A stretch of 64,000 nucleotides of DNA, from the NCBI GenBank assembly GCA_037042915.1, contig CM073202.1, positions 2,728,001 to 2,792,000 on the forward strand. The letters run 5' to 3'. Under the pieces are notes generated by a model that was not told where the DNA came from, made no database searches, and was given only the letters and a program-made list of their open reading frames with translations. Positions within the stretch are counted from its first letter, which is position 1; the number at the start of each line of letters is the position of its first letter. The position numbers and the translations under genes are program-made. This stretch comes from Auricularia sp. M13 (taxonomy: Eukaryota; Basidiomycota; Agaricomycetes; Auriculariales; Auriculariaceae). Positions 1 to 64,000 of this stretch are shown piece after piece.

Positions 1-2
1 GA

Positions 3-1357
3 AGCAAGCTGGCGCTCTCGCACACCTCGCATCTGTGGCGCCAGAATGCGCTCGCCGATACGACGCTCTGGTCTACGATTTTATGCACTGATATCCGGCT
101 GCGAAACCAGATTCAGGTGCAGACGCTGTTGGAACGCTCGGGCTCGTCCCTCTGTCGCTCACTTTGCATCCACGGGTCACGGACAACAAGGAGATACTCG
201 AGCCGCTCGCGCGCAATATTACCCGCGTAAAATCGCTGGCTGTCGTCGGCTTTTGCGATCCAGCTCCACTCATGAACGCGCTTCTACCCCAGGACCTATC
301 GCCACTACCTCTTATAGAGACTTTTCTCTTATCTGAGGCCAATCCGTCATTTTGGCGTGAGGTTCCCAAGGGCTTAAGCGGCATGCTTCCCGGGCTCCGC
401 TCGCTACATATTTCGACGAGCTTTCCGGGGATATTTCATCCCATGCCGCATCTCCGAGAACTCCGCTGCGTCTACTGGCGGGAAACGGACGGACGGCAGA
501 TATTCGAATTGTGTCCAAAGCTCAACACGCTGACCATATCCGGACGGATCGGAAGTGTCGCCGTGCTGCCTCAGGGTCGTCCACCAGTGTCCCTTCGGTC
601 GTTTGAGCTCGTCGACACGATCCAGTGGCAGACTCCGGATGTGCTGGATATGGGCCATCTCTTGGGCCCGTGGATCGGGCACACAGGGCTCGAGACTGTC
701 AAGCTGACCGGCATAAGAGATCTTTCTATGCCTACTGCGCTGTTCACATCAATCTGCGCCGGCCCGTGGAAGATGAGCCTGAGTTGCATTGACAACTGGG
801 AATGGATGCATGTCACCTTGGACGGCCCGATTCCAGCTGGCAACAAGACTCAACGTTTCCAGGTCTACCTTCCCATGAGGCATATCTCCATCGCGGATGT
901 GGTCCTCAAATGCGTCTCGCATTTTGCGGACTTGGACACGCTCGAAATTCCCATCCTGGTGCTGGAGTACCTCGTCTCTCTTCCTGCGGTCACCGATATC
1001 AGGATATTGACATCGCCTCCACCACTTTATCATGGCGACGGCAGATCCCATGTTCGCATTACCGATTTGGCGACAGGCCCGGAGGCGAGGCGTCTGCGCG
1101 CCCCACGGCTGCGATTAGTTTCATTCTCCAGCAATGGGCATCCTGCCCATGACGACATCTTGCTTGCAAAAACTCTACACAAAGTTATCGAGTTCGAAGC
1201 GGCCGACCTCGACCGTGTTGTATTCTCTCAACTCCCTAACGACTGTGTTTCACAGTTTATGCCATTACTCAGGGAAGTGCGTGCCACAGAGGTCGGACAT
1301 GTGAACACGAGGACTGGGGTGTTCGAAAAAATAGTCTTTCAGGATATCGGACAGTAG
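3..1357 (+). pseudogene. F-box/LRR-like gene, 5' end missing, frame break
   Basis: Reading from base 3 gives the typical end of an agaricomycete F-box region (SHTSHLWRQNALADTTLWS, then LLERSG). From about base 143 the homologous continuation (PLSLTLHPRV, then LARNITRVKSLAV) lies in another frame and stays open to the stop at 1357, about 400 residues with hydrophobic leucine-rich spacing. No GT-AG intron fits between the two frames, so a one-base slip near 135-148 is the simplest reading. It could be a pseudogene or a sequencing error. The F-box itself must lie left of the window. Members of this family act as substrate adaptors of SCF ubiquitin ligases, and that role is inferred here from architecture only. 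Two further F-box genes lie at 10.8-12.3 and 15.3-22.1 kb. Confidence 0.6.
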
Positions 1358-1454
1358 TAGTGCCCCAGAAACGCCACCGATGTATACTATCTCTCTCCCA
1401 GCGTGCTATGTAAAATTGTAGTGGTTCGCATCGCGAGTCTCGTGGTCTCAAGAC

Positions 1455-2762
1455 TCAAGAGGTCGCTTCTAACATATACACGGCCGCTCTCATTGACGGT
1501 CTCTGAAGGATCTCATGCGCCCAGCACAGCTGCACGGTAGCCCACATCCGCTCTGAAAAGTCTCCCCTCGTGATCTCGCCCCGTTGGGGGCGCCTCCCGG
1601 CCAGCAGCGCCGCGGCCACCTGAATGGCGCCGGGATAGCGTTCCACCATGGGCTCGGCGTCGCAGTACGCGGCAAACGCAAGCATCCCGAACGAATAGAC
1701 GTCACACGAGGCCAACATCCGCGCGCCAAGGTGGCTCTCCGGCGCACGATGCAGCGCCTTCTCGCGTGCGAAAGCAGGGCGCATCGATGTAGTGCCGTCG
1801 TCCGGGATGAGGTCGCTTAGCCCGAAGTCCGAGAGCAGTGCTTTGCCCGATTTTGTGATGAGTACGTTGCGCTGTGAGATGAAGATGCATCAGTGATGAG
1901 TTATTACCCCATGCATGTGAACAAAGTGACTCACCGAGTGAAGGTTGCCGTGTACGATTCCTGCGTCGTGGAGATAAGCGAGGCCGCAAGCGACCTGGGA
2001 CAACTGTTGCCCATCTCAATCGCCCATAATCCTCAAGCGTAGGAAAGGGACATACAATTCCCTGCCTGTCACAGTCTTGATGGGTTTGGAGGTACTGTTT
2101 GAGATCGCCGCCGTCCACAAATGGCGAGACGATGCATACGCTGCCCTCGAACGTGCAAACGCCAAGATATTCGAGGACGTTCTCGTGCTGAACACGAGCC
2201 AGGCGGCGGCAAGCAGTCCGGACGCTGTCGTCCTGTCGTTCGTTTGTTCTCAGTAAATGCAAGCAGTGGAGTCTCGATGATGCATCGCACGCACCAAGTT
2301 CGTTTCTTCGTCGTCTTGAAAGCGAATGCGTCGCACTACGACGGTCCCGAAATACTTGTGCTCCTGTTTGTAGAGGTCCGAGCACGGGCTGATAGTGAAC
2401 GGACGAGCGCGTCGGAATGTGATCAGGTGCGTGATATCGAGAGCGTCGCCTTCTCCAGGGCCGGGAAGAATGCGCAGCCATTTGAAGACGGCGGACAAAG
2501 GAGAACCTAGACGGTGATCAAGTCAGACCAGCTGATGGATGAACGAACAGCCAGTGTCTTCCCACCTGGAGAGTAGTTGCGAAGCAAGCCCAGGACCGAG
2601 GCCCCGCAAGCCAAGCTGGTGGTATTATCTGCCTCGGCGTCCTGATATCTCGTGTCAGTCGGAAGGGATATGCTGCTGGAAGTACTGCCAGCAGCTCACA
2701 AATTCCTCGTCCACAAAATGCTTCTCAGCATCAGCGAGGAGAGGTTTGCGTTCGATGTCCAT
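1455..2762 (-). CDS. TKL-like protein kinase, predicted pseudokinase
   Basis: Six exons on the minus strand (2700-2762, 2566-2641, 2295-2506, 2056-2232, 1935-1994, 1455-1871) join into 334 codons plus stop with all GT-AG introns in phase. The product has a kinase fold: the beta-3 strand reads VVVRRIRF, helix region ARVQHENVLEYLG, hinge VSPFVDGGDLKQYL, catalytic loop HGNLHSRN, DFG, APE (RAPESHLG) and a C-lobe with DVYSFGM and RPSM. The beta-3 lysine is Arg and the HRD aspartate is Asn, while DFG is kept. Without the catalytic Asp phosphotransfer is unlikely, so a scaffolding or regulatory role is inferred. The ATG at 2762 was chosen because the first two short exons splice cleanly into the domain. 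It is close to the family of serine/threonine kinases with a short N-terminal extension that is expanded in mushroom genomes. Confidence 0.8.
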
Positions 2763-3252
2763 TGGGAGTGATGCTTCGAAGGTAGTGAGTATTGTCTAGC
2801 GGGGCGGGGTCCTTAAGTAAGTAGCTGCGAACAATATTAGTGTTGCCCGCAGCCTTAGAGTTTAGATAACGGGTCGTAAACGCGAGCAGTCAAAGGCAAA
2901 CCTCATTTCAGTTGAGGTCGACTGTCAGCCAAAGAACAATGGAAGCTCAGGGAAGCTGGGAATGAATTCGCGTCGCGCTTATCCTCAGCTGGACATTTTC
3001 CGTGGGCGCTACACCAGGGTGGCGGCGTAATTTCCGGGCGCGAGTGAGGCAGTCCGGCATCGATTGGCGGCAAAATGGGACGATAGAAGGATAGGGAACT
3101 AGTTGAAGATGCGCCATAGGTTGCCTTGAGATGATCGGGGTGGTGCGCCAAAAACAATATAAATAAGAAGCGACGTGAAGCGCAAGTCGGCCAGGGTTAA
3201 CCAAGTAAGAACAAGCCAAATGGGAGTTACGAGTCGGAGGCGGTGGTAGCAG

Positions 3253-3919
3253 TCATACGAAGGTCAACGGGCCACAAGTCAGTCCTCCTGTATCTTCCGC
3301 AGACTGTGGAATACCAAGCAGGAGGTCGCCGGTGAGGAACAGGCTGTCGTACTCGTACCGCGCGTGACGTACGCCCGGGCAGAGCTGCCGTCGTACGCGC
3401 GGCGCGCGCAACGCGCCGCTGCTGGGCTCGACGACCCAGAGGCACGTTTCGGTGAACGCGGTGCTCGAGGTTAACTGCGTGCCGACTCGCTGGTGCCCCA
3501 ATGATGAGCCAGTTGGCGTCGCCCGGGCCGATCGTCGCGTCGGCGCCCCCGAAGGCGACCTGGAAATGCTCGATGCCGAGCCAGTTGCCGCCCACGCGCC
3601 GTCAGTCGGGATCCACACCTCGCGCGGCGTCGTCCAGCCGTCTGCGGTGGGTTGCGTCGTGGTTCATGTAACCGACTTGCAGGTCCGTCATGCCGTCCAG
3701 GGTCGCGAATGTGCCCCATTCTGTGAATCGAGGGCTCGAAAACGGGAGTTGACGCGGCGCCGTGCTAGTGTGCGAGCCCTTGTCATATAGATGGCGCGGT
3801 CGTAAGTGCGGGAGCCCCGCCGCCAGTCGTTGCGCATTTGTCTCGCGCTAGTCAATTGGCGGTGCCGCCGCAGTATAAAGGCTAACGAATGCACTGAGGA
3901 GAACGAGCGACGCGAGCAT
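3253..3919 (-). pseudogene. Decayed secreted-protein gene (TNAQRLA family)
   Basis: From the ATG at 3919 the sequence encodes a good signal peptide (MLASLVLLSAFVSLYTAA), then, after an in-frame TAG, the motif RETNAQRLAAGLPHLRPRHLYD. This resembles the RQTNAQR-LPPLPPRR segment found just after the signal peptide in a common family of secreted agaricomycete proteins of unknown role. Later family-like blocks (TLDGMTDLQVGYMNHDA, GPGDANWLIIG, ETCLWVVEPSSGAL, LFLTGDLLLG) fall in three different frames separated by stops, and no intron set restores them. I read it as a pseudogene. The family assignment rests on remembered motifs, so confidence is moderate. Confidence 0.5.
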
Positions 3920-5040
3920 ACGACGGGGCATAAGGCGTGTGCGAGCGGGCAAAGAGCATTTTTAACTACTGCGAAATTTGTCGTGGGCGAGGTGTAGGTT
4001 TAAACCGAGCGCGATACACGAATATGCCTCGTGAAAGTGTATCTTCGTCTTTGGCAATGGTATCGATGATGAAGTGAGCAGTCCATGGCATTTCGGCAAT
4101 GAGATCATGGTCATGAAGCAGGTCAGAGAGCAGGCCGAATCCGCGGAATCCGGTCTGTGCCGGGAGTTCGTTGTTCCTTTCTCTTGCTCGATATCGTGCT
4201 GACCTCCTCTGCAAGAAAAAAGGAAGGCATAACAGAGAGGAACCAAAAAAACCAGTTGCACTTGATTTGGCATCTTCACTGACTACTCGAGAAGTTGACA
4301 TTTAACGTTTCTCACGAGTATTGGAGCCACATCGCCGCTGTCCTTACGATTGAAAACACACTGGTATCGTTGAAACAGATGCTCGGTACACGGAGGACCT
4401 GCTCGAGTAGCTTCCAATTCGCGCCCAGGGCCCGGGCTTTATGGGGTTAAGTCCGTCAAATGCTGCGACTCGCACCAAACTCGCACTGCCAAGTAATCCT
4501 ATGCCTACGCGGAATGTAAGACCTCTTCAAAGCGTCCTCGTCTAACAAAAATGTGAGGCTTCCGAACTCCTGAGGTGGCGCGGTCGCGCTCGAGCTGATG
4601 GTCGATCACCGCTCACTGCGCTCAGCGCTCACACGTCGAGATCTTGGATACCCTTTGCGCTGTACCGACGGCGTTTCAGCTCAACTCCGTGCCGTGTTGC
4701 CGTATTTCAGCGAGCGTCAAGCAGCAGGCCAAGAGTAGGACGTCATTTTGATGGAAATGCTGAGATTACTGAGATATTCAGTTTCGCTGACGTGCTCACT
4801 GCCTCCAGACAGCATCGAAAGCGCAATACAGGCTTATTCTGCATGTGAGACAGCGCAGTCTGCTGCGGGAGCGTGTGCGGGATCGGTAGCAGTTCGAGTC
4901 CCGATTGGGCAGTGCCGGATAGTGGGGAAACGGACGTCTTCCTGGCCAACCCATGACTGCGCCCGTCCACTGTCGTAACTGTTTGCTCGCACGCTGGTCC
5001 TGAATCCGACGCTCGTTCCTTCGCTTCTTCCACCGCCGCC
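3920..5040. other. Intergenic region with one weak minus-strand ORF
   Basis: No gene can be firmly supported here. A 111-codon minus-strand ORF (3966-4301) starts with ATG and contains a protein-like stretch (LLSDLLHDHDLIAEMPWTAHF), but I recognise no family and see no flanking exons. The last 300 bases hold the promoter of the protease gene that starts at 5041. No clear TATA box is visible. Confidence 0.3.
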
Positions 5041-7227
5041 ATGGCCGCCTCCTGGGCTCTCGTCCTGGCGCTGGTCGTCGCCGCCGACGGCGCCCTCCAC
5101 GCAGGCAGGACGCCGGCCTTCCCTTACTCGTACGCCCCGCGCTCGCTCAGCCTGCGCAGCGGCTCGAGCGCAGCCCTGCGGCGACGCGGCCTCGCGAGTA
5201 TCCAAGAGCTGCAATTCGGCCAGCAGTGCGTGAAATCCCTGTTGTTCTTCCATTGGAATTTACAACGATTATTCCAGGTCGTATAATCTCATCGTCAAAG
5301 TCGGCGAGGTCAACCTGCGACTGGCCATAGACACGGGTAGCTCAGATACCTGGGTCGTGGCCTCCTCCAGCAAGGAGGCCCAGGCGGCCAAGCTGCCGAC
5401 TTATCCGCTGGACCTGCATAGCTCGTCATTCGTCCCAGTGGAAGGTAATGCCACCGAGTTCTCATTCAGCTTTGCAGACAGTACAGGTACGTTACACAAT
5501 CCAGGATAACTTGTGAACACTTCCAGCTGATACGCTTCTACAGGCGGAAAGGGATTCATCGCTCGAGAAACATTCCAACTCGAAAACTTCACCGTCCCAG
5601 AGCAAGCATTCGGCCTCATAGAAAGCACCGACCTAGAACTCGGCAAGGGGCAGGACGGCGTGAGCGGGATCTTGGGCTTTGGTTTCCCACGACTATCCAC
5701 GATCGCACAGGCGACGGGGGACGAACGTGCGCACCCATTCGGTTGCGCCTGTCACACGAGCTAACATGCTTCACCTGCGCAGCGGCCCCTCCGATAATGG
5801 AGCGCCTTGCACAGGAAGGACAGCTTGAATATCCCCTGTTTGGGCTCAGTGTCACGGCCGATGGAGGCACATTATCGCTAGGTACGTTGCGTACCTTGCA
5901 ATTCTGGTGTTGGGCCACCAAGACCATCTGCGACCGCGCCAGTCATTCAGACCGGTCATGGATCGGCTCGAATGGCAATGCACCAAAACCCCAAAACCTG
6001 CTTGTGCCGCTTAGCACTGCTCACACGTTTCCAGGCGCTATTGACATAGGTGTCGTGGATGATGCGTCTGCACTGGAGTGGCACGACTTAGTACCGTTTG
6101 CGCCGTTTGCGAAGGAAGCTACGGATGCATCGATATATTTGCATTGGACTGTGCATCTTGCGAGCGTTCAGGTAATCTTTCTCTTCTCTACTCTCGATTA
6201 CGGTCCTAGCTCACAGTTTCGATAAGATTGACGAGAAGACAGTGGACATCGTGCCCACTTATGCCAAAATTGTTGGACGCCAACCATTGGCGCTCATTGA
6301 TGTGTAGGCTCCATACCTTCTGGTTTTGCGACATTGCTCACATGCAGCGCAGAGGAACCAGTGGCATTTTCGGACCGTATCCCGCTGTTGCGCAGATTTT
6401 CGATGGCATAGAGACAAGCCGGATGGTGTCGGACGGCGTCTGGGCCATCCCATGCGAAACAGAGGCCTTGATGCACTTCAACTTCGGGTTTGTCGCAAGC
6501 CAAAGCGTCATCTTCGTTATCTGACACATTTTTCAGCGGAAAGCGGTTCACGCTTGAGCCGAAGGATTATATCATCGGCGAGGCGACTGGCAACCCCGGG
6601 ACGTGTCTGTCGTGGCCCGTTGCGCTGCCTCCCAGCTCGGACGGCATAGACTGGCAGTTCGGCGCGCCGTTCCTGCGCACGGTGTACACGGTGTTCAGCT
6701 ACGGCATCGACGCGCACGAGCCGCCGCTCATCGGCCTCTTCTCCCTGGCAGACGCCGCCGCGCGCGCCGTTGCACTGGGCACGACGACCTCGACGACGGC
6801 CACATCTTCGTCCACGCCGGCCGTCGCGCGGCTGTCCGACAACGACGAGCCGACGACGTCGACGGGCGCGTTCCCCAGCATCGCGACGACGCTCCCGAAC
6901 TCGCTGCTCGACACGCCCACGCTCACCACCGCGCCGTACATCTTCGCAACGACGGCGCCGCAGCCGACGCCCGGCGGCAGCTCGGGCTTCGGCACCAGCA
7001 CGTATGCGCCGGTGCTCCGCCCGCTCAATCTGACGGGCATACCGTCCATCCATCTGCCCGTCAGCACGATCACTACGACCAATACCGAGGGTCAGACGTT
7101 CACCACCACCGTGCCCATCCCCCTGCCCAGCCTCGTCCTCGGGCGCCCGGGCGGCGCTGCTGCGCGACATCCGCTGTCTGTGTGGTTGTTGGCTGTGGGG
7201 TTGCTGTTGTCGTGCGCGCTGAGATAG
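5041..7227 (+). CDS. Pepsin-like aspartic protease, GPI-anchored type
   Basis: Eight exons (5041-5225, 5278-5486, 5544-5726, 5783-5881, 6035-6171, 6227-6303, 6353-6487, 6537-7227) give 571 codons plus stop. The product starts with a signal peptide and has the family A1 layout. The first catalytic motif is DTGSSDTWV. The second is DVGTSG, with Val where Thr or Ser is usual; its codon is split by an intron that starts GTAGGC. After the protease domain there is a Ser/Thr/Pro-rich stretch of about 130 residues, then a hydrophobic C-terminal tail, as in yapsin-like proteases attached to the membrane by a GPI anchor. It would act on secreted or cell-wall proteins outside the cell. The acceptor at 6226 (AAG) is the least certain splice site. 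Neighbours on both sides are unrelated. Confidence 0.88.
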
Positions 7228-7584
7228 CCTGGTGATTTGGAGCGCTTTCTTGCCTGTTTGCTTTGCGGAGACCTGCTGGATTGGGTGGGGACTTCACTGG
7301 ACATTTACTTTTCTTCCGTTCCTTTCACTCTTTCGTTCACGTAGTATCTGCTTGGCCTGCTGCTATCCACATCCCGTTTTACTGTCTCTGCGTGCTTGCA
7401 TTCTCGGTAGGACTGGAGAGCATGCTATAGTATCTATGTATTATTGACCCTTTGCCCTCTCCTCTGGCGTCCCACTCCTTCGCATATACAGAAGTAGCGC
7501 GGCGTTGCACGTGCTCCTCTCTCTCGGCCGTACGATGCTGCAGTTGCGTTGCATGATGACCGTCGAAGCTCTAGCTTCGCCGAC

Positions 7585-9070
7585 CTATATCGCGAGCACG
7601 CTGCACTTGGTGATCGTCCTGCAGTCCTGGGCATTCCCCGCCTGGCTCCTCGTTGCGCGCATCCCGAGTGATAGGGGCAGTAACACCACCTGCGCGGCTT
7701 GAGTCTGCGTCCCGACGGCCTGCCCGGCCGCATGGGGGAGCTGCACCATCTCCATCTCGTCCTTGAGGATCGGCGCGCCGGGGACCGGGAAGAACACGTC
7801 GTAGTCGTGCGAGGTGTACTCGGTCCGCGCGGTGTCCTGCCACTGCATCGCGGCGATGACGAGCCCCGCAGCGCGCGCGATGAGGTTCGGGAAGAGCTCC
7901 TCCGGGGAGAAGTTGCCTGGCGGGAGGAGCGTGCGCAGGAGATCTGCCAGGAGGGCGAAGAATTGCGTCGTCATGTGCGCCGCGAGCGCCTCGTTGTTCC
8001 GGTCTGAGGCGGCCGCTTTGTAGGTGATTGCGCGCCAGCGCGCGGCCTTCTCTTGCGATTCTGTGGCATTGGAAGCAGGTGAGAAACCGTCCTGGAGGAG
8101 GGAATAAAGGTGCTGATGCGTACCTTGCGAGTAGATCCTGTCTTTCAGGTTGTAGAAAAACTCGTTCTGCGCGCCGACGAGGCCTGGGAAGAACGGCCAG
8201 AAGATGAACTCGGCGAGAAAGGAGTGCACGATGCATTGGCAGAGCGGGACTATGACATCCTGGATTGCTACGCCCGCTGCGGCGCTGCGCGCGAGCATCG
8301 TCCGCAGGAAGACGTGTGCCTTGACGTTGCGTCGGAGAAAGGTCTCCACGCTCGCTGGGTGCAGCTGAACTGTGAGGTCTTCTGGATGAAGGCCGCGAGC
8401 AACCTGGAGAGCGAGTTCATGGACTCCAGCGTTGAGACTCTGAAAGGCAATGATGAGACCTTTATAAATGCATGAGACGCGCGACCCTTTATATCCACAG
8501 GAAACAAAGCACATACGTCCACTGTCTGGTTCGGAATCCGAGGTGGAGAAGGCTCTCAAGGCTTGAATCCCATCGAGTTCAGCACGGAGGCGGCCTCTAT
8601 CCTCGGAGACCTCATTAAACTCCTTTTCCTTCTTGATTGCCACCCGATGCTCAATCTCTAGCGCCTCCTGGGTCTCAGCGAGCGTCGTCTCAAGCTCCCC
8701 GACGCGGCGCCGCAAGTGTGCCGCAGTTTCGAATGTGGGAGACAATGGACTGTGCCTTTCCGGGACTGAAGTGCGGTACCGCGGAGATGTCTGAAGATGT
8801 GCCGGGCGATGCTGCTTGAACTTGTGGTCCCCGAAATCCTTTGAAGATCGCCTCGGAGGACCACGCGCTTCGCCATGTTCGGCTAGCGATCGCGAGCGAC
8901 GATGGGAACTCCCAAAGGAATCTTGTCTGAGATGATCGTCTGTGGCACCTAATGCATTTCTATTAGAAAGTGAGTACTAATGCATCGTCAAAGGACATAC
9001 CGAGTGCGAGAGTTTGCCCGCTGTCGACAGACAATGGACGTGTCAACTTGGGGCCCGTTTCATCTATCAT
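7585..9070 (-). CDS. Conserved hypothetical protein with coiled-coil region
   Basis: Four exons (9001-9070, 8517-8948, 8124-8459, 7585-8060) give 437 codons plus stop. The introns are 52, 57 and 63 nt; the last two are multiples of three and could be misread as coding. The N-terminal 90 residues are polar and look disordered. A short coiled coil follows (RRRVGELETTLAETQEALEIEH), and then an alpha-helical region with hydrophobic stretches (FLAEFIFWPFFPGLVG). I recognise no named domain; proteins of this kind are annotated only as hypothetical in mushroom genomes. The ATG at 9070 is used because the first short exon splices in frame into the coding region. The gene is divergent from the zinc-finger gene at 9187, with only 116 bp between the start codons, so they may share a promoter. 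Confidence 0.75.
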
Positions 9071-9186
9071 TGTGTGCGTATAAGAGCAGGGGTGTGCTGA
9101 AGTGTTGCAGATGATCTGACTCTATATACGCTTTTGAGCTGTTGCATTATCTGCCTTTGATCTGCCTACCGGCTGTTCGGCGCCTC

Positions 9187-10619
9187 ATGGCCGATCTGGA
9201 GCCTTCACCCTCCGGCAAAGTCCGCCGCCTCGTCGTCCAAACACCATCCCAGGTACTGCCCGCCATGGAGGAGGGCGGTTCAGATGCCCTGCCAAAGTCT
9301 CCTTGCCTCTGGAAGGACTGTGAGGCGAGATTCGCTACGAAAGAAGAGCTATACTTGCACCTTTGCACGCGCCACGCTGGACAGGACGCCGCCAGCGGCG
9401 ACAAACAAGCGCGACTGACATGCTGTTGGGAGGGCTGCAGTGACGAGCTGACGTGCTCGGGAGGCATCACATGCCCAATCGTGGAGCATTTCATCGGTGC
9501 GTGAAGCTAGGACTCGGTGTGGCTCTCGTCTTGTCATTGACGCCCATGCGCGCGCTTAGGGCATTCCAAGCTCTTCCCATTCGTCTGCGGCATCTTTAGC
9601 TGCAGGCTCTCGTTCAAGTCGCACTCTGCGATCATGGATCACATGAACGTGGCCCACGGCGTACAACTCGCCGTCGTACACAGGCCGCAGGTTACACCGG
9701 GAGCCGCACAGCGCCGGGTAGTCGAGATGCGATGGGGCGTGCCCCTCTCAGGTAGACCTACAAGTGAGAAACTCATTTGCAGGTGGACATCTTGCGGGCG
9801 GGTATTCAATACTGCATCAGAGCTGCAACTGCACTTTGATACTCACCACCGCCCGCCGCGCCTACCCGAGGTGGTTGCCACCCGCACTTTACGTGTCCCG
9901 GAAATTCCACAAGTCATCGAAATGCATGGGGATCACCTGAAATGCCCGGTTAGTATAATATCCTTTCGAGACCGCGAGGCGACCCTCACCGAGCATCACG
10001 ATAGTTCTGCGCCAAAAAGTGTTGCCAACTTTTTTTCGCTGGGCACATGAAAAAACAACACGGCTACACAGTAACATTACCCAGTGCCTGTGATAGCCGT
10101 AAGCCCGTACCAAAACGCAAGCTCGGCACTCCGGAAAGGCAAGACCGAGAGAAACTCCGTGCGGCCAAGAAGCCACGGCGCGAGGAACTACCCGGCCACG
10201 ACGTTGTGGAAAAAGGTATCCATTTCCTCGCGCATTCAAAGACGGATCATAGTCATGAGAGTTCCCGCAGAAATCTCTTCAGATTCAGATACACCTCTGA
10301 TCAGGAGAAAAGGAGCGCGTAAGCAATTCGAGCCCGACGTGGCAGCCAAACGTAAAGGTAGCCATTTTCTCCTTGGCGAATAGCACTGACTGATTTGCGC
10401 GCAGAAGGGGATTCGGATTCGGAGGAGGTCCTCGACCCAGAGCTGTTCGCATCGTGCGCGGGGATGCTGCCAGAGGCTCGCGTTGCGGCGACCCCCGAAA
10501 CAGACGACGTGGATGACTGCCTCGACCCCAAATTATTCGAGGATTCAAGCGCGAGCATGCAGGTCAGCTGTTCCCAGTCGTTGAGTATCTGCATCCCTGA
10601 CGATGTGAGGAGAAGGTGA
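9187..10619 (+). CDS. C2H2-type zinc-finger protein
   Basis: Five exons (9187-9496, 9560-9948, 10005-10215, 10271-10357, 10405-10619) give 403 codons plus stop. Several C2H2-like fingers are visible: CLWKDCEARF with HLCTRH; a second Cys pair (CCWEGC) followed by EHFIGH; FVCGIFSCRLSF with HMNVAH; ICRWTSCGRVF with HFDTHH; and CPFCAKKC with HMKKQH, whose Cys pair is made across a 56-nt intron. A basic segment (PVPKRKL, KKPRREE) could be a nuclear localisation signal. The acidic C-terminus has two copies of LDP(E/K)LF about 45 residues apart. It is probably a nuclear DNA- or RNA-binding regulator; the target is unknown. The ATG at 9187 precedes the first finger and no upstream exon is needed. Confidence 0.8.
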
Positions 10620-10798
10620 ATTCACGAGACGTGACGGTCGACTCTGTCCATGATTTGCGACCGTATAACGGAGAGCCGGAAGAGGATTGGTCGCTGAGAT
10701 AATTATCTGCGCTGTGAATGACAAAGTAGTACTGTGTAAGCAATAGATCCATGACGAGATGGGCAAATGGTCTTGATACAAAGGTTGCCTAGGCATCT

Positions 10799-12307
10799 TC
10801 AGGCCAGGCGCAGCTGGTGTCGAGGGCGTAAGGGCGACAATGCAGGCTCGGACACGTCGTCGCCACAGTCGTCAGAAGAGTTCCCGTCGCTGGAATCGTC
10901 CTCCTCGGCATGAGGGTCAAAGTCACCATCGTCCTCATCACTGTCACCTTCAGACGGCAGCCAGCCCAGCTCGGGTACGAGTTCACGCAAAGCCGCTGCG
11001 TGTTTCGGTACCAACTTCTCGCACCAGATGAGGTCCAAGGCGCGCAGCGCGCACACCTGCACATCAGCTAGTCGGGCTCGGAGCATCTGCTCAACGCCCC
11101 CCGAAGAAATCCGGGGTTCAGAGCGTAGATCCAGACGACGCAATCGGGGTAACGCTGACAGCGCGAGCACTTGCGCGTCGGTCATGTGCGTGCCTTCCAG
11201 CGAGAGGGTCTCGAGCTCCGGAAACGCAACCCAGTCGAGGGGCGGAGCAGGATCTGCTGAAGTGCTCTTCCGCTTGCGCCTTTTGGGGGCACATACGACG
11301 TATGGGGCGGCGGGCGGTTTAGTCAAGCAGAGCCTGAGGTGAGTTATAGTCGTGGACTGAGGCAGAGCGGCCAGAACGAGCAGCAGGCCGTCGTGTTCCC
11401 CATTCAAATGGAGGTCTAGCTCCCGCAACGAAGGCATAAGGAGCGAGCCCAATACGCGCCGCGCTGCTTCCGTGGTCATCTTGCGCAGCGTGACCGCACG
11501 CAAATGTCGAAGCTCCACAGGGACGGGCTGGGGCCCGGACAGTCTGGGGCCAGAACAGTCGAGCACCAGCTCACGTAAGTTGGGTGAAAGCGTGAGGAAG
11601 TCGACGAGCTGGAAGAGGCCGGGTGTCAAGTCCGGGTCGCGCCAGTGCATGGGGCAGGCGTCTTCCGATTGGCCGCACTGCTGCGACGGCGCCAGGCTAT
11701 GGAGCTCGAGACGCTCGAGCGCGGGCGTGAAGTATTCGCGCTCCCAGGCCGGCACCGCGTCCAAGATCAGCGATCTAGTGGAGAACGGCGCGCACCTCAG
11801 CTGCCGATAGTTCGGTTGCGAGTCGCGGAATTCGTGTGCGAGATTTGCGTTCACGCGCAAGGCGACAGAGTCTAGCACCCGCATGGACCCGGGATAGTGC
11901 CCGAGCTTCAATAGGAAATGTTGTGCACATATATCCGTCACGTGCATGAGCGCCTCGGTGAGCAGCGTGTCAGTTGTGAATCTGGCCCAGCGGGCCGAAT
12001 GTGCGAATGCGACGTCCAGGAACCGGTCGACGACCCGGTTCAATAGCAAGATAGAGTCGGTTCCAACACCCCGATGTATCACGCGTACGTCCAGGGGTAG
12101 ATGCCCAGAGCGAGCAGCGTACTCGCGCGCGCCATCCGCCCCCATTCGAGAATCCAGCACGGTCCAGAGGCCAGGAGTGATCAACGCCAGCCGGCGCCAT
12201 CGTCTGTCAACATGCGACATAGATCTTGCATCGCGCGCGTCCGCCCCCGCGGCGTTTTCGAGGACGAGGAGAAGCAGTTCCTGCGGCAGGTGACGCGGAA
12301 GAGACAT
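10799..12307 (-). CDS. F-box/LRR-like protein
   Basis: A single exon of 502 codons. The F-box is at residues 4-50 (LPQELLLLVLENA, then SHVDRRWRRLALITPGLWT), followed by leucine-rich segments typical of the agaricomycete F-box family (LTLSPNLRELVLD, FPELETLSLEGT, ALPRLRRLDLRS) and an acidic tail of about 40 residues rich in Asp, Glu and Ser. F-box proteins bind Skp1 and bring substrates to a cullin-1 ubiquitin ligase; this role is inferred. The gene resembles the F-box gene split by the retrotransposon at 15.3-22.1 kb (the same HVDRRWR motif and an acidic end), so the two are probably paralogues. It is the only uninterrupted member in the window. Confidence 0.88.
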   Translation of the reverse strand: MSLPRHLPQELLLLVLENAAGADARDARSMSHVDRRWRRLALITPGLWTVLDSRMGADGAREYAARSGHLPLDVRVIHRGVGTDSILLLNRVVDRFLDVAFAHSARWARFTTDTLLTEALMHVTDICAQHFLLKLGHYPGSMRVLDSVALRVNANLAHEFRDSQPNYRQLRCAPFSTRSLILDAVPAWEREYFTPALERLELHSLAPSQQCGQSEDACPMHWRDPDLTPGLFQLVDFLTLSPNLRELVLDCSGPRLSGPQPVPVELRHLRAVTLRKMTTEAARRVLGSLLMPSLRELDLHLNGEHDGLLLVLAALPQSTTITHLRLCLTKPPAAPYVVCAPKRRKRKSTSADPAPPLDWVAFPELETLSLEGTHMTDAQVLALSALPRLRRLDLRSEPRISSGGVEQMLRARLADVQVCALRALDLIWCEKLVPKHAAALRELVPELGWLPSEGDSDEDDGDFDPHAEEDDSSDGNSSDDCGDDVSEPALSPLRPRHQLRLA

Positions 12308-12907
12308 TGAGGCGGAGTCTGAAGCGTGTCCGGATCGTCAATCTACCTCATTCCGGCCATGAAACCCGCGTCTTCGCCGCCTTTCGGCAAGAAAGCCAAG
12401 GCAACTTGATCGTTTGACGTGGCAGAGGCATTGTATGTCAGTATGCAAATGGGTATGCTGATCTCCCTCTCTAATCCTTGACAACCGGAGTGCACTGACA
12501 GCCTTGCGCAGGCCCCGGTGATCTGACTGCCCTGAAGATCCGGGGAATGAGTGCAGAGATCTTTCGCCACGACCCTGAGGCCAGGACATGGGTAGTGACC
12601 GACACCCTGACATGCATTTGCTGCATTGTTTGCGCCGCCTGTCGCGCCTAAAGGGTATAATGCAATCTCAGATGACAAGATACCTCCTTTCATTGGATTC
12701 CATTGCTAGTCTAAAGGGCTCTGCCTCTCTATGCTAGAAGAAAAAGTACAAGCCTGACGCAAATATTCTAAGTAGAGTGATACAAGTCTAGCGGGTCGCC
12801 GCGCAGGAAATATAGCGTAATAAAAACTCAAAGGCGAGACCCAATACCCGTTTATAAGAAATACCCCTGGGTTGAGAGAGAGAAGCAGCAGGGCAGGGCC
12901 CGCCGAA
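12308..12907. other. Intergenic region with a doubtful ORF
   Basis: The F-box gene starts divergently at 12307, and the next gene ends at 12908. A minus-strand ATG ORF (12343-12693, 116 codons) contains a glycine/asparagine-rich start (GATGGANNAANA) but has no recognisable domain or signal peptide. I do not annotate it as a gene. The sequence 12713-12880 is A+T-richer and probably 3' untranslated. Confidence 0.3.
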
Positions 12908-13507
12908 TCACGGCTGCCAGCCCTTGGGCATGAAGTTCCACGTGGCGGTGCTGGACGGAGCGAAGGTGTCAGCGGGTGCCCGTGAGCGAGAAGGGAAGGA
13001 AGAGACGTACAAGACACCCTTGTCAATGGTAGCGAACTTCTTGAAGGCTGCCTCGCTGAGGTCGATAGCGTCTACAGCGCATCCCATGCACTCGTCGCGC
13101 GTGAGAGCGTAGGCAGTCTTGCCGTTGGCGGTGATCTTCATCCACTGGAGTAAAGGTCAGCAAACATGGGGCGGACATGAGACAACTCGGGTACGTAAGC
13201 CGAACGTACCTGGTCGCAGTTATTGCCGCCACTCCAGCGGAGGTGGCTGATGGCCACGATCATGTCGCTGCCGGTATTGTGCTTGCCGCAAGCACCAAGG
13301 CCGGCTTGAAACCATGTGGCCTGTAGACAAGAGTCAGTAATGACAGAAAACGACGGGAATGGAACGTACGCGGCCCGTATGGGTGATACGCTTGTCGAGC
13401 TCGACGGACGCGTCGTGCGTCGAGTTCGAGAGCGTTTCGGGGAGGACCAACGCGGTAGCTGAGACGAACAGCGCAAAGAGAGTGACAAAGAGAGTGTAGG
13501 GCGACAT
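12908..13507 (-). CDS. Secreted double-psi-beta-barrel protein (RlpA-like)
   Basis: Four exons (13370-13507, 13210-13320, 13011-13144, 12908-12950) give 141 codons plus stop. A signal peptide (residues 1 to about 21) is followed by a short spacer and a double-psi-beta-barrel domain: ATWFQAGLGACGKHN, ISHLRWSGGNNCDQ, KTAYALTRDECMGCAVDAIDLS and a final TATWNFMPKGW. This is the small fungal group related to expansins, barwin and bacterial RlpA that is often labelled riboflavin-aldehyde-forming enzyme; the enzymatic label is from family naming only. Four Cys residues in the barrel fit disulphide bonding outside the cell. The length fits the family. A TATA box lies about 90 nt upstream of the ATG. 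Confidence 0.88.
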
Positions 13508-13594
13508 GGCTGGCAAGGAGTGAGCGTTTGCTAGCAGCGGTGGCGGCGCGGTGGTGTCGACGGGTGTCGGGATTCTCCAGTCAAGTGGACGAGG

Positions 13595-13603
13595 CTTTTA
13601 TAG
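13595..13603 (-). promoter_or_regulatory. TATA box of the double-psi-beta-barrel gene
   Basis: On the minus strand the sequence reads CTATAAAAG, about 90 nt upstream of the ATG at 13507. This is the usual distance for a strongly expressed fungal gene. Confidence 0.6.
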
Positions 13604-15319
13604 CCCTCTGGGGAACCGTGGAAACGCGGCATGCGGTCTGTCGGAGGCGTCACGTCAAGGGTGCTGAGAAAATTTCTAGTGGCCGCCCTGTGGGAACACG
13701 GAAGGCAAACGCGCTTTGCACAGCCGCTCCGGACACGCGACTACCGCTAATTAGCGCGTTTCGTACACAACCAACAACAATGTACTCATGAAGTTAATCC
13801 GGACCAACAACAGGTCAGCCGGTCGCGAACTGAACGTTCTGCGCGCACGTCGGGCAAGGAGACGGCGCGTCTCACTTGCTGAGAGCATGAAGCCGCCCCG
13901 ACCCTTGCCGATGGGTCCTGACCGCCCTGGCCGCCACCCAATGACGTCGCTGCTCGCGTCGCCATCGCATCCCTCGGAGCCTGGGATAAAGATAAACATA
14001 TGCAAGATCGATCGGTTGCACCGGCGTTGCGGGCGCTCGTAAGCAGCAGGAAATGTGCTTAGAAAGAGGCCAAATTTCAGTGCGCAAGAGCTTGACGACG
14101 GCCGCATGTCGCCCACGCGTTCACCAACCATTGTCCCCCCACCCGCTACCAATAATGTAAGATGAAAAGAAATCGTGTTGCAGCTGTTCCTGTATGAGTC
14201 AGATCGATGGAAAAAAAGTGTAAATCCACGCTGCCGTGATGCACGCGGCTGAGCTTCGGGCATCCCACCTTCGTGCTTCCGTCGGAGAGATGTTGAACGT
14301 GAACTCGTTCCCATTGGTTCCCGTCGCTGCTGCGGAGAACGAGGCTCCAATGTGTTGCACGCGCTGCAAATCTAATCCACGACGGAGACGCCCTGCTCCG
14401 GCGTACAACGCGTGCTGTTTACCTGCTTTGTTGGTGCAAAAAAATCACGCCCGGCGGGCGTGTATGAACATAGGGTAATCGTTCGCCGCGCGTCGGGGCG
14501 CGAGTAATGACTGGGACGAAGCCGGCATTCGGACGGGTCAAGACACGCGTTGACGCGTGGCAATATTATTCGCGCGTCGCCGTGTTGCCGGGTCGATGTT
14601 CGGATCCGATGCGCCGAACGTGTGAACGCCGGTGCATGCGCAAGTACCTGTCTGTCTCTCACTCGTCCGGAACATCATGCATCATGGTGTTGCTTCACCA
14701 GCGCCCGCGCAGACGTACGATTTATGCGCGTCCAAACCGCTGTCACTGTTGCCCCCACCTGGTAGTGTGGATGCTTGGTGGGCTTCATGTTCAGCTTGTC
14801 AAAGCAACGCCACGTTGCGTCTATCGAGGATCATAGTAACGAGTTAGTGCCGCTATGTTACACCACAGTCGCTTTGCCCTGACCGAGCGGGTTACATGGG
14901 CTTAGGGCTACCTATGAGTGACGGAATAGCTGCGCTCTAGCGCATTTGCATCGTTCTGCGCATTCTGTCTCCCTCACAATCACTGCAATACACCTCGGTC
15001 ATATAGTACTGGCAGCTGGTGAGCTGAAGGTTCAGGGATCACCAAGTCTCCGGCATTCTCGATGAGGCTGTAAACTCAGAGCGGTCGCCGGTAAGAATTG
15101 AGTTCAACTCGCAACCAAGGTATGATACTCGGAGTGTGACGGCGCCGAAGTACGAAGCAGAAGTGAGAAAAATCTCCGGAGCATATGCGGCTTCTCTTTG
15201 CCGTGTTCATGTGCTCGTTGGGGTTTCTAAGGATCTCGGCCCCTCGGCCCCCCTCGAAGAACAGCATCATTGAAGCTCCGACCTCAACTTGAGCTTGCAC
15301 CGCACCCAACTGGTCCGGC
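13604..15319. other. Intergenic region of 1.7 kb, no supported gene
   Basis: Several overlapping ORFs occur on both strands, but none shows a domain, a signal peptide with continuation, or in-phase splicing. The region separates the divergent promoter of the double-psi-beta-barrel gene from the start of the interrupted F-box gene at 15320. I see no tRNA and no terminal repeat in it. Confidence 0.4.
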
Positions 15320-15392
15320 ATGTTTCGCTTCCAGCGGTTCCCAGACGAGCTCCTGTTCCTGACCTTTGAGTCGTTGTCCCGCGATGCGCCGG
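15320..15392 (+). pseudogene. 5' fragment of an F-box gene, cut off by a copia element
   Basis: The ATG at 15320 begins an F-box start (RFPDELLFLTFESLSRD). After 73 bases the LTR of a copia element begins. The last five bases, GCCGG, are the target-site duplication seen again at 20731. The remaining 3' part of the same host gene lies at 20731-22075, in a matching frame. Confidence 0.85.
15388..15392. repeat. Target-site duplication, left copy (GCCGG)
   Basis: The five bases GCCGG directly flank the left LTR and are repeated at 20731-20735 right of the element. A 5-bp duplication is standard for Ty1/copia integration. Confidence 0.9.
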
Positions 15393-15718
15393 TGTGGAAA
15401 TTATACGCTCTCACTTGGGGGCCTGTGAGAGAATACGAGACTCAGTACAGTGCGGCGTAACGCAAAAGACTATGCATTGTAGTACCTGTGAGAGAATACG
15501 AGACTACATGCAGCATGAGTACAGGCAGGACATGAATGAGACACAGAGGCATACCTCAGTACAGTGCGGCGTAACGCAAAAGACTGAGGCACTAGTCGTC
15601 AACGGGCCGAGACTATGAGATCGTGAGAAAAGAAACTAATCCTAATCCGTCGTGATCATACGAGTCATCATCAGGGAACAGAGAGAGAAACCAAGCCTGG
15701 GAACCTCATAATCCAACA
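15393..15718 (-). repeat. 3' LTR of the copia element
   Basis: 326 bp, identical to the LTR at 20405-20730. It contains two internal repeats in tandem-like arrangement: a 21-base segment (CCTGTGAGAGAATACGAGAC on the plus strand) and a 32-base segment with CAGTACAGTGCGGCGTAACG, each present twice. Confidence 0.95.
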
Positions 15719-15728
15719 TCCTCCCCTC
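15719..15728 (-). other. Polypurine tract of the copia element
   Basis: On the minus strand the ten bases directly upstream of the 3' LTR are GAGGGGAGGA, a typical plus-strand priming tract. It overlaps the end of the gag-pol frame. Confidence 0.8.
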
Positions 15729-18700
15729 AAGCCGAAGCGTCGTAAAGCCCGAGGCGCGACGCGAAGTGCTTGACCTTAATCGAAGGAAGCGGCTTCGTCA
15801 TTATATCGGCCAGCATGTCAGCCGTCTTGCAGTAGACGAGGTGAATCGCGCCGGACTCGACGAGGTAGCGTATGAAGTGATACCGAATGTCGATATGCTT
15901 CGTCCGTGCGTGGAACTGGTAGCCGCGAGTCAGCTTGATAGCGCCGTCGTTGTCGGCGTAGATCGTCGTAGGGTCAGGCAGCTTGTCGAGCACCTCGCCG
16001 ACCAGGGTCCGCAACCACATGGCCTGCTTCGCCGCGTGCGTCTGCGCGACATACTCGGCCTCCGTCGTTGAAAGCGCGACCAGCTCCTGCTTCTTTGTGG
16101 ACCACGCGATGGTCCCGCCGTTCCAGCGGAAGACGTACCCGGAAATGGCGCGGCGGTGCCATTGGGTCATGCCGTCGGCGTCGGTGAAGCCGACGAGGCC
16201 ATCGTTCTCGCCGGTCTCGCCGAGCAGCAGCCGCATGTCGCGTGTCGAGCGAATGTATCCGTATGCGCGACGGAGCGCGGCGACATGAGCAGGACCCGGC
16301 GTCTCCAGGAACTGCGATAGAAGGCTGACAGTCAGCGCGAGGTCGGGACGCGTCCACCGCACGAGGTAATTCAGGGCGCCGACCATCTCCCGGTATGGAA
16401 ACCCGCGCATCTGCGCGTGTTCCTCGCCCGTCTTGGGCGCGTCGTCGGGGGTGAGACGGACGTTGACGTCCATGGGAGTCGAGTACGGACGGCAGTCATC
16501 CATGCCGTAGCGCCGCATGATGGTGTCCACATATGCGCGCTGGCTCAGCGCCGCGGTGCGCTTCGCCCTGTCGCGGATAATCTCGACGCCCAGCAACCAT
16601 CGCGCGTCGCCCAGGTCCTTGATCTCGTAGCAGGAGCCGATCTCCTCCTTGAAGATCTCGATGACCTCGATATTGGGCGAACCGCAGAGACAATCATCGG
16701 TGCTGACGGCGACGAGCAGGAGCGTGTTCTGCAACTTCAAAATGAACAGTCCCATGTCAGCCTCGGAGCGCTTGAACCCCAGCTCGAGCATCGCAGCCAC
16801 GAGCGTGAGGTACCATATCCTCCCCGCGTCTTTCAGGCCATATAGCGCCTTCAGCAATAGCCAGCAGAAGAGGCGGACGGGGTGCAGTGGGTCGTCGTCG
16901 TAACCAGGCGGCGGCTCGAGAAAGACCTCCTTATCGAGCTTGCCATTGAGGAACGCGGTGTCGAAATCAATCTGCTGTAGCTCCCAGTCAAACAGCGCGG
17001 CGAGAGAGATCATAAAACGTAGCGTCTCCAGCGTCACGACCGGCGACGTCGTGTCGGTAAAGTCAACGCCTGGGATAGTAGAGAATCCTTGCGCGACAAG
17101 CCTGGCTTTGTAGCGTACGAGACGGCCGGCGGCGTCGCGTTTCGCGTGGTAGACCCATTTACTGCCGACGGGCTTGCGTCCCTTCGCCGCGACGTCCTCT
17201 CGCTTCACCCACGAGTACACGCCCTTCGCCTCGAGCGACGCACGCTCGGCCTGCTCGGCCTCCAGCCAACGGTCCGCGTCGGGGCGTGATAGAGCTTCAG
17301 CGTGTGATGTCGGTTCCAGGAGCTCTGGGTCCGCGTGCTGCGCGACGAACGCGGTAGCGAAATCCTCGTGGCCAAATAGTTGTTGGGCGTTGGCGAATGC
17401 GACACGGTCTGCGTCAGGCTGTGCGGGCGGCGCTTGAAGGCCTCGCGGGAGCACTGGCTGACCGGGACGGCCGTCTGCCGTGCCGGTGCCGCTCAGCACG
17501 TCACGTACGTACTGAGATGGCTTGCGTATGCGCGGCCCTTCAACCACGTTGCGTTCGTCGACGTCAGCCAGCCTCTGCGCAAAGCGTTCTACGGGCACGC
17601 GCGGTCGCTGTGGCGCATCAGGGACGGGAGCCGGCGCCTGGGCGCGCTCCGGTGTGCGCGGCGCCGGAAGGCCACGATTGGGACCGCCGGGTGCAGATCC
17701 ATCAGCGGGATCGGCATCCACATCCTCCCCGGGATCTGCAGCTTGCCGGTCAACGTCGTCCCAGAACAAGTCGCCCACGTCGGTGACGAACACCTCTTCC
17801 TCACGGTCGGGCTCGACGCGGAGGAATTTTACGGCTGGCTCGACGCGCACCTTGTGCCCTTTCTTCGAGTACAAGCGGTGACCCTTCGTCGGCGTCTGCG
17901 CGTCAAATCCCAGCCAATAAACGCGCTCCGCGTTCGGCTCGAGCTTTCCCGTATCCAAGTCGAACACGTAGCAGGGCGCTCCCCACTCCGGCACGCCTGA
18001 AATATCGCGAGGCCGCCCGAAACGCATCTCGAACGGCGACTTCCCGTCTGGATTTGACCGCGTGCCGAGCGAGTTCAGCAGCCAAACCTGGTGGTGAGCG
18101 CACTCGCCCCACAGGTTCTTCGGTAGCCCTGACCAGTGCAGCGCCGACTGCACGCGCTCGAATAGCGTACGGTTGAAACGTTCGGCGATGCCGATTTGCT
18201 GGTGAGTGTCGTGCGTCGTCTGGAGGTGCACTATCCCGCGCTTACGGAGATGCTCCTGGACCTTCCCAGCGTTGTACTCGCCAGCCTGGTCCGTACACCA
18301 GCGCTTGAGCCGAACGCCGAACTGCGTCTCGAGCCACACATCGAAGTTGATGATGGTGTCCTCCGCCTCGTCCTTTGTGCGGTAGAGGAAGAGCTCATGC
18401 CAGTGAGTAGCGTCATCCGTATAGATGTCCGCATAGCGCTTACGACCTGCCGTCTCGACTTGAGCAGGCCCCCATATGTCGGAATACCACCATTCGCCGA
18501 ACACCGTGGAACGCGGGCCCTCGCGCTCCTTCGGTATTTGGGCAGCACGAAGCTTGCCCATGACGCAGGACTCGCAGTCGTATAGCTCGGACTGCTCGTC
18601 CACGACGACGCCCTTCAGCCCGCCTCTCAGGTACTGCGCCTTCGCCGCCGCTGGCGAGACGTGTCCCAACACCCGATGCAGCTCCATCCAGGTGAGCGGC

Positions 18701-20283
18701 CGTTTCGCAGACGCGTACGCAAAATGTGCGCGTGCCCCTTTGTCCGATTCGCGCTGAATCTGGTACAGACCGCCTGTCTGCGGCACTACACCCACGACAC
18801 GACGTCTCACGTCGTAGATCTTGCACGCGCCACCGCCAAAGCGCACCTCGCAACCGGCTTTGTCAATGCCGGACACGGAGACAAGGGTTCCCTGCAGCGC
18901 GCGCGCATACAGGGTATCCTTGAGGACGGTTTCGCGGTACGTCCCATCTGCCTGCGGCAACTGCAGGCAGTAATCTCCGCGCGCTGTGGCGTGGAACTTG
19001 ACGCCCTCCGCAGCGACGATCGGGTGCGGCGGAGTGGGCTGCAGCGAAACGAACCTGCTGCCCAACGACGACATGTGGCGACTGGCGCCCGAGTCGATGA
19101 TCTCGGCATTCGATCCACCGGCGCTGTCTTCTCCGACAGCGAGAGCCCTCAAAGGTACGCCCGTTACGTCTGGGCATTTGTCGCTGACTTCGCCGTCCCA
19201 CAGGCCGTCAAGCCAGGTCGTCGGGTCATCGCCATCTGCGATGTTGCTCTGTTCCGGGGTGGACAGGCACTGCGTCACGCCCGCCCGCGCCGCAAACGCG
19301 AGCACCGGCGACTTGGCGCGCGCCGCGTTGGCGGACTCCTTCTCGGAACTGGCCGCAGTGTTCGCCGCCGCTGCCTTGGGCGGCTTCGACGCCTCGTAAG
19401 CAGCCTTTTTCGCGGGGTCGCACTTCTTGTCCTTCGCAAAGTGACCTCGATCCCCGCAGCCGTAGCATTTGACTTTGGAGATGTCGAACTTGCCGCGCTT
19501 CTTCGAATCGGACTTCTTCTCGCCCTTATCGTTCGCAGCGAGCGCAAGGTCATCGGCGCCCTTCTTCGATTTCGTCGGGTTCTCGACCTGCAAACGGTCG
19601 TACTCGACACGGACCGCCCGCAGCAGCGCGTCTGCCAGGGGTGGGGAGAGGCTGAGCGCGGTGGCGTTCGCGCGGATCTGCGCAACGAACTTCCGGTAGT
19701 ACTCGGGCAGCGACGCCAGGACCGTCCTCGTGTAGTCACTGTCAAGCATCGCGTCCGCCGCCGCCGCGTCATACTGCATTCGCAGTTCCTCCATCTCCTC
19801 GAGGTGAGCACGCAAATCACCGTTCGCGGCGCACTTCTTGGAGTCGAACTGACGACGCACTTCTTGCGCGAAGGCGTCGCCCTTGGCCTCAAACTCGCGG
19901 ATGAGCCAGGCCCATGTCGCAGACACAGTCTTCTTGCGCATGGCCTGGCCGCCAAGGCTGTCCGGGAGTCCCGACACGATGTGGAGGAGGGCGCTCGAGT
20001 TCTCCGCCTGGTACTTCAGATAGACGGCTTCCTCAGCGCGGTACTGGGTCAACCTCTGCTTGTCGGCTTTGATTGCGTCCCAGTCGAAGTCGGTCGCGTT
20101 CTCGGGGTCAGGGGGCATGGTGAACGTCGACCGCAGATGTTGGCCGAGGTTGCGACGATGCAACTGAAGCTCAATACGGTCTCTCCATGAGAACCAGTTG
20201 CCGCCGTTCGCCTGAAGCATGGGCGCCTTCATGCCCGGCTCAATCGACGCCATCGCCGGCGTGCTCGTCGTCGACGTCGACAT
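15727..20283 (-). CDS. Copia Gag-Pol polyprotein
   Basis: One continuous frame of 1,518 codons. Parts in order, with approximate residues: Gag (1-240) with a CCHC zinc knuckle at about 272-285 (CYGCGDRGHFAKDKKC); aspartic protease at about 395 (IDSGASRHM); pre-integrase HRVLGH and integrase core (about 540-760); reverse transcriptase (about 1040-1290, with RLVAQGFSTIPGVDF); RNase H toward the end (STTEAEYVA). It is a fossil-type annotation: the frame looks whole. Overlapping ORFs on the plus strand, up to 509 codons, are shadows of it. Confidence 0.95.
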   Translation of the reverse strand: MSTSTTSTPAMASIEPGMKAPMLQANGGNWFSWRDRIELQLHRRNLGQHLRSTFTMPPDPENATDFDWDAIKADKQRLTQYRAEEAVYLKYQAENSSALLHIVSGLPDSLGGQAMRKKTVSATWAWLIREFEAKGDAFAQEVRRQFDSKKCAANGDLRAHLEEMEELRMQYDAAAADAMLDSDYTRTVLASLPEYYRKFVAQIRANATALSLSPPLADALLRAVRVEYDRLQVENPTKSKKGADDLALAANDKGEKKSDSKKRGKFDISKVKCYGCGDRGHFAKDKKCDPAKKAAYEASKPPKAAAANTAASSEKESANAARAKSPVLAFAARAGVTQCLSTPEQSNIADGDDPTTWLDGLWDGEVSDKCPDVTGVPLRALAVGEDSAGGSNAEIIDSGASRHMSSLGSRFVSLQPTPPHPIVAAEGVKFHATARGDYCLQLPQADGTYRETVLKDTLYARALQGTLVSVSGIDKAGCEVRFGGGACKIYDVRRRVVGVVPQTGGLYQIQRESDKGARAHFAYASAKRPLTWMELHRVLGHVSPAAAKAQYLRGGLKGVVVDEQSELYDCESCVMGKLRAAQIPKEREGPRSTVFGEWWYSDIWGPAQVETAGRKRYADIYTDDATHWHELFLYRTKDEAEDTIINFDVWLETQFGVRLKRWCTDQAGEYNAGKVQEHLRKRGIVHLQTTHDTHQQIGIAERFNRTLFERVQSALHWSGLPKNLWGECAHHQVWLLNSLGTRSNPDGKSPFEMRFGRPRDISGVPEWGAPCYVFDLDTGKLEPNAERVYWLGFDAQTPTKGHRLYSKKGHKVRVEPAVKFLRVEPDREEEVFVTDVGDLFWDDVDRQAADPGEDVDADPADGSAPGGPNRGLPAPRTPERAQAPAPVPDAPQRPRVPVERFAQRLADVDERNVVEGPRIRKPSQYVRDVLSGTGTADGRPGQPVLPRGLQAPPAQPDADRVAFANAQQLFGHEDFATAFVAQHADPELLEPTSHAEALSRPDADRWLEAEQAERASLEAKGVYSWVKREDVAAKGRKPVGSKWVYHAKRDAAGRLVRYKARLVAQGFSTIPGVDFTDTTSPVVTLETLRFMISLAALFDWELQQIDFDTAFLNGKLDKEVFLEPPPGYDDDPLHPVRLFCWLLLKALYGLKDAGRIWYLTLVAAMLELGFKRSEADMGLFILKLQNTLLLVAVSTDDCLCGSPNIEVIEIFKEEIGSCYEIKDLGDARWLLGVEIIRDRAKRTAALSQRAYVDTIMRRYGMDDCRPYSTPMDVNVRLTPDDAPKTGEEHAQMRGFPYREMVGALNYLVRWTRPDLALTVSLLSQFLETPGPAHVAALRRAYGYIRSTRDMRLLLGETGENDGLVGFTDADGMTQWHRRAISGYVFRWNGGTIAWSTKKQELVALSTTEAEYVAQTHAAKQAMWLRTLVGEVLDKLPDPTTIYADNDGAIKLTRGYQFHARTKHIDIRYHFIRYLVESGAIHLVYCKTADMLADIMTKPLPSIKVKHFASRLGLYDASA

Positions 20284-20391
20284 AGCAACCGGTTGTCGAG
20301 AGGTGTACAGTAGGAACGGCGTTCAATAGAAGCGCACTTCTTGCGCAGCGAGTCTTATCTGCAATGAGGATGTCTCTCACAGGCGAGCTGC

Positions 20392-20404
20392 GGGGCTCAT
20401 AACC
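20392..20404 (-). other. Primer-binding site of the copia element (half-tRNA type)
   Basis: Directly after the 5' LTR the minus strand reads GGTTATGAGCCCC. Its complement, GGGGCTCATAACC, matches the anticodon arm of an initiator-type tRNA-Met (CAT anticodon) rather than a tRNA 3' end. That fits priming by a cleaved 5' half-tRNA, as known for Drosophila copia. Confidence 0.65.
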
Positions 20405-20730
20405 TGTGGAAATTATACGCTCTCACTTGGGGGCCTGTGAGAGAATACGAGACTCAGTACAGTGCGGCGTAACGCAAAAGACTATGCATTGTAGTACCTG
20501 TGAGAGAATACGAGACTACATGCAGCATGAGTACAGGCAGGACATGAATGAGACACAGAGGCATACCTCAGTACAGTGCGGCGTAACGCAAAAGACTGAG
20601 GCACTAGTCGTCAACGGGCCGAGACTATGAGATCGTGAGAAAAGAAACTAATCCTAATCCGTCGTGATCATACGAGTCATCATCAGGGAACAGAGAGAGA
20701 AACCAAGCCTGGGAACCTCATAATCCAACA
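20405..20730 (-). repeat. 5' LTR of the copia element
   Basis: 326 bp, identical to 15393-15718. It carries the element's own promoter region, since transcription runs leftward from here. Confidence 0.95.
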
Positions 20731-20735
20731 GCCGG
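20731..20735. repeat. Target-site duplication, right copy (GCCGG)
   Basis: Matches the five bases at 15388-15392 on the other side of the copia element. Confidence 0.9.
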
Positions 20736-22075
20736 ATGCGCTTGCGATCTCCCACGTCGACAGGCGCTGGCGCGAGTTGTCGTTGAAGATACCTGGTCTT
20801 TGGACATCGCTCGATTTGCGCCTAGGCTCAGGATCCGTACATGCTTTCGCGCGTCGTTCTAGGGATTTGCAGCTGCATATTCAAGTGTTCCACCGAAGCA
20901 CAGACTATGTTGGGGCGGAAGCCAGCGCCATTCACGCATTCATGGATGCGGCTACGGCGTATTTCGCGCGCTGGACAACGTTGACGATTGACGCGATCTC
21001 CGCGCATGTTGTGGAAATGGTCCTTGATCGTTGTAGAGGCATTCCGGAGGTCTCTGCTTGCCGCGAGAATCAACTGCCCTTGCCCCTCATGACTCAAGTC
21101 GTTCTTCGTGTGCACAAAGAATTCGCGGCGGACGGAGATGGCTATCCTCGTGGACGCGTAGCGCCGTTTCACCCGCGAGACCTCGTGCTCGATGGCGTAG
21201 CAGCCTGGGAAATGGGATTCTGTTCGCATGTACTTGAACGTTTAGAGCTGCACAACCTCTCGTGGGACACTGGGGATATACGGACCGCGACTCCACGGCT
21301 AGATTTCCTGACCGAAGTGCTACGGGCGTGCCCCAACCTACAGGAGTTGGTACTCGATGATGCGGGTCCGATTTCGCCGCTTGGGAACCCGCAGGCGGCA
21401 GAGCTGCTGCACCTCCAAGCGCTGACGATCCGTAAGGTGCTCCCCGAAATGGCCTCAAAGCTTCTGGCGCTTCTGAGCGTGCCCAACCTGCAATCGCTCC
21501 AGATCCACATCGCAGGTACCGGGACCTTGACAGATTTGTCCCGATGTCTGGCTACCTTTCAAGACAAGACTACGATTAGGCATATACATCTCGCCTACGT
21601 CGCCCATCGAACCTCCCCCGCTCAGGTGGGAACAGCCCCTCGCGACGACGACTTGACTGGTACCGGTCTGTTGGACGCTTCCGATTCACCTCTGGCCTGG
21701 GATAATTTCCCAGAGCTCAGCAAGCTGGTCCTGGAAGGCACAGGCATCGGAGAGCATGCGGTGGCGGCCCTCTCAGCACTTCCTAAACTGCAACACCTCG
21801 CTCTTCGCTACGAAAATTCGGTATCGGTTGCAGCGATCGAGTCCCTCCTCCTCGCACGGCTCAGAGACGAAAGTGCTTCCGCTCTACACAAGCTCGACAT
21901 TTACCTGTGCAAGTTTTTTTCGACGGAAGCTGCGGCTAAACTCTGCTCTCTCGTCGCGGAATTGGGATTTGTGGCTGATGGCCAGGGCGACTGTGACAGT
22001 GATCAGGACGAGGATTATGAACCCAGTGAAGTTAGCGGCGACAGTGACTCTGTATTCACTTACAGTGACTGGTAG
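20731..22075 (+). pseudogene. 3' part of the F-box/LRR-like gene split by the copia element
   Basis: Right of the element the host frame continues (SHVDRRWRELSLKIPGLWTSLDL) and stays open for about 448 codons. The leucine-rich blocks LRACPNLQELVLD, FPELSKLVLEGT and ALPKLQHLALR follow, then an acidic tail (CDSDQDEDYEPSEVSGDSDS). The first five bases repeat the target duplication. Together with 15320-15392 this is one single-exon F-box gene of about 470 residues, close to the gene at 10.8-12.3 kb. With 5.3 kb inserted in the F-box codons, normal product is not expected. A shorter protein from an internal ATG near 20777 is possible but would lack the F-box. Confidence 0.88.
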
Positions 22076-22117
22076 AAACAAGCAATCTTCGAATACATCT
22101 CGTGCGTGAGCTATCAG

Positions 22118-22377
22118 CCAGGGGCGGTCCCGGGCGTTTGCGTAGATGGTTACATAGACACATGTGTTAGAGCTATACAATAGAGCGAGCCTGAGTGCGT
22201 ATTGATGGAGAGTGCAGTGAGAAGAGCGCTTTATCATGATATATGTCAAAGCCGGAAGTATATTTATCGGGCAATTGGCACAGTGGTAGCGCGCTTGCTT
22301 CGCAGTCGTGTGTTCTTCACATGATGAAGCTGCATGAGGTCTTGGGTTCAATCCCCAAATTGTCCATCTTTTGGCCT
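22118..22377 (+). repeat. Left arm of a 260-bp inverted repeat
   Basis: Nearly perfect reverse complement of 22543-22802, with about one difference near the inner end. It contains a tRNA-Ala gene and, at 22119-22145, a copy of the last eight codons and stop of the DEAD-box helicase, 43 bp after the stop of the F-box gene. This arm is therefore the duplicated one and the right arm the original. Confidence 0.92.
22269..22366 (+). tRNA. tRNA-Ala (CGC) with a 26-nt intron, left copy
   Basis: The 98 bases fold as a tRNA: acceptor GGGCAAT pairs with ATTGTCC; the A box TGGCACAGTGGTAG and B box GGTTCAATCCC are present; the anticodon loop TTCGCA gives CGC (Ala). An intron at 22305-22330 follows the base after the anticodon. 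A TTTT terminator lies at 22369-22372. There is one mismatch in the D stem and one in the anticodon stem. Confidence 0.8.
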
Positions 22378-22542
22378 GTTCCAGAGAATCGGGACGATTT
22401 AAACATATACTCTATGGTCTTTTGTGTTTTGCACTGTTCTCGATCGAATCGGGGTTATCTCCACGTGCTATTTTGTGCCAGTATAGCGACTGCCGGCACC
22501 AGCCGCAAACATAATGAGATCGAGCACCTCAGTTTCGAATGT
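22378..22542. other. 165-bp spacer between inverted arms
   Basis: Unique sequence between the two arms, with no ORF of note. It would form the loop if the arms paired. Confidence 0.7.
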
Positions 22543-22802
22543 AGGCCAAAAAATGGACAATTTGGGGATTGAACCCAAGACCTCATGCAGCTTCATCATG
22601 TGAAGAACACACGACTGCGAAGCAAGCGCGCTACCACTGTGCCAATTGCCCGATAAATATACTTCCGGCTTTGACATATATCATGATAAAGCGCTCTTCT
22701 CACTGCACTCTCCATCAATACGCACTCAGGCTCGCTCTATTGTATAGCTCTAACACATGTGTCTATGTAACCATCTACGCGAACGCCCGGGACCGCCCCT
22801 GG
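22543..22802 (-). repeat. Right arm of the 260-bp inverted repeat
   Basis: Reverse complement of 22118-22377. It covers the last 28 bases of the DEAD-box helicase coding sequence, its 3' flank and a tRNA-Ala gene. Confidence 0.92.
22554..22651 (-). tRNA. tRNA-Ala (CGC) with a 26-nt intron, right copy
   Basis: Identical to the left copy, on the opposite strand, including the intron and both stem mismatches. The downstream terminator is a run of six T (22548-22553 read on the minus strand). Confidence 0.8.
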
Positions 22803-25056
22803 TTGCGGCCCCCGCCGCCGCCACCGCCACGCCCAGGCTGATCGCCGCGCCCAGGCAGCTCGTGCACGAGGTTGAGGCCAGGCTGCATAAGCAAGCCAAG
22901 TCAGCGCGCTGTCTGGCGAGAGACCAAGTGGAACTTACCACTCCGCGCAATCCCATCTTGCCAGCCGTCGACTTCTTGACGGGCGGAGGGGTCTCCTCGG
23001 GCCAGCGCAAGACATCGCGCGCGTAGCCGTTCGCCATTTGCTACCAAATCGTCAGTTGTCAGCCCGTCGTTGGTAAAGCTAGGGGAAAAAAGGCGACATA
23101 CGACGACCGCGGTGCTCGAGAGCTTCGAGAATCTGTTGCCCGACGCGTACAAGCCGAGCATGGCGGCGTACGCCTTGGACCGGACGGATTCGTCGACGTT
23201 GGCGGCCATCGCGTCGTCGACGATGCTGCGCAGCTTGCGCGCAGCGTTGACGACCTGGTCTTGGTCTGGCAGCGGCTTGAGCGGCATCTTGTCCATGCCC
23301 TTGACGCGCAGGAAGCCTTCGTCGAAGGGGGCGAGGACGAGGATGCCGTAGCCGCTGGCACCCGCGCGAGCCGTGCGACCCAGACGATGACTGTAATGCT
23401 GTCAGAGCGGCCAGTAATCCTAATTGCGATAAAACGTACACATAGTCATCGCCGGTGGCAGGAGGGCCCATCTGGATGACCTAGTTCCGTGGTTGAGAAG
23501 ACGTGGAGGTTGAGTGTGTAATTACTCACAAGCGTCACGTTGGGGAAGTCCATGCCGCGTCCGCTGACATCGCTTGTGGCCATGATACCACTCTCCGCGA
23601 CTTTGAAGCCGTCGGCCGACTTCATGCGAGCGCTCTGCGATAGCCTCGAGTGTTGCTCGAAGACCTTCAGAGGCGCGCCGAACGCCGAGGCGTGATTCAG
23701 GCCATTGAGCAGGTCGGACGCAATCTCCGCGCCGCGCGCGGTGGGGTAGAACGCCATGATCTTGCTCTTGCTCCCGTGCTTCTTGATGTCCTCGCGGATG
23801 AAGTGCAGGAGCAGCGGGAAGTGCGCGTCGAGCGGCGCGGTGATGAAGTGCTGCTCGACGTGCAGGTGCGCATTGGCCTCCTCAGGGTCGATCGTTGAGA
23901 CGTGCGCGTGGTTCGGGAGCAGCACCATCTCCTTGATCTTCACGACGTTCTCAGGCATCGTCGCGGAGTACAGCATGCACTGCCGCGGGTTGTCGACGCG
24001 TTCGGGCAGGTACGAGATGATGGTGCGGATGTCGGGCGAGAAGCCCATGTCGAGCAGACGATCGGCCTCGTCCAGGACGAAGGCCTGGATGTAGATAAGG
24101 CGTTGGCCCAGCCGCATGTTTTGAAGATGGTCTTTGACACGCCCGGGCGTGCCTACCAGGATATCGCATCCGGCTTCGAGGTTTTTGAGGTCGGTGTTGA
24201 TGCTGAGGTGTGCGTTAGTAGTGCTGGACTTCGTCCTTCTCCACGGGGCACTCACTTTGTCCCACCAACGAGGGTCCGAACGGTAAGCTTGCTACCCTTG
24301 ACGAGAGGGAGGGCCTCCTTTGCTATCTATTGCGGCGTCAGACAAGGGTCAGACGGTGAATGGAAATTCATACCTGTATGGCCAGTTCCCTAGTCGGGGA
24401 CAGGATGAGAGCTCCAACCGAACCATGTGGAACGGGCTTTTGCAGCAGCTTTTGCACAATCGGGAGCAAGAACGCAACCGTTTTGCCAGTGCCTTTTCAC
24501 GACTTTGTGAGCTGCGCACTACGAACAAAGGTCGATCGCTTCATACCAGTTTTCGCCTGGCCGAGGATATCCTGCCCTTGCAGACCAATCTAGAAATACA
24601 TCTGAAATTAGAGTCAGCCCCAGAGTCCGTACCATATGTACGTACATCCACGGTCTTGGCCTGAATTTCCGACATGAATTCCCAAGGAATATTTTTCTTC
24701 AGAAGAGGGTGCAGCTCGACGTCGGCGAAACGACGGGTCGACTGGTACCCTTGTGCAAGCCCGCTCGTCGTCGAGAAATTTTGAGCCCTCGCAAGACCAG
24801 ATGAGAGCGCGTCCGGGATACGCTCCGTGGCGGCCATGACGAGGCCATTGTTCGGTGCGCTGCCGCCGCGTCCGCGACCACGGCCTGGTCGCGACCGCCC
24901 GCGACGCTGGGCACCAGACTGAGGCTGGCGAGCAGGTAGTGGGAGTTCAGAAGACATTACAGGGGCAAGGAGGCCGGCGGGGCCGGAAGACGCGAAAATT
25001 CCGCGTAAAGGCGCAAGGCTAGGTAGTCGCGACAGACGACTTGTCAATGCCAACAT
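22775..25056 (-). CDS. MSS116: DEAD-box RNA helicase, mitochondrial MSS116 type
   Basis: Nine exons (24646-25056, 24547-24589, 24374-24492, 24256-24326, 23530-24202, 23440-23480, 23102-23390, 22939-23040, 22775-22882) give 618 codons plus stop, all in phase. The basic, Ser/Arg-rich N-terminus fits a mitochondrial presequence. Motifs in order: AKTGTGKT (its codon split by an intron), [25 protein letters not shown] and [10 protein letters not shown]. The last is assembled over an intron. RGMDFPNV is typical of the MSS116/CYT-19 group, which unwinds RNA during group I and II intron splicing in mitochondria. The tail is Arg/Gly-rich (PGRGGG) and binds RNA non-specifically. The last eight codons lie in the inverted repeat. 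The short second exon of 43 nt is needed for the Walker A motif. Confidence 0.9.
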
Positions 25057-25364
25057 ACAAGTCCGCTGGGTACGCGTTAGACGGTCAGGTTGTACGTTGT
25101 CGCCGGCTCTCACCTGGCGAATGTCCTTGCTGGTACGGACCAAGTGAAAATGCGGAAACCGCCGTTGGCAACCTTGGACGTTGACAATTTTCTTACTTTG
25201 CTTCGACAGTGAAATTTCAAGAACGCAGGAAATTGGACTCTATTTAATACCCAAAACAATTGAGAGAGGGCAGGGAAACTGCCAAACCGATAGAGTTTTT
25301 CCAGGCACGCCTCCGGCCAGGGCCAACCGGGCCAAGAATGCGCGCTGCACGGTGATAGACGGCG
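25057..25364. other. Shared 308-bp divergent promoter region
   Basis: It lies between the start codons of the helicase (25056, minus) and the GMC oxidoreductase (25365, plus). No repeat or clear TATA box is visible. Confidence 0.5.
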
Positions 25365-27772
25365 ATGCATCTTGTCCTCATAACCCTCACTGCTGCTCTT
25401 GCAGGCTGGCCATGCGCTCTAGCAGGTGCGTCTCAACGCGTGGTGCTCGCTGTTTGGTGCGCGCCTGATAACAGCAACTCGGCAAGACCTTCTCGTCGAT
25501 CCCGAGAGCTTCGCGGGCGCAATTTATGACTTTGTTGTGGTCGGTGGAGGCACGGCTGGCTTAGCATTGGCATCCCGGCACGTATCTCTGGAAATACCAC
25601 CGCTTTGTGAGAGCTCACTGGCGGACAGGCTTGCAGAACAAACCGAGTTCACTGTGGGCGTTCTCGAGGCAGGGGAGTACAGACCGAACGACACCATCAT
25701 TGACGTACCCAGTGAGCACTCTCGTGCTTGTCACAGGGGGCCATATTGATGACTGGCACAGAAAACTTTGGAGTTGCTGCAGGGAACGCAAACTACGACT
25801 GGATTTACGCGACAGGTAGTTATCGAGGACCTCTCTGAGTCTCTCTCTCTCATCCCGAGAAGCTAACGCACAGCTGAAGTTCCCCAAGAACATGTCCAAG
25901 GGCGTTCAATCCGCCATCCACGGTTCGTCTTGTCGTCTTTCATTCCTTCCACACTAAACGAGCAAGCAGAGGGAAAGTCCTAGGAGGCTCGTCCGCAATC
26001 AACTTCGAGATGTTTAATCGACCAGCAAGCCGCGAGTTTACTGCATGGTCATCGCTGAATCATGGGCGTGGCCAGTGGGACTGGGACGGCCTCCTCCCGT
26101 ATTTCAAAAAGTCAGAGACGTACAAGCCTCCGCGACCCGAAGACGTGTTCCCAGCGGCCAACCTCAGTGCGTTACGTAGAGAGGACGCGTTCCATGGCTT
26201 CAGTGGACCTGTCAAAGCCTCGCATAACGAGTGGTACTCTGACGCCGCCGCGCCTTTCATCCAAACGATCAACTCGTTGGGAGTAGCCACCAACCGGGAA
26301 CCCGTGCGTTTCTCATTGCTTTACCTTCCCCGCGTTATCGTTGCTGACTTGCTCTCAGGACTCTGGGAACAATATCGGCATCTACAACTGTCCCAGCTCA
26401 GTCGACCGCGCCGCGGGCGTCCGTTCCTACGCAGCCCCAGCCTACTTCGCTCCGAACGCCAACAAACACAACTTTGCCATCATAACCGGCGCATACTCAA
26501 CGAAAGTCAACTTCGCCACAGCCACCAAGCGCGGCGAGAAAGCGGTAGCGACGTCCGTCACATTTTCCCACGGCGGGACATCCGCGTTGTACACCGTCCG
26601 CGCGCGGAAGGAGATCGTCCTCTCAGGTGGTGTGTTCAACACGCCCCAGCTGCTTGAGCTGTCTGGAATCGGGAACAGCTCGCGACTTGGCGCGCTGGGA
26701 ATTCCGACTGTTGTGGACCTTCCGGGCGTGGGCGAAAATTTGCAGGATCACGTTATGGTGCCCATGTCGTTTACTCTCTCTGAAGGGCACCACACCTGGG
26801 GTATGCCACAGTCCGAATATCATACGCGCAGTAATTGCTGACTTGTTCTCAGATGAGCTCCGGAATAACGCGACGTTCGCAGCTGCCGCAGCAGCCCAGT
26901 AGTGCGTACCACAGGAGAAGAGCTTAGATGCAACTGATCTCTCCAAAGCGCTGCGACGAAAGACGGGATCCTCGCATCGACGATCGGTGCGCTTGCCTTC
27001 TTCCCGTTGCAGACCATCCTGAACGCCTCCGCCATCGAGTCTCTGACCACACAACTGAGCTCTCCCACGACGCAGCATGGTTCCAAACTCGAAGCGAAGC
27101 AACACGCCATCCAGCTATCCTGGCTCCAGGATAAGCGAATCCCCCAGATTGAGATCGTCATGATTCCCGGCTTCCTGCCTACGGGCAATGTAGTCGCGCC
27201 TGCGCCCGGCGTGAGCTATCTCACCGTTTCGCCGGTGTTGCAGCATCCGTTTAGTCGTGGATCGGTGGTAAGCTGAGTCGATCTGAATACCGATTTGTCT
27301 CAAATTGATACACTTACTACAGCACATAACCTCGACGGACCCTACAGTGAAGCCAGCGATAGATCCTCAATACCTCTCAGTGAACTTCGGTGTGCCTCTA
27401 CCCCCTCCCCATAATCCGCGCCTCCATAATCTTACTGACACCTAGCCAGACAAACAGGTCCTCCTCGAGGGAATGAACTTCGTACACAACCTCGCCTCAA
27501 CCTCGCCCCTCGCCGCGCACATCGCAGCCTTCAACGACCCACCCACCCTTGAGACGCTCTTCAAGGGGCTCGAGTCGCTCAAGCATCCCGTGGGGACGGC
27601 CGCGATGGCCCCGCGCGCCCTCGGCGGCGTCGTGTCTGAGACACTCGTCGTTCACGGCACGGCGAACCTGCGCATCGTCGACGCGAGCGTGTTCCCGCTG
27701 CATGTGTCGGCGCATGCACAGAGCACTACTTATGCGATTGCTGAGAAGGTTCGCGTCCAACAGTTCTCGTAG
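25365..27772 (+). pseudogene. GMC oxidoreductase (aryl-alcohol-oxidase-like), frame-broken
   Basis: Exons at 25365-25425, 25475-25577, 25629-25711, 25762-25815, 25874-25922, 25970-26303 and 26359-26799, then one from 26853 and others to the stop at 27772. A signal peptide is followed by the FAD-binding motif VVGGGTAGLALAS and the GMC signatures GKVLGGSSAIN and [18 protein letters not shown]. The C-terminal HPVGTAAM holds the catalytic His, with an Asn/His partner region further on (STTYAIAEK). Such enzymes are secreted flavin oxidases that make hydrogen peroxide during lignin decay. Between 26896 and 26990 the expected sequence runs through three frame changes (RTTGEEL, then LDATDLSKAL, then KDGILASTIGAL) that no intron explains. 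It is thus a recent pseudogene or a poorly read stretch. The second intron starts with GC (25578). Confidence 0.75.
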
Positions 27773-27989
27773 TCTCGTAGTCTTCCATGCGTCTTCTCGG
27801 TGCTGACTTCGCGTTCCACCTCTTTCAGGCTGCTGATTTTATAAAATCGCAATATACACAGTAGACAGCTATCAGTGACGGTGGGTGAATGGGTCGAGCC
27901 GGCTTGTATATGCGAGGTTATAATACAATTGGGTTTTTGAGCAAAGCGGCTGCGTGTCGGTAGCGCGTTTAATATGAGGTATTCGGCGT

Positions 27990-28711
27990 TCAGTGATGCT
28001 CGATGCCTTTGGCAGCAGCGTCAATTCCCTCGAGATACTTGAGCTTGATAGTTTCGAGTTTCGCCTGCTGCCAGTCTTGCGCTCCAATCAATTCTTCGAT
28101 GCGAGCAATGACCGAGTCCATTTCCTCTGGATGTGGTCAGATTCACTCTCTGGAGTCAAGATGGCTCCTAGCTAACCTTTATTTTCTGCTGCAACATCAG
28201 CACGAGCGTCGTCTGTCTCGCATTCTTCCAGCCGTTCCCTCATATCCATGACCTTCATGACGAGTTCCGGATCATCGAGCGAGTCATGCTCCTCCATACT
28301 CTGTCCATGCTGCGCCAGAATATATTCTGCCCGTTGTCTCGGGCTGGCGAGGCCATTGTACGCCTTGTTGACCAATGCCGAGTGTTCACTGGCAATAGCT
28401 TGTGCAACGGGTCCCTGCGCGCCCCAAGAGTCCGGATGGCACACCTGCTGTGCGCGCAGAAAGGCGTTACGCAGAGCTCTGGGGTCTATTCGAAATGGAT
28501 TGGCAGATATTGGCTGGTCGAGGAGCTCGTGCCAGGACGTTTCCGGTGGGATTGGAGTGATGTGACGACAGGCTGGGCAGGCCGGAAGAGCCGTGGGCAG
28601 CGGCGCGCCGCATTTCGGGCACGTCCTTGAGCGCGTGGATAGCCATCTGCGCGCAGTGGGCGCTGGACGAGATGGTGTCGGTAGACGAAGATGGTAGATG
28701 CGGCGCAACAT
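27990..28711 (-). CDS. JAC1: Mitochondrial J-protein co-chaperone (Jac1/HscB)
   Basis: Two exons (28177-28711, 27990-28126) with a 50-nt intron give 223 codons plus stop. An Arg-rich presequence is followed by a CPKC...CPAC pair (residues about 34-49), as in metazoan and some fungal HscB proteins, and a J-domain with HPD (CHPDSWG). The C-terminal HSCB helical domain ends in KLETIKLKYLEG. Jac1 hands the scaffold protein Isu to the Hsp70 Ssq1 for iron-sulphur cluster transfer in mitochondria. The length is as expected. The first ATG is used; the next codon is TTG. The gene lies tail to tail with the GMC gene. Confidence 0.9.
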
Positions 28712-28947
28712 TTGAACGCGTGCGCGGCAGGTGCCGCGGCACGCGTTTCATGGTCCCGCGGCAGAATCCGCAGCTTCGACCCAAACTACAACATGGATCG
28801 GGAAAGCGGCCTCACCAGTGAGACCATGCCTCTGGTAAGTCCGAACTTGAACTCGAAACACAACATGGAAGGCACCGACAAACATAAACTCAGCCTTTTT
28901 GTAAGCAAACTGCGTGCTTATATATTATATCTGATTTATTCTCAGGA

Positions 28948-30236
28948 ATGGCCCCAAATCTGCATGCATGGAGGCTCTATCCAGTTGCTGAAACGCGTGA
29001 AACTGAATACAATTGCCACTTCTGGCTCTCGATGTCCCCCTCGTTTGCTTCGCAAGGGGTCGAGCTATACAAGCCCGACTTTACTGTTCCCGTACCTTTT
29101 GCTCGTTCACCACCGAATCCGGGTTACCGTGGGCTACCTCGCGGGGCACACGAAACTGAACCGGGAACCTATTGGGGGCGGCGCAGAATGCAGCAACAGG
29201 TCAGCATGTTCCTGTAAACCTCATATCCTAAATAATTCGTCAGTCTGCATCGGTATACCCCGCAATACTATCGGACGGGAGCGATGTCATCGTACGGGTC
29301 GTGTCCCAAGGTTCTCCGCCCTCCTCGCAGCTTCGGATTCTCCGATACCTTTCTCAAGAGACGCAACGCTCGAATCGACGTAATCACACAATTCCGATTC
29401 TCCAAGAACTGGTTTTCAACGATTGGGTCTTCATTGCAATGCCGAGGTTCAGTCAGACGCCTGCCATCGGTATGGATCACGGAGTTTGGTTCAACACAGT
29501 ATCGGAGATTCTCGAGTTCGTAATCCAGATCTTGGAGGTCAGCTCGCCAGCAACCCCATAACGCGTGACTGACGCTGCGATCCAGGCTTTTGCGTTTCTC
29601 CATGGGAACTTGATCGCGCACCAGGTTTGTCCCGTTAACTTTTCCCTCGCATTGTCTCGTCTGAGGCAGTCAGGATGTTGCGGCGTCAAACATTGTGGTG
29701 GACCACGTCGGCGATGTAACACGTGGTTATCTGAGCCGCTTTCCTTGCCGATACTATCTCATTGACTTCGAGCTCGCCGTCCAATTCGCGCCAAACTCGG
29801 ATCCCGCCAATCGCGTCGTCGTTGGACCACCTATAGAAGATTTTAATCCGGCCCGGCGCGCCCCAGAGATAGGGCCAGATGCGCACTGTCCCTTTCGCGC
29901 AGACGTGTGGCAGCTTGGAATGCTTTTGTTCGAGGCATTTCAGGTGCGTTTCTCCGCTCTAAGCGCGACATGCCTGAATCAACATTCCTATAGACCCAGG
30001 TCGAGCCGGTTGCGAATCTTGCCAGGGCGATGCTCACTAGGCATCCGGAAGCTCGGCCTTCCATGCATGACGGTCATGACACGATATACGACGCTCGTAA
30101 GACGATGTCGGGCGAGGCGCTATCTTCGACGGTTGAACGCAACGATTTCCTTGATTCGGTGGAAAAGGAGGACTTCCCGCGGTATCTAGACGCGTTTCTC
30201 AGGGGAGAAGCCATCAGGTTCGAAAACTACGATTGA
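28948..30236 (+). CDS. Agaricomycete kinase-like protein
   Basis: Five exons (28948-29199, 29244-29538, 29587-29625, 29675-29943, 29994-30236) give 365 codons plus stop. It belongs to a kinase-like family expanded in mushrooms, with blocks SDGSDVIVRVVS, LRILRYLSQE, NHTIPILQEL, ALAFLHGNLIAH, QDVAASN, YYLIDFELAVQF and APE...CPFRADVWQLGML. The catalytic loop keeps Asp and Asn (HQDVAASN, assembled over an intron), but the beta-3 lysine position is Arg and DFG is DFE. Activity is uncertain. The ATG at 28948 is preferred because an upstream ORF (28691 on) is in another frame and cannot be joined by a normal intron. It is divergent from JAC1, 236 bp away. Confidence 0.75.
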
Positions 30237-30475
30237 CTACGCCAAGGGCCTTAGCATATGTGCGGTGGCATGGACTGGTAAGACCAGTGCGCCGACGATC
30301 TCGGGCGAGCTTGACTGCTGGAGACGGCAACATCTGGTGGCCAAGGCCACAGTGACACTGCATGCGTGTTGCGTCGTTCAGGATGTTGCAGCACACTAAC
30401 ATCAGGGGATATCATATACACGCGCAAGCGCGCACCGAGCACAATAATAAGATACAACGACAAAAGCACGCACGA

Positions 30476-31691
30476 TTAGCGGTCGAATTCCGAGTAGGAC
30501 GGAGGCGCGGGACCGCTCGTGCCGTGACCTACGTATGTGCTGCTGAACTCTTGCGACGAAACACGCCGAGCGTGTGCGCGCGAGAACATATCGGTGCCCT
30601 TGCGAGTCGGCCTGTTCATCTCCACGGCACTCGGCAAGTTTGACTCTGCTTGGAAGTACGAGTTGCCCGTCGGTGCGTAGACGGAGACGGGGGTGATGCG
30701 TTCCTCCATGGGGAGCTCTCGAGGCTTCAGCGCCAATACGGCGCGTCGTCGTATGAAGATGATCGAGCAAGTGGCAAGGAGCAGAACGCCCAGCACTACG
30801 GGGAGCGCAATGACGAGCGCATTGTTATGGGACGGCGTTCCTGTCGCCGCCGAACCGCTGGAAGGTGAGGGTCCGATCGCTGAACCTAATGATGCACCTT
30901 GTGACGATGTCGATGGTTCCTTGGAAGCTACACGTGCATCGTCAGAGGGCTTGTACTAGCACTGTCGGAAAAGAGTAATTACCAGACTGTGCAGGTGTGG
31001 CGGAAGAGTCTGTAGCGCAGTGCAGTTGAGTTAGAGACCGTTCAATGATGAATGCGGTGGGGATGTACGCACTAGAACTCGAAGCGAGGTCAAAGTTGAT
31101 GCGGAAATACTGTCCTATCTCCTTCGTCCTACGCGTGTTGGCGCGTACAGTGCACATGCCCTGCTTTGCGTCCCCAACGCAGAACAACTCGTACTCGCCG
31201 CTGTTGCAGGGGTTGATATCATCATCGACGAGCTCGCCAAGATGACAGGGCCCGTTGTCGGCACTGCAACAAAGTACGACCGAATCATCGAGGCCCAGCC
31301 GAGGCCAGTTGGCGGTCACGATATCATCGAGGTCGAAATTCAGCCCGTCAGAGCCGACAGGAGAGACGCCGTACGGCCCTGCAGTGCCCTTGTACGCGGC
31401 GCAGGGCGCGCCACTGCTGACGGTGTCCGTAATCCCACAGGCGGCAGAGCCAGCGGCTGAGATGCACGACGCGAAGTCGGGAAAGGTTCCCACGCAGTCG
31501 TCATCGCTCAAGACGCAGTTCGCGCGCGAGATTTGGCAGCATGGGTAGTTGAGCCCCGAAAGACTGCTCGTAATCGTGTCAAGAGCCGCGTGCACGGAGT
31601 CGGCGCAAGTTGTCGCAGCGTAGGTCGAGGTGGTAAGGTAGATGAGAGTAACGACAGTGAGTGCTGCGCTTCTGCTTTGGGATAGCGACAT
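30476..31691 (-). CDS. Single-pass membrane protein, Cys-rich ectodomain
   Basis: Two exons (30983-31691, 30476-30927) with a 55-nt intron give 386 codons plus stop. A signal peptide (residues 1 to about 25) is followed by an ectodomain of about 210 residues with many Cys (YPCCQISRANCVL, SAACGI, VLCCSADNGPC). Next come a Ser/Thr-rich stalk, one transmembrane helix (ALVIALPVVLGVLLLATCSI), then RRR and a cytosolic tail ending in APPSYSEFDR, a PPxY motif that can bind WW-domain ubiquitin ligases. I recognise no named family; similar basidiomycete proteins are called hypothetical. It is possibly a cell-surface sensor, which is inference. The ATG at 31691 starts the signal peptide; upstream in-frame codons lack an ATG. 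Confidence 0.8.
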
Positions 31692-32316
31692 GGCGCTCGA
31701 GAGCTGTTTCAAAGTTCAGGACTCAGGATTGCTCAGAAAATGCTTTTGAAGTGCGTACCGTGCAGTTAGAGTGCAAGAAACCGATTTTCGTCCAAGTAAA
31801 CGTCAGAAGCGGCGTCTTCCAGAGCACAAAGCTCAGAATGGACCGCAGGACGAGACAGAAGGCGGTTGAGACGCAATCCTGCCGATGATTCACCCGTGGC
31901 GCATGTGCGCTAATTTCCAAATTGGATGCACCCGTTGACAACCGGATGATCCGGACGTTATTTCCGTCGATCGAATCTTTGAATCAAAGCCAGAACCCTC
32001 CAATTTTGAGGTTTCAGGCACACCGTGATAAGTACTGTTGAGAAAATAAGAGCCTGTATATGATTAGGGTATCGGGCGAAGATATACTAAAACAAACAGA
32101 GGTCATTGTACTGACAGTGACTTGTCAAAGAATAAATGCCTTGGATGGTGGTGGGGTTTCCCCAATTGACTGTTGAGAATCACCGAAGCTCATCAGGAAG
32201 GATGACCTCTGACCTCTGAATAAAATCCCACTGTTTTGACAGCTGCTCCCGACGTCGCGTCGATCGTGACGACGTTCACAGTCCGCCCATCGGCGTTGAC
32301 GTTGTTGACTCGAACC
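31692..32316. other. Divergent intergenic region
   Basis: 625 bp between the membrane-protein gene (minus) and TspO (plus). It is A+T-richer than the genes. No repeat, RNA gene or ORF with support is seen. Confidence 0.5.
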
Positions 32317-33052
32317 ATGGCCGTCCCACCAGTCCTCCTCACCATTGCACGCATTCCAGCTCTAGCCGTCGGTCTCCCTATCATTGGCGGCTGGCTCAGC
32401 GGTGCGCGCACGCACAACGTCGTCCGCGGACAGTGGCACCAGGTTAGCACTTCCACTTTGACCTAATTCCCTCAACTGAAAAAGCGTTTAGAACCTCATC
32501 TTGCCTGCTTTTTACCCCCCTCGCCAGGTCTTCCCATTCGTCTGGGCTGGCCTGTATGTCGGTATGGGCTGGGCGTCGTATATCGCTGGCCGCGCCGTGG
32601 ACGCTGGAAGGTTGGTCTTTTTTCACCTCGCTTTTTTCAGTGACAATATGCTACGTCACTTAGACCTGGAGCCGACCTTGGATTGGCCCTCTACTACGTT
32701 CAACTCGGACTAAACCTCGCCTGGACGCCGCTTTTCTTCGGTCAGAAGAAGGTGAGATACCCACTGTTCGCGGTTTTTCCGCTTCTCAACGTTGTTCGCT
32801 TGAAGGTTGGAACAGCTTTGATTGACCTGTTGGCCTTGACGGGAACGACATTCTACATGACCGTGAGAGATCTCCTTCTTGACTAGAGAACCGCCCAGCC
32901 AAAACCTCACACAGAGCGTGCTTCACAAGGCGACGGACGGTTTGACTAGCTACGCGCTCGTACCGTACTGCGCATGGCTCAGCTTTGCAACCTACCTCAA
33001 CGGGAGCATTTGGTGGTACAACCGCGGCAGGCGCATCCCGAAGTACGATTGA
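32317..33052 (+). CDS. TspO/MBR family membrane protein
   Basis: Five exons (32317-32442, 32492-32610, 32664-32751, 32806-32862, 32915-33052) give 175 codons plus stop, the usual family length. Five hydrophobic helices are visible. Family signatures are PAFYPPRQVFPFVWAGLYVGMGWASY, ALYYVQLGLNLAWTPLFFG and the last helix WLSFATYLNGSIWWYN. TspO proteins (translocator or peripheral benzodiazepine receptor) sit in mitochondrial or secretory membranes and bind porphyrins, haem and sterols. The gene sits just before five P450 genes; a link through haem is possible but only inferred. All five exon joins are in phase; the intron at 32752-32805 ends TGAAG. Confidence 0.9.
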
Positions 33053-33479
33053 GATTGTTGCTTTAGTATGCATGCAATCACAGTCGTTTCAGCTCTAGAA
33101 TAGATGAGCTATTGTGAAAGCCATTGATCTCAGCATTGGCTGACTGAGACAATGAGTTCGCAGGCTGTTTAACCGGTTTGTTTGTCGAAGATTGATCAAC
33201 AAGTGCATCGTCCAACTTGCTATTTGATCATCATGATCAACCAAGGACGCTTAACACGGTATTATGAGACCAACGCTAGTAATTATAATGGTCTCTCGTG
33301 ATCGCTAAATGAACACTTGTTTGCAGAGTGCATTGAATGAGGCGACGGACGAGAGTTTCTTACTGATGTTTGTGCTACACGAGCTGTCTCAAATGTAGCA
33401 TCTCGAGGAACAACCGAACCAGATTCCGAAGGACGAGTGAGGCTCAATCATAGCGGCTCAGACTCCAGAGCGTGTTGAT
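33053..33479. other. Intergenic, tail to tail
   Basis: 427 bp between the stops of TspO (plus) and P450-A (minus). No coding potential. Two short inverted pairs (ATGATCA-like) near 33190-33300 are too weak to call. Confidence 0.5.
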
Positions 33480-35668
33480 TTATGCAGCACTTGCGGCCCT
33501 CCTAATGAGGTCCACGGCCGCAGGAGAGCGAGGCGTGAAGTGCGGTCGCACTGGCTCAGGGTAACTGGGAACATCATGTTATTGGGAGCTTTCGCCATGC
33601 AGAATCATAGGCAAACCCACCTGACTGCGTCCGATCCTGACCATGTTATCTCCAACTGGACTTCTTTCCCGTTCTCGTCCACCGGTGGGGAAACCCAGAA
33701 TGTTGCCAGGAGTTGCGTTATCATCAGGAAGACCATGTCTTCGGCGACCGATAGTCCAGGGCATACTCTGCGAAATTTTCAGTCCCACAAGCTGGGTTAT
33801 GGACCTCAGATACTCACCGTCTCCCAAATCCGAAGACGTACTGCGAAGGATTCAGCGGGCGCGGTGACGCATCCGGCAAGAATCGCTCGGGCAAAAAGAT
33901 CTCTGGATCATTCAGCGGGCTGCCGTCTTCAGCATGAAGACTCAGGTTCCTGCGGCACTTCAGTGTGCTATCACAAAAAGCTAATGACTTCACTCACCAG
34001 GCGTTGAAGATGACCGTTGCATCTTTGGGAATGAAGTAGCCTGCGTCGTATGGTGAGGCGCACAACTGACTACGAGCGGCGACAGCTCTGTACCTTTGTA
34101 GATGTCGTCCTTTGTCATGCGATGCGGGATGCCAGTAGCCACGCCGACATGCCACCGCATCGTCTCCATTATCAGCGCGTTTACGTACGTGAGATGTTGC
34201 CGATCGGCAATGGTAGGAAGACGTTCCGACCCGACGATACGACCAATCTCTTCCTGGGCTTTGCGCTGCACCTCCGGATACAGTTGCATAGCCGTCAGAA
34301 ACTTGCACACAGTTTGGTCGGTCTGACAAAAGTCTCAGTGTACTGCTGCTGATGGGAGAACACTTGTGACGCACTGTATGGATCCCCGCTGCAGACTGAG
34401 AGTAGGTATGAAGACTACCGATTGAACAGCGCATGACGCACCTAGGTACATCGTCGCTGCTGCCCATTTAAGGGCGTCTTCTTCAGCTGCTTGAGATCCC
34501 AATGACGACTTGACGTCTCCCGCTCCGAGAGCCTCCAAACAGTTCGAGACAAAGGACGGCGGGGCAGAACCCGCAGCCTGTAAATTGTCAGCACATGCCA
34601 TAGAACTGAGTGTAGAAAACTGATTTACCAGTTCCTTCTTGACCAATTCGTAGTACACCGCTGCGTGGCGCTCCAAGATATCGCGCACTTCGATGACATG
34701 GCGCTTGAAGCCTGCTCCAGGAAACCACGAAGGAACGTAGCGCACTGCGGATTTACATTTAGCACGCGCAGACGGATCGATAATCATCACCGTACGGATT
34801 GGAAGCAGCTCGACGAAATATCGCCCGGGAACTAGTGACTCCAGAAAGGAGCTGAGAAGAATATTGCTCATGCGTATGTACTGTCCACGGTTATGTGAAA
34901 ATGAGACAACAGTAACAAATTGGAAATGGCACGCGCACCTCTTCCAAATGAACCTCGGTCGATAGCCCGTATGTTACCGCGAAGATAATTTTACCGATCG
35001 CCCTACCGCGGGTTAATATCAGCCGCTGAGGACAGGCCAGGCATGCGTACAATCTCAGTTCGGTGCCGCAATCCGACTCGTTCTCGAGCATCTTCTTGAG
35101 GAACAGGGCGGTATGTGCCTCGTAGATACCGTGATATTGGCTTGCGACTTGCGGCCCGAATGCGGTGCGTGTCAGCTTGCGCATATACCGGAATCGGGGT
35201 GTCTCCTGTGAGGGCGTTATCCACTATGTTCGTCGTCAGTACTCATAGCAAAAGGATGTGCTGCCAGCAAAACGCAGACCTGATCACTGCCAATCATCTT
35301 TATCATCATAACGTTGGGCCGCCCAGACGCCGTTGCCCCGCGTCTGTCGAGCAGCTCCTTGCACGCCTCAAGAGTATTCAGGATGATTACTGGGTTTCCC
35401 AGGACGCTGACATAGGTAATTTCTCCTGTGGGTTATGTTCGGAGTCACAGAGTCGGAAAGGCGGTCGGCAGCGAGGCGTACCATACTTTGCGCCCCATTC
35501 GCTGAAGCGAAACCAAGACGAGGAGGTGGGCATGTCCAACAGGTTGCCTATCAGCCACTTTGGGGCAGGCCCCGGCGGGTACGGAAGCCCGTGGCGCCGC
35601 CTACGCGACGCGACGAGGAACATGAGCCCAAGACCGGCGAGAATTCCCGCGACTGCTAGATAGGCCAT
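33480..35668 (-). CDS. Cytochrome P450 A
   Basis: A many-exon P450 on the minus strand, about 500 residues after splicing. It has an N-terminal membrane anchor, then RRRRHGLPYPPGPAPKWLIGN, substrate-region blocks (VLGNPVIILNT, YMRKLTRTAFGP), the I-helix microexon AGIHT (34375-34388), ETMR (ExxR), PERF (ERFLPDA) and the haem loop FGFGRRVCPG with the Cys ligand. All joins tested are in phase, so the gene looks functional. It resembles the O-methylsterigmatocystin-oxidoreductase-like P450s of Agaricomycetes; these are ER membrane haem oxygenases of unknown substrate. The ATG at 35668 agrees with paralogue D at 48140. The haem-loop intron starts GTGAGT. It is the mirror partner of D. Confidence 0.88.
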
Positions 35669-36455
35669 AGTTCTCTGCGTGGTGTAGAGGAGAGGTGGGT
35701 TCAACATTTCGTCCAATGGGTGAAGCTAGAGTGGCCGCTTTTGGCCCCCATAAATCTCGGTATCATTTGAGACCGGCTTCGATGTTAGCACTAGCAGCAA
35801 CACGGAACGTGTGGGGCGCTCGTTTCTGGATAGTAAAATGATTGCCCACTCGTGACGGAATTTCGAGAAATATTCAGGTTCGTAGACTTCCGTTCGCAGG
35901 TGGTCGATGAAAGCAAGGATCGGATAGCACTCGTCGAGATGTTCATCTCACGATGTTGTATGCTAGAGCGGCGCGCGGGGGTCTGGGGTGATGCTTAGAA
36001 ATCTCCGGGATGAATGAAAACTTGACAGCACGGGACCGAGAACCCTGGGGGCGAAAGCAGCGCGCGGCGTGCGCGCAACACTTTGCAGCTTCTCGAACCA
36101 AACAGCTCCTCGCGGCGCGGATGTATTGCGGGACATGCAGGCCGAAAGCCAAGCGCACGGCCCGCTCGTGTGAAGAAGTCTGGAAGAGGTCTTGGAGTCC
36201 AAGTCCGAGTAAACAAATACAAACTGCCCAACAAACCATTTATCTCAGCGAACATGGTAATCGCATGGTCGATTCCTCTTGAAAACCAAGCCAGGTAATG
36301 ATGGAGCATCATTCTTAATTTCTTGTCCTTTCTGTTTACGGGGGTACGGTACTGTAGCAAATGATGAAGTTACAGTAACAGGACAAGAGAAACTTGGTCA
36401 TCTTGGTGTTACAACTTGAACCTAGTTTCGCCTGAGATCGCGCGCGGAGAGCGAG
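35669..36455. other. 787-bp intergenic region between P450-B and P450-A
   Basis: Exactly as long as the equivalent stretch 47353-48139, and recognisably homologous to it in its middle and upstream part. It holds the promoter of P450-A. It shows no ORF with support. Confidence 0.6.
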
Positions 36456-38903
36456 TTACTTCACATCGGACTCTCGAGTAGAGCCGGCTTCGCATGCGGC
36501 CTGAATCAACTCGACAGCCTTCGCCGACCGTGGTTTGAGCACTGGATGGAACGGCTCGGGATAGCTGCCAGCAAAATCCCTTGTCAATGACAACCCGTGC
36601 CAACAGATCATCGCGCGGCAGACCTGAAAGCATTTTCGCCCGTCCACCTGAACGTCAGCGGAGCGTCCCCCCTATCCTCGCAGACAGGGCTTGAAATCCA
36701 TGCGGTGGCTAAAATGCTGGATATCGTGAGGAAGAGAATGTTCTCGGCTATGTGGCGGCCCGGGCACATCCTGCTCGAATAAACTGTGTCATTGAAACGC
36801 AGCCTCAGGTGTGCAGTGATCAAGGAGGCTCGCTTGCCTTCTTCCGAACCCGAACACGTATTCCCTCGGGTCCGAAGGACGCATCGACGCGTCTGCACCT
36901 GGGAGAAACCGCTCAGGTATGAAGTCGTCTGGACGGTCCAGCGGTCCGCCGTCCTCTGCGAAGAGGCTCAAATTCCTGTATGTGACGAGAGTGGTGATCA
37001 ACCTCGTCAAAGCCGCATTGAGGCTGCACTAGCACGAACCATTGATTGCAGATAATGTTGGTATCTTTGGCAATGAAGTAGCCTGGCTCATTTTTGTTAG
37101 CCACTCGTAAACTATCGACGGGATTTTGAAACCTTGGTACTCCTCGTCCTTGGTGACCCGATGGGGCAGCCCTACAGCGAGCGCCGGATGCCATCTGTGC
37201 GACTCGGTAATGACAGCGTTGACGTACGGAAGCGCCGCGCGGTCCTCAATAGATGGGAGACGGTCGGCGCCGACGACACGCGCGATCTCCTCCTGCGCCT
37301 TGCGCTGGACTTCGGGGTGTATTTCCATCGCCGCAATGAACTTGACAATCGTATGCACAGTCTAATGATAGCGTAAGCCTCAAAACGCGCTCCGAGTCAA
37401 CTGAGGGAGAACTCGGAACGCACGGTGTGTATCGCAGCTGTCCGAGGCGACATTTAAAGCCCATGTTCATCAATGGGGGTCCCGGGTCTGACGCACCGCG
37501 GTAGATCTCAGACGCGACATACTTCAGTGCAAGCTGCTCGTCGACTTCGGATGCAGACGCCGCGGCGGGGCGCAGCTCGCCGGCCGCCTGTGCCTCGAGG
37601 CAGTGCGAGAGGAAGGACGGCGGCGCTGTGCCCGTTGCCTGTTCGCAGTGAATTCTGAGCTCTCCCTTACCTAACATGACCACTGGCAGCGGTGTCGACT
37701 CACAATTTCCGCTTTCCCCGCTGCGAGAAACGCCGACGCGTATCCCTCGTAGATCTCGCCCACGCGCTGCGCGTGACGCTTGAACCCCGCGCCGGGGAAC
37801 CAGGATGGTATGTAGCGCACTATCATTGGGATGAGTTCAGTCGACGTTGAAACTTCAGCGGGAATAGCTCAGGCGAGACGGATGTACGCACGTATGGGAA
37901 TGGACTCGACGAGGTATTTACCGGGGACCTGTGCCCCGAGGAAGGCTGCGCTCACAATATTGTTGAGGCGGATGAACTGCCAGTGTCCCAGATCGAGTCA
38001 ATTCAGCACCTACAGATCAAGCCGAGCACACGTTGCCACGGGACGCACCTCGTCAAAGTGCCCCTGCATCGGCAAGCCATACGCCACCGAGAAGATGCCC
38101 TTTCCCAACGCACTACAGGTAGAGCAAAGCTCCGTTAGCACCGAGTACATTGTGCAGATAGAGGGGGAGTACGGCGCTCCGACTCACTCTCTAAGCTCCT
38201 CCTCACAATCCGCCTTCTCATCCTCATCTTCAAACATGCGCTTCAAGAAGACCGCCGCATAGAACTTCTGGACGCCGCAGTACGCGTTGATGGCGAGCGG
38301 CCCGAGCGCGGTCTGCATGAGCTTGCGCTGGTAGCGCCACATTGGGGTGTCTTGCGCGACCGACATGTCCTGCAGGTCCAACGTCAAGATAGTGTTTGAC
38401 AATTCGGACTGAGTCGGGGCCTGAGAAAGGACAAGTATAGTACCTGCGACATGCCCATCAAGTCGTGCATAATGCAGAACGGCCGCCCCACGGCACGCGC
38501 CATGAGCTTCTTGCCCGCGTCGAGCGTGTTGAGGATGACGACAGGCTGACCCAGGACGGTCGTGTAGGTGATTGCGCCTGCCATCACGCATCCAAATCAA
38601 GCGCAGGGCAAGGAAAGAGGGAGAGTAAGAGCGATTGCAAAACGTCGTCCGGTGAGCAAATGACGGTAACATAGCGCGTGAGACAGCGTACGCACCGAAA
38701 GTTTTGCCCCACTCGCTGAACCGCAGCCAGGGGAACGACGCGGGGATGTCGAACAGGTTGCCAATAATCCATTTTCCGCGAGGGCCTGGTGGGTTGAGCC
38801 TGCGGCGTTCGGAGAGCCGGCTGCTGCTGCTGTGGACGATCTGGATGAGCCCCGCGGCGCCGAGGCACAAGACCACGCCGCTGAGCCAGATGGATTGGTC
38901 CAT
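36456..38903 (-). CDS. Cytochrome P450 B
   Basis: A many-exon P450 with an N-terminal anchor (LSGVVLCLGAAGLIQIV), then LNPPGPRGKWIIGN, FSEWGKTFG, DMSVAQDTPMWRYQRKLMQ, SWFPGAGFKRH, a 14-nt I-helix exon AAIHT (37424-37437), ESHR (ExxR), ERFLPG and the haem loop FGFGRRMCPG. All joins examined are in phase, so it appears intact. The haem-loop codon is split by an intron starting GCAAGC (36771-36837), a GC-AG intron. Its close relative C at 45-47 kb is broken. The substrate is unknown. The ATG at 38903 begins the membrane anchor. Confidence 0.87.
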
Positions 38904-39429
38904 GATGCGAAGGTGACGAGAGTGAGAGGCGGTTAACAGGCCAAGGGAAACACTGAGAGGATCCAGCCAAGTGCCTATGATCGCTGTAATAAAAGGCTGC
39001 TGGCAGGCGCGGGTGCATATGACAGTAGCGGGCGGGGCGCTCGCGAACCGCAGAAGCTCGCAAACACCTGGAGGGCATGCCAAAAGCGTATCCGGCCTTT
39101 CGTCCAAACGAGCAGTACCCCATAAAGCACGCAGTAACAGTCCAGGTATAGCCAGTGGTGCTTGGTGGCGCTCGCGTCTCCATGCACCAAGCTGAAGCAA
39201 GGAAGCCTGGAGCGGCCACACCGACCACCGAAAGGGTGATGATAAGTCGACGTGGTAGATTATAAGTTTGACACAATACCAGTAATTCATACATCATAGA
39301 GCTACACAACCATGTCAAGGCGCCGGGCGGGCTGTGTGCGAAGGACTTGCCAGCCTGAGGCAAATGGCGAATATTAAGCATCCGTACACACAGATGGACA
39401 ACGGTATGGGGACGTACCCAGAGGTGCAC
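38904..39429. other. Upstream region of P450-B
   Basis: The first 220 bp are homologous to the region upstream of P450-C (shared GGCCGGATACGC-like block). Beyond about 39130 no match is seen. No gene is supported. Confidence 0.5.
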
Positions 39430-39790
39430 CGCTCATATGCCGCCTTGTACATTCGGCCTTGAGCAGGACAAGCCGCTCGACGAGGTCGCTGTAGAACTGC
39501 ACCAAACGACTTGTTAGCAACCGGAAGTGCACACCTTGAGTCCCTCCCCTCGTCAAGGTCGCCATTTTCCTTCACTTAGAGCACATGCGCATGCTGGAGC
39601 TCTGGAACGTCGCGTCGGTCGCCTAGCCATCCACTGGCAGTCAGCAAAAATGCAGCGCAATGCAGAATGCACCTTGACGCGCTCGACCAAGTCCCGCAGC
39701 TTCCCCCGCCGTCATTGGCAGCGAGCGTCGCCTCATACCGTCCGCCCTCGTCGATCGCGTCCCCGAACAGCGGCGACGTCGACTCCGCGG
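39430..39790 (-). pseudogene. Broken copy of the 3' half of the BRO1 gene
   Basis: On the minus strand this stretch repeats blocks of the BRO1 gene at 41.4-41.8 kb: FGDAIDEG plus RYEATLA, the GLGRARQG-like segment in a shifted frame, and QFYSDLVERLVLLKAEC (compare QFYNDLAERLVRLKAEC). The frame is disturbed and the N-terminal half is absent, so it cannot encode BRO1. It is in the same orientation as the parent, a direct, not inverted, copy. The neighbouring plus-strand gene begins only about 60 bp away. Confidence 0.75.
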
Positions 39791-39852
39791 CGTTTCTGGC
39801 GCCGCCGAACGTTTCAAACCCCGCACATCCCTCTCTCGCCCGTCCACTTCCG

Positions 39853-40784
39853 ATGAGCAACCCAGTTGCGACTGCAAGTGCCGCGCCTGCGGCCGGCCAC
39901 ATTCTACCAGCTGCCCCCAATATCGTCCTCGTTTCCGGTGCGCAACTGCGCCCTCCGCTCGCCGATGTGGCAAACGGCATTGTCACTGAAAACGACATCG
40001 TGGAAGCCCACCAGTGGCGTTCTTCTGTATCTCAACATGCCAGTAAGCTTGGTGTGCCTGTTTCTGTGACATTGCTCATGGATCGCATAGGCCTTGGGCA
40101 TATCGTCGATGACTTCAAGGCCGTTGCGCTTGCCGAGACATATGTCACTCAGCTTGAGTGCCTGTATGAAAAGCCCGTCGTCAGCCTTGCAGACGTCATG
40201 GCTGCCATCGATAACCTGACTACCATCGTAACAAACAATGCGTCAAGTGATAAAAACAATCTCGCTAGGCTCACCGACAACGTTGCGAGCCTCATCAACA
40301 ATGTTGCCAACCTCACCAACAATGTTGCCAACCTCACCAGCAATATTTCCGACCTCACCAACAACGTTGCCAGCATTTCACGAAAAGTCTCGCAATACGG
40401 ACGCCTTTCGGCGATCGTGCGTTTCTCGTCGGACTTGGCTAGCTGTGCCTGCCTCCTCACCGTATGCATGCAGACTTTCAACGCTTCATGCGGCGATGGC
40501 GACCTTCGCGAATACGTCGTTGTGCCAAACCTTGCGGGCGAGGACCCCACAGATCGGGTATGTGGATACATCCTGCTATTGTCCACGAGTATTCTGATCT
40601 CCGATGCCAGCTGCCTCTCCCCAACCTTCCGCACATCAGACGTCTATCCGACATCATAGCGTTGTCCCATGTCCAGCTGATGGGGTACTGCAACTTTTAT
40701 GGCGTGGATCCGAACGGAACACCGGCCAGCATCTTGCGAGGCATCGCAGCGGCCATCGGTGTTGCGTCCTCAATGCGGGTGTAG
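39853..40784 (+). CDS. Hypothetical protein with heptad repeats, possible Mug135-like C-terminus
   Basis: Three exons (39853-40416, 40474-40557, 40611-40784) give 273 codons plus stop; the introns are 57 and 53 nt. An Ala/Pro-rich start is followed by a helical middle and five near-copies of a seven-residue unit (NNVANLT, also DNVASLI, SNISDLT, NNVASIS). They would form a coiled coil. The C-terminal part (LPNLPHIRRLSDIIALSHVQ, then YCNFYGVD and ILRGIAAAIG) resembles the Mug135-like domain found in many agaricomycete proteins, but I am not sure. The function is unknown. An ORF extends upstream to 39667 in frame, but that part is the reverse strand of the BRO1 copy, so I take the ATG at 39853. 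Confidence 0.6.
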
Positions 40785-41131
40785 GGTTCGCACTCTCGTG
40801 TTGTGTTGCTTTTGCTGCTTTGCCTCCTGCTGCCACTGGTGGTCTGAATGTCGTGATTTGTTTTAGTTAGTTTTGTTAGTTTTGCTGTGATGAATCGAGC
40901 TCTTTCGCCTGTGCTTTGACTTGCAACTTACGTCTCTACCAGTCTGCTCCTCAAGCTATCAAGGCTCGACCTGTTCCGAGTCCATGCACAGCAGAGCAGC
41001 AGTGCCCCGTTGCCCCGCGAGGACACGATGACACAACAATCGGTACAACATAGCATATACAGCATTCGCGCACGCGTAGAGCTACACAACGTCAACCATT
41101 CTGGGGCCCACCGGCAGCACCGGACAGTCAG
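40785..41131. other. Intergenic, tail to tail
   Basis: 347 bp between two stops. A T-rich stretch (TTAGTTTTGTTAGTTTTGCT, about 40865) probably lies in the 3' untranslated region of the preceding gene. Confidence 0.5.
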
Positions 41132-44100
41132 TCAGCGCTTGCCGCTCACTTTGAGCTTTCCAAAATCCTCCCATTCGTCCGAGTCGGGCGGCGGCAGGAA
41201 CGCTCCTGCAGCCGCGGCCGCGGCCGCCTTCTTCTGCTTCTTCGGCGTCGGGTCGGGAGGCGGTGGTGGGGGATTGTGCGCGGAGGACCTGGCCGACGCG
41301 CGTCGTCAGCATTCAACGCGGCTGGTACTGTAGGCAACGGAGGACGTACCCTGCCGTGCGCCGCTCATACGCCCAGCTCGTGCACTCGGCCTTGAGCCGG
41401 ACGAGCCGCTCGGCGAGGTCGTTGTAGAACTACACCAAAAAAGTCTTGTTAGCGACGCGGGAACTGACGACTGACGAAGGAATGCACACCTTGAGCCCCT
41501 CGTCGAGGTTGCCGTTCACCTCGACATAGAGCGCGTGCGCGTTCTCCAGCTCGCGCAGCTTCTGCTCGCGCGCGCGCACCGCGGCGCTGCCCTTGCGCGC
41601 GCTCTTGAACGTCTCGTCCGCAGCCTACACGGTACACAGTCTCTCAGAAACAACGCATAGAAAGAACGAAACGAGAAAAAAAGGCACGAGACGCACCTTA
41701 ACGCGCTCGACCAACTCGCGCAGCTCCTCCCGGCCCTCCTCCACACTCGCCAGCATCGCCTCATATCTTGCGACGCCCTCGTCAATGGCGTCCCCGAACA
41801 GCGCGGGCGCGACGCGCTTCCAGCGCTCCATCCCGCGCACCAGGCGCTCCACGCGCCCCGTGATGTCGTCGCTCTCGGCCGTGCTGCGCGCGTTGGTGGC
41901 AATGTGCGCGACGCGCGCGCGCGCGTCGTCCAGCTCGTCGAGCGCCGCGCGCAGGGCGCGCGACTCGGCGCTCGTTGCTGTGGGGCCGGTGCTGGAGGGG
42001 ACGGCCTTCTCCAGGTCCTCCTGTGCGAGAGCAACGCGAAGGATAAGGGTGAGTGAGCGAGTGAATGGGGGCAACCGGAAGATCGGGGGGAGAGAGAGAA
42101 GAGGCAGCGCACCTCCTCCCACGCAAGGACCTCGACGAGCGTCTCGGCCTGCTCCCACTTGTCCCGCACGAGCGCGTCGCTGGTCCCCGCGGCGTCCAGG
42201 TGGCCGAGGTACGCGCGCGCGCGGTCCACGAGCTCGCGCGGCGGGTCGTCCTCCGCGTCCAGGATGTCAAATGCCTTTCCGAAACCCCTCCATTAGCAAT
42301 GTGGGGTTTCATACTGGAAACCTGCAGACGCACTTCATCTAACGCAGCGACGTCCGCCCGCCGCACGGCGTCGAGCGCCTCTTGCTTGCGGCGCACGCGC
42401 GCCGGGCCGTCCTCCAGGCGCACCTGCTGCGCCTTTCCCAGCAAGCTCGGCGGCAGGCCAACGGGGCGCTCCAGAGCCTCCAACGCTGCCGGAAGTCCGA
42501 GCGCGCGCAATGCCCTGGCCATCTATGAGTATGCTGGACCGAAAAAGGGAGGAGAGTAACTGGTAGCATACGCAGCGACTTCGGCCTCGGCCTCCGCGAC
42601 GGCACTCTCCACCTCGCGCACGGCCGTCTCTTTGCGCTCTTTGAAGACGTCTGCGATTTTGTTATCAAATCAGCGCCATCCCAGCTTATATTGCAAAGGG
42701 AAGGACGCACCGATAGCAACACGCGCGCCCCACGGCACCAAGCCAGCAAACAAGCCGTCCGCGTCGCCCAGCAGCGCCGCCGGGTCGCGCATCGGCGCCG
42801 GCTGTGCGAGTCGCGCGCCGCGCAGGGCAGGCAGCGCGCCGAACGGCGGGACGGTCGCGTGGTAGATGAGGTCGTTGTCGCGTTCGGCGCGTGCGAGCGC
42901 CGCGTCCAGTTTGGAAAGTAACGTCTGTGGGGGAGCGTCAGCGTGGATGTGATGGGCACAGGATATGGATGGGAGTTTGAAGGCAAGGTTTGGACTCGCC
43001 TTGATGTCGTCTAGCACGGCGGGCGCGACGCGTTTTGCGGCCGCGACGCCGCGCTGGGCGTCTGCTTTCGCCTTTGTCAGACGTGCAATTTCCTCGCCGA
43101 ATCTGAGAACTGGTTGAGTGAACGTGGGTATGGGGCGGTAATAACTTTGCACACCTCCGCTTGTCGAGGTCGTCCATGCTGGCTCGGTATTGGGCAGCAG
43201 CCGCGAAGTGTAGTGTCTTGGTTTGTACATGCGATGCCCAGGCCTGCCAAACGGTCAGTTTGAGATGAAAATCGTCGATGACCACGGCGGCACAAGTCTC
43301 CAATCGTCCGCGACGCGAGAAAAGAAGCTTCTCAGCTCGCGTCGAGGACGGCAACGGAGTGCCAGTGTTCTCACGCGGCAGTCTTTCACCTGCCGCAATG
43401 ATCTTTCGCGAGCCATAATACCAAATCTATGCTTACCGAAGGCGGAGACGTTGCCGAAGCGTACAGCGCGGAAACCTTTATTCCAAGGTGTTCAGTGAAA
43501 GGAAAGTCTGAAAGGACAAGTCGACGTGCATACCTCTTGCGAGATCTTGGCGATCGTCCCATCCGATGTATGGTCTATCTCGCGTTCAGTGCACCCGTCT
43601 CCTGCGCACAATCAAACTCACTGAGAATGGCGAGCTGCCACGCGCACTCCTGGGCCTGAGCGAGCAAGACGGCGCGCACGCTGCGCACAATATCGTCCTC
43701 CAAGTCCTCATCGCGCAGCCCGTCGTCGTCCGTAATGCTGAGCAGATAGTCGAGCACGCCGGCAGCACTGGCGTACCCCGCTGCGGCCTTTCGGATGCCG
43801 TCGACGCTGGACCGGTCCGCACCGCTCGCGAGTTGGACGTACAATGCCGCCGCGTTCCACAGCACCGCGCGCCGCTCGTAGTCCAGGCTGGCGTGCGTCG
43901 TCGGTGTCCCACGCGGGTTGAAGGCCGGCGCGTAGGCGACGTCCAGGCCGATCTACAGGGCGCATTGTGCGTCAGGCGGCATACAAACGAGTTGCTCGCA
44001 GGCGCCACGCACGTCCGACGGCAGCTTGGTGAGCGCGTACGCCAGCTGGGCATGATATCTACGCATAGCGTACTCAGTATCTCAACAATTTCGTAGCTGC

Positions 44101-44288
44101 AGGACGCACTGCAGCGCGGCCTCGGGCGATTGCAAGGCGGCGGCGCGCAGCGACTCCCAGCGTGCAATGTCGGGCTTGAACGCGTCCGGGTGGGTGTATG
44201 GGTGGTGCTGGCGTATATGCGCCTTGAGCGCGTTGGACAGGTCCCAGTTCAGTGGCTGCTTCAGCGGCAGCGTGAGCAGGTTGGGCAT
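41132..44288 (-). CDS. BRO1-domain protein (PalA/Rim20 or Bro1 type)
   Basis: A multi-exon gene (about 12 exons). The BRO1 domain begins at the ATG 44288 (LLTLPLKQPLNWDLSNAL, HPDAFKPDIARWESLR) and continues through YERRAVLWNAAALYVQLAS and AQECAWQLAILS. A helical V-domain-like region follows (VPPFGALPAL, RVERLVRGMERW, FGDAIDEGVARYEAMLASV, FYNDLAERLVRLKAEC). The end is Pro/Ala-rich and finishes DEWEDFGKLKV. BRO1 proteins bind ESCRT-III Snf7 at endosomes. The HPDAF-type start resembles PalA/Rim20 of the alkaline-pH pathway, but Bro1 (vacuolar sorting) cannot be excluded. It sits inside the spacer of the P450 inverted duplication, and a broken copy of its 3' half lies at 39.4-39.8 kb. Confidence 0.8.
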
Positions 44289-44972
44289 GTGGCGCGCCGC
44301 AAAGGAGATCGAGAGCGGAGATTGCGCGCAGACTCCGACTCTTGTCCTCGGTGATCATCCAGTGATCATCCCAAGTCGGCAAAAATGGAGAAGGGTACAA
44401 GGTCCAGGTATCTAGGATGGCTCAGGATGTTCAGCTGCCTGGAAACGCGCTCGATCGCTCCAGAATGCCCCAACGGCCTCGAGTTCCTCATCGCGCAGTC
44501 GCCGTGTTCCAGTTCGCTGTTGGCTTCGAGGGCGTCATGGTGCTCAGTTCAGTTTCTTCTTTCAGTTTCTTCTCAGATACAGGAACAGAAGCCTATATAT
44601 CCCGCCGTCAAACTCCCTACTAGTCAACATGGGCCCTGTTCCGGTGTATCGTTCTCCTCAGCTGCTCCCCGCGTCGCTAGTTCCGCCGTTCCCGAACAGG
44701 CGCACGTCACAAGTGAACCCTCAGCCATAATTGGAGCTTGGAGTCTCTGAATACGCTGCCTGTGTGGGGTACTTGCTGCTCTTTTTGTCGAAATGCCGGA
44801 TACGCCTTTGGTAACAGCCCTGTTCACAACGATTCTGTCCGCTACCTTCTGGGATTCTTGAGCGCCTCGCCCAGAACCCACTGCGAATGCTTTATGCACC
44901 CTTCCCGGGGAAGCGGACTTCATCCTTGACTTGTTGCCTTCAATGATGGACTGACAAGCCGCCTGTAGCTCC
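44289..44972. other. Divergent region between BRO1 and P450-C
   Basis: 684 bp. The last 220 bp match the region upstream of P450-B in reverse orientation. ORFs on both strands (up to 121 codons) show no family. Confidence 0.5.
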
Positions 44973-47352
44973 ATGGACAAATCCACCCAATGGCTGACTG
45001 GAGTAGCCTTATGCCTCTCCGTCGCAGCTCTCCTGCATATAGTCCAAATCGCTCTCAGTAACAGCAAAAGTAGCAGAAAGTTGCACCCGCCAGGCCCGCG
45101 CGGCAAATGGCTCATCGGCAACCTGCTCGAAATCCGTCCTGCCCCTGGTTCCGGTTTAGCGAGTGGGGTAGAAACCATGGTGAGTTCAACGCCGTCACAT
45201 GTCCCGTTTCGCTGCAGGACGCTTACTCTCTTTCTTTCTTCCACTCTTATTCTTGCCACACGCATGATGAATCGACGACAGGCGCAATCACCTACGCGAC
45301 CGTCCTAGGCCAGCCGATCGTCATTCTCAACGCGCTCGACGCGGCCAAGAAGCTCATGGCACGCGCCGCGGGGCGGCCGTTCTGCGTCATGCACGACTTG
45401 ATGGGCATGTCGAAGGTAAGTCTTACTATATGTAATTTTCCCTCTCTTGTCATATTATTCCGAGACTCGAATCCTCAATATCACTTCCTCAGAGTCAACG
45501 CTGACACGCTGCCTGCGATGCAAGACATGTCGGTCTCACAAGACACCTCGACGTGGCGCTACCAGCGCAAGCTCACGCAGACCGCGCTCGGGCCGCACGC
45601 CGTCAAGGCGTACTGCAGCGTCCAGAGGTTCTATGCGGCGGTCTTCCTGAAGCGCATGTTTGAGGATGAGAAAGCGGATTGCGAGGAGGAGCTCAGAGAG
45701 TGAGCCTCCCCTCCTCCGCGGTCTGCGCGACGTAGTGACGGAACTTTGATCCATAGTGCGTTGGGCAAGAGCATCTTCTCAGTGACATACTTACGGCCTG
45801 CCGACTCAGGGACATTTCGACGAGGTTCGTCCACGGTCGAACTGAACGGAGAGTCGCGGTGGCAACGCCCATAAGTACTGATGCGTTTGCTTTGGACATT
45901 CGCAGTTCATCCGCCTCAATAGCATCGTCAGTGCGGGCTTCCTCTCCGCGCAGGTCCCGGGCAAGTATCTCGTCGAGTCCTTTCCCTTGCGTGAGTACTT
46001 CCGCCGTGATTTGATCGCTGCACTTGAAATTCATTGGCAGTCCGCTACATTCCCTCCTGGTTCCCGGGTGCGGGCTTCAAGCGCCAAACGCAGCGCGTGA
46101 GCGCGATCCACGGGGGGGGGTACGCCTCTGCGTTCTGCTCCGCGGCGAAAGCGGAGATCGTGAGTCCATGCGGACGGGCGAGTTGACTATAATTAGGCCA
46201 AGGGCACAGCACCGCCGTCCTTCGTCTCCGCCTGCCTCGCAGCGCAGGCAGCCGGCGAGCTGCGCCCCGCCGCCGCCGAAGTAGACGAGCAGCTCGCGCT
46301 CAGGCATATTGCGGCTGAGATGTACCGCGGTGCGTTCTATGTGGGCGTCCCTGAGTCTCCGACGCTCAAATGGAATGGCAGCGGCGATCCACACCGTACG
46401 TCCGATTCCCGCATCCGACCTCCGACTCAATACTGCAGCTCTCGCCAGACGGCGCACACGGTCGTCAAGTTTGTCGCGGCGATGCAGATATACCCCGACG
46501 TCCAGGGCAAAGCACAAGAGGAGATCGCGCGCGTCGTCGGCGCCGACCGCCTCCCCGCCCCCGAGGACCGCGCGGCGCTGCCCTACGTCAATGCGGTCAT
46601 CACCGAGTCGCACCGATGGCATTCGGGGCTCGCCATCGGGCTTCCCCACCGCATGACGAAGGACGAGGAGTACAAAGGTAGCATTCCAACAAGTCACCCT
46701 GGGACGTTGGCCGCTGATGAATCGATGAATTGCAGGCTATCTCATTGCAAAAGATACGAACGTTATCTGCAATCTCTGGTCCGTATGCGCGATTCTCCGA
46801 GCCGATCGAGCACTGGCAGATTATTCACGCACGGCTCGTCACCCCAGGCACCTCAGCCTTCTCGCAGAGGACGGCAGCCCGCTCGAGCGCCCAGACGAAT
46901 TCATACCTGAGAGATATCTCCCCGGCGCACCGGCAGCGATGCGAGCCCCAGAGCCGAGGGAATACGTGTTCGGGTTCGGGTTCGGGCGAAGGTTCGCTCC
47001 GCTGGTTTCCACAGTTTTGAGTGCTGACAGTGACATCGGAATGCTGCAGGATCTGCCCAGGCAGCCACCTTGCGGAGAACATCCTGTTCCTCACGATATC
47101 GAGCATACTCGCGACGGCGTGGGTCTCGAGTCCCAATGGAGACGATGTGTCGCTGACCTTTGAGTGGTCGGACGAAGACACTTCCAGGTCTGCCGCGTTC
47201 TGAGGTGTTCGCAATTGTCATTGATGCGTGATTCCATTGGCAGCCATCCCGAGCCGTTCCATCCGGTGCTCAAACCTCAGTCGGCGAAGGCTGTTGAGTT
47301 GATCGACGCCGCATTCGAAGCTGGCTCTGCTCGAGGGTTCGAGGCAAAGTAA
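44973..47352 (+). pseudogene. Cytochrome P450 C, broken paralogue of B
   Basis: It follows P450-B exon by exon: anchor, HPPGPRGKWLIGN, FSEWGRNHG, YQRKLTQTALGPH, SWFPGAGFKR, I-helix exon AAIHT (46382-46395), ESHR, PERYLPG, RICPG and a C-terminus SHPEPFHPVLKP. Two frame breaks are visible: one base is missing where GNLLEI should meet PSCPWF (about 45133), and an extra TTAC-like insertion interrupts VTY-GLP (about 45790). The haem loop has an extra GF (FGFGFGRR). There is also a run of G (46111-46120) that happens to keep frame. It is most likely a pseudogene, still rich in P450 sequence. The intact partner is B. Confidence 0.82.
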
Positions 47353-48139
47353 TTTAATGGCTGCACGGTTTCAAGTGCATCCTAAAGCACCCAAATTGGC
47401 CGTTTCTCATGTACTGTCGTTTTAGTTTTATCAGTTTTGATCATATCCTCTGAGGAGCCTATTTCCATGATCCTCGAGTTGTACGAACTCGAAAAATGAT
47501 AATAACTCCTGTCTCAAGCCCTCATTCAAAATTATACTTCCGGACAATGCAATTTGCATCTGTTTACTCAAACTTGTCCTCCAGGTCGTCACCGCGAGAG
47601 GCCCGAGCGAACTCTTCGCTTGTATCTCCCGCACTGGACCCGCGCGCATGCGCATGAGGAGCCATGCGGTTGCGGAAGTTACAAGCTTCGGTCTGCGCGC
47701 CGTTCTTGCCGCCACAGTTCGCGGCCGCGAACCGTCAAGTTTTGATTCAGCCCGCAGATTCCTAAGCTTCGTCACAGACACTTGCGTACGTTTATCTATT
47801 CGCTTTTCAGCTCTCGGCCTCTGGATGACGATGCCATAGAACCGACCAAGAGCTCTGCGGTGCTCGTGTTCAATATCTAAGTTAGCCTTCTAGCGCAGCG
47901 AGGTCATGATCATGAACCAGGAATTTGAAAGCAACTGTTTCCCAAGGTTGTGTCACGAACGAGCAATTATTTCTGTATCCAGTAACGAGCGCTCCGTCCT
48001 GCTGTCAGTGTCAATGTCCGAGGCAGATCCTCAAATGACGCCGGAATTTATGGGTGCAAAAAGTAGTCTGTGTGGCCCTCTGCTTCTCGCATGTGACGAA
48101 ATGTTGATCACATCTCTCTTCCCTACTACGCAGTGAACC
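47353..48139. other. 787-bp intergenic region between P450-C and P450-D
   Basis: Mirror counterpart of 35669-36455, of the same length. Alignable blocks include a shared GTCAAGTTTT segment followed by a CTAAGC block. It holds the promoter of D. Confidence 0.6.
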
Positions 48140-50335
48140 ATGAACTATCTAGCAATCGCAGGAGCTGTCGCTGGTCTTGCGCTCACGTTCCTCGTCGCGT
48201 CGCGCAGGCGGCGCCATGGTCTTCCGTACCCGCCAGGGCCTGCCCCAAAGTGGCTGATAGGTAACCTATTGGACATGCCCACCTCCTCGTCTTGGCTCCG
48301 CTTCAGCGAATGGGGCGCAAAGTATGGTACGTATGGTATCACGACCGGTACGCGTCTCTGATTACAACCCACAGGCGAAATTACCTACGTCAGCGTTCTG
48401 GGAAACCCGGTCATCATCCTCAACACCTTCGATTCGTGCAAGGAGCTGCTCGACAGACGCGGGGCAACGGCGTCGGGGCGCCCCGACGTAATCATGCTCG
48501 AGATGATAGGCAGTGTCAAGGTCAGGGCTTTTTTGTTGGTGCTTCATTTTCTGTGTACACTGACTCCTATGGGTGAAGGGTATCACACCATCCCAGGAGA
48601 CGTCCAGATGGCGGTATATGCGCAAGCTCACACACAGCGCATTCGGACCACAGGTTGCAAGCCAATATCACTCCATCTACGAGTTGCATACCGCCCTTTT
48701 CCTCAAAAGGATGCTGGACAGCAAGTCGGATTGCGCGGCCGAGCTGAGACTGTACGCAGCAGCCTACGGTCTCCAATCTCCTGTCCTCAAAGGCTAATAT
48801 GAATCCGCGGCAGCGCGATCGGTAAAATCATCTTCGCGGTGACATACGGTTTATCGACTGAGGCTCACCTGGAAGAGGTGCGCGTGCCATATCCCGTCCG
48901 TTAATGCTCGCTCACTATTACATGAACGCGGCCAGTATATACGCATGAGCAATATTCTTCTCAGCTCTTTTCTGGAGGCGATAATGCCGGGGAGATATCT
49001 CGTCGAGTTGCTCCCATTCTGTAAGCGGATGACTTCAGATCCAGCTACGTGAAATAAAACTGAGTCCGCAGTGCGCTACGTTCCGTCGTGGTTTCCCGGG
49101 GCAGGGTTCAAGCGCTACGCAAATGAAGTGCGCGATATTTCCGAGCGTCACGCTGCGGTTTACTACGAACTCGTCAAGAAGGAACTGGTAAGTTATGGCC
49201 GAGACAATGAAGTCTGTGTACCGTGCTGACGGTGTCCAGGCTGCAGGTGCCGCTCCACCATCCTTTGTAGCAAACTGTCTGGAGGCCCAGGCTTCGGGAG
49301 ATGTCAAGTCGTCGTTGGGATCTCAAGAAGCTGAAGAAGACGCGCTGAAATGGGTAGCAGCAACGATGTACCTGGGTGTGTGTCTACCGCTTTATAGGTA
49401 ATATTCATACCTAATCCCAGTCTGCAGCAGGAATCCATACAGTGCGTCGCAGGTGCTCTCCCATCGCCTGCAGCAGGCTGACTCGAGAACTCCTGTACAG
49501 ACCGACCAGACTGTGTGCAAGTTTCTTACAGCTATGCAAATTTATCCGGAGGTGCAGCGCAACGCCCAGGAAGAGATTGCTCGTATCGTCGGGTCGGAGC
49601 GTCTTCCCTCCATTGCCGATCGGCAACATCTCCCGTACGTAAACGCACTGATAATGGAGACTATGCGGTGGCATCCCAGCGTGGCTACTGGCATCCCGCA
49701 TCGCATGACGAAGGACGATGCCTACAAAGGTGAGGTCCCGTCGCCGCTTGTAGTCAGTGGTATGTGCCTCACTATACGGCTCAGGCTACTTCATTCCCAA
49801 AGATGCGACCATTATCTTCAACGCCTGGCGAGTGGGGTGATCAGCTATCTGTATTAACTGATTTAAAGTGCCATAGGAACATGAGTCTTCACGCTGAAAA
49901 CGGCAGCCCGCTGAATGACCCAGATGCGTTCCTGCCCGAGCGATTCTTACCGGATGCCTCACCGCGTCCCCTGAATCCTTCGGAATATGTCTTCGGATTT
50001 GGGAGACGGTAAGTATCCGCGTTTGATATTCCAACTTGCGGGACGTATAAAAATGCAGAGTATGCCCTGGACGATGGGTCGCCGAAGACATGGTCTTTCT
50101 CATGATAACTCAACTCCTGGCAACGTTCTGGATATCTCCACCAGTCGACGAGAATGAAGTTCAGCTGGACATTTCGTGGACGAGATCAGACGCAGTCAGG
50201 TGAGATCACTTGTGGTGCGGTTCAGACTACTAGTGAGACGATCTATCTAGTTACCCTGAGCCATTGCGACCGCGCTTCACGCCGCGCTCTCCTGCCATTA
50301 AGGATCTCCTTAAAAGGGCGGCAAGTGCTGCTTAA
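48140..50335 (+). CDS. Cytochrome P450 D
   Basis: Mirror partner of A, with the same exon layout. Anchor from MNYLAIAG, then LPYPPGPAPKWLIGN, FSEWGAKYG, VLGNPVIILNT, YMRKLTHSAFGPQ, IGKIIFAVTYGL, SWFPGAGFKRY, the 14-nt I-helix exon AGIHT (49428-49441), ETMR, ERFLPDA, FGFGRR with VCPG after an intron (GTAAGT), and the C-terminus AIKDLLKRAASAA. All joins checked are in phase, so it looks intact. It is an ER membrane mono-oxygenase with an unknown substrate. The second-exon donor follows MIGSVK and the next exon begins GITPSQET. Confidence 0.88.
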
Positions 50336-50861
50336 ACCAACACGCGCGAAGTTCAGATCCGCTACTTCGAGGGAACCTGCTTGTTTCGGTTGTCCCACCA
50401 TACTAGTATGCTGCAGTTGAGATGGGTCGCAGGCAGGCGGCTGCAGCAACAGGAGCAAACAGGCAAAATTACCATAACCAATGAGCACGAAGCCTACGCC
50501 AGCCGCAAGATGCTGTCGGCCGTTCCGTTTGGATCAGCTCCATAGGCGTGACCGAACCCGCGGGCCGTTGCAACTTACCTACCTACCGTGAACCTTATCT
50601 AAACGGTACTATTACCGACTGCCACCTGGTCGCTGTATGCCACAGCCTGCTATGCGCGTGCTGTAGAGCCAGCGCGAATAGCTGCCTGCGCGCTCATGAG
50701 CAAACTTGCTTATCAGCTGGTTTCAATGAATGCCTGACCCTGTGCGATACCGCTGTCGAGGGCTCTCGGGGCCGACTCTCGACGTCTCGCGTCTTCGGTT
50801 GCACTACGCCTATTGCCTATCACTGCAGGTGTGCATCTTTGCATCTTCGACAACCACTGTC
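50336..50861. other. Intergenic between P450-D and P450-E
   Basis: 526 bp with the promoter of E. No supported ORF. The first bases after the stop of D resemble those after the stop of A. Confidence 0.5.
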
Positions 50862-53800
50862 ATGTTGCGCACGAATCGTTCCACTTGGACTGGCCTCGCG
50901 TTGACATGCGTCGGCGCGGTGCTCATCATCATAATTCGCGATCGAAGTCGGCGACGCAAGCTGCCACCCGGTCCGCGTCCACAGTGGCTCATCGGGAACC
51001 TATTCGATATCCCGAGGGCTTTTCCGTGGCTTCGCTTCAGCGAATGGGGCAGAACGTATGGTGCGACATTGACTCTTAATTAAATGTGCTGCTATCATCC
51101 CGCTCAACGTGAACGTTGGCCTTAAGGTGAGATAAGCTATGCAACGATCCTCGGAAAGCCGCTCGTCGTCCTCAACTCGCTCGCGGCGTGCAAGGAGCTC
51201 ATGCCGAGCGCGTCCGGGCGACCGCCGAGCATCATGATCGAGCTACTGGGCATGTCTAAGGTGTGAGGTCCAAAAGCATGCTCCCGTCATGCAGTCGCTG
51301 TGAAGGCTGATTTTCTGAGTTTCTTTAGGACATGACGAATCAGCAAGAGACGCCCATGTGGCGATACGGAAGACGGCTCACACAGAGCGCGCTCAGCCCT
51401 CAGGCCGTGAGAGCATATTCTGGGCTTCAGCAGATGCACGCTGCGACTTTTATAAAGAGGATGTTTGATAATCCCAAGGCCAACTGCATGGAGGAGCTGA
51501 GAGAGTTAGTCGTAGTTTGCTGCCAGTGACCTGAACCTTCTCGCTTATAGCCCTCACAGCGCGTTGGGAAAGGGTATCTTTGCTGTGACATACGGCTTAC
51601 CGACTAAGGATCTCTTCGACGAGGTGGGTGGCGGACTGGGATACTGGCGCCGTTTACTGTATGATTGATGCACCCCAAAGTTCATGCGCCTCAACAAAAT
51701 CGTGAGTGAAGCATTCTTCCCAGCGATGGAGCCAGGGAGGTACCTCGTCGAGTCCATTCCCATCCGTGAGTATTCGTCTTGTGAGTGACGCCCTCTGATA
51801 TTGCTGCTGAGTCCGCTACGTACCATCCTGGTTTCCCGGCGCTGGCTTCAAGCGTTACGCCCAGCATATCAACCGTTACTTCGAGCAGCATGCATCGCTA
51901 TGCTTCGAAGCTGTTAGAGGGCAAATTGTGAGGTGTAGGGCAGAGAGGCTGGTCTGTGCACCTGAACTCATCCTCGTCTTTCTTCGTTGGATAGGCTGCA
52001 GGCACGGCGTCGCCGTCCTTCGTCACGAACTGTCTTGAGGCGCTGGCAGCCAATGATTCGAAAGACTCTCGGCTTCCGTCCCGTTTACACCAGGAAAACG
52101 CCGTCAAATATGCGGCGGGGGAAATGTACCGTGGTGCGTTGTTTTGACCGGAACTGCGATACATTCTCATTGAAAGTACTGCAGCCGGGACACACACTGT
52201 GAGCGTCCAAAACGCTCAATCATCGGTGAAACAATCACTAACGGTATATTAGACTGTACAGACGGTGGTCAAGTTTATTACGGCGATGCAGCTGTACCCC
52301 GCGGTCCAGCGCAAAGCCCAGGAAGAGATTGCACGTATCGTTGGCCCAAATCGCCTCCCCTCAGCCGAAGATCGGGATTCTCTGCCGTATCTACACGCGC
52401 TCATTACTGAGTGCCATAGATGGCATCCTTCGGTCGCGCTGGGGATTCCTCATCGCACAACGAAGGACGAAGTTTACCAAGGCATGTGGCCATGTTGAGA
52501 TGTGTGAATTACCCTTCTGAAATAGCGTGCCCTAAGGCTATCTGATTCCCAAGGACACATCGCTGTTCTGTAACCAATGGTACGTCTTAGCCCGGTGTTT
52601 GCGCGACGCCGACTTGGATAACGAAACTTATCACAGGAGCCTGAGCCTCATCGCCGACGATGGGACACCGCTGGACTCCCCAGACGACTTCAGCCCCGAG
52701 AGATTTCTTACGGACGCGCTCGCACGTCCTCTAGACCCGAGAGAATACGTTTTCGGATTCGGGAGAAGGCAAGTGCTCACATGCCCGCGTCCAGCATCCT
52801 GAGTATGGAAAGCCGGACTGACCAGCTTCGGGTTTGATGCTGATTGATGCGCGGAGCAATCCATCGAGCACGTTCCGAGAGACGAATCAACAGTGCAACA
52901 GTCAACGCGGAGGTAATGTGTTACGGCCGCCAGTCTGTCCGTCGGTCGCTGCGCCCAGCGACGGACATCACGTCGATGGCGAGGCACGTGACCACGTCAT
53001 GGCTACTGCCTTACTGCAATCATCTCAATGAGCATCCGAGACTGGTATTCCCGTAGCCTATCCGGTAACTATGAGCCAGTTACAGTCACATAGCCCAGCA
53101 GAAGTACAAGCTTCGCATGCGAGTCCAAGGCGGCAAACTCTGCAATTGGCGCTATACGTTCTAAGTGAACCTCTTCAGCATGGTCGCTCAACTTCAGGTC
53201 GCCATTCCGTTTCTGCGCGACAGCACTGAGAAGGGTACAGGTGTGAGAAATATCCTGGACTCCTGGTCAGCTCTGTTGCCAGCGGCCATGCGCTGGGTGT
53301 CGGCCTTGCTACCTGCGGCTAGTTTTGTCAGAGAGAAAGCTTTGCCGATTGCGATCAGGCCTCATGCATGGAAACGCGGAGATGGAAGTGTGGGTTCAAT
53401 ATAAGATTGAGTGCGATGTCGTGAACCACAACTGCTTTTGACTTGAGGAGAGCAGGTGAAATATGCCGTGTTCGTGGCCCGCAGAGCGGAGAGCGAGGCC
53501 CTGGTGGTATTCAACTGATCTGCCGCTGCAGAGGTAGCACACGAATGTGAGGACATCATTGGGTACGATTAATCAAGAATAAACATCTCAGATTGGCAAT
53601 GCAAATCCAGGAGCTTGAAAGCAAAGCTGAGTTCTGTAATATACCGAAGAGTCCCAATCTCCTCTTCTAGTCTAAGTGCATGAATTACCTTCAACATCAG
53701 CTGCTTGCTGAGCTCATCCCTCGTAAGTGTGACTCTTCTAGCTTCCAATCCTGTTTCTTACAACGTAATTGAGCTCACTGGTAGAGCTGCAGCCTTTGCT

Positions 53801-54317
53801 AGGCTGTGCCCCGCCAGCGACGCCGGCGGTCATTCTCTAAGCTCGATGACCGGACATACTGGCGGTCGTAACACATTATCTCCGTGCTGATTGTTGCACC
53901 ATTGATTTGTCTCTCGGAACATGCTCGTTGGATTGCTCCGCGCTTGATCGAGTATCAGATCCGAAGCTGGTCAGTCCGGCTTTCCATACTGAGGACTAAC
54001 AGCAACATCAAATCTGAACAGAATCTGCCCTGGCCGCTATCTCGCGGAAAATATCTTGTTTCTCACTATCTCAAACATATTGGCGACCACCTGGATATCG
54101 AACCCGGTCGACGGGTGCGGAAACGAGATTCCTCTCGCCCTCGAGTGGACGGGCGAGGACCTTATCAGGTCGGTATTTCGCGCTATTTACGATTCATCCT
54201 GCGTCACTAACGGACACTCTCAGCTTTCCAAAACCCTTCCAGCCATTGCTCAAACCTCGTTCATCTATGGCTGTCGAGTTGATACACGCAGCATCTGAAG
54301 CTGGCTCAGCTCGCTAA
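50862..54317 (+). CDS. Cytochrome P450 E with an oversized haem-loop intron
   Basis: Anchor LALTCVGAVLIIII, then LPPGPRPQWLIGN, FSEWGRTYG, ILGKPLVVLNS, WRYGRRLTQSALSP, SWFPGAGFKRY, the 14-nt I-helix exon AGTHT (52185-52198), ECHR, ERFLTDA and FGFGRR ending at 52768. The exon is followed by GCAAGT, a GC donor. The next matching exon (AATCTGCCCTGGC, giving RICPGRYLAEN, from 54022) and the last exon (54224-54317, SFPKPFQPLLKP) lie 1.25 kb away, while all paralogues have about 60-70 nt there. Phases agree, so E may be one gene with a long intron, or the tail may belong to a second, lost copy. The intron before GYLIPKD also starts GC. Confidence 0.65.
52769..54021 (+). other. 1.25-kb insertion inside the haem-loop intron of P450-E
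   Basis: No intact gene is seen. Near 53680 a short frame (NYLQHQLLAELIP, then a GT donor) weakly resembles the P450 exon ending LVESIPI, so it may hold part of a decayed P450 copy. I find no clear terminal inverted repeat or target duplication at its edges. Confidence 0.4.
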
Positions 54318-54721
54318 GCTGAAAGAAGGTAGCTTCGCGTCGTTTCCCGTACTTGAAATATGCCACCACCTTCATGAACTTGTATGAGTGCTAAGCAATG
54401 TCGTGGAACTAGCGATCGCGGTAGAGGAGGGTTGTCAGAGTTATGTCAGAATGTGAACTCAGTGATGAGCTGACAGTCTTCAAAGCACGCATCAACAGAA
54501 TTGGTTCAAAAGAAAATCAAGAGCTCGTTACAGTATCATTACAATTCCAACACGTCGTACTCGTCAACTATTAAATAGTATGTATAGACACGACGGACCC
54601 CGGGTCCGGCGACACATCTCAAGCGTCACAGGGGCATTACAATTGGCCAGGGGCGGCCCTACAAGAAATCCGGGGAGCGCGCTGCGCGCTAAATATTTTA
54701 TGGCTACAGCGAGAGCAGCGT
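54318..54721. other. Intergenic, tail to tail
   Basis: 404 bp between P450-E and the transporter gene stop. Nothing recognisable. Confidence 0.5.
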
Positions 54722-56969
54722 CTACTGCTTCTCGTTGGCGAACGGCGCGGCAGCAGCGCCGGTCGGAGCCTTCGTGGGAGATGTCGCCTTGACGATCTCC
54801 TCGACGTCCTCGCCCTGGACGGAGCGGTCGAAGTGATAGAGCGGCTCGAGGGTGGCGTTCTTGTTGAAGAGCACCCAGCGCTGGATGAAGTACGGGAGCG
54901 CCTTGGTGAGCTGGTACGACACATGCTTGCTGGTGGGGACGGCGAAGATGTAGTCGAGCTCCTCGAGGGTGCGCTGCTTGGTCTCCGGGACGAAGAAGAA
55001 GATCAAGACAAACGCGATCATGTTCAGGCCACTGTACAGGTTTTAGCCTGAGAATACACGACGGGCAACAGAAAACGTACGCGTAGAAGCCGAAGGCGCC
55101 GACGGAGCCCATGGTGGCTAACATGAAGGGGAACGTGATCGACAGGATGGCGGCCCAGAACAGGCAGGTCGCGACGGCCCAGGACATTCCGACCTCACGA
55201 TGCGAGAGCGGGAAGACTTCGGCCGAGTACGTGAAGGGCACGGGACCCTCGCCGGGCGAGTAGAATGCGCAGAACACGAACACGAAGAACGCGATCATGC
55301 CCAAGTGAGCCTTGCTGTCCTCGGGGATGTAGAAACAGAACGCGGCAGCGAGCAGCGTCCAGGCCATGTTCGGGAACGTGAACAGGAGCAACGTACGCTG
55401 AAGGTTGTCTCGGCGTCAATGTTAGAAGTGGCAAGCAAATGTCACGTACGCGTCCGAAGGTGTCGATTGTGAAGAATGCGGGCCAGGCAAACGTGAAGTT
55501 CACGAGACCGAAGCCGAACGATGCAACGAGCGCGGTGAACTTGGTAGCACCAGCCTCCTCGAAGATAGTCGACGAGTAGAACGCGATGATGTTGACTATG
55601 GATGTTCAGTACGAGGTCGCTGCGGCAAACAAGGGAAATACGCACTGCCGCACATCTGCTGGGCAAGCATGACAACTGTCGAGGCAAGTGTGGCACGGCG
55701 AACACGCGGGATAGTGAACAGCTCAACGAAGCGCTGGAGATAGTTCGACTTGTGGATGTACTGGCGCTCAACCTCGAGCTGAGCGTGGATATAGTACAGG
55801 TCACGGGCTGCCTGGACGCGGGTGTGACGGAGACGGATGAGCGAGTTCCACGCCTGGCGGTAGCGCTTGTTCTTGATGAGCCAACGGGGCGACTCAGGGC
55901 AGAAGTAGATGCCAATTAGCAGCGGAATAGCGGGGATGAAGGCAGAGCCGAGCTGGAGACGCCATGCAATGTCACCGAGGTTCCAGACGATGAGGTTCGC
56001 GGCAGTGCCAAGTAGGATACCAAACGCCGTCCACATCTGCCAGCTCATGACCAGCGCGCCACGGATGTTCGCGGGCGAGTTCTCAGCGGCAAAGATGGGC
56101 ACCGTCGAACCCTTGGCACCCATGCCAATCCCGAGCAGCAGACGGCAGATGAAGAGCTGCTCCCATGTCTGGGTAAACGCGGAGCCGAGCACGGGAAGGA
56201 GGCAGAAAATGGCTGCGAAGAAAATAGTTCCACGACGACCCAGGAAGCGGTTGAGCGGATCCGAGATCCAGCATCCACTGTGGAGCGATGTTGAGGTGAG
56301 GCAACGGGAGCGAGCGCGGGACCGGAGAAACTCACAGGAAAGCAGAAGCGAGGTACGGGCCAGCATTGACAACACCCACAATCCAGCGGTCGCGTTCGAA
56401 GTTGGGGTCACCCTTCGGGGCCGCAATGCCGAATGCAGTCGGGAATGAGAGGTTAGCGCCGTTAGTACCGGTCTGGTCCCAACCCCTATTCACAAGGTTA
56501 ACAACGGACGCGGATCCGAGAGGGTGCGGGACAACTGCGTACTGGACAGCGGCACCAATCGAGCAGATAATGATCGTCAGGTAAAGGTCGCGCGGCTGAT
56601 GCCACCTATGGGTGACCTCGCGCTCAATGGCCTCGCGGTCAGACGCCTCGAGCTCGGGGATGCTGTCGAGATCGTGCGGAGACTGGGCTACGAGCGCGCC
56701 GGTCTGGAGATGAGGGAGGATATCCTCCAGTTCATTCTCCTTCGCAAACTCCGTCACGTCGCGCGAGAGCACGTCACGCGACAGCCCCGCCAATGGGTTC
56801 TTGATCCTAGGAGGAACGTGTCAACAGCGCCGGACACTATGGGAACCAAGCAGACTCACAGGGCCTCGATGTTCGCAGCAAGGTCGACGGTGTCCGGCTG
56901 AGCCTTCTCAATGTGAGCATCATTCTTGATGTCGCCTTTCGAGCTGGCGGTGTCCGACTTGTCTGCCAT
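54722..56969 (-). CDS. MFS sugar transporter
   Basis: A multi-exon transporter of about 550 residues, with the ATG at 56969. A polar N-terminus is followed by 12 hydrophobic helices. Sugar-transporter signatures are present: [19 protein letters not shown], then [13 protein letters not shown] (GRR after the second helix), [42 protein letters not shown] and [15 protein letters not shown]. The C-terminus is cytosolic. Such proteins import hexoses or related polyols across the plasma membrane by proton symport; the substrate cannot be told from sequence. The GR(R/K) and PESPR motifs are complete. A TATA box lies about 75 nt upstream. Confidence 0.9.
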
Positions 56970-57041
56970 GGCGGGAGTCTGCTGGATGGTCTGCAGCAAG
57001 GGAAGAGAGGGGGCCCCGCATGGACATATCAATGTGCGCTC

Positions 57042-57049
57042 AATTTATA
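57042..57049 (-). promoter_or_regulatory. TATA box of the sugar transporter
   Basis: TATAAATT on the minus strand, about 75 nt upstream of the ATG at 56969. Confidence 0.6.
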
Positions 57050-59196
57050 CCGGTGGCCCATGCAACGCTTCTCAGATGCCGATTTCACACCAGGTTGCTT
57101 GGCGCTAATCTGCTGCTACACCTTCAAAGTGGCGCGTTTGCATCCTCGCATGCTATATCCACGGAGACACACGCTTGCTATGCCCGAGTGCCTTCTCGAC
57201 TGCTTCCTCGACACCGCTGCCAGCGGCAGCGCCGCGTTCGCGAACGGTCGCGGGTGCCTGCCCCATGGGGCTCGGGTGTGGAGCCGGCGTTGATGCACGT
57301 TGATGGATCCGCAGGATGATCATTCATCAGAAACCGTCCATGTCTCTGGCCAGCTCTGCCGTGTCGTCAATGATCCCAATATGGCCCTCAGGGGTGCGAA
57401 TGGGAGACATACCGCCCTCCACAAAATTCGACGAATGACCTCAAGTGGGGTGGGTAGGTAGACTGGCTAGCCCAGTAGGTCTTGGCCACCAGTCGTCATA
57501 TTCTGTTTACAGGTCGCATGATCCCTCCAGGATGGGCGCATGACAACTGGAACCGCCGCCATCAAGATCCTGATCAGGCCTGATTGCTCGTGATTATGAT
57601 ACCGTAGCTTGCATACAACCAACCCGGAACAGTTTGCAACTGTTGCATGCGCAATTCCTCGCGTGCGTTGCAGACCTCGGTCTAGTATAATCGATAGACC
57701 TTCGCGGCATCGCTCAGAGGAGGTGCACGCGACCTACTCTGTTGGTTCAGCCCCGGAAAACCCCTGACTAATCTTGCATACCCGACGCGCCGCCTTCCGG
57801 GAGACTTCTTGCAGTTGCATACTTACCCCGCTTCGACTAGCTACTTATATTTTGCATGAGGTTTCGCGGCTTCCTCCTCTGGCGGACATCCAAAGCGTAA
57901 CAACGGCCGCGATTCATTGATCGCAGCAAAGCCGGAGCTGATCTAACTAATTTGCTTACGTATACCGCCCGGAGTTCCAGGGTGTTCTTGTTCCCTAATT
58001 TAGAGTCGTACTGTCGATTCGGACATCTAGAACGGTCGCGTACTGGCGGACCCTCGTTGTTCTATGCGCATGCGAGAGACCTGCTGAGACGCTCTCTCCC
58101 TCCCCACAGTGAATGGGCGTCTGTCTCAGGCTGATATTTATTGGCAAAGTTTGTTCGCGACCCGCAACGAGTGTTATGTATTTTTGACCGCAGTCTCGGG
58201 CTTTTGAACATGCATAACCTCTTCCACACTTGCGTGGCACGCCTTGCGGCTTTGAATCATTGCCAGACAAGTCGTCGGTCATTGCAATGAAACAACGGGG
58301 AGGAAAGCGACCGATGGACGCATGCGGGAAACGGCCCACATCACACGTTTGAGAAAGGTTGCTCTGTGCTGCTGAGAATTCCATTGACGAGCTGAATTCG
58401 GGGATACCTTATTGCTGGCCTTTATAGGGCGAGCGGAGAAACTCGATCGCCAAGCAGAATCGTAGGGTATAGAGCGCTGCGCGGACCACTGGCATGGATT
58501 GTCGCCGTCTATGATCGGCGCTGATGTGAGGGAGCTCGCTGCCGTACTCAACAATGCTGCCAACATAGAGAAATGCAGAATGTATGCCATCCAACAGCCT
58601 GGGAGGGTCTAGATATCGGAGAAGCGCCTCTGAGTCGCCCATTTGATGGGTTATTCTGAGGCATCGCCCAATCGCAAGACCCCTTCACAATGTCCACTGG
58701 CCAAGCCATCTGCCTATGTATCCTCATGTGCCTCTCGCGCTTGTACGGGCTGTCCGGAGTGCCACAGAGTAGGTTGCGCGGTGGAGTATCTCCTAGTGGA
58801 CTTAGAGAGCATCTTTTTGCCACGTGGGTGCAGTTGTGTACATTACTTAGCCATCATGAGCCAACGCCGTCACTAAGTACCCAACTGCCTGAAAAGTGTT
58901 GATCAGCAGTGAAGATGTAGCGATCATTATCTGGTATTCAGGATACATCCTTTTGATGTGGAATTGAGTGAGGGGGGGGGGGGGAAGATGAATCCTAGGC
59001 CGCCCACGTTTACCGGGTGCAATGAAAGGCCCGACAGCTCCCCTGCGGGCACAGGGTGGCATGCGGAGCATGCAGCAGGCCGGCCACCAGTTTTACCCGC
59101 TAACGCTGTCTGGTCTCAGCCTTGTCATGCTCCGGCAGGCGAGGGGATTCGCCTGTTGGCTGCGCTCATAGTGAGAGGCGCTCGCAGAGCTGCAGG

Positions 59197-59202
59197 TATA
59201 AA
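59197..59202 (+). promoter_or_regulatory. TATA box of the HsbA-like gene
   Basis: TATAAA about 81 nt upstream of the ATG at 59283, in a G+C-rich context. Confidence 0.6.
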
Positions 59203-59282
59203 GCATGAGACCTTCCGTCTGAATTCAGTAGGACCGCATTCCCAGCGTGTACTACCCCCTCTGCCTCGTCACACCTAACAGC

Positions 59283-60044
59283 ATGGTCGCCATTTCGCTC
59301 CTTTACGTCTCGTTCGCCTCGCTCGTTGCCAGCGTCCTCGCCTCTCCGGCACTCGTTCCGCGCTCAATCCCGGCCATCCAGAGTGACCTCGCGCAGGTAA
59401 GCTCGCAGATCCATCGCATCTTTCTTTCTCAGGGTCCTCAACGCCTATCCAGATTAGCAACAAAACAACGCAGATCTCCAGCGCGTCCATCTTCGCCGCG
59501 GCGAATCCAGGCACGCAGGTCTTCGCACTCGCCGTCTCGAACGCAGTTACCGCGTTGGGAACGGCTACTCAGCAGGGCGTTAACGATGTCAACGTGTGTT
59601 CTCTCTGATCCGCGCCCGCGGGATTCATACTGACGATCGATATGAAAGGCTACACCGGGCACGTTTACCGATGCCCAGTGCACGCAGTTGCTCAACGCGA
59701 TCGTCCCTCTTATCCCGAACACCATGAGCAACTCGTTCCCCCAGCTTGTCAATGCGAAGGGGGCTCTCTCCCAGTGGGGATTCACCTTCAAAGTCTTTCA
59801 AAGCCTTACCAGCGTAAAGACGCTCACGCACGTGAGAACATCCCGGTTTCCTGCGGATCGAAGCATTGCTGAGCGTAGCGTAGACTTTCATCGGTGGCAT
59901 CGGCGCGAAGTGTTCGGTAGGTTTCAGCATCACATGCTACCGTGTCATTGTATTGACATCCAACAGCCAGCCCTTCAGGCTCAAGCTGCGACGATCCAGT
60001 CGCAAACGGATAGTATCATCCAGAGCACCATCAATGCCTTTTAG
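59283..60044 (+). CDS. Secreted HsbA-like protein
   Basis: Five exons (59283-59396, 59453-59593, 59649-59831, 59884-59916, 59967-60044) give 182 codons plus stop; one exon is 33 nt. A signal peptide (residues 1 to about 20, ending ASP) is followed by a helical domain with regular Gln/Ser/Thr spacing (IQSDLAQISNKTTQI, ALAVSNAVTALGTATQQG, QLLNAIVPLIPNTMSNSFP, and a final AATIQSQTDSIIQSTI). This is the pattern of the hydrophobic surface-binding protein A / cell-wall galactomannoprotein family. These small secreted proteins coat hydrophobic surfaces and recruit enzymes. Assignment is by helix pattern; the length fits. A TATA box precedes it. Confidence 0.75.
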
Positions 60045-60357
60045 GTTATACTTGGGTTAATGGTTGTTTCGCTGCAATAAATCGATCGTCTTGAAGACTT
60101 GAATCCAAGCCAGACCAGGAGCAAATCAGAGATCAAGAGCAGTGCATTAAGGGAATCAGCAGTATGCAAGTAATGTCATCACAGGTCGTTACAGAAAGCA
60201 CATCGTGAATATGAGAAGCCCAGGCAAGACAGCAACGCGACCGAGAGTTCAGTTCAGTAATAAGAGAGCAAGACCACCGAGCAATAATTAGATGATAGAG
60301 CCGAGTCCACGGGCGAGGCCTACGGCCAATGTCCACAAGGGCAACGGCGAGCACGTG
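60045..60357. other. Intergenic, tail to tail
   Basis: 313 bp, A+T-richer, between two stops. No ORF with support. Confidence 0.5.
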
Positions 60358-63300
60358 TTAACGACCGTCCTGATACTTCTGGATGAGCTCCTTCAGCCGC
60401 GCCTTTCCGAACTGCAACTCGGGCTTCGGCGCAGCACTAGGACCGCTGTCCTGCTTGTCCTGCTGTTGCAGATTCCGCAGCGCAGCAGCAGCGCTGGGCT
60501 TCTTGAGCTCCGGCAGTTCCGAGACAGTAGGAGCCATGCGAGGTGAGGTCGGCAGGCGCGCAGCAGCAGCCGAGGTCATTGGGCGCGCCAGGGACGCCGT
60601 GCTAGAGAGCGTCGGCTTCGCAACAGAGGCCGAGATAATCGCAGGGACAGAAGTCGACTTGATCATCCGCGCAGGCGCATTGGACACAGGCGATGGCTTG
60701 ACAGAGCGGGGCGCAGCGGTCGAAGGTTTAGAGAATTGCGGAGACGTCGGAAGTTTGTCAGAACTCAGCGACGCTGGCTTCGGCGCGATGGGTGGCGGCG
60801 CAGGCTTGGGAGCGATTGGAGGTGGTACCGAACGAGGAGTGGGACTGGGGGCAAGCCTCGGACTGGTTGGTCCCGAGGAAAAGGCAGGCGTGGTCGTACT
60901 ACGGGGCAGACCCAGCGCAGGTGTCGGCACCTTCGGCTTAGAGGTTGCAATATCGTTCTTCGGCACGGGTCCAGGAGTCGGCGCATCCGTCTTTGCAGGC
61001 GGAAAGTCAAACCTGTTGGGCTTGAGAGCAGGACTGGTCGGTGACTTGAGCGGTGGCGATTTGAGCGGCGGCGACTTGGGCTCGTTCGCGTTGGCAGCGT
61101 TGGCGAAGATAGCAGCCACAGCAGTCACCTTCCCGCCGCGCCCACCACGGGCGGAACGGACATCGTATACCTTGGGCTGAGGCAGTTCCAGCGCAGTCTT
61201 CTCTGCCCGTGCAGCAAAAGGCGATACAGCTGGCGCCGACTCCAAAGCCTTGAACGGATTCCGCACTTCAGGCTTCGGAGCAGGAGACGTTTGAGGAACG
61301 TTGGGCTGGGAACGCGAGTGGACCATGGAGGAAGGCCGTGGCTTGGGGACAGGAGTCTGTGCTGCAGCAGGCCCTGCATCCTTTGCCACATCAACGGCGG
61401 GCTCCGCTCGGGTAGGAGGCGGCAGCGAGATGCGTCTCGTACGATTAACGTCTTCAGAAGACTTAACAGGCGTTAACTGCTCCTCAACCTTTGCAGTGGC
61501 GGCGGGCCGTTCGGGAGTGACTGGAGGTGGCAGCGAGGCTCTCCTCGTCCGGTGCGCATCATCGTTCGCCTTCGGGCTTGCATCGGCGACGCCCAGATTG
61601 CGGAACTCCTTGACCTCATGCTGCGGCGACGGCGGCGGAGGCTGCGAGATGCGTCGTGTGCGATCGACCTCAGCACTAGCCCTGCGATGGGCGCGCACGG
61701 TCTCCTGCTCCTCAATAACCGGTTCGGGCACAGGCTCAGGACTGACAGCCCCAAGCCAGTTCGCGATGCGGCCCTTGGCAGCGCGACGCAGGCGCGCGGC
61801 CTCCTCCTCACGCTTGCGTTCCTCCTCCTTCCGCGCCGGGTCCTCCTGCTCGCGTATCTTGCGCTCCTGCGACGCGGTCATGGGCGGCAGACCCGAGGGC
61901 ACAATCGGCGCGTCCGACCCATGCGGGCGCACGGCCGTCAGCTCCGCCGCCTCGCGGCGCACCTGCTCGCTGGGTCGCTCCGCCTCCTTGTCCTTCTCCT
62001 TCTCGGGCCGCGGCGCGTCGCGCGACAGACGGCGCTTGTCGAGCGCGCGGTCGAGCCCGCCGCTGAGCTTCAGCAGCTCCTCGACGCTAAGCTCGCCCTC
62101 GGGCTCCTCGGCGTGGCTCCCGAGCGCGCGCACGATGCTCTCCGTCTCGGCGACCGCGACGCGCGCCTGCACCTTCGTCGTGCCGACGTCCGCGAGCAGC
62201 CGCTTCTCCAGCGCCTCGAGCCCGCCGTTCGGCCGCACGAAGCCCGAGGAGCGCTTCGGGATCGTCAGCGTCGCGCCGCGCGGCAGGTCGTCCGACACGT
62301 GCGGCTGCGGCTGCGGCGCGCTGAGGCTCCCGCCGACGCCGAAGATGTCTGTTGCGCGCGGGACGCTCGAGGGCGGCGCGACGCGGCTCTTGCCCGAGGG
62401 CACGGGTGGACCGGGCAGCGTCTTGTCTACAGCCTTGGGCGGAGAGTCGAGCTGCGGGAACCCGCCGGGGCCTGCGACCGCCATACCCGTCAGACCAATC
62501 GTGCCTCCCCCGGCCGCCTTGGCCTGCTCCTCCTGCTTGGCCTGCTCCTCCTGCTTGACCTCATCCTCAGCCATGCGCTCTAGCTGGCGCACATCGCTCA
62601 GCTTGACGGTGCCCTGCGTGCCCTGCGAGCTGCCGGGGATGTTCGCATACGACGCCTTCGGGCTGAGCATCGGCCGCGGCGACAGCAGCGGCGGCTCGAT
62701 CTGCGCCTGCGGCGGCGGCATGGCGATCGCCGTCGGCCGGCTCGCGCGCGAGTGCACGAAGCGGCGCGACGTCGGCGACGCGGAGCGGTCGCGCCGGCTC
62801 TGGTGCAGCTTCTGCGCGATGCGGCTCGCGCGCTCGCCCTTGCCCTCCTCCGAGCCCACAGCGGCCGCCGCAACGGGGACGGCGCCGGGCTGCGCGGCGG
62901 ACGACTGCGCGTGCGCGTGGGCGTCCGCGGCGCTCTGCAGGCCCATGACCCACGCAGGCACGTTGCGCTGCGCGCTGGAGGACGCGGGCAGGCCGGACGG
63001 CGCCTGCCGCGGCGGGCTCATCGGCACTGGCAGAGGCCGCCCCGAGCCTGGCGCAGAGGCAGATGCCGGCAGTCCACTGGGCGGCGGCGGATGCGACGGT
63101 GCGACGTTCGCCATGTGCTGTATCGGCAGCGGCATGGGCGGCATGGGATACGACCCGCCCGCGCTGAGCGGGCGCACAGGCGGCGCGGGAGCGGACCAGA
63201 CTTCTGGCGGCGGAGGGTAGTAGTACGGCTGGCCGGACGGCGTCCATTGGGGTTGCGGCGACATGACGGGCTGCGGTGCGAATATTGGCGATACTGGAGG

Positions 63301-63912
63301 AAGAGCGGCGTATGCATGCGTGCCCGGCGATGGGTATCCCGAACCGTACAGTACGGGCGAGGACTGGCCTGAGTGCGGGTCGGCGCCCATGAACGGCGGG
63401 CGAGGTGCCTCCAGCGGTGGAAATACGCCTGGGAAGGGTTCCGCACCAGGAGGAGGCTCTGGTACAGCAGCGGGATGCATGATGTTGATAGGAAGATCCA
63501 GAACGAGATCCTTGCTGTAGACAACGTTAGAAACTCACATACATGGTAAACCATGATGGTGCTAGGCTTACCTTCCAAGCCCAGTGCTCAGCTTGATCTG
63601 GACCAGACAGCGCACCTCAAAGAGCGCGTCGGTGAGCTTTCCTGAGGACAGCTCGCTGATAGCGCCGTCGGCTGGCAACACCTCGCCCTCGACACTCTGA
63701 CGAGGACCTCCGCGCACGCCGCGCGCCCATCGTGGAATGTCGAATACGAGGTTGGCAACGCCTTCACCACCGGGGAGAACAGTGTATTCCGGACCGCGGA
63801 ACGGGACTGTCAGAAGGGTGTCTGATAATTGGAACGGGGCGCCTTTGCCTCCCGGAAGTGACGCTGCCGGGAGATGCAGTTTGCGGATGAGGGAGAGGGT
63901 CAACCCAGAAGC
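60358..63912 (-). CDS. Arrestin-like protein with long disordered tail (5' end beyond window)
   Basis: Two exons are in the window (60358-63514 and 63572-63912); the first bases of the upper exon follow an acceptor, and the rest of the gene lies right of the window. The upper exon and the start of the lower one resemble an arrestin domain (SLIRKLHLPA, GPEYTVLPGGEGVANLVFDIP, ending KDLVLDLPINIMHPA). The remaining 1,030 residues are Pro/Ser/Arg-rich and disordered, with Glu/Gln-Lys runs (KEEERKREEEAARLRR) and three copies of RTRR(I/A)S(Q/L)PPP. RRxS fits a protein kinase A site. Arrestin-related proteins recruit ubiquitin ligases to membrane cargo. Plus-strand ORFs of up to 639 codons here are shadows of this gene. 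Confidence 0.75.
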
Positions 63913-64000
63913 CTGGGATATTGCTTAGTTGGAGTAATTGATGTTGGAGTGTGCGGATTCCCTCGCATCGCTCCCTCTGGCTTTACAGAACAGCAAACAG
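63913..64000. other. Probable intron at the right window edge
   Basis: On the minus strand this stretch leads into an acceptor (ATATCCCAG) before the exon at 63912, so it is the intron of the arrestin-like gene. The preceding exon is outside the window. Confidence 0.6.

What the first reader, a model, noticed from the sequence alone, without database searches (positions are those of the whole stretch)
34375..52198. A 14-nt microexon in all five P450 genes encodes the I-helix signature
At 34375-34388 (A), 37424-37437 (B), 46382-46395 (C), 49428-49441 (D) and 52185-52198 (E), an exon of exactly 14 nt, bounded by AG and GT, encodes A-(G/A)-(I/T)-H-T. The frame is one base plus 14. Introns on both sides are about 50-75 nt. 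Such tiny exons are easily missed by gene prediction, so annotations of this family may lack the oxygen-activation motif.
Basis: seen in the sequence. Interest (0 to 1): 0.75.

Follow-up and report, generated by a model that had tools for sequence, protein, structure and literature searches.

The report
Tiny exon encoding P450 catalytic motif
Five neighbouring fungal cytochrome P450 genes carry the heart of their oxygen-activating site on an exon of only 14 letters; tiny exons at this site are already known from another wood-decay fungus, so this is a clean extra example with one unusual amino acid.

Summary
At all five coordinates there is an AG|14 nt|GT segment, and G+14 reads A-(G/A)-(I/T)-H-T. 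Spliced alignment gives 13-exon P450 genes; the 14-nt segment is exon 8, between introns of 51-62 nt. Among frame-keeping paths of up to two introns it scores clearly best in 5 of 5 genes against solved P450 helices. Skipping it, or retaining either or both flanking introns, gives an early stop in all four intact genes. Copy C has two frameshifts (pseudogene or assembly error).

The residue before the catalytic threonine, normally Asp/Glu, is His in all five copies, as in CYP51. And the class is known: Nelson & Syed (2026) report an 8-nt I-helix micro-exon in Phanerochaete CYP5141A1 and say there are several; Doddapaneni et al. (2005) found microexons in nearly a third of that fungus's P450 genes.

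Best reading: an obligate, constitutively spliced microexon inherited before the duplications. RNA evidence and other fungal genomes were not available. New member of a known kind; modest interest.

The parts
33480..35668 (-). P450 gene A, 13 exons, 512 aa, intact (5' border of exon 3 differs between templates)
   Evidence: spliced alignment and translation without internal stop; PF00067 201.3 bits
34375..34388 (-). gene A exon 8, 14-nt microexon, (G)CG GGG ATC CAT ACA = AGIHT
34389..34441 (-). gene A intron 7, 53 nt, phase 1, gtgcgt..ctgcag
34323..34374 (-). gene A intron 8, 52 nt, phase 0, gtgcgt..tgtcag
36456..38903 (-). P450 gene B, 13 exons, 536 aa, intact
   Evidence: PF00067 196.5 bits
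37424..37437 (-). gene B exon 8, 14-nt microexon, AAIHT
37438..37496 (-). gene B intron 7, 59 nt, phase 1
37362..37423 (-). gene B intron 8, 62 nt, phase 0, weak acceptor attag
44973..47352 (+). P450 gene C, frameshifts near 45133 and 45788: pseudogene or assembly error
46382..46395 (+). gene C exon 8, 14-nt microexon, AAIHT
46330..46381 (+). gene C intron 7, 52 nt
46396..46448 (+). gene C intron 8, 53 nt
48140..50335 (+). P450 gene D, 13 exons, 510 aa, intact (5' border of exon 3 differs between templates)
   Evidence: PF00067 212.5 bits
49428..49441 (+). gene D exon 8, 14-nt microexon, AGIHT
49376..49427 (+). gene D intron 7, 52 nt, phase 1, gtgtgt..ctgcag
49442..49500 (+). gene D intron 8, 59 nt, phase 0, CTGAC about 20 nt before the 3' end
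50862..54317 (+). P450 gene E, 13 exons, 523 aa, intact; intron 11 enlarged by a 1.2-kb inverted-repeat element
   Evidence: PF00067 191.3 bits
52185..52198 (+). gene E exon 8, 14-nt microexon, AGTHT
52134..52184 (+). gene E intron 7, 51 nt, phase 1
52199..52252 (+). gene E intron 8, 54 nt, phase 0, CTAAC about 12 nt before the 3' end, weak acceptor attag

Best explanation
Each gene carries an obligate, constitutively spliced 14-nt exon (exon 8 of 13) between two short introns, phase 1 upstream and phase 0 downstream. Shown from sequence: G from exon 7 plus the 14 nt encode A(G/A)(I/T)HT, and joined to exon 9 they give an I helix that aligns without a gap to solved P450s; leaving the exon out shifts the frame. 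Inferred: the two 51-62 nt introns are recognised one at a time by intron definition, so the exon need not be defined as a unit, and after the first splice it is part of a normal-sized exon. Inferred: both introns predate the duplications that made the five copies, and the motif is held by selection on the enzyme rather than by a regulatory role of the exon. Inferred, and much less certain: in the enzyme the His-Thr pair replaces the usual acid-Thr pair in delivering protons to the iron-bound oxygen, as in CYP51. The confidence given is for a real and obligate exon, not for the role of His.
For: All open frame-keeping paths of 0-2 introns (at least 36 nt each) between fixed anchors were listed; the 14-nt path scores best in 5 of 5 genes against the CYP1A1/CYP2B4 helices, 21/10/12/21/22 against second-best 6/3/4/3/4. 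Pfam p450 score, microexon model against one same-length alternative each: A 201.3/189.2, B 196.5/187.7, D 212.5/196.9, E 191.3/182.6. Intron phases 1,0,2,0,1,0,1,0,1,2,2,2 are identical in the four intact genes at 53-86% protein identity; exon 9 is 229 nt and exon 10 is 43 nt in all five. The exon drifts mainly at third positions. In exons 7-10 dN/dS is about 0.15 for A-D, the eight distant pairs have pS 0.63-0.83, and A, H and T of the motif are invariant. Donors of introns 7 and 8 score 6.5-8.0 against a mean of 5.7 for the 40 other introns of the intact genes. Skipping exon 8, or retaining intron 7, intron 8 or both, gives a stop at codons 305-416 against 511-537 in 4 of 4 intact genes. 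Solved P450s align without a gap through the motif, with F-D-T or T-E-T opposite I-H-T, in the five alignments shown. Elsewhere, cDNA-based gene structures of two Phlebia brevispora P450 genes include 13-bp exons between introns of 49-58 nt (PMC3292997, passages), so exons of this size are spliced in an agaricomycete.
Against: No transcript evidence. With the motif residues masked, my aligner preferred a single longer intron in 3 of 5 genes (A, C, D); with the CYP2B4 helix as template it missed the exon in C and took a 20-nt exon in E. The templates and the required length come from the alignment of the microexon-bearing D model, so that test is not wholly independent. Acceptors of intron 8 in B and E (attag) score 1.13, just under the lowest of the 40 other introns, 1.21. 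A YT(A/G)AY branch-site-like word was found in 6 of the 10 flanking introns. In C, retaining both introns keeps the frame open. In D a 21-nt alternative exon also contains AGIHT, with a shifted helix register; it was not scored against Pfam, nor was the second-best alternative of A. The proton-delivery role of His is by analogy only.
Confidence: 0.9

Rival explanations
1. The exon is a regulated switch: it is skipped, or a flanking intron is retained, under some conditions to turn the enzyme off through a frameshift and transcript decay.
For: Skipping or retention gives an early stop in 4 of 4 intact genes, which is what an off-switch would need; two splice variants were reported for CYP63A1 and more were proposed for other microexon P450s of Phanerochaete (PMC1184071, passages); a microexon switch acts in Trichoderma Xlr2 (PMC11121469, passages).
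Against: Donors are strong. The flanking introns show no conservation beyond that of another intron: introns 7 and 8 are 36-73% identical between copies, intron 9 is 41-79%. PMC11121469 notes that microexons are usually multiples of three, which lets both forms keep the frame; 14 is not.
Confidence: 0.07
2. Another splice pattern is used (one long intron, a 10-, 20- or 21-nt exon, or other acceptors), and the 14-nt exon is a coincidence of AG and GT.
For: Frame-keeping alternatives exist: 64, 12, 25, 147 and 48 open paths in A-E (the 14-nt path counted in), of which 8, 2, 3, 12 and 3 give a helix of the same length. Without motif information the aligner took one long intron in 3 of 5 genes.
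Against: Every other path of that length scores 6 or less against solved helices, against 10-22 for the 14-nt path. The four alternatives tested lose 8.7-15.6 Pfam bits. Shuffles rarely match. Same length, position and reading in five copies.
Confidence: 0.03

Closest known systems
I-helix micro-exon of CYP5141A1, Phanerochaete chrysosporium (Nelson & Syed 2026, PMC12940212; parts 1 and 2 of 3 of the text read)
   Same: A tiny exon in the same I-helix O2-binding motif of an agaricomycete P450. From the notation gg/cac/gag I infer the same order of phases, 1 then 0. [quoted passage not shown]
   Different: 8 nt covering G-H-E of AGHETT and keeping the acid; here 14 nt, reaching one codon further on each side (A-G-x-H-T), with His in place of the acid, and kept in five neighbouring paralogs.
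Microexons of the P. chrysosporium P450ome (Doddapaneni et al. 2005, PMC1184071; abstract and passages seen)
   Same: Exons coding for 2-10 aa, many small introns, tandem P450 clusters with shared exon sizes; nearly a third of the P450ome shows microexons.
   Different: The passages seen do not tie the microexons to the I helix and do not mention a 14-nt exon with A(G/A)xHT.
13-bp exons of the CYP63A-like genes pb-1 and pb-3, Phlebia brevispora (PMC3292997; passages seen)
   Same: Microexon of nearly the same size between short introns in agaricomycete P450 genes, with gene structures based on cloned full-length cDNAs.
   Different: Fifth exon, phases I and II, far upstream in the gene; the passages do not place it in the I helix.
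One-nucleotide exon of Fusarium CYP621A (PMC12940212)
   Same: A micro-exon inside a conserved P450 motif, needed to join out-of-phase exons and missed by nearly all the gene models the authors list; confirmed there by RNA reads.
   Different: PKG motif, ascomycete, 1 nt.
CYP51 His-Thr pair in the I helix (PMC9519919, passages seen)
   Same: A histidine directly before the conserved threonine, where most P450s have Asp/Glu (the latter recalled; AGXDTT is given as the I-helix motif in PMC8949155).
   Different: These proteins match animal CYP1, CYP2 and CYP17 best by sequence and CYP51 is not among the 60 hits shown of 224; no sterol role is suggested.

Membership tests
Cytochrome P450 superfamily (PF00067) | Match to the family profile above the curated cut-off | tested here: met
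   A 201.3, B 196.5, D 212.5, E 191.3 bits against a cut-off of 22.8; C not scored
Cytochrome P450 superfamily (PF00067) | ExxR in helix K, PERF, and FxxGxRxCxG with the heme-ligand Cys | tested here: met
   ETMR/ESHR/ECHR, PERF, FGFGRR(V/M/I)CPG in the four intact proteins
Cytochrome P450 superfamily (PF00067) | (A/G)Gx(D/E)T(T/S) in helix I | tested here: not met
   A(G/A)(I/T)HTT: Thr present, acid replaced by His in all five copies, Gly replaced by Ala in B and C. The acid is usual, not universal; CYP51 also has His, so membership is not in doubt.
Microexon | Internal exon of 30 nt or less between GT-AG introns, coding and in frame | tested here: met
   14 nt, GT-AG both sides, phases 1 and 0
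Microexon | Inclusion in mature transcripts | not testable with these tools
   no RNA data at hand and no whole genome held
I-helix micro-exons of agaricomycete P450s (PMC12940212) | Micro-exon covering the I-helix O2-binding motif | tested here: met
   ungapped alignment of the spliced D product with CYP1A1, CYP2B4 and CYP2B6 helices; A, B, C, E align to D without a gap there
I-helix micro-exons of agaricomycete P450s (PMC12940212) | Same intron positions as CYP5141A1 | tested here: inconclusive
   By the notation in the paper both borders differ by one codon; the Phanerochaete gene itself was not available
CYP51 | Sequence membership in the CYP51 family | tested here: inconclusive
   Best solved relatives are CYP1A1, 2B4, 2B6, 1B1 and 17; CYP51 not in the 60 shown of 224, the other 164 not seen
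CYP5144/CYP5152/CYP5037 | Nomenclature assignment by identity (more than 40% to a named member) | not testable with these tools
   No fungal P450 collection at hand. The double Arg in the heme motif is given as characteristic of these three families (PMC8949155, passage) and is present here, which is only a hint.

The most novel reading that the evidence does not exclude
A P450 lineage outside CYP51 has fixed a CYP51-like His-Thr pair for oxygen activation and carries it wholly on an obligate 14-nt exon. Because predictors drop that exon, the lineage's proteins would be recorded in databases as lacking the motif, hiding a second group of His-Thr P450s in wood-decay fungi.
Probability: 0.2. Interest if true: 0.5.

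Novelty: new member of a known kind. Interest (0 to 1): 0.3.

Why it matters
It is a clean sequence-level case of a catalytic motif carried on an exon too short for most gene finders, kept in four intact paralogs, most pairs of which are near or at synonymous saturation. It warns that fungal P450 models may lack the I-helix motif through annotation error, and it gives a test set for microexon-aware gene prediction. The His in place of the acid is a testable point of P450 chemistry.

Tried and rejected
Own genome: none is held for this window, so further copies in the species could not be counted. Relatives in public contigs: a protein scan of viral contigs (gene D protein) and of genome contigs (gene E protein) found none; by their descriptions these collections hold viral contigs and bacterial and archaeal genomes, so this says nothing about how widely the exon is kept in fungi. 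Short-peptide search of solved structures with the C helix gave two superoxide dismutase chains at E 1.3-1.4, chance hits. Literature searches for the motif letters, for a 14-nt exon and for a His-type I helix in fungal P450s listed no paper on this exon; a search on the acid-alcohol pair with CYP51 found none. The library holds only openly licensed papers. The branch-site scan was not decisive.

Rejected: chance AG..GT spacing; CYP51 as the family (only partly tested); regulated switch as the main reading (no sign in the introns).
Full report
Observation. Re-seeding with other paralogs (E for A, B and D; B for C and E) gave the same exon 8 in all five. Genes A, B, D and E translate without internal stops (512, 536, 510, 523 aa) and share intron phases 1,0,2,0,1,0,1,0,1,2,2,2; exon 9 is 229 nt and exon 10 is 43 nt in all five. 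The 5' border of exon 3 in A and D depends on the template; this does not touch exon 8. Protein identity among the four is 53-86%. They match Pfam p450 at 191-213 bits. tblastn gave no hit starting outside 33400-39000 and 44900-54400, the spans that hold the five genes.

Gene C. Alignment to gene B needs a one-base loss near 45133 in exon 1 and a surplus near 45788 in exon 4 (sequences), and the translation of its model as it stands has five internal stops. It is a pseudogene or carries assembly errors. Its exon 8 and both flanking GT-AG pairs are intact, and exons 7-10 show few replacement changes against B (pN 0.093, pS 0.427).

Is the exon real? (i) Between the anchors M/I-Y in exon 7 and K-F in exon 9, every GT/GC-AG path with 0, 1 or 2 introns of at least 36 nt that stays open was listed: 64, 12, 25, 147 and 48 paths in A-E. 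Of those, 8, 2, 3, 12 and 3 give a helix of the expected length. Scored against the helices of CYP1A1 and CYP2B4, the 14-nt path wins in 5 of 5 genes (21, 10, 12, 21, 22 against 6, 3, 4, 3, 4). The helix register was taken from the alignment of the D model, so this test is not wholly independent of that model. (ii) With outer sites fixed and the DNA between shuffled, 0, 4, 3, 1, 0 of 2000 reach the observed score. (iii) Pfam prefers the microexon model over a same-length alternative by 12.1, 8.8, 15.6 and 8.7 bits in A, B, D, E. The alternative tested was the second-best in B and E, one of two tied second-best in D, and the third-best in A. (iv) The exon drifts like coding DNA: variable columns 0/5, 2/5, 5/5 by codon position, P = 0.010; pairwise differences 0, 10, 33.

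Results against. When the motif residues of the seed were masked, the aligner kept the exon in 2 of 5 genes (B, E) and otherwise used one long intron; with the CYP2B4 helix as seed it kept it in 3 of 5 (A, B, D), used one intron in C and a 20-nt exon in E. This aligner charges a fixed cost per intron and knows no splice-site strengths beyond GT/GC and AG, so it also illustrates why automatic annotation may drop the exon. Acceptors of intron 8 in B and E are weak; donors are strong. There is no RNA evidence.

What it encodes. The spliced D product aligns without a gap to solved P450s: AG-F-D-T (CYP1A1) and AG-T-E-T-T (CYP2B4/2B6) lie opposite AG-I-H-T-T (five alignments shown). The residue before the catalytic Thr, normally Asp or Glu, is therefore His in all five copies, and A, H, T, T are invariant, although the eight distant pairs have pS 0.63-0.83, near or at saturation (exons 7-10). 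Within the same exons dN/dS is about 0.15 for A against D. CYP51 has a signature His at this place; in eukaryotic CYP51s substrate binding frees a helix-F acid from a salt bridge, which activates proton delivery (PMC9519919, passages). That the His here works likewise is inference. Among solved structures these proteins are closest to animal CYP1, CYP2 and CYP17; CYP51 is not among the 60 hits shown of 224.

How it works. Flanking introns of 51-62 nt are of the usual size in these genes (46-76 nt for 38 of the 40 other introns of the intact genes, the other two 118 and 1253). This suggests recognition across the intron, one intron at a time; the exon itself is too short to be defined as a unit (general knowledge of splicing, not tested). 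Since 14 is not a multiple of three, leaving the exon out shifts the frame; skipping it, or retaining either or both introns, gives a stop at codons 305-416, against 511-537 for the full proteins, in 4 of 4 intact genes. In C, retention of both introns leaves the frame open. The exon is therefore best seen as obligate and constitutive, not a switch. The shared phases and position point to two intron gains before the duplications (inference).

Known or new. Microexons are common in Phanerochaete P450 genes (PMC1184071, abstract and passages), and 13-bp exons stand in cDNA-based structures of two Phlebia P450 genes (PMC3292997, passages). [quoted passage not shown] The present exon is the same kind, one codon longer on each side by their notation. 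No paper on this particular 14-nt exon was listed in the ten searches, which cover openly licensed papers only and whose listed papers were mostly not opened. I file it as a new member of a known kind. The double Arg in FGFGRRxCPG is given as characteristic of CYP5144, 5152 and 5037 (PMC8949155, passage), a hint but not an assignment.

Limits. No fungal genome collection, RNA data or annotation was available, so spread across fungi, inclusion in transcripts and the state of public gene models remain untested.

Noticed in passing
52769-54021 (intron 11 of gene E): The intron is 1253 nt against 50-67 nt in the paralogs; it holds a 1199-nt segment bounded by 145-nt inverted repeats (52797-52941 and 53851-53995, 86%), with CTGAG at 52799-52803 and 53989-53993 (read by eye) as a possible target duplication. 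Without it the intron would be 54 nt. Looks like a non-autonomous inverted-repeat transposon; no second copy in the window.
   Followed up: partly
44973-47352 (gene C): P450 copy with a frameshift near 45133 and another near 45788; where B has CAG before GACATG of exon 3, C reads CAA (by eye). Pseudogene or assembly error.
   Followed up: partly
15730-20322 (-): Single open frame of 1531 aa with copia-type gag and reverse transcriptase domains above Pfam's cut-offs and a weak integrase match below it: a Copia retroelement.
   Followed up: no
22269-22366 (+) and 22554-22651 (-): Two Rfam tRNA matches with equal scores on opposite strands, each spanning 98 nt and so probably with an intron; ARAGORN with bacterial settings reported none.
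   Followed up: no
36771-36837, 49828-49876, 52482-52536, 52769-54021: GC-AG introns in genes B (intron 11), D (intron 10) and E (introns 9 and 11), by the models.
   Followed up: no
54567-56489 (-), 25878-26654 (+), 23449-24291 (-), 10802-12337 (-): Neighbours by Pfam: sugar transporter, GMC oxidoreductase, DEAD/Helicase_C; and F-box plus leucine-rich repeats below Pfam's cut-offs. Only 20 long open frames were scanned.
   Followed up: no
60361-63534 (-): Open frame of 1058 aa (stop to stop) in the GC-rich end of the window (0.61-0.69 GC) without a Pfam match at E 0.001.
   Followed up: no
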